DNA from: Pseudoruegeria sp. SK021
GTDB taxonomy: Bacteria; Pseudomonadota; Alphaproteobacteria; Rhodobacterales; Rhodobacteraceae
Length of the DNA: 43,564 nucleotides
Direction of reading: 5' to 3'
Assembly (NCBI RefSeq): GCF_002119405.1
Contig: NZ_MTBG01000030.1
Span: 1-43,564 of the forward strand
The translations under genes were made by a program, and so were the position numbers. Numbering within the stretch: position 1 is the first letter of the stretch; every line of letters starts with the position of its first letter. The notes beneath the pieces are model-generated. The model saw only the letters and a list, made by a program, of their open reading frames with translations. It ran no database searches and was not told the origin of the DNA. Shown one piece after another: positions 1 to 43,564 of this stretch.

Positions 1-55
1 ACGAAACGCCCCAAACCTGATACCCGAAAAACGCTGCCTCACGGCAACGCGTCAC

Positions 56-122
56 AGGTGGCCGAATGCGTCGGAACAGGTGGCCGGATGTTGTCGGAAT
101 GGGTGGCCGGATGTTCCGGAAT
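56..122. repeat. IS21-like terminal direct repeats
   Basis: Three copies of a 22-23 bp unit beginning (a/g)ggtggccg(a/g)atg start at 56, 78 and 101. Each is followed by a tcggaa or ccggaa core. Repeated GTGGCCGG units with this spacing are typical of the multiple end repeats of IS21-family elements in alphaproteobacteria (family knowledge, from memory). No istA or istB gene is readable beside them, so this is an end or a remnant. Which side held the element cannot be told from the window. Confidence 0.5.
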
Positions 123-475
123 ACGCACGCGTGATCTGAAAGGCTGCATGGTCGCGAGGCAAGAACCGGTCCCTGCAATGAACCCCTTGCCCAGCAGCGT
201 GTCGCGGACCGTCGACGCACCCAGACAGTCCTGCTCGGCGTGTCTGTCATCGAACGGCTTTAAGCTGGCGCGGTCGTTGCCGCAGAGCGGCGGATCGATA
301 GCAGGATCGTCGAACGGCCAGATGAACTGTTGACCGAGATAGTCTGTGGCACTGTCAGCCGATTTATCTAAGGGTACCCCCTTAGAATGCTGACAGGTGC
401 CTATTTCAGAATGGCGGTTCAGACACTGCCGCAGGGGGCTATGGCAATGCCTCAATTGCGATGTGCCGGCGAGAG
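123..475. other. Intergenic stretch with probable mobile-element debris
   Basis: No convincing gene is seen between the IS21-like repeats and the amidohydrolase stop. Open frames exist on both strands here (for example 39-455 minus and 58-333 plus). Neither shows a recognisable motif, ribosome binding site or sensible composition. The stretch is probably decayed insertion-sequence material. No terminator is evident for the amidohydrolase. Confidence 0.4.
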
Positions 476-1819
476 TTAGTCCGCCGTCAGCGTGTTCTTA
501 ACGATTTGGCCGTTCTTCATGATCACCAGCAGGTTCTTTTCAGGGTCGGCCAATAGCGTGATATCTGCGACCGGATCGCCATCAACCAACAGCAGATCGG
601 CCAGTGCGCCGATCTCGACCACGCCCAACTTGCCCGGATAGGGGTTGCGCCGGTCGGACAGCGCCAGCAGTTCCGCATTATCGGCGGTCGCCATCTTTAG
701 CACCTCGGCGGGGGTATACCACCGCGTCATCACCTCTAGCTGGGCGCCTTGCTGGGACGCGCGGTGTGCATTGAATAGAATATCCGTGCCGAAGGCGACT
801 TTGATATCGTACTTTTTCGCCAATCCGTACGCCCTGTCGGTGCCGGTGGCGATCCTAGCGGAATCCGCCTGCCGCGCGGCATCGGCATGCACATTCCCAA
901 GATGACCGCCCAGAAACGGCTGCAGGCTCCACCAGATGTCGTTTTCTGCCATCAACTTGACGGCCTCTTCATCGGCAAGCTGACCGTGATCGATGACCTT
1001 GGCCCCGGCTTCGATCGCATTGCGTATCGCTTCGGGCGTGTAGGCATGCACGGTGACATAGGTGCCCCAGTTCGCCGCCGCCTCAACTGCTGCGCGGATC
1101 TCGCCAACGCTGAGTTGCACGGTATCCAAAGGTCCATAGGGAGATGAGACGCCGCCGCCGACCGTCAGCTTGATCTGGCTGGCACCTTGCAGCAACTGCT
1201 CGCGGGTGCGCTTGCGGACCTCATCGGGGGAATCCACAATCGCCGACATGCCCATGCGCTCGGGAAAGCTGAGGTTATCGGGGGTCGCGGGAAAATCAGA
1301 CAGCATCCGGAAATCACCATGCCCGCCGGTTTGCGAGAGCATCGCGCCCGAAGGCCAAATGCGCGGTCCGGCAATCGCGCCGCTGTCAATCGCCATCTTC
1401 AACCCGAAGGTCGGTCCACCCAGATCCCGCACACTGGTAAAGCCGCGCATCAGCGTCGCCTGAGCCTCGGCACCGGCCAATAGCGTAATGAAGGTGAAGG
1501 GCGCCGTGCTGGCAAGAGCCATCGAGGGCCGCGCCATGAACGTATGCCAATGCGCGTCAATCAGCCCGGGCATCAACGTGCGCCCGTCGCCGGAGATATG
1601 CACGGCCTCTGCGCCTGCGTCGATCAGATCCGCTGAAATCTGGGCGATGTGATTGCCTTCGACCAGCACATTCATCGGGTCCGTCAACGCCGTGCCATCA
1701 AAGACGCGGACATTTTCGAAAACAATCGTCTCAGGAAGCGCGTCCTGCGCATTGCCAGTCGACGCTGCGGCAAATGCCATAAAACTGGCAGCGAAAAACA
1801 CGCCAATTGCTTTTTTCAT
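476..1819 (-). CDS. Exported metal-dependent amidohydrolase
   Basis: A 447-residue amidohydrolase-superfamily enzyme of the imidazolonepropionase/prolidase-like branch. It has an N-terminal signal peptide (about residues 1-24, ending STGNAQ), so it probably acts in the periplasm. Metal-site residues are visible in order: HWH at 90-92, the probable carboxylated lysine in QIKLTVGGG (Lys217), His258 in VTVHAY, His278 in VIDHGQ and Asp346 in FGTD. Length and order fit the family; the substrate cannot be read (family members hydrolyse Xaa-Pro dipeptides, N-acyl amino acids or related amides). The ATG start at 1819 is preceded by a weak purine-rich stretch. It lies 191 bp downstream of the BatD-like gene on the same strand and may be a separate transcription unit. 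Confidence 0.88.
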   Translation of the reverse strand: MKKAIGVFFAASFMAFAAASTGNAQDALPETIVFENVRVFDGTALTDPMNVLVEGNHIAQISADLIDAGAEAVHISGDGRTLMPGLIDAHWHTFMARPSMALASTAPFTFITLLAGAEAQATLMRGFTSVRDLGGPTFGLKMAIDSGAIAGPRIWPSGAMLSQTGGHGDFRMLSDFPATPDNLSFPERMGMSAIVDSPDEVRKRTREQLLQGASQIKLTVGGGVSSPYGPLDTVQLSVGEIRAAVEAAANWGTYVTVHAYTPEAIRNAIEAGAKVIDHGQLADEEAVKLMAENDIWWSLQPFLGGHLGNVHADAARQADSARIATGTDRAYGLAKKYDIKVAFGTDILFNAHRASQQGAQLEVMTRWYTPAEVLKMATADNAELLALSDRRNPYPGKLGVVEIGALADLLLVDGDPVADITLLADPEKNLLVIMKNGQIVKNTLTAD

Positions 1820-2010
1820 AGTAATTCTCTTTCTTTTCCACTGCGTTTCTTGGCAAATTTTTTTATTATTGAGGCCTTCTAAGGTACGCTGGCTAGTCTG
1901 CCCAAGCCTTGAACGTGTCCGAAAGGCGGCGTTTTTGCGTCGTTTGTGACTCCTGTCGTCATCGCCGGATACATCTTAGCGGGCTGTTCGATTTTTCCAG
2001 ACCATTTCAG

Positions 2011-3288
2011 TCACGATGGCGCAGTTCTTTTGATAAGCCCGCTCGGATTGAGCGGCGGCAACGCACCCTGTGCGGTCGTGTGGGGTCTGCCCCCGCTTTG
2101 CTGTATCATGGGAGGAAGGCTTTGCCATAACTCGGGTGCGGCACTGTCCGGTGAACGGCCATAGATATGCTGGCCAATCACGGTCAGGGCCTCTGATATC
2201 CGTTCCATGGTTTCTGGGCGCGTGGCGGGTGCGCGATTGGCCCAGACATCAAGACACCGAAGCGTTTCGGGTAAATCCTGCGCGGAAATTGCGGTTAGCA
2301 GGGCGTTCTGGGCATAGGATTTGCTCGCCAGTCGTGCGGACTTTCTGGACTGCAGGGCGCCCGTCACATGGGGCCATGCCCGCCAGCCGATAAATGCGGC
2401 GCCAGAACATCCCACCAATATCACAAGGCCCAGCGTCCAATTTCTTGGCTCTGCGGGGCCTGACACGAGAGGCGGACCGTCAACTGAAATTTCAAACCCG
2501 TCTAGGGTCGCGACCTCAATCTTGCCAGATTTTAAATTGAACCAGCGCACATCAATCGGCGCGACCTGACCGCTGCCACCGCCCTCTGCCATCAGCGTTT
2601 CGGATTCGATGCGGACCCCCGACAACACGCCGCGATCTTCAGATTCCGTCACCTCAGGATGGTCGGGATACGCGCGGATGCCGTCGATCTCGACTGGTGG
2701 CAATAGCGGCGGCAACATGAACGGCGACGCACCGGAAACTGTTGCGGTCACGGTGCGCACAACGCTGTCGCCTGCGGCCAAGCCCGTCGTCTGATCGGAC
2801 ACCTCTTGGGTCAGCGTTAGGTCTTCTGCGGCAATGAACGGGTTCAGCCCCTCGGCGCCGCTGGGGATCACGCCCTCGATTGCGATCGCCTCGGTCTGGA
2901 CGGTTGTTGTAATCGGGTCGCTTTGATCTGGGCCCGCATAGGTTACAAGAATGTCTTGCGGTGGGATGTTGAACTGGCCCGGAACCATCGGCGATAGAAG
3001 ATACCGTCGCGAGACGCCCGACCAATTTTCACCTTCGATCTGCTTACTGAGGGGCGTGGTAGAGCGGTCACTCAGTATCACGCGCAGGTTCGGCATCTCA
3101 AGGGACGGAAACTCAGCCGGGGTAGACAGCCATGTCGGCACCAGAATCGAAATGCGCAGGGTCAGGAATTGGCCCGGAATCGCCGCGGTCTCGTCGATCT
3201 GCACATCGACGACCGGTAGCGGGCTTTGAGCCTGCGCCGGCGCGAGCAAAGACACCACCAGTGCGAATGATATGGCAAGCAGTCTCAT
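2011..3288 (-). CDS. BatD-like oxygen-tolerance family protein
   Basis: A 425-residue exported protein with a signal peptide (MRLLAISFALVVSLLAPAQA). It has a beta-rich periplasmic region containing RYLLSPMVPGQFNIPP, typical of BatD, a single membrane segment near 283-305 (TLGLVILVGCSGAAFIG) and a cytoplasmic tail. BatD proteins belong to MoxR/VWA operons and are thought to act with the VWA proteins at the inner membrane; a molecular activity is not established for the family. The start overlaps the end of the upstream VWA/TPR gene by four bases (3285-3288, ATGA), indicating translational coupling. It is the last gene of the MoxR operon. No clear terminator is seen after it. Confidence 0.85.
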   Translation of the reverse strand: MRLLAISFALVVSLLAPAQAQSPLPVVDVQIDETAAIPGQFLTLRISILVPTWLSTPAEFPSLEMPNLRVILSDRSTTPLSKQIEGENWSGVSRRYLLSPMVPGQFNIPPQDILVTYAGPDQSDPITTTVQTEAIAIEGVIPSGAEGLNPFIAAEDLTLTQEVSDQTTGLAAGDSVVRTVTATVSGASPFMLPPLLPPVEIDGIRAYPDHPEVTESEDRGVLSGVRIESETLMAEGGGSGQVAPIDVRWFNLKSGKIEVATLDGFEISVDGPPLVSGPAEPRNWTLGLVILVGCSGAAFIGWRAWPHVTGALQSRKSARLASKSYAQNALLTAISAQDLPETLRCLDVWANRAPATRPETMERISEALTVIGQHIYGRSPDSAAPELWQSLPPMIQQSGGRPHTTAQGALPPLNPSGLIKRTAPS

Positions 3289-4799
3289 TGTGTTGCCGCC
3301 TCAATTGCAAAGCGCTGACGCAAAAAATCGCCCGTTTGTGTGTCGACGGTGTTCATCCACTGATCCGTGCTGAGCAGAGCCTCACTCGCGTCGCCGCCCT
3401 CCAGTTCCGTGTCGGCCCCGCGCGCGTCGGTGTTGTCCATGACTACGTCATCCGCGCCGATGCCCTGTTCTTCGCCGGTATCGGATTGTTCGCGGGCCTC
3501 TTCGACATAGGAGAGAATAGTCTTCGCAGTTTCCAGATTTTCGGACGCGCCGGGGAAGTCGGGATCACGCTGCAATGTGAGTTCAAACGCTGCAATGCCG
3601 TCCCGGTATTCCCGGGCCTTGATGTGCGCCATTCCTTGCACAAAGGCGGCATCGGCACTGTCGATGCGCGCGAAGGTTTTCGCCGCCTCGGCATATTGGC
3701 CGTCACGATACAGCGCCCAGCCGATCCGCATCGGGTCGGCGAACAGGTCCGCCGCACGATCATAGGTCTTACGCTGATACGCGATCTGCCCTTGCTGGTC
3801 AGGCGTAAAGAACCAGTCGGCCACGCCGTCCGCCCTTGCCGTGCCCGGTTGCCAGAGCCCGCAGCCCAGCACCAGAACGATCGCCCACCGCATGGTCCAG
3901 CCGCGACGAAACCACGGCAGCGCCAGCATCAGGGCGGGTACCGCCAGCCACCAGCCGCGATCTTCCCAAGGTTGATCGCCGTCTTGGGTCAGCGCCCGCT
4001 GATAGGCCGCGTTCAGACTGCGATCGAGTTTTCGAATGTCAGCGTCGTCCGGTGTTGCCGGCACGACCAGAAACGGCGCCGCATCTAGCCCTGCATCCGC
4101 CGTGCCATCAGGTAGCATGGCCAACGCTGCAAGACTGGTCTCATCATCCACCGTCAATGCGGAGATTTGGGTGGTGTCGAGGCCGTCTGTCACAAACAGA
4201 ATACCGCCCGGGGAGGGTTCCTTGGCTTGCAGCGCCTGCGCAATGGCCAGCGCGGCCACCGCATCATCACCGTCTTCGGGCATGACATCCGGCGTCAACC
4301 CTTGGAGGTAGGGCTGCATCACCGACGGGTCATCTGTCATCGGCACAACCGAATGCGCCGTCCCGGAATAGGCCACCAGCGCCGTGCGCGCCCCGGCTCG
4401 TAATTCCAGAAGGTCACGAATTTTTTGTTTGGCCCGTTCAAGCCGTGACGGGGCAAGATCGGTGCCCTCCATCGTCTCCGCCACCTTTAACACAATCACC
4501 AGCGGTGCGGTTTGCGCCACGAAGGGATCCGGAACACGCGTCCAACTGGGACCGGCAGCCCCGAGAATGGCAAGACCAAGAACTGCCGCAACGCCGTCGA
4601 TTGGAAGCAAGCGTCGGCGCTGGTCCACACCCAAGGTCAAGGCCTCGCGCAAATGCGGTGCCAAACCGGCAACGACAGGGGTGTCGCGCACCGCCCCTTT
4701 GCGCACCGCCCACCAAATAACGGCAATCAGCGGAAGCAAAATCAGGACCAGCGGCCTGATGAAGTGAAAGGCCTCAAAGGCGACGGCCAGATCGGTCAT
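3285..4799 (-). CDS. BatB/BatC-like fusion: VWA domain plus TPR, degenerate MIDAS
   Basis: A 504-residue membrane protein. I chose the start at 4799 because its ATG overlaps the upstream TGA as ATGA (4796-4799); an in-frame start at 4850 would overlap the neighbour further. Membrane segments lie at about 14-30 and 70-85. A VWA-like domain follows from about 98, then another membrane segment around 290-325, then a TPR-like region (about 340-440) with YQRKTYDRAADLF and YRDGIAAFELTLQRDP. The tail is acidic. The MIDAS motif expected as DxSxS reads VLKVAETM: Lys105, Ala107 and Thr109 replace Asp, Ser and Ser, so canonical metal-dependent adhesion looks lost. Operon position and architecture match a BatB-BatC fusion. 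Confidence 0.85.
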   Translation of the reverse strand: MTDLAVAFEAFHFIRPLVLILLPLIAVIWWAVRKGAVRDTPVVAGLAPHLREALTLGVDQRRRLLPIDGVAAVLGLAILGAAGPSWTRVPDPFVAQTAPLVIVLKVAETMEGTDLAPSRLERAKQKIRDLLELRAGARTALVAYSGTAHSVVPMTDDPSVMQPYLQGLTPDVMPEDGDDAVAALAIAQALQAKEPSPGGILFVTDGLDTTQISALTVDDETSLAALAMLPDGTADAGLDAAPFLVVPATPDDADIRKLDRSLNAAYQRALTQDGDQPWEDRGWWLAVPALMLALPWFRRGWTMRWAIVLVLGCGLWQPGTARADGVADWFFTPDQQGQIAYQRKTYDRAADLFADPMRIGWALYRDGQYAEAAKTFARIDSADAAFVQGMAHIKAREYRDGIAAFELTLQRDPDFPGASENLETAKTILSYVEEAREQSDTGEEQGIGADDVVMDNTDARGADTELEGGDASEALLSTDQWMNTVDTQTGDFLRQRFAIEAATQ

Positions 4800-5779
4800 A
4801 CGCGCCTCCTGCGGTGGCGACCAAATGATAAGGCCAGTAGGCCGACGCATCCGATCAACGCAGCGATGCCGAGCGGAATAAAGGCCAGCGCTTGTCGCGG
4901 GCGATAGGACAGGGTTTCGGTCTCGCGCGGCGCAAGCGCGTCGATCCGGTCATATACTTGTGTCAGCCCGTCTGCGTCCTGCGCATAGAAATAAGCTCCG
5001 CCTGTCCGCGCTGCGATATCCTTGAGCGTCGTCAGGTCGACCTTGTCCTCGCCCGCCGCATTGGGGTCGCCGACGCCGATGGTATATATCTCGATGTCTT
5101 TGTCAGCGGCGATCTGTGACGCATTGATCGGGCTCATCCGGCTGGCGGTATCCGTGCCGTCCGATAGCAGAATCAACAGGCGTTGGACGATGTCGCTGGC
5201 CTCGAACGTCCGGATCGATAATCCAATCGCATCGCCAAGGGCGGTGTGGGGACCGGCCATGCCGACTTCTGTTTGCCCGAGCAATTCGGAAATGGTTTGC
5301 AAATCTTCGGTCAGCGGTGACTGAACATAGGCCTTTGAACCGAAAACAATCAGCGCCATCCGGTCGCCGCTGCGGCCCGCGATGAAGCCGTCGACGACGG
5401 TGCGAACGCCTGCAAGACGCTGGACCTTTGTCTCGGGCGAGGTTGCGAAATCTTTGGCGTCCATCGATCCGGAAATGTCGATCGCCAACACCACATCGCG
5501 GCCCGCGCGGGACATCTCGACCGGTTCCCCGACGCGTTCTGGACGGGCAAGCGCCAAGACAAGCAGCACCCAGATCAGCCCCGCCACAATCATCTGAAGC
5601 GCGGATCGCGACAATACCACCGATCCGGGACCGGGTGTGGTGCCCGCAGAATCCACAATCCTGCGAAAAAACGGAAATCTCAGTGCCGGAACCCGTTCGC
5701 GGTGGGGCGGCACCAGCCATAACACCAGCAACGGCAGTGGCAGAAGCACCAGCGCCCACGGAAAGCCCAAGGTCATCAT
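4796..5779 (-). CDS. BatA-like VWA domain membrane protein
   Basis: About 327 residues. The start is taken at 5779 (ATG ATG; the first overlaps the upstream stop as ATGA, the second at 5776 is equally possible). Two N-terminal hydrophobic segments (about 7-24 and 62-79) precede a von Willebrand factor A domain. Its MIDAS is intact: DISGS at 101-105, Thr179 in GPHTALGDA and Asp207 in LLSDGTDT. A C-terminal hydrophobic segment (FIPLGIAALIGCVGLLAL) suggests both ends are membrane-anchored. BatA proteins work with MoxR ATPases and partner VWA proteins in envelope-stress or chaperone-like roles. It is translationally coupled to both neighbours. Confidence 0.9.
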   Translation of the reverse strand: MMTLGFPWALVLLPLPLLVLWLVPPHRERVPALRFPFFRRIVDSAGTTPGPGSVVLSRSALQMIVAGLIWVLLVLALARPERVGEPVEMSRAGRDVVLAIDISGSMDAKDFATSPETKVQRLAGVRTVVDGFIAGRSGDRMALIVFGSKAYVQSPLTEDLQTISELLGQTEVGMAGPHTALGDAIGLSIRTFEASDIVQRLLILLSDGTDTASRMSPINASQIAADKDIEIYTIGVGDPNAAGEDKVDLTTLKDIAARTGGAYFYAQDADGLTQVYDRIDALAPRETETLSYRPRQALAFIPLGIAALIGCVGLLALSFGRHRRRRV

Positions 5780-6246
5780 CGCACTTCCTCGGGCCGATGC
5801 CGTTTGATCCAATGCGCCGCCAGCTCGGTCAATTTCTCGGATGTTGTCGCGCCAGTATAAGGTGCAGTGGCGATGATCCTGCCGGGACCTTGCGTGAAGG
5901 TCGTGCCGCTGGATGTTTGATCCAGAAACTGAAGCCAATCGTCACCGGACAGACTGGCGACCTGCGTACGTGGATAGGCCGCCAATGCCGTGCGCCGAAG
6001 GATGTCGGCTATCGCGCGCGGGTCATCACGGCTGACGCCCAATTCTTGCAAAGCTGCGCGGCGATAGGCGTTGGCCCTGTAGTGCCGCCACAGCCGCCAC
6101 ACGCCCGCGACAAGCGCCAACAGCAGCGCACCAGCGATCACCGCCCAGCCCCACGTTTGCGGCACCATCGACACTGGCGCAGGTTCGATCGGGTCGATCA
6201 GTGCGTTGATCAGCTCGATCAGGGAGGTGGGTGCGTCGCCGGTCAT
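5776..6246 (-). CDS. DUF4381 domain membrane protein
   Basis: A 156-residue protein with one membrane segment at about 33-50 (GWAVIAGALLLALVAGV). A cytoplasmic helical part follows, containing YRRAALQEL, ADILRRTALAAYPR and SGDDWLQFLD. This layout, and the position between DUF58 and BatA-like genes in a MoxR operon, fits the DUF4381 family. No catalytic motif is seen. Both ends overlap neighbours by four bases (6243-6246 and 5776-5779). The role is presumably structural within the MoxR/VWA complex (inference). Confidence 0.85.
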   Translation of the reverse strand: MTGDAPTSLIELINALIDPIEPAPVSMVPQTWGWAVIAGALLLALVAGVWRLWRHYRANAYRRAALQELGVSRDDPRAIADILRRTALAAYPRTQVASLSGDDWLQFLDQTSSGTTFTQGPGRIIATAPYTGATTSEKLTELAAHWIKRHRPEEVR

Positions 6247-7226
6247 CGCCGCCGCCTCGGCAGGCCCATCAATCGCCGCATCTGGGTGACGCTATCTTCG
6301 GCTGCGCTCAGCGGCATCACCGGCACCCCAAGCTGTCGCTGCCAATCCAGAATGTCCGCCAGCCGCCCTGATGCCATCTCCTTCAACCGTCCGTGTACGG
6401 ACCTGTCGCCGGTGTTGATCTCGGCCTGCAATTCGCCATCAGATACAACGATGCGGGTATCTGGCGGCACCTCATCTGAATAGGGATCCGAGACCAGCCC
6501 GACCACCAGATCATTGTGCCGCGACAGGCCCGTGATGAGCCGGCGGGTGGTGTCGTCCACCTCGTCAAAATCGCTAAAGATCAACACAAGATGGTTGCGC
6601 GGTGCAATCCGCGCGACCGATTCTAAGACCCGGTTCATCGGCATGGATGTGACGGGTGGCGCATCGGCACGCAGCATACCATTGGCCTCGGCCAACGCGG
6701 TCAGAAACTCGGTCAGGGATTTGCGGCTGCGCGCCGGACGGATTTCGGCAAGCGTGTCATCGCCGAACACGATGCCGCCGACCCGATCACCCTGATCAAA
6801 TATCCGAAACGCCGCCAGAGTGGCGCATTCGGCAGCGGTGACCGATTTCATATTCAGGGCAGAGCCAAAAAACATCGACATGCGCTGGTCGACGACAATC
6901 AAGGTGGGGCGATCGCGCTCTTCCGTGTAAACGCGCACATGCGGCGTCCCGGTGCGTGCCGTAACCTTCCAGTCTATGGTTCGAATATCGTCCGCGGGCA
7001 TATAGTTGCGCAGTTCCTCAAAGTTGAGGCCGCGCCCGCGCAACCGCGAGGCGTGACGCCCATTCAGGACACTGCGGGCGGGTTGCCGGGGCAGAAAGCT
7101 GATCTGTTGGGCCCGCAATTCAAGCGCCCGCAAATGCGCAAGATCCACGCGTATCCGGGGGTCAGCCTCTGCCGTCCCGATAGACGGGACCAAACCAGAT
7201 CGAATAAGGGCGGCACGATCGGTCAT
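6243..7226 (-). CDS. DUF58 domain protein
   Basis: A 327-residue protein with the family hallmark region at residues 64-105: GRGLNFEELRNYMPADD, then IDWKVTARTG and VRVYTEERDR. A VWA-like core follows with VVDQRMSM (Asp113, Ser117); the first MIDAS serine is replaced by Arg115, as is common in DUF58 proteins. It has no membrane segments, so it should be cytosolic. DUF58 proteins are near-constant partners of MoxR ATPases and probably present or receive substrates of the ATPase (family inference). The start lies 4 bp downstream of the MoxR stop and the end overlaps the DUF4381 gene. Confidence 0.92.
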   Translation of the reverse strand: MTDRAALIRSGLVPSIGTAEADPRIRVDLAHLRALELRAQQISFLPRQPARSVLNGRHASRLRGRGLNFEELRNYMPADDIRTIDWKVTARTGTPHVRVYTEERDRPTLIVVDQRMSMFFGSALNMKSVTAAECATLAAFRIFDQGDRVGGIVFGDDTLAEIRPARSRKSLTEFLTALAEANGMLRADAPPVTSMPMNRVLESVARIAPRNHLVLIFSDFDEVDDTTRRLITGLSRHNDLVVGLVSDPYSDEVPPDTRIVVSDGELQAEINTGDRSVHGRLKEMASGRLADILDWQRQLGVPVMPLSAAEDSVTQMRRLMGLPRRRR

Positions 7227-7230
7227 GACA

Positions 7231-8241
7231 TCACGGCAGCGCGACCTGCTTCACCACTTCGGCGACCACTTGATCGGGGGTCACCCCCTCGCCTTGGGCC
7301 TCAAATGTCAATCCAAGGCGGTGGCGCATCACGTCAGGGACGATTGCGCGGATATCCATGGGGTCGACATAGTCCCGGCCTGCCAGCCAGGCATGGGTGC
7401 GGCCGCATTTATCAAGCGCCAAAGATGCGCGGGGCGAGGCGCCGATTTCGATCCAGCGTGCCAGGTCCGGGCCGAATTCTGACGGAATGCGGGTGGCATT
7501 GACCAAATCCGCCATATAGCGGTCCATCGCATCCGAGACATGGATATCACCGATTTCACGGCGCGCGGCAAAAATGGCGTCTTGTGGAATCGATTGGGGC
7601 TGGTCGGTCGCAGCCTGCCCGTGTTGGTCCGCCATCGCGGCATGTTCCTCGCCGCGCACAAGACGGATCACTTCGACCTCATCCTCGACCGGCGGATACG
7701 TTATCAGGACATGCATCAAAAACCGATCCATCTGCGCCTCGGGCAGCGGATATGTGCCCTCCTGCTCGATGGGGTTCTGGGTCGCCATGACCATGAACAG
7801 CGGCTCCATCTTGTGAGTGGTGCCAGCGACCGTGACCTGACGCTCTTCCATCGCCTCAAGCAAAGCGGCTTGCACTTTCGCAGGGGCGCGGTTGATTTCA
7901 TCGGCCAAAACGATGTTTGCAAAAATCGGGCCGGGCTCAAACTTAAACTCGGATTTGTCGCCGGACTGGTAATAGATTTCGGTGCCGGTCACGTCGGATG
8001 GCAGAAGATCGGGCGTAAACTGGATGCGGCTAAAATCGGCTTCTAGGTTCTTGGCCAATGCCTTGATCGCGCGGGTTTTGGCCAGACCGGGAAGCCCTTC
8101 GATCAGAAGGTTGCCATTGGCAAGAAGCCCTATCAGCAGGCGGTCGATGACGTCGCGTTGACCGATGATCGATTTGCCCATGCGGGTCCGAAGGTCTTCG
8201 ATCTGTTCGCGTGGTGTCATCGTCATAATGTCCATTCGCAT
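7231..8241 (-). CDS. MoxR-family AAA+ ATPase
   Basis: A 336-residue AAA+ ATPase, the first gene of the six-gene MoxR operon. Walker A is GLPGLAKT (49-56), Walker B VLADEIN (111-117), sensor 1 ATQNP (153-157). Family landmarks GQRDVIDRLLIGLL and LLEAMEERQVTV are present. MoxR ATPases act as chaperone-like remodelers that mature protein complexes or insert metal cofactors, together with VWA-domain proteins. Several in-frame ATGs (residues 1, 3, 6, 8) make the exact start uncertain; none has a strong Shine-Dalgarno, and the longest is given. Only about 28 bp separate the start from the A-run of the sulfatase terminator, so the promoter must overlap that region or lie inside the sulfatase gene. 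Confidence 0.93.
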   Translation of the reverse strand: MRMDIMTMTPREQIEDLRTRMGKSIIGQRDVIDRLLIGLLANGNLLIEGLPGLAKTRAIKALAKNLEADFSRIQFTPDLLPSDVTGTEIYYQSGDKSEFKFEPGPIFANIVLADEINRAPAKVQAALLEAMEERQVTVAGTTHKMEPLFMVMATQNPIEQEGTYPLPEAQMDRFLMHVLITYPPVEDEVEVIRLVRGEEHAAMADQHGQAATDQPQSIPQDAIFAARREIGDIHVSDAMDRYMADLVNATRIPSEFGPDLARWIEIGASPRASLALDKCGRTHAWLAGRDYVDPMDIRAIVPDVMRHRLGLTFEAQGEGVTPDQVVAEVVKQVALP

Positions 8242-8269
8242 AATGATTTTTTGAAAGTGCCGGGGGCGT

Positions 8270-8308
8270 AAAAAAAACGGCGCGGACCACCATGGGTGAT
8301 CCGCGCCG
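8270..8308 (-). terminator. Rho-independent terminator after the sulfatase gene
   Basis: On the minus strand a GC-rich hairpin is followed by eight T. The arms cggcgcgga (8278-8286) and tccgcgccg (8300-8308) pair perfectly over 9 bp; with one mismatch the stem extends by three more pairs around a 5-base loop. The A-run at 8270-8277 reads as the U-tract on the minus strand. It lies directly after the sulfatase stop and just before the MoxR gene. Confidence 0.88.
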
Positions 8309-8318
8309 GGTGGCGGTG

Positions 8319-9890
8319 TTACTGGCCTGTCGCAGCTTCGAGTGTCTTGTTCAGCTCTTCCTGAAGCTGATCAATTGAGAAGCTGTCCGGGCGCTGTGCG
8401 GGCGGAAATTCCTCGAACGTGGAAAGGAATGCGCCAGCTTCGGCTTGTGCCGCGCTGAGCAGGAAGATGTGATCAAACAACCAGTCGTAATAGGTGTTGG
8501 ATGTGACATCCGCGATCTCATAAGGATCGGCGCGAAGATCAAACAGCTTGGGCACGCGAAGTTTCGTGAAGGGTTCTGCCCAGATGTTCAGAGTGCCTTT
8601 TGCGCGCTGCTCTTGGAAGACGACCTTCCAGTTTTCGTAACGCAGAGCGACCATTTCGCCGTCGTCGTTGAAGTAGAAGAATACGTCGCGTGCGCCTTCA
8701 TCGGCCTCGCCAGTCAGGTAGGGAAGCTGGTTGTAGCCGTCGAGGTGGTTCTTGTATTCAACGCCATCAATCGTGGTGCCTTCAAGCAGGCGTTCCTTGA
8801 TGTCGGTATCACCGGCGGCCGCCATCAAAGTCGGGAGCCAATCAAGTCCCGAGAAGATGTCGTTCACGACGGTACCGGGCTCAATGTGGCCGGGCCAGCG
8901 AACCATGGCTGGCACACGGAATGCACCTTCCCAGTTGGTGTTCTTCTCGCTGCGGAACGGGGTGGTGCCGGCATCGGGCCATGTGTTCGCATGAGGTCCG
9001 TTGTCGGTTGTGTAGACAACGATCGTGTTATCCGCGACCCCCATCTCGTCGAGCGAACCCAGAATTTCGCCAATCAGCGCGTCATGTTCGATCATGCCGT
9101 CGGCATATTCGGTTAGCGCGGTCAGGCCGGGTTCGCTGCGATGCTCGTCGCGCACGTGGGTGCGGGCGTGCATGCGGGTGGAGTTGTACCATGTGAAGAA
9201 CGGGACTCCAGCCTCGACTTGACGCTGCATGAAGTCGATGGCTGCGGCGGCGGTCTCGTCGTCGACAGTTTCCATCCGCTTCTTGGTCAGCGGACCGGTA
9301 TCTTCGATCTCGCCGTCAGCCGACGACTTGATGACGCCGCGCGGGCCAAACCGCTCGCGGAACGCGGGATCGGTCGGGTAATTGCGGTTCTCGGGCTCTT
9401 CTTCGGCATTCAAATGATAGAGGTTGCCAAAAAATTCGTCGAAACCGTGCGCGGTCGGAAGAAACTCGTCCTTGTCGCCAAGATGGTTCTTGCCGAACTG
9501 ACCCGTGGCATAGCCCTCGTCTTTCAGCGCCGACGCAAGGGTCACATCCGTTGCCTGCAGACCGGCATTTGCACCCGGAAGGCCGACTTTCGACATGCCG
9601 GTGCGCAACGTGGACTGACCTGTAATAAAGGTCGAGCGCCCCGCTGTGCAGCTTTGCTCGGCATAATAGTCGGTGAAAATAGCACCGTCCTTGGCGATCT
9701 GGTCGATGTTTGGCGTGTTATAGCCCATCAAACCCATGCTATAGGCGGAGATGTTGCTCTGCCCGATATCATCGCCAAAGATCACCAAAATATTTGGCTT
9801 ATCTGCCGAGCTATCTGACGCGGTTTGCGCTGTCACAGCGCCCGCGACCAAGGCAATCGCCATGGCCAACGCGCTTCCATAGAGTTTCAC
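8319..9890 (-). CDS. Exported arylsulfatase-type sulfatase
   Basis: A 523-residue sulfatase with a signal peptide (about 1-21, ending AGAVTAQ). Metal-binding Asp40-Asp41 lie in ILVIFGDD. The formylglycine motif is CTAGR (Cys81, Arg85), of the C-x-A-x-R type rather than C-x-P-x-R. GKNHLGD (Lys134, His136) and TTDNG (Asp296, Asn297) complete the active site. It hydrolyses sulfate esters in the periplasm or outside; the substrate (aryl sulfate or sulfated polysaccharide) cannot be told. The start is GTG at 9890, chosen for GGAGG at 9899-9903, eight bases upstream. No formylglycine-generating enzyme gene is in the window, so maturation must be provided elsewhere. It is divergent from the giant adhesin gene. 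Confidence 0.93.
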   Translation of the reverse strand: MKLYGSALAMAIALVAGAVTAQTASDSSADKPNILVIFGDDIGQSNISAYSMGLMGYNTPNIDQIAKDGAIFTDYYAEQSCTAGRSTFITGQSTLRTGMSKVGLPGANAGLQATDVTLASALKDEGYATGQFGKNHLGDKDEFLPTAHGFDEFFGNLYHLNAEEEPENRNYPTDPAFRERFGPRGVIKSSADGEIEDTGPLTKKRMETVDDETAAAAIDFMQRQVEAGVPFFTWYNSTRMHARTHVRDEHRSEPGLTALTEYADGMIEHDALIGEILGSLDEMGVADNTIVVYTTDNGPHANTWPDAGTTPFRSEKNTNWEGAFRVPAMVRWPGHIEPGTVVNDIFSGLDWLPTLMAAAGDTDIKERLLEGTTIDGVEYKNHLDGYNQLPYLTGEADEGARDVFFYFNDDGEMVALRYENWKVVFQEQRAKGTLNIWAEPFTKLRVPKLFDLRADPYEIADVTSNTYYDWLFDHIFLLSAAQAEAGAFLSTFEEFPPAQRPDSFSIDQLQEELNKTLEAATGQ

Positions 9891-10261
9891 TTATCCAGCC
9901 TCCAATGTTAGTGGATAATTGACAATATAACAGATTCTTAGGCGTCGAGAACCCAGTATCGACCTGTAACCCGGTGTTTTTAATGAGACGCAAAAGGGTC
10001 AGATCGTCGATACCGGGGCCATCCCGGTCAAGACGTTATCCGCATAGCGATTGCTTCCAACGACGCAAGAGAGCGACATCTTTTGGCATGCGCGCCCGAT
10101 CTTTACTGCGGTCGGCATTGAGGTCCTTTGGGCACATGCTTCGGTCAGCAGTCAGCGCCTGACTGCCATCATGATACTGGCTCGTTGCACGTCGGCAATG
10201 CCCCCTTTTTCATGGAACTGTTTCGGCATATCATCCAGTCAGGACAACAGGAGACGACCCC
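9891..10261. promoter_or_regulatory. Divergent intergenic region, sulfatase / giant adhesin
   Basis: This 371 bp gap separates two divergent genes and must carry both promoters. Shine-Dalgarno sites are clear at each edge: GGAGG at 9899-9903 for the sulfatase and AGGAG at 10249-10253 for the adhesin (8 bases before its GTG). The stretch at 9904-9945 is AT-rich and the most likely place for a sulfatase promoter. I could not fix -35/-10 boxes or an operator with confidence. Confidence 0.5.
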
Positions 10262-13200
10262 GTGGCAACAGATCAAACACCGCCCGACCCGTCGTCGGAA
10301 ATCCAAATTCCAACGCGGGATGACCTGTTGCAGATGATCCAATTCGGGCTGGCGGGTGGTGATACTCCGGGTCTGACCGTTCTGATGGCACCTGACGATG
10401 CGCCCCTCGTGCTGGACGGTTCGGTGACTGCGGGTTCCGACGCTCTTGTTGACGGGGTGCTGACACTTGTTCTTAACGACGGTACGGTCATTGTCGTCAC
10501 CGATCTGGATGGCCGGGACTACGAGATTGAGCCTGTCCCATCAGACCCAACCCGCATTCAGATTCGGTTTGTCGAGCCCGAAAGTCCAGAGTCGCATATC
10601 GAACGCTTGGGCGAGCAGGGTTCAGGTTCAGAACATCCGATCCACGATCCTGACCCTCTTTTTGGGCTGTCGATCAATCCACTTCTGTCGCCAACCGAGT
10701 ACCCGTTTCTGCCAACCCGGGATTGGGAATGGAGCGGCACCACCGGGGTCGAGTCACGATTGGCAGTGGCTCAGATCCGGCCTGCGATTGCGCGGGAAAC
10801 CGATGGGGTGGTGACCATACAACTCTCCGATTTCGTAGAGCTTCAGGTTTACGAAGATGGCGGCGAGACAATCAAATCAGTCACGCTTCGAATCGAACAG
10901 TTGCCCGCGGGGACCACTGTCACCCAAGGGACCCTGACCGCAGCGTCAGATGGCACGCTGACGCTGACATTCACCGGCAGTCATGCGGCCTACAACGCGC
11001 TGCTAATCACGTTTCCCACCGATTTCTCGACGACAAGCCGGTCAGATATCGACAGCGGACCGCTAAGCGGAACAGTCACCGCAGTTTCGAGTTTCGGTGA
11101 CACCGCCAGCCATACGTTTAATATCCGCGTTCTGTTTGAGGCGGATATAGAACTGGACGGCCCCGGCACCATCGCCTTGACCGAAACCGATGACGATATC
11201 GATTTTCGACCCGTTGACGCACTCAATCCTCGCGCGACCGATATTGACGGATCCGAGGATATCACTACCGTCACACTGACACTGCCCGGACTGCCGACTG
11301 GCGCCCTGATCTCTTATGACGGTGGGACAAGCTTTGTCTCAATATCCGGGCAGTTCACGTTCGACGGAACACTCGCGGAATACGGCGAATTGGTCATCCG
11401 CCTGCCCGCTGACTTTTCCACGCAGAACCCGCCCACGTCACTTGTCGCTCACATAACCGCGCGGACCAACGAAGGCGGCTTTGTTTCGGGCGATATAAAC
11501 ATCTCGGTGGGCTATGAGCTTGACGTTGATCTGGCGGCGCCCGCGTTGGTTTCAGGGGCCGAGGATGGCAATGGCGGCGACGGGTCCGGGGTAACGGTGG
11601 ATCTGGGGATTGTGGTTGAGGCCACCGATCGCGACGGGTCTGAGGACAGCACCACGGTTCAGATCGTGTTCACCGACTTGCCATCCGGCGCGCTATTCTC
11701 GGGTGGCAGTTTCGACGCCGCCAGCGCCACATGGACTGGCAGCATGGTTGAGGCCAATGCGCTGCGCCTGTTTCTACCCGGCGACTATGCGGGCACCATT
11801 ACGTCTGTCATCACCGCCCTCAGTCCGGAAGGGCAGACCCAGACCCGCCAGACCATCGAGATCGCCGCCGCCAGTGATATCGACTTTAGCGTGACCGAAC
11901 TGGTCACCGCCGAGACCGACGCGGTGGTCATGGTGATCCCGTCCGAGGCTTGGCAGGTCTCGATCAGCGATTTCGATCCGAGCCAGCCGCCCGAGAGACT
12001 GGACAGCGTCACCCTCACCCTGAACGGCCTGCCCGCGGGCGTCACCGTCAGCGGCGTCCCGGTCGGCACCGTGACCTATGACGCGGCGGCGGGCGGGACT
12101 CTGGTCTTCACCGGCAGCGCGGCTGAATACCACGCCTTAAAGCTGGGCTTTCCTAAAGATTATTCGACCGAAAGCCCCAGTGCCGACGGGCTGACCATCG
12201 ACGGCACCCTCGCCGCCACCTCGACCGAAGACGCCACCGGCCAATCCACCGCGGTCACCTTGCGCATCACGCCAGAGGGCGACCTCGTCATCGACAGCAC
12301 CCTCCCCGATACCGTCGCCGATGAAACCGACGCCCCGACCCTCGTTATCCCCAACGATCTGCTGCGCCCTGCCGCCACCGACGCGGATGGCTCGGAAACG
12401 ATGACAGAGCTGACCTTGACGGTTGCCGGGCTTCCCGGCGGTTCGGATGCTGGGTCGCTGAACCTGAACTTGCCGGACGGTGCCACCGTCACCTTTGCCG
12501 CGCAAGCGGATGGATCAACTGTGATGACGATCCACCTGTCCACCCCACAGATTGCAGATGTCGCTACGGCCTATGCCGCGATCCGCTTTGAACTGCCCAC
12601 GGATTTCTCAACGACCAACCGGACCGACCTGACAACCGGGACCTCGCAGCCGCTGAAATTGACCGTGACGGCCAGCACCGACGAAGACCAAGATCTGTCA
12701 ACCGACACACCGGTGGACGGCCAACAGACGGCTTCTCGTGTGGTCGTGATTGATTCCGAAGCTGACGTGACGCTTTCGGCTCCGGCAACATTATCAGGAA
12801 CCGAAGACAGCCTCGCCGGGGATGGGTCTGGTGCTGTGGTGGTGCTTGGCATTGATGTTGCACCGAACGATATCGACGGGTCCGAAGACTCCACGACCGT
12901 TGAGATCATATATACGGACTTGCCCGGCGGCACGGTCTTTTCGGCAGGCAGCTATGACATGGCAACCGGAAGCTGGACCGGGAGCTGGCAGGACGCGAAC
13001 GGGCTCACGCTCACCTTGCCCGGCGACTATTCCGGAACAATACTTTCAACGATCCGGGCGATCAGCCCCGAAGGTACTGTTGAAACACAGCAGACGATCA
13101 CCATTGATCCCGCAGGGGACATAGACCTCGCAATCACGGAATTGACCGCTCAAGAGACCGACGCATCAGTTATCGTGACGCCATCGACCGCATGGCAAGT

Positions 13201-16200
13201 TTCGATCAGTGATTTCGATCCGAATCTGCCGCGCGAAGCCATCGATACCGTAACTTTGACGCTGAACGACTTGCCGCCCGGTGTCAGTGTCAGCGGGGTT
13301 CCCAGCGGCACCGTGACCTATGACGCGGCGGCTGGCGGCGGGTTCGAATTCAACGGCACCGGCACAGAGTATGCGGCGCTTCAACTGATCTTTCCTGCCG
13401 ACTTTTCGACGGAAAGCCCGCTGCTCACTGGCGGCGTCATCAGCGGTACCCTCTCTGCCACTTCCACAGAGGACCCGGTTGGGCAATCTGCCCCCGTCAG
13501 CCTGCGCATCACGCCAGAGGGCGACGTGACGATCGACGGTTCGCTGCCCGATCTCATTCCTGACGAAACAGATGCGATCACACCGGTTTTTCCCAGCACA
13601 CTTCTGGCACCGGCGTTGACCGACGCGGACGGATCGGAAAGCTTCACCAGCATTGTTCTCGTCGTTGAAGGCCTGCCGGTCGACACGATCTTCTTCACCA
13701 ATCCCGACGTGTCGCTCACCCAAGAACTGGCACCGGATGGAACCTATACGGCAACATTCACCGTGGACCCGTCTGCCGCTGACATGGTCGCTGCCTATAA
13801 CAGCATCAAATTCATTCTGCGCGAAGATTTTTCAACGGCGAACCGCTCTGATCTGAGCACGGGTGGCACAAACCTGCCCCTGACCTTCCGGCTAAGCGTG
13901 ACCACCGACGAAGATCAGGACTTGAGTGATGACACGCCCGTTGACGGGCAACAAACGATCGAACGTATCGTCGACATCGGGTTTGAGGAAGACATTGATC
14001 TGAGTGCCCCCGCGCAGATCACAGCGGACGAAGACGACGGGGTGGCGAACAGCACCCAAGGCGTAACCGTCGATCTGGAAATTGACATTACGATCGACGA
14101 CCACGACAATTCCGAGGTCGAGGACCCGACAAGCCCGTTTGGGGCAAACGTGCGAATTCTGTTCTCGGGCCTTCCCGCTGGCACGGTCGCGACCGAGGGC
14201 ACGCTTCTTGGTCCCTTCTGGTTTGGCAGCGTTGCAGAGGCGCGCGACCTCTCGCTTGATCTTCCCGGCGACTATAACGGCACCATCAACGCGTTGATCA
14301 CGGTGTCCACACGGGAAGGCACGGACGTGACCCCGCAGACCATCACCATCAACGCCACCCCGGATGTTGATGTCGATGGTCAGGTCGATACTCAGGAAAC
14401 AGATGCGCCACTGCCGGTGCGGTTGTCGGATTATGTCAGCATCCTCGATCCGGCGCCGGGTGAGACCATCATCGCGGGCACGCTGGTGGTGACAGGTTTG
14501 CCAGACGGCACGATGACCAACGGCGGTACACTTGCTGCAGATGGCAGCGGCACCTTCACCCTGACCTATGACTATCCCACCGATGTGACGTTGCCAGCCG
14601 ATCTGACCATCACATTTCCAACTGATTTCTCAACCGTGAACCCAGCGACCACTGTATCGGGCGCGTTGTCGCTGACGATCAACGATGGCGCGACAACCTA
14701 CACAGAAACCGCCACAATTCCGTTCAACATCGCGGTCGAAGGCGATATCAGCGTCAACGACAACGCAATCACGCTGACCGAAACCGACGCCGTTGTCACC
14801 TTCCGCCCTGTCGACAGCATCACGCCGCAGGCAACCGACGCAGACGGTTCAGAAAGCATCACCCAGATCGCGATCGCGATCCTACAGCCGCCCGCCGGAC
14901 TGCGGTACACCCTCGACGGGACGACCTATACCGACTTCCCAGCGAGCGGTTGGTTTTCGATCAGCCAAGCAGAGTATCAAAGCCTCGTTTTTGAAGTGCC
15001 GCAGGACTATTCCACCGAAAGTCCGGCGACGACACTTAAAATCTATGTGGTGGCAACGACTGACGAAAATGGCAGCAATGTCGGCACATTAACGGTGACG
15101 GTAGATGCTGAAGGCGACATTGTTCTGAATGGACCCGGCACACTCACGCTGACAGAAAACGACACGCCCGGCGATCAGGACGAGGATAGCACGACCACAG
15201 CACCGGTTATTTTCACTGTAAGCGATGCCATCGACGCGGTCGCAACGGATGCGGACGGATCGGAGGCTGTCGCCAGTATCGACGTCACCGTGAACGGTCT
15301 GCCGGATGGGGCGGTCTATTCCACCGATGGCTTTCAAACCATCACCGTGGTGACTGGTGGTACGTTCAGTCTTACTGCGATGTCGCCTAGAAACTACGAC
15401 GCATTACAGGTCCGGTTGCCTGACGATTATTCGACCACGTCCGACATTACCGGTACGGTGACCGCGCGCACCGATGAATCACTCCTCGCCGGGGAAACCG
15501 ACAGTTGGCCGAACGACGGTGTGGAAACGCGGGAATTCACGGTCACCGTCGCATCCGAAGCGGATGTCCGGATCGACGTCCAGAATATCACCGTGATCGA
15601 AGATCTGGGCACCACGATCCCATTGAACATTGCTGCCTCTGTCACGGATATCGACGGATCAGAGGCCATCACGGCCATAACCGTGACCTTCGACGGTCTG
15701 CCGACGAACGGGCCAACCACGCTGACCGATGGCACGCCATTGACCGGACCCACGGGCAGTTGGACCGGTACTGCCGCTGACCTCGCTGCCCTTGGCGTGA
15801 CCTCGTTCCCCGAACATTTCTCGGGGGTGATCGACATCACCGTGACTGTGGTGACCGATGAAGGCGTTTCGACGGGCACCAGCGACGCCTTTGTTCTGAA
15901 CGTGACCCCGGTGGCCGAGCCGACAATCGTTTTAACCGTAGATGACACCGAGACGGCCGTGAATACGCCGGCTGCTGGCAACTATGTCGTCAAGGAAGAC
16001 AACGGGTTCCTGTTGCAGATCGCGGCCGAGACCCCGGATCAAGACGGGTCGGAATCACTGACCACGATCACCATCGACAATCTCCCAGTGGGTTGGGTTG
16101 CAAGCACTGGTGGGGTCGTTGACCTGTCGCTGTTTGAAACCAGCGCGGCAGATATCGCGTCCGCGACCGTCGTCGGCACGACGCTGACCATTACCCTGCA

Positions 16201-19200
16201 GCCGGGGATCACCAGCTTTGACGGTGCCCTGCGGGTTACGCCCCTGCCCGATGATGACCGCGATGTCGCCACGCTGACCGGCAATGATCTGGTCGCGACG
16301 GTCACATCTGTTGATACCGCCGCGGGATTGGCCGATGACACCGCAACGGCCACGGATGGCGTTGATGTTGATGTCGACGCGGTGGTCGATGACGCGACGC
16401 AGACCGTGGCGGATGTCAGCGTTGATGAAAACATCTCTGGAGTTCTGGACCTCAATCTGGATCTGAATGGGCTTGGTCTGACAGACAACGATGGCTCGGA
16501 AGTCTTCGACGCGGTTGAACTTACCTTCACCATCGCCACGGCCAGCGACGCGTTCGACCCGGCGACCGATATGGTGTTGTCAGGCGACCCGGCGCTTGCA
16601 GGCTCTATCAATTCGTCTGTCATCGGGTCAACGGCCAAAAGCGTCACGTATCGGTTCGAACCGGCGGACGGCGCCTCCACGCAGCAATTCTCGGATGCGT
16701 TGGCTTCGATCCAGTTGGAATTCCCACAGCATTTCAGCGGTGTGGTGACCATCGACGGCACCGCCGATTGGCACGAGACCACAACACCCGCAACCTACCC
16801 CGGCGACGTGGAACAGGATGCCAGCGACAACACCAACAGTGACAACTTTAGCTTCATCAAAACCGTCAACCCGGTGGCCGAGGCGCAACTGACCGCCAGC
16901 GTCTTCGTTCTTGTGGATGAGGATGCGGCAGCAGACAGTCCGACCCGAGTGGATGCGACGGTAAAGGATGGGGCGGTTTCGGGCGCAGATATCCTGACAC
17001 TTTTGGAAAGCACGAGTGACGGGTCGAGCCCGGGTGGACAGGTAGACCTGTATCTTGGCATTCAGGGCGCAACGCCGGACACTGACGGCTCCGAAGAGTT
17101 ACGCACGATCACGGTTGAAAACGTGCCGACGGATTGGATCGCTCAATATGTCACCGGCGGCACGATAGATCAGGCTGCGTTTTTTACCGCCGATGGCACC
17201 GGCCCGCTGACCGCAAGCGAATACGCCAAGATCGACAGCGCCACCTATGACGACACGACCGGGCTGCTGACCCTGACCCTTGTGTCCGATGTCACCTCAT
17301 TCGGCGCCTCAATTCTGCTTCAGCCGACGCTGTATGAAGATTACGACATCGATCGGCTAGATGGCGATCCTTATACCGCAGCTGGCGATTTCTTTGGTCA
17401 GGATCTGAACATCACGATTGGTGTATCTGATGCCAATACGGCTACGACCGACGATCAACAGGCAAACGCCGTGCTCGACGTGGATGTCGATCCGGTCAAC
17501 AACTTCGCCGTGATCGATTCCTTGCCTCTGGGCAATGAACAAGTGATTGACGATGCAGGCGGCGTCTGGGCCGTTTCGCTCGATGTGTCGATCCCAGATG
17601 GCGACGGGTCAGAACAGATCACCGCAATCGTTCTGCGCAGCGTTCCGAACGCGGTCACAATCTTTGTATCGAATCCTGCGGACCCGACCGGTCCTAAAAT
17701 TCCGGCCCTGATTACAGAGTTGGACTCCCCGCCCGGGTTCAACACCTGGAGCCTGGAATCCAATGAATGGCTGGACATGGAGTTTCGCGGCATCCCGACC
17801 CACTGGGCGGGCCCGATCAGCCAGAACGTTCAGATCGTCACGACCGAAGACGACGGCACGACCCGCGTCACCACACTCGACACGCCCTTCTATATAGATC
17901 CGGTCGTTGACGGTGGCGACCCGTCTGAAACGGCAAGCACCCGCGAAGATACCGCCGTTCAGGTGGTGATCGACGGCAATATTATCGACAACACAACCAA
18001 TTCGCCGCTCTCGCCCGAAGCGATCCTGAACTATTTGGTTATCTATAACGTCGGCGACGATTCCGCAGGCCGCCAGCCGCGCTTTTTTGATGGCGATCCG
18101 GCTGACGGGGGGACCGAGATCTTCCTGTCTGGCGGGCGGCTTTTGCTGACCCCCAATCAGGCTGCAAACCTATGGGTATTGCCGGGGCAGGACACCAACG
18201 AGACGATGACCTTCGATGTGCAGGTCCAATATTACGAAACGATCGATCCGACTCAGACGCGGGTCGAAACCGGAACCATCACAGTCAACGTTCAGGGTGT
18301 CGCGGATACACCGGATCAGGTCGTCCAGAACGAGGACCCCTCGACCACAGCGGGCGGCATCACGCAGGCCGAGGTCGATGGCACCTATCGTCCCGATGAG
18401 GTTCAGGACGGTGCGGCAAACTACACTCGGCTCTATGGCTATGCCGGATATGACCAGATCCCGTTCGCGCTGAATATGCGGCTGACCGACGATGCCCTTG
18501 AAAACGGGTTCGACACCGCGCCCACCGTGTTCGAGGACGCAACGCCGCTGTCGGCATCGATGACGGAAATCATTGTCGCCCCGCCCGATGGCTATGACGG
18601 GTCGGAAACGATCTATCACATCATCACCGGGGTCGATCCCAGCACCAGCTTCATCGGCGGGCAATCCATAGACGCAAGCGGCGAAACCTACCTAGTCACC
18701 GATAGCAATCTCGCGAACTTGATGTTTGTGCCCTCCGGCGTCACCGAAGTCACCTATTACAACATGACGCTACACACGATCGTCCTTGAAGACGATCAGA
18801 TTGTGGACCTGCCACCCGGCAATTCGACGCTGTTGAACCTTGCCTATATCAACACCCTCCCCGGCGGATCGGTGGTCTCGGAAGACTTCAGTGTCGTCGT
18901 CCTGCCAGAAACCGACGTTGGCCCACCAACACCCTGCCCGCCCGAAATGCAGCTTCCCCTGCCAGAGTTGACGCTGTTGGGCAGTGGCGACGAAGACACC
19001 CAGATTTCCCTCAAGCTGCAGATCACAGCAGTGCCCGGGTACTATGACAGCATCGGAGATTTGGCCAACTTACCCAACGGGGTTCAGGGCAATTTCACAT
19101 TGCTCATTGATCTGCCGGAAGGCGCGTCGCTGTCCAGCGATCCATCCGGTGCGGTCCTTCTAGACCCAACGTCGGGCAACTATGTTGTGGACATCGCCAA

Positions 19201-22200
19201 GCTGGGTGTCGATCCCAACGACCCGACCCAGACCGAGGGCAGCATCCTTTATACGCCGCCACCGCAACAATCGAGTCCGGTAAACCCGTTCGACCCGTCC
19301 GAAACGCTTGGCCCCGACGATCCCTACGACGATCTGACGGAACTCACGTATCAAATGCGCCTGATCAACGCCTCATGCGAAACCGTGGACACCGGTGGCG
19401 GCAGCTTCAGCATTTTTATCAATCCCGTGGTGGACGGCCCCGGTATCGTTCTCGCTGGCGCGACGTCGTTTGACGAAGACACGCCCTATGATCTGGGCCT
19501 CTCGATCGAAGCCATAGACGGCGGCGAACGTCTGGTGGGTGATGTCGAGATCACGATTGGCGGCGACAATGGTGCGCAATTCTACACTTCCGGCGGCACG
19601 CTCTTGACCGGAACTGTCAATGCCGACGGCTCCACCACCTATGCCGTCGCGCCTGCGGACCTTACCGGTCTCTACGTCGTTCCGACCCAACATCTGAGTG
19701 GCAACATGACCATCAAGGTCAGTGCCACGTCCGAGGATGTCGACGGCTCCACTTTGACCAACACAGTCTCAAACACCGTCGAGGTGATCCCGGTTGCGGA
19801 TGTGCCATTCATCGACTTTGACGACACTGTGATCGATCCGGACACCGGCGCGCCTTATGTCGACACCAGCGGCAGCGCGCCTGTCATCACCATGGTCGAA
19901 GATCAGGCCTTCACCCTGGCAGATGTGATGGAAGTGGACACCCCGGATCAGGACGGATCGGAAACGATTTCAATCACGATTTTCGATATCCCGTCATACA
20001 TGGAGGTCTCTGGCCCGTCCGGTTCTGGGTTCATCGATAACGGCGATGGCAGCTACACCATTTCGCGGACGGCCTTTCAGCAGGTCACACTCAAGCTGAG
20101 CACTGAAAACGCCCGCACCCCCGACGCGCTGGACCCGACCTTGCCTGACAGCATCCCGCTTCGGATCACGGTAACGACATTGGAAACCGGAAATTCGGAT
20201 ACCCAAAGCACAACACAGGATTTTTCTGTCAAGGTGCGCCCGGATGCGGATGTAGCCGACCTGACCGCGTTTATCACGCCGACAACAGGAACCGAGGACC
20301 AGCCTCAAGCCTACACCTTGTCGTTGGAAGCGACGGTGTATGATCCCCATGAGACCGCCGATTTTCGCATCGACGTCCCGCCAAACGGAACGATCTATCT
20401 GGACGGTGTTGCCCTGATCCCCGATGCGAGCGGCGCCGTTACTGTCCCAGGCACACCGGGGCCCAGCACAGGGCTTACTACCAGTTTTCTGGCTGACGGC
20501 ACCGTGACCTTTGTACCCGATGCCGATTTTGCGGGGCAGGTTTCTTTGAACGTGGTGGCCGTCACCTCTGACGCGGCATTGGACAGCGCGTTTGTCGACA
20601 CCCAAGAGTCTGCAATTGAAACGTTGGACTTGGATATCGCGGTGGCGCCGGATCTGATCCTCACTGTGGACACGCCGCTTGTCGACTTGCAGGAAACCGA
20701 CGACGTGGTCACGCATGACCCTGCCGGGGATTTCACCATCGAAGTCACCGATGTGGACGGGTCAGAAACGGTCGACACGGTCACCTACACCATCAGCGGC
20801 GTCCCAGATGGCACCGCCTATTCGGTCGGTAGCGGCACGCCGATAGCCGTCAGCGGTGACCTCGTCTTCACCGGATCGCTGGCCGAATTCGACACATTGA
20901 CCGTGATCTTCCCCCGCGACTTTGCTACCGATGGCACGCCGTTGAGCGGCACAATCAACGTCACCACGAACGAAGGCGGCAACCAGAGCGGAAGTTTCAG
21001 CATTGAGATCGACGGTGAACTTGATCTGACCGTCACCAACACGACGCCCATCGACCTAGCGCAGGATGGCGCCCCCCTGACCGTGGATTTCGGAATCGTC
21101 GCCACTGTGACCGATCAACAGGCTGATCCGTCGGAATGGCTGGAAGACGTGGTAATCACCTTCGATACCCCGTTACCCAACGGCACCATCGCGTCAAATG
21201 GCACGTTTGACGCGAGCCGGCAGACCCTGACCTTCACGCGCGGCGGCATGGACATCGCCACGTTCACCGCTGCGGTGGCCGCTCTGTCCGTTACCCTGCC
21301 TGACAGCTTTTCTGGCGGGTTTAACGGCACGATCACAGTGTCCACAAACCACGGCACGGCGCCGGGGCAAGCCTACGTCGTCGATGTGAATGACCAGCCC
21401 CAGATCAGCGGGCCGGTCACCTACGCGTCGACCGAAACCACGTTTGAAATCGATTTCGCCACGCTTCTGGCGAATGCCAGCGATTCAGATACCCTGACGG
21501 TAGAAAATCCGGCAAGCGCCGATCCGGACGTTTCCGTGCTCTTGCTCGCAAATTCTGTGCAGGTGACTGTTCCCCAAGGGTTTATCGGAACCCCGGTTCT
21601 CACTTACGACGTGGTCGATGATGCAAGCATCCCGGCAAGTGCGCAGGCCACCGCCGATCTAGAGATCAATACGATGCAGATGGTCGATACCGGTCTGATC
21701 GTGAACGGCAATCCACTGCTGTCGGACGTCACTGGCGGCGCGGGCACAACCGATATCGCCTTTGCGACGGACGCCGCGGATTCTGTTGTCTTTGATGCTG
21801 CGGACCGGCCATATGCCGGGGTCGAAGGCTTCGCGCTTATGGGGGGCGACGATTTTGTCGACTTGTCCGGCAGTTCTGCGGGCTACGCCGTGGATGGCGG
21901 CGCGGGCAATGATGAAATCATCGGCAGTGCAGGCAATGACGTGCTAACGGGAGGTGACGGGACCGATACCCTGACCGGCGGGGCCGGGGACGACGTATTT
22001 GCCATGACCGATCTGCTGGCCGTCGATGTCATCACGGACTACCAAACACCCGGAGAGCCCGCGAATACAGATGAGATTGACCTGACCGCGCTGGTGCAAC
22101 TGGCCGCTGGCGAGGACGTCACCGATCATGTGACCTACGACAACACCACCGGCACGCTGAGCGTTGACAACACCCAAGTCGCCATTGTGAACACCGATAC

Positions 22201-22270
22201 CGGGTTTGCCGATCAGGTGCAGGTGATTTTTGAAGACGCCGCGAACACCCAGCAAAGCGCCGTCATCTAA
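10262..22270 (+). CDS. Giant RTX-type repetitive adhesin secreted by type I system
   Basis: A single uninterrupted frame of 4002 residues with a GTG start and AGGAG 8 bases upstream. There is no signal peptide. The N-terminal ~150 residues form a distinct region, followed by some 30 beta-sandwich modules of about 100 residues. Many carry a D-x-DGSE-x(3)-T motif (at least 15 seen), then LPxG and DFST-like strands. The product is Asp/Thr-rich and very Lys-poor; I saw only two cysteines, both within about 160 residues of each other in the module region encoded near 18.9-19.4 kb. The C-terminus has RTX nonapeptides (about residues 3879-3920) and a VFAMTDLLAVDVITDY-like type I secretion target. 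It is probably a surface or biofilm adhesin exported by the convergent T1SS genes next door. No LapG-type dialanine processing site was recognised at the N-terminus. Confidence 0.93.
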   Translation: MATDQTPPDPSSEIQIPTRDDLLQMIQFGLAGGDTPGLTVLMAPDDAPLVLDGSVTAGSDALVDGVLTLVLNDGTVIVVTDLDGRDYEIEPVPSDPTRIQIRFVEPESPESHIERLGEQGSGSEHPIHDPDPLFGLSINPLLSPTEYPFLPTRDWEWSGTTGVESRLAVAQIRPAIARETDGVVTIQLSDFVELQVYEDGGETIKSVTLRIEQLPAGTTVTQGTLTAASDGTLTLTFTGSHAAYNALLITFPTDFSTTSRSDIDSGPLSGTVTAVSSFGDTASHTFNIRVLFEADIELDGPGTIALTETDDDIDFRPVDALNPRATDIDGSEDITTVTLTLPGLPTGALISYDGGTSFVSISGQFTFDGTLAEYGELVIRLPADFSTQNPPTSLVAHITARTNEGGFVSGDINISVGYELDVDLAAPALVSGAEDGNGGDGSGVTVDLGIVVEATDRDGSEDSTTVQIVFTDLPSGALFSGGSFDAASATWTGSMVEANALRLFLPGDYAGTITSVITALSPEGQTQTRQTIEIAAASDIDFSVTELVTAETDAVVMVIPSEAWQVSISDFDPSQPPERLDSVTLTLNGLPAGVTVSGVPVGTVTYDAAAGGTLVFTGSAAEYHALKLGFPKDYSTESPSADGLTIDGTLAATSTEDATGQSTAVTLRITPEGDLVIDSTLPDTVADETDAPTLVIPNDLLRPAATDADGSETMTELTLTVAGLPGGSDAGSLNLNLPDGATVTFAAQADGSTVMTIHLSTPQIADVATAYAAIRFELPTDFSTTNRTDLTTGTSQPLKLTVTASTDEDQDLSTDTPVDGQQTASRVVVIDSEADVTLSAPATLSGTEDSLAGDGSGAVVVLGIDVAPNDIDGSEDSTTVEIIYTDLPGGTVFSAGSYDMATGSWTGSWQDANGLTLTLPGDYSGTILSTIRAISPEGTVETQQTITIDPAGDIDLAITELTAQETDASVIVTPSTAWQVSISDFDPNLPREAIDTVTLTLNDLPPGVSVSGVPSGTVTYDAAAGGGFEFNGTGTEYAALQLIFPADFSTESPLLTGGVISGTLSATSTEDPVGQSAPVSLRITPEGDVTIDGSLPDLIPDETDAITPVFPSTLLAPALTDADGSESFTSIVLVVEGLPVDTIFFTNPDVSLTQELAPDGTYTATFTVDPSAADMVAAYNSIKFILREDFSTANRSDLSTGGTNLPLTFRLSVTTDEDQDLSDDTPVDGQQTIERIVDIGFEEDIDLSAPAQITADEDDGVANSTQGVTVDLEIDITIDDHDNSEVEDPTSPFGANVRILFSGLPAGTVATEGTLLGPFWFGSVAEARDLSLDLPGDYNGTINALITVSTREGTDVTPQTITINATPDVDVDGQVDTQETDAPLPVRLSDYVSILDPAPGETIIAGTLVVTGLPDGTMTNGGTLAADGSGTFTLTYDYPTDVTLPADLTITFPTDFSTVNPATTVSGALSLTINDGATTYTETATIPFNIAVEGDISVNDNAITLTETDAVVTFRPVDSITPQATDADGSESITQIAIAILQPPAGLRYTLDGTTYTDFPASGWFSISQAEYQSLVFEVPQDYSTESPATTLKIYVVATTDENGSNVGTLTVTVDAEGDIVLNGPGTLTLTENDTPGDQDEDSTTTAPVIFTVSDAIDAVATDADGSEAVASIDVTVNGLPDGAVYSTDGFQTITVVTGGTFSLTAMSPRNYDALQVRLPDDYSTTSDITGTVTARTDESLLAGETDSWPNDGVETREFTVTVASEADVRIDVQNITVIEDLGTTIPLNIAASVTDIDGSEAITAITVTFDGLPTNGPTTLTDGTPLTGPTGSWTGTAADLAALGVTSFPEHFSGVIDITVTVVTDEGVSTGTSDAFVLNVTPVAEPTIVLTVDDTETAVNTPAAGNYVVKEDNGFLLQIAAETPDQDGSESLTTITIDNLPVGWVASTGGVVDLSLFETSAADIASATVVGTTLTITLQPGITSFDGALRVTPLPDDDRDVATLTGNDLVATVTSVDTAAGLADDTATATDGVDVDVDAVVDDATQTVADVSVDENISGVLDLNLDLNGLGLTDNDGSEVFDAVELTFTIATASDAFDPATDMVLSGDPALAGSINSSVIGSTAKSVTYRFEPADGASTQQFSDALASIQLEFPQHFSGVVTIDGTADWHETTTPATYPGDVEQDASDNTNSDNFSFIKTVNPVAEAQLTASVFVLVDEDAAADSPTRVDATVKDGAVSGADILTLLESTSDGSSPGGQVDLYLGIQGATPDTDGSEELRTITVENVPTDWIAQYVTGGTIDQAAFFTADGTGPLTASEYAKIDSATYDDTTGLLTLTLVSDVTSFGASILLQPTLYEDYDIDRLDGDPYTAAGDFFGQDLNITIGVSDANTATTDDQQANAVLDVDVDPVNNFAVIDSLPLGNEQVIDDAGGVWAVSLDVSIPDGDGSEQITAIVLRSVPNAVTIFVSNPADPTGPKIPALITELDSPPGFNTWSLESNEWLDMEFRGIPTHWAGPISQNVQIVTTEDDGTTRVTTLDTPFYIDPVVDGGDPSETASTREDTAVQVVIDGNIIDNTTNSPLSPEAILNYLVIYNVGDDSAGRQPRFFDGDPADGGTEIFLSGGRLLLTPNQAANLWVLPGQDTNETMTFDVQVQYYETIDPTQTRVETGTITVNVQGVADTPDQVVQNEDPSTTAGGITQAEVDGTYRPDEVQDGAANYTRLYGYAGYDQIPFALNMRLTDDALENGFDTAPTVFEDATPLSASMTEIIVAPPDGYDGSETIYHIITGVDPSTSFIGGQSIDASGETYLVTDSNLANLMFVPSGVTEVTYYNMTLHTIVLEDDQIVDLPPGNSTLLNLAYINTLPGGSVVSEDFSVVVLPETDVGPPTPCPPEMQLPLPELTLLGSGDEDTQISLKLQITAVPGYYDSIGDLANLPNGVQGNFTLLIDLPEGASLSSDPSGAVLLDPTSGNYVVDIAKLGVDPNDPTQTEGSILYTPPPQQSSPVNPFDPSETLGPDDPYDDLTELTYQMRLINASCETVDTGGGSFSIFINPVVDGPGIVLAGATSFDEDTPYDLGLSIEAIDGGERLVGDVEITIGGDNGAQFYTSGGTLLTGTVNADGSTTYAVAPADLTGLYVVPTQHLSGNMTIKVSATSEDVDGSTLTNTVSNTVEVIPVADVPFIDFDDTVIDPDTGAPYVDTSGSAPVITMVEDQAFTLADVMEVDTPDQDGSETISITIFDIPSYMEVSGPSGSGFIDNGDGSYTISRTAFQQVTLKLSTENARTPDALDPTLPDSIPLRITVTTLETGNSDTQSTTQDFSVKVRPDADVADLTAFITPTTGTEDQPQAYTLSLEATVYDPHETADFRIDVPPNGTIYLDGVALIPDASGAVTVPGTPGPSTGLTTSFLADGTVTFVPDADFAGQVSLNVVAVTSDAALDSAFVDTQESAIETLDLDIAVAPDLILTVDTPLVDLQETDDVVTHDPAGDFTIEVTDVDGSETVDTVTYTISGVPDGTAYSVGSGTPIAVSGDLVFTGSLAEFDTLTVIFPRDFATDGTPLSGTINVTTNEGGNQSGSFSIEIDGELDLTVTNTTPIDLAQDGAPLTVDFGIVATVTDQQADPSEWLEDVVITFDTPLPNGTIASNGTFDASRQTLTFTRGGMDIATFTAAVAALSVTLPDSFSGGFNGTITVSTNHGTAPGQAYVVDVNDQPQISGPVTYASTETTFEIDFATLLANASDSDTLTVENPASADPDVSVLLLANSVQVTVPQGFIGTPVLTYDVVDDASIPASAQATADLEINTMQMVDTGLIVNGNPLLSDVTGGAGTTDIAFATDAADSVVFDAADRPYAGVEGFALMGGDDFVDLSGSSAGYAVDGGAGNDEIIGSAGNDVLTGGDGTDTLTGGAGDDVFAMTDLLAVDVITDYQTPGEPANTDEIDLTALVQLAAGEDVTDHVTYDNTTGTLSVDNTQVAIVNTDTGFADQVQVIFEDAANTQQSAVI
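11522..12763 (+). repeat. Adhesin super-repeat, copy 1 (414 residues)
   Basis: Residues 421-834 form a multi-module unit starting DVDLAAPALVSGAEDG and including DRDGSEDSTTVQI, WQVSISDFDP and LRITPEGD. The same order of modules recurs in the next 409 residues. Parts are close at DNA level: a 26-base tract beginning ggcaccgtgacctatgacgc is shared between the copies. Parts of this copy (about 11.9-12.3 kb) use almost only G/C-ending codons, unlike copy 2. Confidence 0.85.
12764..13990 (+). repeat. Adhesin super-repeat, copy 2 (409 residues)
   Basis: Residues 835-1243 repeat copy 1 in order: DVTLSAPATLSGTEDS, DIDGSEDSTTVEI, WQVSISDFDP, GTVTYDAAAGG, LRITPEGD and then a DADGSES module. A partial third copy begins at 13991 (DIDLSAPAQITADEDD) and keeps only the first module, with DNSE in place of DGSE and a short insertion. 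This is direct evidence of growth by tandem duplication of a three- to four-module block. Confidence 0.85.
21897..22010 (+). repeat. RTX calcium-binding repeats of the adhesin
   Basis: The encoded stretch AGNDEIIGSAGNDVLTGG and the following DGTDTLTGGAGDDVF is a short block of glycine- and aspartate-rich GGxGxDxUx nonapeptides. These form calcium-filled beta rolls after secretion. They precede the uncleaved C-terminal secretion signal. Confidence 0.9.
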
Positions 22271-22276
22271 CCGACG

Positions 22277-23596
22277 TCACCGTTCGCGCAAGGCCTCAAG
22301 ACGGGCCTTGCGGAACGGTTTCAGCAGATAGTCCAGCACCGTCTGTTCGCCGGTCATGATGTCGATGGACACGACCATACCGGGGCGTATGTGAAAGCTG
22401 CGTCCCTCATGTTCCAACGTGTCGCTCTGCGTCTCCACGATCACCGGGAAATACACATCACCCGTGGTCTCGTCCTGCTCGGCATCGGCGCCGACGCGCA
22501 GAACATGACCGGGGAGGGAGCCGTAGATGGTGAAATCAAAGGCCGTGATCTTGACCTTGGCGGGCAGTTCCGGACGGATAAAAGCGATGTCCTTGGGCGC
22601 GATCCGGGCCTCGACCTGGAGCTGATCATCATCGGGCACGATGCGCAGCACTTCTTCCCCCGGCTGGATCACAGAGCCGATGGTATTCACGTTCAGAACC
22701 GACACGATTCCATCGACCGGCGCGCGCAGGCTGGCCCGCGCGACGATGTCGCTGGCCCGCTTCATAGATTCGTCGATGATGGCTTTTTGGTTTAGCGTAT
22801 CGGAGCGCTCGGCGCTGATTTCGGCACGGCGGTTCAACGCCAGTTCAATCAACCGTGCCTCGGCCTCGGCTTCGGCAGAGCGGGCCTGAGCCAACTTACT
22901 GACCAGCGCGCCCTGTTCTTGTCGTTTGATTGCCCGCTCGCGCTCCAACGGCAGGATCTGCGCCCGCGAGACCACACCACTGCTCGCGCGCAGGTCGATC
23001 TCTTCTTTCAAAAGAGCCATCGTTTCCTCGACCTGCGGAACCGCGGCCTGCAACTCGGCAATCTCTTCGCGGCGTTGCGACAGCTGTGCATTCAGCACGT
23101 TGCGCTGAGCCAGATAGGACGCCAACCGCGATTGAAACACCGCGACCTCTCGCAGCGCCTGCGCCGTGTCATTCCCCCCGTCGATATCCGCAAAATCCAG
23201 CACCTCATCCCCGCGCGCCTCGGCCTCTAACCGTTGGTTGCGGGCTTCCAACGCCCGTTGTTGCGCCCGCAATTCACCTAAATTGGCAGCCGACCCCACA
23301 TCACTGATCCGCACCAACACTTGACCGGCTTGCACCGTGTCCCCTTCGCGCACCTCAATCCCACGCACGACCCCGCCTTCGAGGCTTTCCACGGTACGGG
23401 CGCGGCCTGACGGCACCACCCGACCGTCGCCGCGCGTAACTTGTTCGATCCGTGCCCAGCTGGCCCAGACCAACCCACTGGTCACCAGCGTCACCAGCAC
23501 GACCAACATCAGCGTCACCACGCGCGAACTGCGTCCCATCCGGGCGTTCCCCGCCCCATCCGTGAAATCGCGTAGGTCCCAGTTGTCTGAACTCAT
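22277..23596 (-). CDS. HlyD-family type I secretion periplasmic adaptor
   Basis: A 439-residue membrane-fusion protein. It has a short cytoplasmic N-terminus, one membrane segment (about 26-47), a lipoyl/barrel half around RTVESLEGGVVRGIEVREGD, a long coiled-coil hairpin (about 110-280, rich in Arg/Glu/Ala) and the second half LRAPVDGIVSVLNVNT. It bridges the ABC transporter to the TolC-like channel. The start overlaps the ABC gene's stop by four bases (ATGA, 23593-23596). The stop lies only 6 bp from the stop of the convergent adhesin gene, so the 3' ends of both transcripts overlap. Confidence 0.93.
   Translation of the reverse strand: MSSDNWDLRDFTDGAGNARMGRSSRVVTLMLVVLVTLVTSGLVWASWARIEQVTRGDGRVVPSGRARTVESLEGGVVRGIEVREGDTVQAGQVLVRISDVGSAANLGELRAQQRALEARNQRLEAEARGDEVLDFADIDGGNDTAQALREVAVFQSRLASYLAQRNVLNAQLSQRREEIAELQAAVPQVEETMALLKEEIDLRASSGVVSRAQILPLERERAIKRQEQGALVSKLAQARSAEAEAEARLIELALNRRAEISAERSDTLNQKAIIDESMKRASDIVARASLRAPVDGIVSVLNVNTIGSVIQPGEEVLRIVPDDDQLQVEARIAPKDIAFIRPELPAKVKITAFDFTIYGSLPGHVLRVGADAEQDETTGDVYFPVIVETQSDTLEHEGRSFHIRPGMVVSIDIMTGEQTVLDYLLKPFRKARLEALRER
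22281..22317. terminator. Hairpin at the convergent adhesin/HlyD ends
   Basis: Arms cgttcgcgcaaggcc (22281-22295) and ggccttgcggaacg (22304-22317) pair over 14 bp with one bulged base and an 8-base spacer. It begins 10 bp after the adhesin stop and lies inside the last codons of the HlyD-like gene. No T-run follows on the plus strand, so it is not a canonical intrinsic terminator. It may still define or protect the adhesin mRNA 3' end. Confidence 0.5.
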
Positions 23597-25809
23597 TTTC
23601 TGGCGCCCTCTGCCGACGGGCGCAACGACCCAAGCACTGCTGACTTGTCGCCATCGCGCAGGACCTTGCCGCCATCCAGCAGGATCAGGCGATCAACCAG
23701 TTGCAGCAGGCCCATGCGGTGCGTCGACACGATCAGGGTCATCGGGCGCTCTTGCAGGGCTGCCGCGAGCCGGCGAATGAACTCGGCCTCGCTCTGCGTG
23801 TCCATCGCGCTGGTCGGTTCATCAAGGATCAGCACACGCGGACGCGGCAACAAGGCTCGCGCAAGCGCCACCATCTGCCGCTGACCACCGGACAGATTGC
23901 GCCCCCGTTCGGTGATTGGCATGGCGAACCCAGCCGGATGGCGTGCGGCGATCCGGTCAACACCGGCGATACGCGCTGTGCGCAGAATATCCTCGCCCCG
24001 CGCATGGGGCGTACCAAAGGCAATATTCTCGGCCAACGTGCCCGAGAACAGAACCGCCTCTTGTGGCACCAATTGCACCGCCCCGCGCACGCGCGCGGTT
24101 TCAAGCTGGTTCAGATTTAGCCCATCCAGCAGCACGCTGCCCTCGGTCGGGGCATAAAGCCCCGCCATGATCCGAACGAGGCTTGTCTTGCCAGCCCCAA
24201 CCGAGCCGATCAGCCCGACCCGTTCCCCCGCCGCGATCGATATCGACACATCCCGCAACGCCGGAACCTGCGCCTGCGGATAGCTCAGTGAGACGTTGGA
24301 CAATTCGAAACGCCCCTGATCGAGCGGAGCGTTGATGCCTGTCCCCTGCCCGGTGGCATCAGATGGCATCGACATAATTTGGTTCAGACTGCGCATGGTC
24401 GAGATTGCAAAGCTTGCCCGAACAAAAAGGTTGGCCAGCATGGCGGTCGGTGCCAAGGCGCGGCCGGACAAGATCATCGCCGCAATGACCGCCCCCATTG
24501 TGATCCGTCCCTCCAACGCGAGGTAGAAACCGATGACCACGATCCCCACCGACGACAATTGCTGCATCAACGCGGTCACCGTCGTGGCGTAGGTCGCCAA
24601 TCCCTTGCTGCGCTCCTGCGCACGTGCGCTTTCGGCCACCTGACTTTCCCATCTGGCCTGCATCCGCCCCTGCCCCGAAACCGCCTTGAGCGTTTCCAGT
24701 TCGGTCACCGCCTCCACCGCCACAGCATTTTTGCTGCCCTGCGCCTGACGCGAGGCATTCGACGCGGTGCGCAGCGGCCACAGGATTGAGCAGCCCAGCA
24801 CGACCACGACGGCCAACGCCAAAGCTGGTGGCAAGGCGAGCGGGCCACCAAGGTAATAGATCACGGCGATGAACAGCACCGCAAAGCACAGATCCGTCAG
24901 GGTCGCCAAAGTCTGCGATGAAAAGAAATCTCGAACCTGTTCGTAGTCCTTGAGGGTATTCATCAGCACCCCACTGGACAGGGTTTGGCTGTCCAGCTTC
25001 AGATTGGCCACATGGCGGAAGATCGTGGACGAAACGGCGTGGTCGACCTGTCGTCCGACACGGTCCACCACCGCGGACCGAACCCATTTCAAGATATTGT
25101 CGAAAACCATTGCGATCACGACACCAACGACCAGCGACCACAGCGTGATCAACGCCGCATTCGGAAACACGCGATCATAAACCGTCATGGTGAAGATCGG
25201 AGTCGCAAGGGCCAGCAGATTCACAACCGCCGACGCCACAATCACTTGGGTGTATTCCGGCCAGAACCGCGCCGCGACGCTCCAGTACCAGTGACGCCCC
25301 GTGCGCGGCGCAGTGTCGTCGCGGATGACCTGCGCGTCTTCAGGGCGCAAAAGCAGCACATGGCCCTGATACGCCTCTTCCAACGCGGCACGGGATAGCG
25401 TGATCGGATCATTCGACCGCGACGGCCAGATAACACGGGCCGTGTCCTCTGACATCTGAAGCAAAACACACGCGTCGCGCCCGTTCAGGAACAAAATCGC
25501 GGGAAGGACCGTCGCCGGAAGGTCCCGCAATCCGCGGCGCGATGTTAACTTGGCTCGAAACCCCTGTAGTTCGGCCGCTTGCAGCGCAAGCTGCGGAGTA
25601 AGACGTCCATCGTTTCCCAATGCAATACCGGCGATCAAAGACACCGGGGCGATATCGCGGCCCAATTCACGCATCGCCGCCACCATGGACAGCACAAGCG
25701 GATCCGTCAAACCGGGATCAAAATTCCAGTCGGCCTTGGCTTTCTTCGATCCGACCCGCTTCAGTTCGATCTTGCGCTTCACCGCATCAGCGGCGTTTCC
25801 CTCGCTCAC
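23593..25809 (-). CDS. Type I secretion ABC transporter with C39-like domain (LssB/LapB type)
   Basis: A 738-residue exporter. Residues about 30-155 form a peptidase-C39-like domain without the catalytic cysteine (the segment DPLVLSMVAAMREL has no Cys), as in transporters of RTX adhesins, where it binds rather than cuts substrate. Six-helix membrane domain at about 180-465. The ATPase domain has Walker A GSVGAGKT (about 535), signature NLSGGQRQM (about 638), Walker B VLILDEPTSAMD (about 659) and H-loop STHR. GTG start at 25809 with AGGAG just upstream. It follows the TolC-like gene by 39 bp and overlaps HlyD. Its substrate is almost certainly the adjacent 4002-residue protein. Confidence 0.94.
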   Translation of the reverse strand: MSEGNAADAVKRKIELKRVGSKKAKADWNFDPGLTDPLVLSMVAAMRELGRDIAPVSLIAGIALGNDGRLTPQLALQAAELQGFRAKLTSRRGLRDLPATVLPAILFLNGRDACVLLQMSEDTARVIWPSRSNDPITLSRAALEEAYQGHVLLLRPEDAQVIRDDTAPRTGRHWYWSVAARFWPEYTQVIVASAVVNLLALATPIFTMTVYDRVFPNAALITLWSLVVGVVIAMVFDNILKWVRSAVVDRVGRQVDHAVSSTIFRHVANLKLDSQTLSSGVLMNTLKDYEQVRDFFSSQTLATLTDLCFAVLFIAVIYYLGGPLALPPALALAVVVVLGCSILWPLRTASNASRQAQGSKNAVAVEAVTELETLKAVSGQGRMQARWESQVAESARAQERSKGLATYATTVTALMQQLSSVGIVVIGFYLALEGRITMGAVIAAMILSGRALAPTAMLANLFVRASFAISTMRSLNQIMSMPSDATGQGTGINAPLDQGRFELSNVSLSYPQAQVPALRDVSISIAAGERVGLIGSVGAGKTSLVRIMAGLYAPTEGSVLLDGLNLNQLETARVRGAVQLVPQEAVLFSGTLAENIAFGTPHARGEDILRTARIAGVDRIAARHPAGFAMPITERGRNLSGGQRQMVALARALLPRPRVLILDEPTSAMDTQSEAEFIRRLAAALQERPMTLIVSTHRMGLLQLVDRLILLDGGKVLRDGDKSAVLGSLRPSAEGARK

Positions 25810-25848
25810 GTCAGTCTCCTGCTGCGGGCTAGGCGCACCCGGAAAGTC

Positions 25849-27267
25849 TTAATTTTCTACCGAACGTCGCCAATCGGTAAAAGACCGGGCGTCAAACCGT
25901 TTGGGTTCCCCCACCGAACCCACATCAGGGGCGTTCTGGAATTGGCGGGCATAGTCCGTTGCATCCTCTGGGGGCTGAATACCCATCGTTTTCAGCAAAG
26001 TCCCGGTCGCGGCAAGAAGGCGATAGCGGATATAGATTTCCAGCGACCGGGCATTGACCAGATTGACCTGCGACTGAAACAAGGAATTTTGGGTATTCAA
26101 AATGTCCAGCAGCGACCGTGATCCAACGGTATATTCCTCTTCGTATGTCTCGCGCAGCTGCAGCGACAAGTCCGCTTGTCGGGTCAGGGTGCCCACACGG
26201 CGTTGTGCAGCCTGCCAATCATCCCACGTGTCGCGCACCTCGCGCTCGACCAAGCGGGTCTGATGCAGCAACGTTGACCGGCTTTCGCTGATGCGCCGGA
26301 TCTGTTCTTGCCGTTGCGCGCGTTTCCGATCCCCTTGCAATTCATACCGCAGCACGACGCCAACCTCGGCATCTGCCAGTTGGCCCTCGAACCCGCCGAC
26401 GTCCTCGCCAGCAGAGACTTCCGCCTCCAGATGCACGGTTGGGGCACGGTTCGCGTCTGCCACGCGCCAGCGTGCCTCGGCCGATCCGACATCTGCCTGC
26501 GAAAACCGGATCGTCGGGTTTTGTCGGCGCGCGACCGACAGCGCCTGTTCGACCGATCCATGCACCTGAGAAGAGATGCTTGGCACAGTGCCAAGCGCTT
26601 TGGGTTCGATGCTGACCACTTGCAGGAATTCGTTCTCGATGCCTTGGGCTTCGAGTTCAAAATTAATCATCGTATCCTCGGCGAACAGCACCCGTTCACG
26701 GGCCTGTTGCACGTCGCCCACCGGGATTGCACCGCTGCCAAACGCGTTGTCGAGCCGGGCGAAAACATCCAAGTGATAATCCAAATTCTGTCGCGCAAGA
26801 TTCAACATGGATTGCGATCGCAAGACATCGGCATATAGGCGGATCGCCTCAAGCGATAGGAACTCGGACCGCTCCAGCACCCGCAAAGCAGCCGCATCGA
26901 CCCGATAGGCCTGACGCTCGATCTCGGAACGAATCCGGAACCCATCATACAGAACCTGCGAGACGCGCCCTGTCACCCGATACCCTTCTATCGGATTACT
27001 GGCAGAGGACGCATCCGTAGACCGGGTCCCGTCATCAAAACTCGACCCAGCCCAGGCCTCCAATTCAAACTTTGGCATGCGGAACGATCGGGCTTGATCA
27101 AGCTCGAACTCGGTCGCCTGCTTGTTGGCTTCTGCAGCGCCGATCTCTGGATTTGTTTCCAAAACGGTGCGAATGGCGTCTTCCAGTGTAAGCGCTGACG
27201 CCTGCAACGGCGACAGGCAAATTCCGGCAACAAGACCCAGACCTGAAAGAGCGTAACGAAGTCTCAT
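25849..27267 (-). CDS. TolC-family outer-membrane channel for type I secretion
   Basis: A 472-residue outer-membrane efflux protein with a signal peptide (MRLRYALSGLGLVAGICL...ASA). I placed the start at 27267, where AAGGAA precedes the ATG and the signal peptide begins; an in-frame start 60 bp upstream is less likely. TolC signs: LTLEDAIRTVLETNPEI at the mature N-terminus, two repeats of long helices with YRVTGRVSQVLYDGFR, and SRSLLDILNTQNSLFQSQ near the end. It is the first gene of the exporter operon (TolC, ABC, HlyD). It is divergent from the OmpA-like gene. Confidence 0.93.
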   Translation of the reverse strand: MRLRYALSGLGLVAGICLSPLQASALTLEDAIRTVLETNPEIGAAEANKQATEFELDQARSFRMPKFELEAWAGSSFDDGTRSTDASSASNPIEGYRVTGRVSQVLYDGFRIRSEIERQAYRVDAAALRVLERSEFLSLEAIRLYADVLRSQSMLNLARQNLDYHLDVFARLDNAFGSGAIPVGDVQQARERVLFAEDTMINFELEAQGIENEFLQVVSIEPKALGTVPSISSQVHGSVEQALSVARRQNPTIRFSQADVGSAEARWRVADANRAPTVHLEAEVSAGEDVGGFEGQLADAEVGVVLRYELQGDRKRAQRQEQIRRISESRSTLLHQTRLVEREVRDTWDDWQAAQRRVGTLTRQADLSLQLRETYEEEYTVGSRSLLDILNTQNSLFQSQVNLVNARSLEIYIRYRLLAATGTLLKTMGIQPPEDATDYARQFQNAPDVGSVGEPKRFDARSFTDWRRSVEN

Positions 27268-27411
27268 GGTGTTCCTTGTTGTACTCGAAGACCAGTTCGC
27301 CTTAACCTTTAGTGCGACTCTCGCCAAAGGGTCAAACGAAGGTTACAATTTTAAGTGAGTGGTTGTTTTTCCACGACACTATTGCATCAAACAGGGCTTT
27401 GATTCGAACAC
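27268..27411. promoter_or_regulatory. Divergent promoter region, exporter operon / OmpA-like gene
   Basis: This 144 bp gap must hold the promoters for the TolC-ABC-HlyD operon (leftward) and the OmpA-like gene (rightward). It includes an AT-rich core around 27340-27375. The only clear translation signal is AAGGAA before the TolC ATG; the OmpA-like ATG at 27412 has no good Shine-Dalgarno. Shared control of exporter and OmpA-like protein is plausible from the arrangement. Confidence 0.45.
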
Positions 27412-28110
27412 ATGTCCATCGCAAATATTCTCCGCGCACTTGCCGTCCTATGTCTTCTGTCCGGCTTTTCGGTGCCCGCAGCGGCGCAAACGATCGGGAC
27501 CGTCAATTTCGCCTTCGACTCCGCCGAACTTGATGACACTGCTAGGGCGGAAATCGCGAAGATTGCGGACAAATTGAAAACGATCGATAGCTACAAGCCG
27601 ACCGTGGTGGTCGGCTATACCGACGCTGTAGGAAATTCCGGCTACAACCTCGGGCTCGGCCAGCGGCGCGCAAACGCGGTGGCGACTGCGCTGACGGCAC
27701 AGGGCGTGCCTGTCGACCGTGTCGGACTTGTTGAAAGTCGGGGCGAGACTGACCTGCTGGTGACTGTCTCCACTCCTGAGCGCCGCAACCGCAGGGTCAA
27801 TGTCACGCTCGAACAGATGATGACCGCCTGCAACAGTTACCGGACCGTTCCCCTTTCGCAAAGTTCGATCGGAAATGAATTGCAGGATGATCTGCAAACC
27901 CGTCTGATTAATGCGACGACGTATTTTCAGCAATTTCAGTCCGATGGCTTGAACACACCCGCCTTTCAGGTCGCAGGCGCCACCCGCGAGGCCTGCGAGA
28001 TAGCGGTCGCCTATGACATGGGCGCCTTTCGTAAACTGGAATACGCGCAGCGCTGCTTTTGCAACGCCGCTCGCCTTGATGTCGCTCTAGGAAAGATCCC
28101 ACCCGCGTGA
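27412..28110 (+). CDS. Periplasmic OmpA-like protein with four-cysteine C-terminal tail
   Basis: A 232-residue exported protein: signal peptide ending VPAAAQ (about residue 26), then an OmpA-like peptidoglycan-binding domain with NFAFDSAELDDTARAEI, GYTDAVGNSGYNLGLGQRRA and the RRNRRVNV end. Residues about 140-232 form a separate tail with cysteines in MMTACNSY, REACEIAV and QRCFCNAA. Two disulfides are possible. I do not recognise this tail. The gene is divergent from the T1SS operon, so it may anchor the secretion machinery or adhesin to peptidoglycan (inference). Confidence 0.82.
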   Translation: MSIANILRALAVLCLLSGFSVPAAAQTIGTVNFAFDSAELDDTARAEIAKIADKLKTIDSYKPTVVVGYTDAVGNSGYNLGLGQRRANAVATALTAQGVPVDRVGLVESRGETDLLVTVSTPERRNRRVNVTLEQMMTACNSYRTVPLSQSSIGNELQDDLQTRLINATTYFQQFQSDGLNTPAFQVAGATREACEIAVAYDMGAFRKLEYAQRCFCNAARLDVALGKIPPA

Positions 28111-28361
28111 ATTGCCGATCAATCCTAGAAGACAACCGGCCAACACCGGCCGCAGTACCGGATGACATTGAAACGCACGACATTTAGGGGGCCGCTGGGC
28201 GCTGTTGTGCCAACGGGGTGTAGCCGCATCGCCCCTTTTCCGGGACACACTTATTTTTACGACCATGATTATGGGTACGCCAAGCCCCGTAATCCGGTTC
28301 AGCACAGCTGCGCGGAACTGACCTCGGCAACTTAGCGTCTTGGGAGGACCCGCTCCCGAAA
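28111..28361. other. Gene-free stretch before mobile-element relics
   Basis: No gene is supported. A gggcgctgttgtgccaa string near 28197 loosely resembles the ends of IS6-family elements (which read GGCnCTGTTGCAAA-like), but the match is too weak to call. No convincing terminator for the OmpA-like gene was found; a small ggcc self-pairing element occurs near 28138-28152. Confidence 0.35.
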
Positions 28362-28545
28362 CGAAGAAGCCGTTCCAGCGCTGCCTGATGAAGGCCTATG
28401 CCGGCTTCACCGAACGTGTGGACGCTCATCAGGTCGGCTGCATGGTCGAGGGGATCGCCACACATGGTTCCGGAAAGAACACGCCGATCCTACATATTTG
28501 GGGCGATAACGGCGCTGCGACCGAAGGGGTTGTTTCGCAAGCTTT
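28362..28545 (+). pseudogene. Sulfatase fragment
   Basis: The plus-strand frame reads MKAYAGFTERVDAHQVGC, then GSGKNTPILHIWGDNGAATE. This matches the segment of arylsulfatases around the conserved ...DTLI-x(3)-GDNGAS-x-EG region, which lies before the second metal-binding loop. Neither the N-terminal formylglycine motif nor the rest is present, and the frame runs into unrelated sequence. It belongs to a different sulfatase subfamily from the intact gene at 8319-9890, which has TTDNGPH at this point. Confidence 0.7.
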
Positions 28546-28563
28546 CAGTCATCCCGGTGGCGA

Positions 28564-28757
28564 CTACTCACCGGACACACTTTCGCTGCGAGCGCCGCAA
28601 ACTGCTGCGCGGGGTGAGGCCGTGGAGCCGAATTGTCCATTCCGGATCATGTGGGCCGCCTCGATCCCAACGATCGTGTCGACCGCGGAATGGAACGCCT
28701 TGAACCCTTCCATGGCGCCGGTGATCCGTTTGATGAACCGATGGGACAGCTCCCCTA
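28564..28757 (-). pseudogene. IS6-family transposase, C-terminal relic
   Basis: The minus-strand frame reads SHRFIKRITGAMEGFKAF, then GIEAAHMIRNGQ. This is the conserved C-terminus of IS6/IS26-family DDE transposases (usual form DHRfIKrrtrPMlGFKsf ... aGIE-x-xHMIrKGQ). Homology starts abruptly at about 28757 and the catalytic DDE core is missing. It lies just downstream of the 1688-residue gene, on the same strand. Confidence 0.78.
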
Positions 28758-28822
28758 TAGCGCGGCCGTCGCGGCTCCCAGCCAAGAACCGCGACGATAC
28801 CCTTTGGCCGCGCGGCTTTGCC

Positions 28823-31800
28823 TCAGAATTCGATGTCCATTTCCAGCGGCACCTCAGGCGTGTGCAACGCGGCCTCCGCACGGCGCAAGGCGTCGAAATC
28901 GACCATCATCACACTGAAGCCAGAGGTCCCGCCCCATTGCTCGGCGCGTTCCTCCATATAGGTCAGAACCACGCCGCAGGCGGTGGTGTATTCCAGCATA
29001 TCCGGCGGATAATGGGGCAGCCCCAACGCCCACGCGCCGCGACTGGCGCGCAATTCTGTCCAGTCCGGCGTGCCGATGCCCTCCAGACGTGTCCAGCCAC
29101 GCAAGCCCTGCCCGGAATAAGGGATCGCGCCGCAGACCTCTGACCCCGGCCCGGTAGCGCCGCCCAGCCAGGCCGACAGGCCATGCATCCCGATCTCGGA
29201 GCCATTGGTATCCGGAGCGCCGTATTTCTGATCCAGCGCTTCAGCGATCTGGTCGTAGGGCAGCGTGCCCTCTTGCAAGACCATGCGGCGCATCAGCGCC
29301 ACCACTGGCCCGTCCGGCGCATAAGAGCCGAGGCTGATCGCCTCGTTGCCATCGCGGGTGATGTAGACGCGCCGGTATGCCATCGCAGGCGAGCCTGTGT
29401 CATCGGCCACATCCGGCGGGGTCTCAAAGGCTGCCACCACGCCACCGCGCTGCAGAAGAATGCGGGCGGCCTCTTCCATGCTCTGGCCCGTGCGCAGACC
29501 AAGTACGTCGATTTCGGCCGGTCCTATTTCAAACTCGGCAATCTCTGGCCAGGTTAATTCTTCGGCCTCCGCCGCCTTTGGTGCCCGCGGCGCGGATGGG
29601 ATCGATGCCGTCTGCGCGACGGGGTCCGGCTGCGGATCTGCCGCTGGCTCGGGGTCCGCCTTTTCTATAGGCAAGGCAGCCATGATCGCCTCTCCAGCGG
29701 TGCCGTCTGCGCTCAGCAACCGGGTGGTTTCGGCCTTGCCCCGCAGCAAGACGTCAGGCAGCGGGTGGGAACCGGCGAATTGGCTGACCTCCTCCAGTGT
29801 GAATTCGACACGTGCGACCGGTGCGCTTCCAGCGGATTGACCCTCATGCACAGCCCCTTCCAGCACCACCATTCCGTACCAAAGCTCGCAATTGGAATAG
29901 CGCGCGCTTAGCCGTTGCTGGATAAGCGCATATCGGCGTGGCAGGTCGAAGGCGCCCCCGGTGTCGCGCAACAGACGGCCCAAATCATTGGCATCCTCGC
30001 GCAGTTGCGGCAGGGCTTGAAACAAGTTCCGGTCCCCGCCGTAGATCGCGCCAGCCTCCATCGCCTCCCCACACACCTGCTGGTTGCGCCCGCGATGGAT
30101 GTCCACCGCAAACTGATCGCCAAGCGCCTGCGCCTTGGCCTGCATGTAGCTGGCAAAGGACGGCCGCATCAGCTCCGCCTCCGGGCCTTGTGGTCGGTCA
30201 GTGTCAGCTTCGAAAAAACGAGGACCGGGCAACGGCCCTGCGCTGCGCTCGTTTTGCCACGCTGACAACATCATCTCATCACCTGCCTCCCCCTCCGGCA
30301 CCTGACCAAAGCTGCGCACCAGAAGCAGATCGAACACATGCGGATCCAGCAATGGGCGCGCCTCGCCAAGGGCCGAGAATTTAGAGGGTTCATAGCGGGC
30401 GGCCAGACGGTCAGCGTGGGCGGCATTGTTGTCCTCATAGGACATCGTCGCCAGTACAGTGTTCGGTTTGCCATAATCGTCGGCGTGCCAGAACAGCACT
30501 TCCTCGGGTTGCAGGATCAGCTCGAATCTGGGCTGCTCGTCCGCCTGTCTAGGGTGGCTCTCGTCGGTGACACCCTTGGGCGTGGCCCGCATCAGGAACC
30601 CGATCTGACGTTTTCCAGGATCGGCGGATTCGACAATTGCGCGGGACAGATCCGGCGCGACCGGCAGGCTTTGGAACGGGTTTTCCCCGATCAGCGTCGG
30701 CGTGATACTGGTGCGGCCGGTGTCGCCTCGCAGATTGAACCGCACATAGCCCCCCCCTTGCCTAAAGCCAAAGGTCCCGGCGTTCAGGTCATATTCGGTA
30801 AGTGATGCCGTGCCCTCAATCCACACCGCCCCCTCGGGTTGCTCCTTCAGGCTGGCCACAGTGTCCCGCACTGCGCCGGGGCGGTCGAACTCGTTGGCCT
30901 GTTGGACCGCGGTCTGGGTGCGGGCCAGCCGTTCCCAGACCGCGTCGTCGCCGCCAAGATTACGGGCCACCGCGGCCAGCAGACGCGGCCCGCTAACGCG
31001 TTCGGCCTGGGCAATTCTGGCCAATGCGCTGGAGGTGGTTGAGTCCGGCCCAATGATCTCGGGGTTCGGGATCAGCACCGCCTTGGGGTCGATTTCCATC
31101 AGCGGCTGGCTCAGCCCCGGATCGAGGAACAGAGCCACCCGTTTCAGCGTCGCGCGGCCCGGACGCGGCTCGTTAACCCGCAGCGGATACCGCGGCGAGA
31201 ACAGGTTCTCGATCTCGGTTGCGTCACTGCTCCAGTCTAGGTCCGACCACCACGCCAGCGTGATCTGCGAGTCGCCATACGGATTGGCGGCCCGCAATGC
31301 ATCGCGCAGTCGCCGCGCCTGATCCGACGGCATCGGCAGGCTGGTGGGAAGATTGCCGAACCGGTCCACGGAATAGAGCCCCTGTCGGCTCCGTTCTGCC
31401 ACTTGCGGCTGCTGGGTCGACGCCACCCGGAAACTGACGTTCTCCAGATTTTGGATCGGAAAGGCGCCCGCGTCGAAATCATATTCGCTCAGGCGCAACT
31501 GGACCTTGTGCAACATCGGCAGTGGCCATTGCGGGGCCCGGGCGAGTATGCCGTCATAATAGTTGGCCAAGAACGCCCGCTTTGCGTCTTCTCGCAGAAA
31601 TTCGTCACGAAAGGCGTTAACGGCAATACCCGCCAGATTCTGTGGGCGCTCAGGGTCATAGAGCGCAGCCAGATCAGAGGGACCGCCCGGCTGTTGTTCT
31701 CCGAAAAAGGCACGCTTTTGCATGTCCGGTAGCAACGATGATGCCACGGCGGCAAAGTTGTCGCCTTCGCGCGCCACGTCGGGATTGGCCCCTATCCAGG

Positions 31801-33889
31801 CCAGATTGCCAAAGGTTGCCCATCCGGCCTGGCTGTCGTGGGTCTGACTGGCCGCCAGCACATGGCCATCCTGGATCGGCAGCCCCAGTTCGCGCGCCAC
31901 CACCAGTGCCTCACGCCCGCCAGCAACCGGCACCGGGGCAGTATCCAGCGGCCACTCATAAAGCACCGGTGTTTGCGCCCCAACCACTCCGGGCCCGTCG
32001 CTCTGATCGAGATAATGCAATGTCACCCGCATCGGCACAAAGGTCGTCGGACGGTGTCCCCCATACATGCCCGCACTGCCAGAGACGTTGGTGTTCGCGA
32101 ATTCGGCAATGGACTCGTCAATTCCCAGCCGTGTCACCCTGCCCCAGACGACCTGCGTCAGTCGTTTGCGATCGGCCGTCATCGCCTCGTGTTGGTTCAG
32201 AAAGGTGCTCGCTTCGTCGCGGCTCATCGGCAGCATGTCGGTGCCGGGCAGCACACCGCTGACCACAAAACCGCGGCCATAGCCCCGCGCTGACGGGATC
32301 GCTTCGGCGAAGTCCGGCGTCGGTCGCAAGCGGATGCCCTGTCCGTCCACGTATTCAAGCCGACCATACCTATTGGCGCCAATCGCGCCTAAGTAGACGG
32401 CCAAGGGTAAAGGCTGCTCCGCAGAGGGCATCGGTACGCGCTGCGCTTCTTCCAGCAAACGCTGGCGCTGCGCGGCAATGGCGTCCTGCAATTCCAGCGG
32501 GTTCAGCTGGGACAGGTTGCGGTTGACGATGTTAATCGTTTCGCCCGTCTGCAGGGCGCGGTCAGCGGTCAGCGACTGCCGCACCATGGTGTCGTCCGAC
32601 AGGATCTCGGGATCGAGCTTGAGTTCGGCCAGCATCAGCTGGCGCGGCATGTCGTCTGGTGCCACGAGAAAACGGTTGTTCGCCATGTGCATCCAGTCGC
32701 CGCGACCAATCTCCGGAAAGTCGACTGCTGCCCCCCCCGGCCCTGCGGCACCCGCATCAGCACCCGGTAGGCTGACCCCGTTTGCGCCAAAGCTCGCGAC
32801 GGCAAAGCCACCCGACGATCCGGCATCGGTCCCGTTGCCAAACCCGCTGCCGTCACCCGGTCCCGCGGCAGCAAAGCCGCCCCCGCCTCCCGTGAAGTCA
32901 CCCGCCGGCACCGGTGCCATTCCAGTCAGCTCGGTGATCCGCCGCGTCATCTGCGCATCGATGCAGCCGGCATCGGCACCACAGGCATTGCGTTGCGCCA
33001 TCCAGGCCTGATGACGCGGCAGCAAGGCAGCAGTTCCCCCGGCCCCAGCGGTCGCCACCGACCACGCTTGGGCGAGTTGTAGGTCCAACGACGCCAGCCG
33101 GGTGTTGCCGCAGATCGCCCATTCGGTTGCCGTGCCCGCCTTGTTGCAGTCAAAGCTTGGCCCGGCCTGCAACGCTCCGCTTGGGGCCATCGCCTGCGCG
33201 GTCTGAACCCGCGCCATGCCCGACCGCGCATTCGGCGGCACGCCATGCACCCGCGTATAGAGCGCCGCCTCATCGCTAGGGGCCAGCGGGGTGTTATACG
33301 CCGAGAGCCCCGCATCACGCCGGAACGCGTCCAGAGCTGCCTGCGATTGTGGCCCCCAGGCCCCATCCGGGTTCCCGGGATTATAGCCCAGCTCTTGCAG
33401 ATAGGCTTGCGCTTCGTACACCTCGGTCCGGCGCAGTTCTGCCGTCTCCACGCCACCGCTGGCATTGGCGCGCATATCGGTACTCATCGCCAGTCGTTGC
33501 ATTGGCGTCAGGTTGCCCGTCGGGGAAAACCCGCGACTGACCTGATAGGCTTGGATCGCCGCTCGCGTCCGTGCCCCCGGCATCCCGTCCACCGGCCCCG
33601 CGTCGAAGCCAAGCGTGTTGAGCGTGCTCTGCAACTCCATCGCCGCCTGTCGCGCCGGATCCACCCGTGGCGCTTGCCTTTGGGGTTGGCCCTGGCCCTG
33701 CGGCCGAACCTGCTGTTGCTGCTGCTGTTGTGGCTTGTTTATCTGGTTCAGGATCACCGCCGCCCCCAGCCCCAACAATTGCTGTTCGAGGCTGCTCTGT
33801 GCAGTGGCGCGCTGCGGGGCCGTCGGCAGCCAGCTGATGCTTAAGACAAAACCAAGAAGGATTGCGCGGGAACCGGGCGAAATTGCCAT
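28823..33889 (-). CDS. Exported 1688-residue protein: two PG-binding domains, LprI-like domain, large unknown region
   Basis: Signal peptide (1-31), a Gln-rich linker (54-72), two peptidoglycan_binding_1-type domains (about 84-131, LQSTLNTLGFDAGPVDGMPG; about 157-196, AQAYLQELGYNPGNPDGAWG) and an LprI/DUF1311-like domain (about 245-322; Cys248, 260, 303, 309; DCNKAGTATEWAICGN). A Gly-rich linker follows (about 334-395), then some 1300 residues I cannot assign, with a C-terminal part containing LGLRTGQSMEEAARILLQ that resembles small outer-membrane assembly folds only loosely. The start at 33889 has GGAG six to nine bases upstream. Probably periplasmic and cell-wall associated; the N-terminal domains support that, the function is unknown. 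It stands alone between IS6-family relics. Confidence 0.85.
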   Translation of the reverse strand: MAISPGSRAILLGFVLSISWLPTAPQRATAQSSLEQQLLGLGAAVILNQINKPQQQQQQQVRPQGQGQPQRQAPRVDPARQAAMELQSTLNTLGFDAGPVDGMPGARTRAAIQAYQVSRGFSPTGNLTPMQRLAMSTDMRANASGGVETAELRRTEVYEAQAYLQELGYNPGNPDGAWGPQSQAALDAFRRDAGLSAYNTPLAPSDEAALYTRVHGVPPNARSGMARVQTAQAMAPSGALQAGPSFDCNKAGTATEWAICGNTRLASLDLQLAQAWSVATAGAGGTAALLPRHQAWMAQRNACGADAGCIDAQMTRRITELTGMAPVPAGDFTGGGGGFAAAGPGDGSGFGNGTDAGSSGGFAVASFGANGVSLPGADAGAAGPGGAAVDFPEIGRGDWMHMANNRFLVAPDDMPRQLMLAELKLDPEILSDDTMVRQSLTADRALQTGETINIVNRNLSQLNPLELQDAIAAQRQRLLEEAQRVPMPSAEQPLPLAVYLGAIGANRYGRLEYVDGQGIRLRPTPDFAEAIPSARGYGRGFVVSGVLPGTDMLPMSRDEASTFLNQHEAMTADRKRLTQVVWGRVTRLGIDESIAEFANTNVSGSAGMYGGHRPTTFVPMRVTLHYLDQSDGPGVVGAQTPVLYEWPLDTAPVPVAGGREALVVARELGLPIQDGHVLAASQTHDSQAGWATFGNLAWIGANPDVAREGDNFAAVASSLLPDMQKRAFFGEQQPGGPSDLAALYDPERPQNLAGIAVNAFRDEFLREDAKRAFLANYYDGILARAPQWPLPMLHKVQLRLSEYDFDAGAFPIQNLENVSFRVASTQQPQVAERSRQGLYSVDRFGNLPTSLPMPSDQARRLRDALRAANPYGDSQITLAWWSDLDWSSDATEIENLFSPRYPLRVNEPRPGRATLKRVALFLDPGLSQPLMEIDPKAVLIPNPEIIGPDSTTSSALARIAQAERVSGPRLLAAVARNLGGDDAVWERLARTQTAVQQANEFDRPGAVRDTVASLKEQPEGAVWIEGTASLTEYDLNAGTFGFRQGGGYVRFNLRGDTGRTSITPTLIGENPFQSLPVAPDLSRAIVESADPGKRQIGFLMRATPKGVTDESHPRQADEQPRFELILQPEEVLFWHADDYGKPNTVLATMSYEDNNAAHADRLAARYEPSKFSALGEARPLLDPHVFDLLLVRSFGQVPEGEAGDEMMLSAWQNERSAGPLPGPRFFEADTDRPQGPEAELMRPSFASYMQAKAQALGDQFAVDIHRGRNQQVCGEAMEAGAIYGGDRNLFQALPQLREDANDLGRLLRDTGGAFDLPRRYALIQQRLSARYSNCELWYGMVVLEGAVHEGQSAGSAPVARVEFTLEEVSQFAGSHPLPDVLLRGKAETTRLLSADGTAGEAIMAALPIEKADPEPAADPQPDPVAQTASIPSAPRAPKAAEAEELTWPEIAEFEIGPAEIDVLGLRTGQSMEEAARILLQRGGVVAAFETPPDVADDTGSPAMAYRRVYITRDGNEAISLGSYAPDGPVVALMRRMVLQEGTLPYDQIAEALDQKYGAPDTNGSEIGMHGLSAWLGGATGPGSEVCGAIPYSGQGLRGWTRLEGIGTPDWTELRASRGAWALGLPHYPPDMLEYTTACGVVLTYMEERAEQWGGTSGFSVMMVDFDALRRAEAALHTPEVPLEMDIEF

Positions 33890-34049
33890 GGGAAACTCTC
33901 CGATGCTTAGCCGACTTATCTTAAAGAGATTAACAGAAAAGCTTACGTAACGGCAAAGAGCTATTTTCTATTAAGGTATATTTCCGGGCGTGCCGCGAAC
34001 TTTCAGGGACGTCGAAGACGTGCTTGAAACCGTACTTGACTATGCTGCA
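33890..34049. promoter_or_regulatory. Upstream region of the 1688-residue gene
   Basis: AT-rich sequence containing the Shine-Dalgarno of the 1688-residue gene and presumably its promoter. Runs such as ttaaagagattaac and ctattaaggtata are good places for promoter boxes, but I could not fix them. It abuts the IS6-family relic. Confidence 0.4.
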
Positions 34050-34290
34050 AGCGATGCATGAGCACCTTAATTCGTTTGATAAGTATCTGATCATGCTGCA
34101 AATATTACTGATGGAAGTAACTTTTAGGACGGCAATGGTTTTGACGGATCCGGTGATCTTCAGGATCACATTCACCCTTTGCAAGCCTGCGAAGTCGTCG
34201 CTGCTTTTGTCGATGATCACGCGATCGGGTATGCCGTTCGCGCCTATCGCACACTTAAAGTAACGCTGGGCAGCAGCCGTATCGCGACGC
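34050..34290 (-). pseudogene. IS6-family transposase, central relic
   Basis: The minus-strand frame reads RRDTAAAQRYFKCAIGANG, then IPDRVIIDKSSDDFAGLQ and VNVILKITGSVKTIAVL. This is the central region of IS6-family transposases (usual form ANGlPdrivIDKSGANlAGL, with the second catalytic Asp in IDKS). After about 34119 the match continues in another frame (YLQ, HDQILIKRI, corresponding to YLNN, EQDHRFIKRI), so the copy is frameshifted. It overlaps the region present in the 28.6-28.76 kb fragment, which shows the two relics are separate copies rather than halves of one gene. Confidence 0.75.
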
Positions 34291-34497
34291 ACTGACAGTC
34301 TCCACGTATGTTGGTAGGATCGTGCGATAAGCCTTCGGATTTTCACGGGACGGGGCCGGGGAACTTACCACCCCATATCCCACTCAGTCCGGCGCGCTGT
34401 TACGCAAAGGCCCTGACGCTAGGCGATCCCGATAAGTTGAGGTCCCGCGGCAGACCTTCAAGTAACGGACCATATGTAGCGAGGGGAAACTTCATAG

Positions 34498-34522
34498 GGA
34501 ACGGACGACGGGTTTGCTTGTT
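34498..34522 (+). promoter_or_regulatory. EcfG-like promoter upstream of sodC
   Basis: GGAAC (34498-34502), 16 bases, then tgtt (34519-34522), matching the alphaproteobacterial EcfG consensus GGAAC-N16/17-nGTT. It lies 164 bp before the sodC ATG and 23 bp before a 43-codon ORF. No experimental evidence; the motif is short and can occur by chance. Confidence 0.45.
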
Positions 34523-34545
34523 TTCATGGTATAGGAAAAAAGAAC

Positions 34546-34677
34546 GTGACCATCCCCGCGTTATCCAAAGCCGAATACAAGGCGCAGGCCCAGCGCTATC
34601 TGCCACCGGGGCGAGACTGCGAAATTCGAACGCAGGCCCGGCTCACGCGAATACGAGCAAGCGCCGGCTCGAATTGA
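34546..34677 (+). CDS. Possible 43-residue leader ORF before sodC
   Basis: A GTG-initiated frame of 43 codons begins with TIPALSKAEYKAQAQRYLPP and ends TGA at 34675-34677, nine bases before the sodC ATG. A purine-rich aggaaaaaagaa precedes the GTG. No family is recognised. The end overlaps the sodC Shine-Dalgarno zone, as in a leader peptide or small operon partner. It may also be chance, since it sits in a stretch with mobile-element debris. Confidence 0.3.
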   Translation: MTIPALSKAEYKAQAQRYLPPGRDCEIRTQARLTRIRASAGSN

Positions 34678-34686
34678 AGGAGAAGC

Positions 34687-35202
34687 ATGATGCGACTTTC
34701 GAAAATGTTTGCGGCTCTTGTCGCTTTGACGATCACTGGGTCGATGCCGCTTTCGGCGGCAGATTTTGCGCGAGCCGAGGTGCGCGATACAGACGGAAAT
34801 ATCGTCGGTGGAGTCACTGCCGAAACCACGCCGTCTGGCACAGTGTTGCTGACCGTTTCGTTGACCGAGTTGCCGCCCGGCATACACGGTGCGCATATCC
34901 ATGAGACCGGCGACTGCTCGGCTTCGGATTTCAGCTCGGCCGGAGGTCACGTTGCGGGTGACGCACAGCATGGCGTCGATAGCGCGGAAGGCCCGCACCC
35001 AGGGGACATGCCCAATATTACCATATTAGAGGCAGGCGCCACGCAAGTGGAGATTTTTTCAGATCAGCTCGATATTGACAGAGATATTCTGGATGATGAC
35101 GGATCAGCGTTCGTGTTGCACGCCGGCGTGGATGACTACACGTCTCAACCTTCTGGCGCGTCGGGCGACCGCATAGCGTGTGGTGAATTTTCGGCGGAAT
35201 GA
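34687..35202 (+). CDS. sodC: Periplasmic Cu-Zn superoxide dismutase
   Basis: A 171-residue Cu-Zn SOD that dismutes superoxide in the periplasm. Signal peptide about 1-25 (ends PLSAA). Metal ligands are in place: His70 and His72 (GAHIHETG), bridging His88 (SAGGHVAG), His95 (DAQHG), His104 and Asp107 (GPHPGDMPN), His145 (VLHAG). Cys77 and Cys165 (GDRIACG) form the usual disulfide; the arginine of GDRIACG is the conserved active-site one. AAGGAG precedes the ATG-ATG start. An EcfG-like promoter lies upstream, which fits stress control. Confidence 0.95.
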   Translation: MMRLSKMFAALVALTITGSMPLSAADFARAEVRDTDGNIVGGVTAETTPSGTVLLTVSLTELPPGIHGAHIHETGDCSASDFSSAGGHVAGDAQHGVDSAEGPHPGDMPNITILEAGATQVEIFSDQLDIDRDILDDDGSAFVLHAGVDDYTSQPSGASGDRIACGEFSAE

Positions 35203-35750
35203 GTTTGTCCTGACGTGCTTGCTCTTGATCACCCGTACTATCGAAAAGCAGAGCATCGCCCCCCCCCGCCAGACCTATAAAAAGCTAAGGGGTTACGGCT
35301 CCGTACGGTAGGGCGAAATACCGGCTATCCGGATTGCGGAAACGGCAGTGCGGATAGCTGCACCGAACCCACCCTGACGGGTCTCCCCGGACGCCCGAGT
35401 TACCCGTCACGGGGCCCAAAAATGAGCCCCGAAGCAAGCCGCCATCGCGACAATACAATGCGGGTGCGCGCTAAAAAAAAACGCTCGGAAACGCCTGCGG
35501 CATGACAGCCTGCTCAGATGCACCTGGAAACATGCTTCGCCAAGCCCAACTCAATCGCGCTAACTTCCTTCATGGACGTTCTCCATTGTCAGTTTACCCA
35601 TACCCGCCATGGCATTTTGTTTCTGCCGGGGTCGCCGACAACATCACAACCTGTTCTTTGCACCACCGAAAGGAGGGCCTCGCCGTCTCAATTCCGTTGA
35701 CGAGCCAACGGCGCTAGCCGAATGTTAATCGATGGTTAATAGGAGATCCG
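35203..35750. other. 548 bp intergenic region with strong secondary structure
   Basis: No gene is supported. It contains a run of nine C (35261-35269), a strong imperfect hairpin (arms 35324-35337 and 35345-35358, 14 positions with one mismatch and one wobble, 7-base loop), a second GC hairpin (cggggc 35410-35415 / gccccg 35426-35431) and a run of nine A near 35473. It ends with aggag (35741-35745), the ribosome site of the next gene. It could hold a structured RNA, a 5' leader or an element end. Confidence 0.45.
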
Positions 35751-36653
35751 ATGCTGCGCCTATTCAAACTTTTCATCGCACTCGCGGCCCCCGCCGCCGC
35801 CTCTGCGCAAAATTTCGACGACACACCGCGAACGGCGATCATGTCAGCTTTTCCGCCGGAAATTGTCGCGCTGCAAGAAGGCTTTACCGACCAAGTTACC
35901 TACAGCCTTAACGGGGTCACCTTCACCACCGGGCAATTTGAAGGCAAACCCGTGGTGATGTTCCTGTCCGGCATAAGCATGGTCAATGCGGCGATGACCA
36001 CGCAACTGGCGCTGGATCATTTCGCCATTAAACGCATCATTTTTTCGGGCATTGCCGGAGGCGTCAACCCCGACTTAACGATCGGAGACGTGGTCGTGTC
36101 GGCGCATTGGGGGCAGTACATGCAAGGCGCCGCCGCGCGTGCCGAGGACGAAAACTATGCTTTGCCGGTCTGGATGTCATCAGATTTCGCAAACTTTGGC
36201 ATGTTCTACACGATCCCTTACGGCGTTCTCGCCGATGGTCTTACTGAGCCGGACGGGCGCTTTTGGTTCGATGCAGACCCAACGTTGCTTGCTGTTGCCG
36301 ATACTATCTCAACAACAGTCGTCTTGGACAACTGCAACGCAGAGGCCGCATGCCTGAGCCGCGCACCAACGATTGTGGTAGGCGGAAATGGCGTTTCCAG
36401 CGCGTTATTTGTGGATAACGCAGAGTTGCGAAAGCACGCCTTCAACACGTTTGATGCGCAGGTCTTAGACATGGAAAGTGCGGCGGTCGCGCAGGTCGCG
36501 TTCGCCAACAAGGTACCATACATCGCGTTCCGGTCACTGTCGGACCTTGCCGGCGGCGGAGAAAGTCCCAATGAAATGAAAACCTTCATGTCCTTGGCGG
36601 CCAGTAACGCAGCCATTGTAATGCGCAGTTTTGTAGCGGCGCTAGACGACTGA
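35751..36653 (+). CDS. Exported nucleoside phosphorylase / MTAN-like protein
   Basis: A 300-residue member of the PNP/UDP phosphorylase superfamily, closest in pattern to 5'-methylthioadenosine/S-adenosylhomocysteine nucleosidase. Unusually it has a signal peptide (about 1-19, LALAAPAAASAQ-like). Family landmarks: Glu37 in SAFPPEIVAL, FSGIAGGV (98-105), VLDMESAAVAQVAF (Met241, Glu242) and RSLSDLAGGG (Asp265). Cys195 and Cys201 (DNCNAEAACLS) could form a disulfide, fitting a periplasmic location. AGGAG 5 bases before the ATG. It may cleave or phosphorolyse nucleosides outside the cytoplasm; the exact substrate is unknown. Confidence 0.87.
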   Translation: MLRLFKLFIALAAPAAASAQNFDDTPRTAIMSAFPPEIVALQEGFTDQVTYSLNGVTFTTGQFEGKPVVMFLSGISMVNAAMTTQLALDHFAIKRIIFSGIAGGVNPDLTIGDVVVSAHWGQYMQGAAARAEDENYALPVWMSSDFANFGMFYTIPYGVLADGLTEPDGRFWFDADPTLLAVADTISTTVVLDNCNAEAACLSRAPTIVVGGNGVSSALFVDNAELRKHAFNTFDAQVLDMESAAVAQVAFANKVPYIAFRSLSDLAGGGESPNEMKTFMSLAASNAAIVMRSFVAALDD

Positions 36654-37231
36654 TCCAAAACGGTGATTGGTCCCGCAAAAAGGCCTGCGTTTTTTTTGGG
36701 GGGCACGTCCCCGACGAGACAGTCCAGCCCCCGTGCGCCGCTGTCGCGGTTTTACCGCCGCAGCACAGATCGATCCAGATGTACGAAAGGAAAGGAAGGC
36801 CATCGTTCAAGCCCCCTTTTGTTGTCAGGGTAAGCGGACGGGCTTGTTGTGTCCTTCCTGCGGCGGGCCAACCTGCAACTCTGCATCCAAAACCGGGTCT
36901 GAAGGATCAAAGACAGTTCCCACCTTAATTGCGCCGGCCGGATTTCGCCCACCCGATGCGCTCCCGCGCAGATCAGCGCCTCCGATGGCCCAAGACGTCG
37001 CGATGCACAGCAACCGTTAGGCCCGCCCGCACCGTTTCCTAAGCCGCCAGCGCTGTCTTGGGATCAGCTGCCTGTTTTTTAGACGACCCCATTTAACCCA
37101 ATACTTACTGGCCGAGAGCAACCTTATCCCCAGATCGCTCCACAAATAATGTGGGTATCTTTTTAATGTGAGACGGGGCAGCCCCCGCGCGGGACCAAGG
37201 GCACATCCCCTGAGTCATCTGCAAATGCGCA
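36654..37231. other. Gene-free stretch of 578 bp
   Basis: No supported gene. A gcaaaaaggcctgcg segment followed by eight T (about 36678-36699) is a weak terminator candidate for the nucleosidase gene. A frame on the minus strand (36825-37013) begins with a plausible hydrophobic stretch but lacks a ribosome site and a family match. A perfect palindrome cccgcgcggg occurs near 37185. The rest shows nothing. Confidence 0.4.
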
Positions 37232-37723
37232 TCACCCGGTCTGCGTGGGCAACTGCCCTTCGGGCGTGTATTGATCCACTGCACCCGGCAGGTCGCGGGA
37301 AAGGCGTGATAGAAGTTCTTCTCGCGACAGACCGGTATGTTCAGTCAACCCATCAAGGGTTTCAGAGCCCAGAGCTTGTTCAAGATCACGAGGTGCAACA
37401 TTCCTATTTGTTCCAGTCCCAAGCCAAGAGTCCACTGTTTCGGCATGACCATTCTGGCGAAAGCGATCGGACAGTTCTGAAAGCCCGCTTCTGAGAAACC
37501 CATCGCTTCCGGCGTTACCAAAAACATTGCCGAGAAGACCCTCAAGCCCCGCCTTTTGCCCCGATCTGCGGTCTGCGGAACTGCCCGTGATGTTATCTGG
37601 CGTACCACCTGTAGAGCCGCCGCGGTTTGCCAGAATTTCCGATATTTTGTCCCAATTCTGAAAGCCTGCCACGGCCAAAAGGCCGAGCAAGGCGGTCATA
37701 GAGGGAAATCCGCCTCGTGCCAT
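37232..37723 (-). CDS. YidB-family (DUF937) protein
   Basis: A 163-residue protein starting MARGGFPSMTALLGLLAV, then QNWDKISEIL, with LLGNVFGNAG, NGHAETVDSWLGTG, LEQALGSETLDGL and HTGLSREELLSRLS. These are the hallmarks of the YidB/DUF937 family of small, poorly understood proteins. AAAGGA precedes the ATG. Third gene of the PRC-barrel, GlsB, YidB unit, with a 51 bp gap upstream. Likely co-regulated with general stress genes (context). Confidence 0.88.
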   Translation of the reverse strand: MARGGFPSMTALLGLLAVAGFQNWDKISEILANRGGSTGGTPDNITGSSADRRSGQKAGLEGLLGNVFGNAGSDGFLRSGLSELSDRFRQNGHAETVDSWLGTGTNRNVAPRDLEQALGSETLDGLTEHTGLSREELLSRLSRDLPGAVDQYTPEGQLPTQTG

Positions 37724-37774
37724 GATAAATATCCTTTCTTTAAGAGGCTCAAGGCCCCCCTGATGACATTGACG

Positions 37775-38032
37775 TTAGGAGTTTCGGCGACCAGGAAGCG
37801 CACCCCAGATCAGCAGGACGATGACTGCGCCGATGACGGCGCCAATCAGACCCGCACCGCCCTCTGCACTATACCAGCCCAACGCTTGCCCGAGCCACGT
37901 GGCGACGAAAGCACCGACGATGCCCAAGATAGTGGTCAAAATAAATCCGGATGGCTCGTTAGCGCCGGGGGTGACGAACTTCGCGATCACTCCGGCGACA
38001 AATCCGATCAAGATGGTCCAGATGAAACCCAA
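37775..38032 (-). CDS. GlsB/YeaQ/YmgE-family stress membrane protein
   Basis: An 85-residue, three-helix inner-membrane protein of the transglycosylase-associated GlsB/YeaQ/YmgE family: GFIWTILIGFVAGVIAKFV, LTTILGIVGAFVATWLG and GAVIGAVIVLLIWGAL with the typical Gly pattern. The start is TTG at 38032, chosen because AAGGAG lies just upstream (near 38040-38045) and no ATG fits. Often stress-induced; no defined activity. It sits 47 bp after the PRC-barrel gene. Confidence 0.92.
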   Translation of the reverse strand: MGFIWTILIGFVAGVIAKFVTPGANEPSGFILTTILGIVGAFVATWLGQALGWYSAEGGAGLIGAVIGAVIVLLIWGALPGRRNS

Positions 38033-38079
38033 AGTTGCTCTCCTTGAAATGTGAGGAATTTTGACGCTTTTAAAACTTC

Positions 38080-38376
38080 TCAGTGCTTATGCTCTGGAAG
38101 CTCTTTCAACTGGTCCTTCGTCATTGCGGTCGTGGCATGAACTTTGCCATTTTCATCACGCATGAAGTTCAGACTTGAGACTGGCAATGCCACTGGCTTT
38201 GCGCCGATACCAAGAAAGCCGCCTACATCGATTACCGCTTCTGCGGTCTGGCCGGTGCCGTGGAGATGGGCCACGTTTCCGATATCTTTATCATCCGGAC
38301 CGTAGACATTAGCACCTTGAGCGGTTGCAGTGTTCAGTTCTTCGGCGCGGAGAGGGGTATGCTTGGAATGATCCAT
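38080..38376 (-). CDS. PRC-barrel domain protein
   Basis: A 98-residue protein with a single PRC-barrel: GANVYGPDDKDIGNVAHL, AEAVIDVGGFLGIGAKPVAL and SLNFMRDENGKVHATT. There is no signal peptide or membrane segment. PRC-barrel proteins of this size are common general-stress genes in alphaproteobacteria; the barrel is a binding module. TGAGG lies upstream of the ATG. First gene of the stress unit, directly behind an EcfG-like promoter. Confidence 0.92.
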   Translation of the reverse strand: MDHSKHTPLRAEELNTATAQGANVYGPDDKDIGNVAHLHGTGQTAEAVIDVGGFLGIGAKPVALPVSSLNFMRDENGKVHATTAMTKDQLKELPEHKH

Positions 38377-38417
38377 TGGGTGACCTCACTTAGGGTGTAG
38401 TTTCCAGTCGAAAATAC

Positions 38418-38443
38418 AACCTCATCAAGGGTGGTTCAGTTCC
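38418..38443 (-). promoter_or_regulatory. EcfG-like promoter of the PRC-barrel/GlsB/YidB unit
   Basis: On the minus strand GGAAC (38439-38443), 17 bases, then ggtt (38418-38421) matches GGAAC-N17-nGTT. It lies 41 bp from the PRC-barrel ATG. The downstream genes belong to families typically controlled by the general stress sigma factor, which raises confidence above motif alone. Confidence 0.65.
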
Positions 38444-38551
38444 AATCACCAAACAGTGTTGTTCCGGTATTTGATCCGCACGGCTTCGATTGCCCTCGTT
38501 GTGCTGACGTTCGCGTTTTCCGAGTTATGGACGAAAGCTGGTGACGCTTGA

Positions 38552-38844
38552 TCAGGCAGCTGTCTGCGATTGGCGGCGTCCGTCGCGGACCTCAGTCCCT
38601 TGGATGATTTTGGGCACCGGACCAATCCCGGTCTGGATGTCACGCTCTGGCAGATGTCCATGTCGGACCAACTTGGCCCAGCCATTCCTGAGTTTATCCG
38701 TGCCGAATAAGGCACTCGACGCGGCAACCTCCGCCTCAGTTGCTTGTTCGAATAGCTTTCGGGCCCATCTCGAAGGCCACCGGTCAATGGGTCCGGGACA
38801 AATCCTGATGGATCCGGCAACGGGCCAATGGTCTTCTCTGTCAC
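38552..38844 (-). pseudogene. IS256-family transposase, N-terminal relic
   Basis: From a GTG at 38844 the frame reads FVPDPLTGGLRDG. One base is then missing, and the next frame continues ARKLFEQATEAEVAA, KLVRHGHLPERDIQTGIGPV and EVRDG before a stop at 38552-38554. This is the N-terminal region of IS256/mutator transposases (usual form ...RLVRNGhlPeReiqTGIGPVpVkvPkvRDR). The catalytic domain is absent. It is a frameshifted, truncated relic. The spaces 38444-38551 and 38845-38877 hold nothing else recognisable. Confidence 0.78.
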
Positions 38845-38877
38845 CCGGCAGATTATGGTCCCTAATAAACGCGCTGC

Positions 38878-39642
38878 TCAGTCAACCACTTCCGTGGCAA
38901 GAGCAAAGTCCAACAATTCCTTTTCCACCAGAATATAGATGTCTTCAGGCGGGGTACGCATAGCAATGGCGGTCAGCATCGGATCGACGCCCATCGCATC
39001 AAGATAGACAAGCGTGTCGGCCTGCCCCTGTTGTATCCCGTTGACGGCGATGAACAGTGGCATGACCGCGTTCTCATCAAAGTAGTGCTGATGAACGCCG
39101 ACCCAAGCCTCGCGCGAAACCGTTCGATCCGTCCCACCTGCAAGGAGATAAGGGCAGGAGGATAGGCAAGACGCCTGTGACTTTACAGTCGTCGCGAAGC
39201 CACCATCTCTAATCTGTCGACCCAATTCAAGTGCCACCCGTACCTCACCGCCACCGCTATTCAGCGCGATCAATTGTGGCGCCTCGGGGTGGTCCGCGAG
39301 GAACTGCACGAACCTGTCGGCCGCTCCGTCATCAATTTGCCCCGACGCGATGATCACAGGGTTTTCTTCATCGGCAAGGCTGAACTCCATCCGGCGTGGC
39401 AATGTCTGGGTCCGGTTTCCGGGTCCACGACGGTCGGGGTCGAACGGAGCGTAGCGAGGCCGGTAGTCGCGCCGCTGGTCGCCCGGCGACACCGGACCGG
39501 TCACAGGGGCTTGTCTGTCTGTGCCGTAGATCAGAACATTGGCGATATCATCCGTGAACAGCAGCGCAGCGACGACCACCTGCAGGACCATACAGCCTCG
39601 GATCGCTGATTTCGCTGACGGAAGCCGGTTCAATACACCCAT
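38878..39642 (-). CDS. Exported ClpP-like serine protease (COG3904 type)
   Basis: About 254 residues from the ATG at 39642, which lies 7 bp downstream of the preceding gene (a longer frame to 39786 would overlap it heavily). A hydrophobic N-terminal segment (about 17-38) suggests membrane anchoring or export. The ClpP/crotonase-like core shows LNSGGGEVRVALELGRQI (oxyanion loop, 128-132), QASCLSSCPYLLAGG (probable nucleophile Ser161, between Cys159 and Cys163) and VGVHQHYF (His184 or His186 as base). These match the periplasmic ClpP-like family. Substrate unknown. It pairs with the upstream four-TM coiled-coil protein, probably as one transcript. Confidence 0.82.
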   Translation of the reverse strand: MGVLNRLPSAKSAIRGCMVLQVVVAALLFTDDIANVLIYGTDRQAPVTGPVSPGDQRRDYRPRYAPFDPDRRGPGNRTQTLPRRMEFSLADEENPVIIASGQIDDGAADRFVQFLADHPEAPQLIALNSGGGEVRVALELGRQIRDGGFATTVKSQASCLSSCPYLLAGGTDRTVSREAWVGVHQHYFDENAVMPLFIAVNGIQQGQADTLVYLDAMGVDPMLTAIAMRTPPEDIYILVEKELLDFALATEVVD

Positions 39643-39649
39643 TGCGGTC

Positions 39650-40960
39650 TCAGCCGCTCTGATTCGACTTAACGACGGTCGGTCCCTCTTGTCCGCTCTC
39701 GACAGCCTTGGGCACGTTACCTGACTTATGGGCCATACTCGCCTCGATCTCAGAGAACGCCACCATCGAGCGGCGCAGGTCGGCAACCGTCATTGTATCC
39801 TCAACCGCCGTTCCTTCCCGTCCTGATCTGATCGCTGCCTGCGTTACCGCCAAAATGAAAACAAGAACACCAGGCAGCAGGTCGATGGCGATCGCACCGG
39901 CCCAACTGGGCACAAAATTCCCCGCATAGCGGATCACAGCGTCTGCGCTTGATATCGGCGTATAGGTGGATTCTTCTGGCTGCGGCATTGCCGCGACTTC
40001 TGCCGCGGCATCTCGCAAGGTTGTGGCGCGATTGTTAAGCGCCTGTAGGAAGGCACCGATTGTTGCCTGCTGATCACCGCGTATCGACGCTGTCCGACCG
40101 TCGAGTTCAGGCAGAACAACCGAAGCACTCAGATCTTCTGCGGCCCGAACGACAAGCTGGGCCACCTGTAACTGCCGGAGCGTCGTGATCACACCCGCCA
40201 GCCGTACGGATTCTTCAGAAAATGTAACCGACCGCTGATCCACCGGCCCCGGATCGACGATCAGCGTCCGCATTCGGCTGAGAATACCATTGCCCTCGTT
40301 GAAGGCGCGCTCAATTGGCTCGTTCTGGGCGGCGATCTGCAATTCAAGCGCGCGCAACTCGTCTGCCTTCTGATTAAGAAGCCGGAAAACAGCCCCCTGC
40401 CCGGCAGTGCCAGACAGGTTACCGGATTGTTCTTGCTCCGACAGATCCTCGAAACTTTGTCGCGCGCGCGCAACGTCCCGTTCCAGTCCTTGGGCGCTAA
40501 CGGCAACAAAATGGGCGCGCTCAAGGCTGCGCTGATAATCCTGTACGGTACTCGCGAGGTGCTGTTCCACAGCAGCCCCGCCAGCCAACGCCGCCGCATT
40601 CAGCCAAGACGACATGGCAATGATTGCCAAGGATCCCATAAACATCGCCAATGTCAGACCCAGAAAACCGGACGCGGTGCGCATCGCGGGTAACAGGCGC
40701 ATCATATAGGACCAGAAGACGAAAATTCCGACAGAAACTGCGATCGAATAGGCAATAGCCGCGAAGAACTTCATCGATCCCGTCGCTTCGAGAAGCGTAC
40801 TGACCCCGAGATATGTATAAATCCCCGAGGCCGTCGCTAGCACGCCGAGGGCCGCCGGCGTGAATGTATCCAACCACCGCAGATGGCCTTCAAGCTCGCG
40901 TGCGCTTCGAAGGCCGCGAGAGGTTGCGGTCGGCTCCACATCGTTGTCACTCAGCGTCAT
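39650..40960 (-). CDS. Four-TM coiled-coil membrane protein, unknown function
   Basis: A 436-residue protein with three N-terminal membrane helices (about 34-56, 64-88, 98-122), a long helical and probably coiled-coil region (about 125-330: QDYQRSLERAHFVAVSAQ, RARQSFEDLSEQEQ, LLNQKADELRALELQIAA) and a fourth helix at about 358-380. A charged cytoplasmic tail follows. If the first helix is in-to-out the coiled coil lies in the periplasm. I recognise no family. Located 7 bp before the ClpP-like protease gene, it looks like a membrane scaffold or receptor for it (inference). Confidence 0.75.
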   Translation of the reverse strand: MTLSDNDVEPTATSRGLRSARELEGHLRWLDTFTPAALGVLATASGIYTYLGVSTLLEATGSMKFFAAIAYSIAVSVGIFVFWSYMMRLLPAMRTASGFLGLTLAMFMGSLAIIAMSSWLNAAALAGGAAVEQHLASTVQDYQRSLERAHFVAVSAQGLERDVARARQSFEDLSEQEQSGNLSGTAGQGAVFRLLNQKADELRALELQIAAQNEPIERAFNEGNGILSRMRTLIVDPGPVDQRSVTFSEESVRLAGVITTLRQLQVAQLVVRAAEDLSASVVLPELDGRTASIRGDQQATIGAFLQALNNRATTLRDAAAEVAAMPQPEESTYTPISSADAVIRYAGNFVPSWAGAIAIDLLPGVLVFILAVTQAAIRSGREGTAVEDTMTVADLRRSMVAFSEIEASMAHKSGNVPKAVESGQEGPTVVKSNQSG

Positions 40961-41430
40961 ATTGGCCCTCGCACTGTTGATCTCCTACTCGCAGCAATTT
41001 GACAGCTACTTAACACGGTCGCCGCGCATTCCAAATTGTCGGCTGACCGACTTTATGTCGGAATAGCGGCCCCCCTGCGAAGCGGACATGCCGTTACTCG
41101 TCTCTAGTCACCTGCATGACAGCGCCGTCGGTTTTGTCGAGCATCAACAGTGTTTCGCCATCTCGGACCCGGCCCGCGCCGGGCACAGCTCAACCGCCAA
41201 ACCCGCGAAGCGCCACCTCCGGTTAGGCGTTATGCGCCGTGGTGCCGATCACAAGCCGCGCCCGTCTTGACTGACCCAGCCCGTCCGATCACGACGTCGC
41301 GGTCGGCCTTCTTTGTCCTCAACCCAGTTGGTCACCGGATGCCTTACCCTCCCGATCATGTCTCGATGATCGTTAGCGGGCGTTTGCATGGTGCGCCTGA
41401 GGTTTCGCATTTTTGACGGAGAGCGGCTTT
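40961..41430. promoter_or_regulatory. Divergent intergenic region before the alpha/beta hydrolase
   Basis: About 470 bp without a supported gene. It holds the promoter side of the four-TM gene on the left. A ccgac-tttat-gtcgg hairpin (about 41046-41060), a gatcat/atgatc inverted repeat around 41355-41372 and a GC-rich ggcccgcgccgggc block near 41168-41181 are visible. None can be assigned a role. Confidence 0.35.
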
Positions 41431-41456
41431 GGAACGAACATGACACGCGCGGGGTT
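41431..41456 (+). promoter_or_regulatory. EcfG-like promoter of the alpha/beta hydrolase gene
   Basis: GGAAC (41431-41435), 17 bases, then ggtt (41453-41456), the same spacing and -10 tetramer as the PRC-barrel promoter. It lies 36 bp before the ATG, a normal distance for a short leader. Confidence 0.62.
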
Positions 41457-41492
41457 GGGAGGCGAAACAACGACAGAAAGAGAGGCAAGCCC

Positions 41493-42317
41493 ATGAAACG
41501 TCATACTGCACACGTCGATGGAATGGAGATGCATTGGGAAGAGGTCGGGACAGGAGACCCCGTCATTCTGGTTCATGGCATTCCGACAGGGCCAGCGCTT
41601 TGGCGTAAGGTCGCGCCCTTAATTGAAGGGCGGCGTGTCTTAGCGTGGGAAATGCCGGGCTACGCTGCATCGATTCCGTTGGGCGAGGCACGGGATATAT
41701 CCGTCGCGAAGCAGGCTGAATACCTCGTTGCTTGGATGCAAAGCCAAGGGATCAAACGCGCGATCCTCGTCGGGCACGATCTTGGTGGCGGCGTGGTGCA
41801 GGTGGTGGCCGTTCGCCATCCCGATATGGTGAACGGCCTCTTTCTTACCAACGCAATCTGCTATGATTCATGGCCCGTGCCACTGATCAAAGGGATCGCG
41901 GCGGCGGGGTCCATCCTTAAACATGCACCAGACGGATCGCTTCACCAACTCTTGAAAATGATGTTCTCAAAGGGGCATGTCACCGATGCAGCAGCCGACG
42001 CGGCCCTGACTACGCATGCGCCCCATTATGACCAGAACGGCGGCGCAGAGGCTTTCGTGCGTCAGGCCCAGTCCCTGAATGTCAATGACACCAAATCGAT
42101 TGCCGGCCAGCTTCCGAACCTCGGCATTCCAGCGCGGATCGTTTGGGGGGCAGATGACGACTTCCAGAAGATTGAATTTAGCGAACGGCTGGCTGCGGAC
42201 CTGAAAGCGCCGTTGCGGCGTATCGAAGGCGGCAAGCATTTCACGCCGGAGGATTTTCCCGAGGTGATCGCAGAAGAGATTAACGCGTTGATCCGCACGG
42301 TCGACGCTGAGGCATGA
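41493..42317 (+). CDS. Alpha/beta hydrolase with Asp nucleophile (epoxide hydrolase / haloalkane dehalogenase type)
   Basis: A 274-residue cytosolic alpha/beta hydrolase. The start at 41493 is chosen for agagagg just upstream and because the protein begins at the usual first strand. Motifs: oxyanion HGIPTGP (His28), nucleophile elbow VGHDLGGG with Asp96 rather than Ser, acid Asp in WGADDDF (221-223) and catalytic His249 in EGGKHFTPEDFPE. An Asp nucleophile points to epoxide hydrolase or haloalkane dehalogenase chemistry, not esterase. The substrate is unknown. An EcfG-like promoter lies 36 bp upstream. Confidence 0.9.
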   Translation: MKRHTAHVDGMEMHWEEVGTGDPVILVHGIPTGPALWRKVAPLIEGRRVLAWEMPGYAASIPLGEARDISVAKQAEYLVAWMQSQGIKRAILVGHDLGGGVVQVVAVRHPDMVNGLFLTNAICYDSWPVPLIKGIAAAGSILKHAPDGSLHQLLKMMFSKGHVTDAAADAALTTHAPHYDQNGGAEAFVRQAQSLNVNDTKSIAGQLPNLGIPARIVWGADDDFQKIEFSERLAADLKAPLRRIEGGKHFTPEDFPEVIAEEINALIRTVDAEA

Positions 42318-42776
42318 GGTTCATGGTTGGACGATGTTACCGGCGTTACCGACAATCGCAAAAATTCCAAGTCCGACTCTGACCATCATGAACTGGCTGA
42401 GACTACGGCACGAGCGGTGGGCGACAGGGCGAAGACCGTTGGTCAGCGTGCTATCGATGCCGGGATACCGAAGCCGACAAGCAGGAGCTGGTCAAATTCT
42501 GCCCTAAGAGACCTGTGCGCGACCGGCCCCGCGTGTTTTGGTCGGTCGGCCCAGTCCCAGCAAAGGAACAATAACAGATGACACCAAGCCGCGGTTTTGC
42601 GAAGTGTACCTTAGCCGCGATGACCACAGACCGACGCACGGGCCCAACGGCCCCAGACTAGGGCCGCACGAAACGAAACGACAGACAGGATAAGAACCGA
42701 ACGCATCGCTTTAGCGGATCAATCCCTTTGATAAAAACGGTTTGACTGAGACGAACCCGGCACCTGAGCCCTCACC
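42318..42776. other. 459 bp region, possible decayed small gene
   Basis: No firm gene. A TTG-started frame at 42327 reads DDVTGVTDNRKNSKSDSD, then ARAVGDRAKTVGQRAIDAG. From about 42460 the neighbouring frame looks more protein-like (EADKQELVKFCPKRPVRDRP) and ends in a stop near 42572. This would fit a small gene broken by a frameshift, but no family is recognised. From 42600 to 42776 I see nothing. Confidence 0.3.
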
Positions 42777-43250
42777 CTAGTTGGATGGCTCAAGTCGGAC
42801 ATCGAACGTCCCTGACACGGCTATGGCAGCATTCAGATCAATATCTCTGCCGTAGTTCTCACTGGGGCCGACACGACCTTCGACGCGTCCTATTAACTTC
42901 AAGCTTTCGCCATCCGTAGAGATGTCTTCAATGACGACGCGCACACCGCCGTCCTCGTTGCCAAACAATTTTTCGCCCTCAACCTCTGCCCGGATTTCTT
43001 CGAGGATTGCGTCCGACCCCTGAACATCAAATGAGAGCGAAACAACGTCTTTATACCCGTTGCCGCCTTTCGGAGCGAACCAGATGCTGACGGATGCATA
43101 TTGAAGAGACCCAGTCCAATCGCTTTGCGAACTATTGACCTGAAGCTCCGTGCTGCTCCCATCGATTGTCAGAATTGCCTCTCCTGAACCGTCCGCGGTG
43201 GCGGCACTCGCAGCAACCGACATCAATGCGGCCAACAAAATTCTCAACAT
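42777..43250 (-). CDS. Small secreted protein of unknown function
   Basis: About 157 residues from the ATG at 43250, which has GGAGG about 7 bases upstream; an in-frame start at 43283 has no such site. Signal peptide MLRILLAALMSVAASAATA. The mature part is beta-strand rich (AILTIDGSSTELQVNSS, QYASVSIWFAPKGGNGY, VVIEDISTDGESLKLIG, VSGTFDVRL) with no cysteine, so probably a periplasmic or surface beta-sandwich. No family recognised. An IS3-family element is inserted 74 bp upstream of the start and may have displaced its promoter. Confidence 0.75.
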   Translation of the reverse strand: MLRILLAALMSVAASAATADGSGEAILTIDGSSTELQVNSSQSDWTGSLQYASVSIWFAPKGGNGYKDVVSLSFDVQGSDAILEEIRAEVEGEKLFGNEDGGVRVVIEDISTDGESLKLIGRVEGRVGPSENYGRDIDLNAAIAVSGTFDVRLEPSN

Positions 43251-43324
43251 ATCTCGCCTCCAAATGCGCTGTCCGGGCTTCATACTGCGCCCTGTAAATT
43301 TATCACCTGTTCAGACCATGGTAC

Positions 43325-43564
43325 TGAACCGCGCCGGGTTTGCCGGAGGCTGAATTGTCTTAGTTACGCGGCCATATCTGATCTTTCCATAGCAGCATAG
43401 AAGTTTGCTTCTGCCTCAGCGGGCGGGATATTCCCGATAGGTTCCAGCAGGCGGCGATTGTTGAACCAGTCGACCCATTCGAGGGTGGCATATTCGACGG
43501 CTTCAAAGCTGCGCCAGGGGCCACGGCGATGAATGACCTCAGCTTTGAATAGGCCGTTTATCGT
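43325..43564 (-). mobile_element. IS3-family insertion sequence (partial, runs off window)
   Basis: A terminal inverted repeat beginning tgaaccgcgccgggtttgcc at 43325 and continuing to about 43351 has the sequence style of IS3-family ends. It sits 13 bp beyond the end of the orfB transposase gene. The other end and the target duplication lie outside the window. Confidence 0.82.
43364..43564 (-). CDS. IS3-family transposase OrfB, C-terminal part
   Basis: The last 66 residues of an IS3-family DDE transposase, open at the window edge. It includes FKAEVIHRRGPWRSFEAVE, WVDWFNNRRLLEPIGNIP and PAEAEANFYAA before a TAA stop at 43364-43366. The final catalytic Glu lies upstream of or at this edge (KAE). 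The reading frame is intact as far as visible, so the element may be active. Its terminal inverted repeat follows directly. Confidence 0.92.
   Translation of the reverse strand, partial: TINGLFKAEVIHRRGPWRSFEAVEYATLEWVDWFNNRRLLEPIGNIPPAEAEANFYAAMERSDMAA

Follow-up and report, generated by a model that had tools for sequence, protein, structure and literature searches.

A handful of described systems bear on the large exported protein that is the subject of this report. ScwA of Salmonella is a periplasmic LprI-domain protein reported to affect peptidoglycan enzymes (PMC7933661). In the NlpI-Prc-MepS system, the adaptor NlpI delivers MepS, a peptidoglycan endopeptidase, to Prc, a protease whose PDZ domain recognises C-termini (PMC5686067). 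The YARHG domain is proposed to bind peptidoglycan (PMC3355149). To these may be added the Pfam family DUF4852 (PF16144), which is named in no paper of the literature searched, a set with few subscription journals, and the Paracoccus seriniphilus protein WP_089345588.1, which is encoded on plasmid NZ_CP067131.1 and annotated only as a 'peptidoglycan-binding protein'.

The protein considered here, hereafter the giant, is encoded by a single unbroken ORF with an ATG start at 28823..33889 on the minus strand of the window, by which is meant the whole 43,564-nucleotide stretch of Pseudoruegeria sp. SK021 DNA that was analysed. It is 1688 aa long, and the ORF has one match in its own 3.97-Mb genome. 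A predicted signal peptide covers residues ~1-31 (33797..33889, minus strand), its cleavage site being inferred by eye; the most hydrophobic 19-residue windows begin at residues 1-10, and no comparable stretch is found elsewhere in the protein. Cut after residue 31, the mature protein has a computed mass of ~178 kDa and a pI of 4.8. Of its eight cysteines, four (248, 260, 303 and 309) lie in the LprI segment described below; the other four are divided between two regions (1273 and 1334; 1586 and 1638), a distribution that fits an oxidising compartment.

The gene is encoded singly, with a convergent OmpA-type gene (27412..28110, plus strand) on one side and a divergent SodC gene (34687..35202, plus strand) on the other. 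The gene has a G+C content of 0.63-0.65; the DNA on its right has 0.55-0.60 and that on its left 0.56-0.63. To the left lie, besides the OmpA-type gene, a 4002-aa RTX-repeat ORF and HlyD/ABC/OEP secretion genes, and further left genes of MoxR-type AAA, DUF58, VWA and BatD-like proteins. The 4002-aa ORF (10262-22270), of whose length Pfam covers little, has its RTX repeats near the C-terminus and is adjoined by the HlyD/ABC/OEP type I secretion set. A preliminary description of this DNA had presented the gene as encoding an exported 1688-residue protein, alone and in a mobile-like context. The uninterrupted frame, the signal-peptide-like start and the orientation of the two neighbours bear out the first two statements; the third is not borne out, a Pfam scan of 25 other ORFs in the window having revealed no transposase or integrase.

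Behind the signal peptide lie two peptidoglycan-binding domains, at residues 84-131 (33497..33640, minus strand) and 159-197 (33299..33415, minus strand; bounds from a local profile, which puts the first domain at 85-125). Pfam PG_binding_1 (PF01471) matches the protein in two stretches with 74.3 bits (E 8.5e-21), well past the cut-off of 23 bits, so that this element of the preliminary description is firm. They are followed by an LprI/DUF1311-like domain at residues 244-323 (32921..33160, minus strand; bounds likewise from a local profile) which contains Cys 248, 260, 303 and 309. LprI/DUF1311 domains carry four cysteines within an all-helical fold. The Pfam LprI model (PF07007) gives the window protein 11.0 bits (E 0.59), under the cut-off of 22 bits, whereas the same segment in relatives scores 28.5 bits (L048) and 29.1 bits (L051), above the cut-off, and 21.3 bits (L046), just under it; five of 14 further relatives have a Pfam LprI match at E <=0.01. 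BLAST aligns the window segment with 44% identity to L046 and 46% to L051 (E ~1e-15 to 1e-16), and a structure model of the segment has four helices with pLDDT block means of 60-87. On sequence and model the segment is thus best classed as LprI-like, though it is missed here by Pfam alone. For the LprI claim made earlier, the cysteines, the relatives and the BLAST matches speak in its favour and the sub-cut-off score of the window protein itself against it; the fold of residues 245-322, as checked by a modest model, appears all-helical, as expected for LprI. Judging by the domains, the preferred reading remains that of a protein bound to the cell wall. No YARHG match was found in the window protein with Pfam. 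Next comes a Gly/Ala-rich linker, residues ~330-390 (32720..32902, minus strand), recognised from its sequence and with pLDDT ~22-24.

The body beyond the linker is modular. Module m2 spans residues 401-599 (32093..32689, minus strand; delimited by a profile built from the segment itself) and occurs in duplicate in L050. Module m1, residues 761-932 (31094..31609, minus strand), is supported by an alignment set, A3, and is DUF4852-like (Pfam E 0.0043, sub-cut-off). A third piece, m3, at residues 999-1077 (30659..30895, minus strand) is probably a partial m1-like module, detected by hhalign and by an iterated profile with E 2.6e-4, a score which its own inclusion may help. Region m4, residues 1175-1425 (29615..30367, minus strand), holds Cys 1273 and 1334 and is aligned in L049 and L050. 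Compared by hhalign, m2 and m1 are related with a probability of 96.7% (E 3.7e-10); the kinship of m1 and m3 is less sure (62%, E 7e-5), and no link of m4 to the other modules was found. The local profiles used here (PG-binding, LprI, C-terminal domain, m1 and m2) all started from the window protein itself or from a near relative; they therefore give bounds rather than proof, and their E-values arise partly by construction.

The Pfam DUF4852 model scores 15.2 bits on the whole window protein (E 0.023) and 17.6 bits on m1 alone, short of its cut-off of 22.8, and matches three of the 10 members of set A3 at E <=1 and one of 14 further relatives at E <=0.01. In the other direction, the m1 profile, built without Pfam-DUF4852 proteins, recovers all three of those examined out of eight found (L154, L155 and L156, 5e-6 to 6e-4), and the G688 locus is matched by both models. 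This reciprocal kinship, read from sequence, relates m1 to DUF4852. The view that the body matches nothing is accordingly superseded, since it belongs to a family of large exported alphaproteobacterial proteins and includes a DUF4852-like module. Compared with large families of assigned function the body gave no match, the kinship found being with DUF4852, which has no assigned function. AlphaFold2 models (3-4 rows) had a mean pLDDT of 53 in both halves of the protein, and much of what they show is not reliable enough for a fold comparison. Searched against the PDB, both low-confidence models matched ADP-ribosyltransferases first; with best E-values of 0.05 and 0.0019, TM <=0.22 and rmsd >12 A, these are put down to chance. 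PDB profile searches found nothing for the C-terminal domain and, for m1, two matches at E 0.53 only, which were not used.

The relatives are patchily distributed. Of the 394 genomes of the family, 10, its own included, gave a match to the body (residues 380-1688). This figure is a minimum, since scoring was limited to two candidates in each genome; the whole protein also matches in G110 and G125, which the body query missed. An alignment-based scan of contigs found two relatives, in Primorskyibacter sedentarius (L056) and Phycocomes zhengii (L057), whose proteins are the same as those of L049 and L050, respectively. Among 72,556 plasmid records there is one with a relative, that of Paracoccus seriniphilus (L058). 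The m1 profile matches in seven of 240 genomes of the class, again including its own; five others have ORFs of 927-1553 aa, three of them listed with two modules, and G688 contributes the Pfam-DUF4852 protein. The C-terminal domain occurs in one of the 17 genomes of the family of G589, and this second family, used as a test of the tail and M15 rules set out below, yielded no new case beyond the one already known. Heads differ among the relatives, which may carry PG-binding, LprI, YARHG or 'RNSSG' segments. These proteins apparently constitute an undescribed patchy family of large exported alphaproteobacterial proteins with DUF4852-related modules and a two-cysteine C-terminal domain; none of the papers listed by a literature search with few subscription journals describes them, their tail or the pairing of the giant with an M15 gene.

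Several loci of relatives have features of their own. The relatives in L045 (8246-13095) and L051 (3452-7358) are split over at least two frames, either by assembly error or because the gene has decayed. In L048 two large ORFs of 961 and 929 aa (4891-7776 and 8360-11149) lie upstream of the giant on the same strand, the former with a signal-like start and no Pfam match. In Primorskyibacter sedentarius (L049, 5623-12880) the M15-giant pair lies between two direct copies of an IS6/IS240-type element, a layout like that of a compound transposon; the repeats, with 300-nt blocks 95-99% identical and 6.64 kb apart, contain transposase ORFs of the IS240/IS6 type, of which one is shortened. For the window gene itself a phage or mobile origin was considered and set aside, neither the 25 window ORFs scanned nor a pattern scan of IMG/VR lending it support.

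The window protein bears both marks of the giant family: a C-terminal domain with two cysteines (residues 1455-1666, Cys 1586 and 1638; 28892..29527, minus strand; sets A4 and A8) and the tail D-I-E-F-COOH (28826..28837, minus strand), which fits the pattern [ILVMFP]-[DEK]-[FL]. A profile of the domain matches in 20 of 292 genomes of the order, its own genome included. The pattern ends 24 of the 25 family proteins that have the domain and a readable C-terminus, the exception (EIEV) being the terminal fragment of the L045 gene, which is split across frames. By comparison, it ends two of 292 other ORFs of >=200 aa from the same loci, not all of which are genes; L090, one of the two, likewise contains the C-terminal domain. 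It is absent from six proteins that do not have the domain (L052, L054 and L153-L156). As the pattern was written down after the first tails had been seen, the fair tests are L149-L152 (4/4) and seven later proteins (7/7). The latter come from the remaining 10 loci with the domain, where an intact ORF lies over the match in nine and the tail fits in all nine; L071 and L072 repeat L091 and L092, which leaves seven additional cases, and L077 has a stop inside the match and hence no intact ORF. In these seven proteins the matched profile range stops before the tail, so that the tail is independent of the profile match. The stretch that precedes the tail is variable, often rich in Ala, Pro and Glu.

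Small proteins of 221-313 aa carrying the C-terminal domain with the same tail are also found (L070, L073, L074, L075, L080, L091 and L092), and may show what the domain does at its core when the long arm is absent. From its sequence, the tail looks like a docking signal. It resembles the PDZ class II ligand pattern, and a PDZ-type reader would be our guess; PDZ-domain proteins are present in the window's own genome, but likewise in all 14 control genomes.

In eight of 26 loci (L049, L051, L055, L058, L082, L084, L087 and L152) a gene for an M15 carboxypeptidase-type enzyme lies directly upstream of the giant. The ORFs are 280-322 aa long (Pfam Peptidase_M15_4 E 6.8e-19 in L058), and all eight keep the motifs SxHSxGxAxDxN and DGMHFE, which presumably form the M15 metal site. 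Between the M15 and giant ORFs there is an overlap of 4 bases in three loci (L049, L082 and L152) and of 1 base in L058; a 22-base gap separates them in L087, and in L051, L055 and L084 the spacing depends on the start chosen. The presence of the gene goes with the head type of the giant, as it is found in all seven loci with an RNSSG head and in L055, the only giant with a Pfam YARHG match (0/14 others), and in none of the 18 others; in L050, L150 and L089 the upstream contig sequence is too short to tell. Genome-wide, strong M15 matches occur in six of 20 genomes, which are the six whose giant head is seen as RNSSG or YARHG, while G341 (head cut by the contig end), G251 and G530 have weak matches only (5e-7 to 5e-6). 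In the wider set of 292 genomes, 11 have a strong M15 match, four with a giant adjoining and seven without one in the stretch examined, which speaks against an exclusive link. Neither the window nor, in a genome-wide search, the rest of its genome has an M15 homologue of this kind, so that the giant here lacks the partner found in other loci.

Enzymes of this type also have other neighbours. In L123 (6403-8579), one of the seven cases without a giant, an M15 of the same subfamily adjoins a protein in which Pfam recognises caspase (C14) and YARHG domains, and in L124 (3894-6103) and L125 (3825-6037) its neighbour is a protein of 461 aa that has a YARHG segment resembling this one. The YARHG proteins of all three loci end in Gly-Cys.

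The domains, the kinship of the modules, the tail and the M15 coupling in sister loci are matters of computation, and the reading of them that we favour, with a probability of a little over one in three, is that the giant is a periplasmic, peptidoglycan-anchored adaptor or scaffold whose tail docks a partner and which controls peptidoglycan-cleaving enzymes. Once exported, the giant would, to judge from its domains, be held on the sacculus by its two PG-binding domains together with the LprI-like head, and the DUF4852-like modules would form a long arm. A partner would be docked by the C-terminal domain with its two cysteines and by the tail, a step suggested by the tail motif; the simplest candidate would be a PDZ domain belonging to a periplasmic protease or chaperone of the CTP/Deg type. 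In this way the giant would control enzymes that cleave peptidoglycan, much as NlpI-Prc controls MepS in E. coli and ScwA affects enzyme levels in Salmonella; this last step is drawn from those two precedents and from the M15 neighbour of the relatives. In the sister loci the co-encoded M15 carboxypeptidase-type enzyme probably acts with the giant through the special N-terminal head, and the window version, which has neither, would act on other hydrolases. Against this stand the lack of an M15 gene in 18 of the 26 loci and of such a homologue in the window's genome, the seven of 11 genomes with a strong M15 match but no giant in the stretch examined, and the poor structure models, which gave no usable fold match.

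An alternative would be a passive tether, akin to OmpA or Pal, in which the tail links peptidoglycan to another envelope structure and no enzyme is regulated. A protein with PG-binding domains at one end, a long modular arm and a conserved tail at the other has the build for this, and the window gene, single and without an enzyme partner, is in keeping with it. The M15 coupling in eight of 26 loci, however, points to enzyme control, and the small proteins with C-terminal domain and tail exist without a giant arm; on balance a mere tether seems unlikely.

The scattered distribution, with the body matched in 10 of the 394 family genomes and the C-terminal domain in one of 17 from another family, could alternatively mark an accessory defence trait carried on mobile cassettes, the giant, with or without the M15 enzyme, altering or shielding peptidoglycan against phage lysins or the wall-cutting enzymes of rivals. 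The Primorskyibacter pair flanked by direct IS copies and the relative on a Paracoccus plasmid agree with this, as does the caspase-YARHG protein next to an M15 of the same subfamily in L123, whose caspase part matches the PADLOC caspase model (E 6.5e-14). Yet no PADLOC model matched the window giant, the L049 giant, the L055 giant or the L049 M15, the 25 other window ORFs scanned include no phage or integrase gene, and the IMG/VR pattern scan returned no relative. A defence role is rather improbable.

The LprI-like segment with its four cysteines might suggest an inhibitor or sensor of lysozyme, blocking lysozyme-type enzymes at the wall, and the LprI lipoprotein of M. tuberculosis is said, in the ScwA account, to confer lysozyme resistance (PMC7933661). 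The same text has ScwA, itself an LprI-domain protein, leaving lysozyme sensitivity unaffected (PMC7933661); with the sub-cut-off LprI score of the window protein, and a local profile search finding no LprI segment in L047, L052-L055, L084, L086 and L149-L153, we consider this role very doubtful. Just as implausible would be body modules that form a wall-acting enzyme of unknown type: conserved residues are numerous along the body and no fold match excludes an enzyme, but Pfam and NCBIfam detect no catalytic family in the giants and the kinship between modules fits binding better.

The adaptor reading may be extended to a wider class. In this proposal, which in our judgement falls just short of an even bet, alphaproteobacterial exported proteins that combine the two-cysteine C-terminal domain with [ILVMFP]-[DEK]-[FL]-COOH as a docking signal would share a common envelope partner; the giants would be modular adaptors anchored to the wall, their heads interchangeable, and one type of head would always be paired with an M15 peptidoglycan peptidase and would at least sometimes move as a cassette. 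If this is correct, the Alphaproteobacteria would possess a control of wall remodelling of new build, and a short, testable C-terminal signal would predict that many exported proteins now without annotation have a partner in common. There would also be a first lead on the role of DUF4852-like modules, and the action of LprI domains, whether as inhibitors or adaptors, would become a question open to experiment in marine strains that are not pathogens.

Set beside the described systems, the giant belongs with the multidomain, peptidoglycan-binding exported proteins. It is like ScwA in its predicted periplasmic setting, its LprI-type domain, two putative disulfides and the proposed control of peptidoglycan hydrolases, but the available part of the ScwA account makes no mention of PG-binding domains, repeats or a tail (PMC7933661). 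With NlpI-Prc-MepS it would share the proposed working logic, which is a functional hypothesis rather than membership (PMC5686067). NlpI differs in being a TPR lipoprotein. Module m1 ties the giant to Pfam DUF4852, although the three DUF4852 proteins examined are of only 261-329 aa, the window score is below the cut-off and the family has no assigned function. Proteins with YARHG are related in a looser manner, through the YARHG head in L055 and the caspase protein adjoining an M15 of the same subfamily, the window protein differing in having no YARHG match. Finally, WP_089345588.1 of Paracoccus seriniphilus is a member of the same family, with PG-binding and LprI-like domains, the C-terminal domain and the tail KIDF; unlike the window protein, it has an RNSSG head, an M15 gene directly upstream and a length of 1273 aa.
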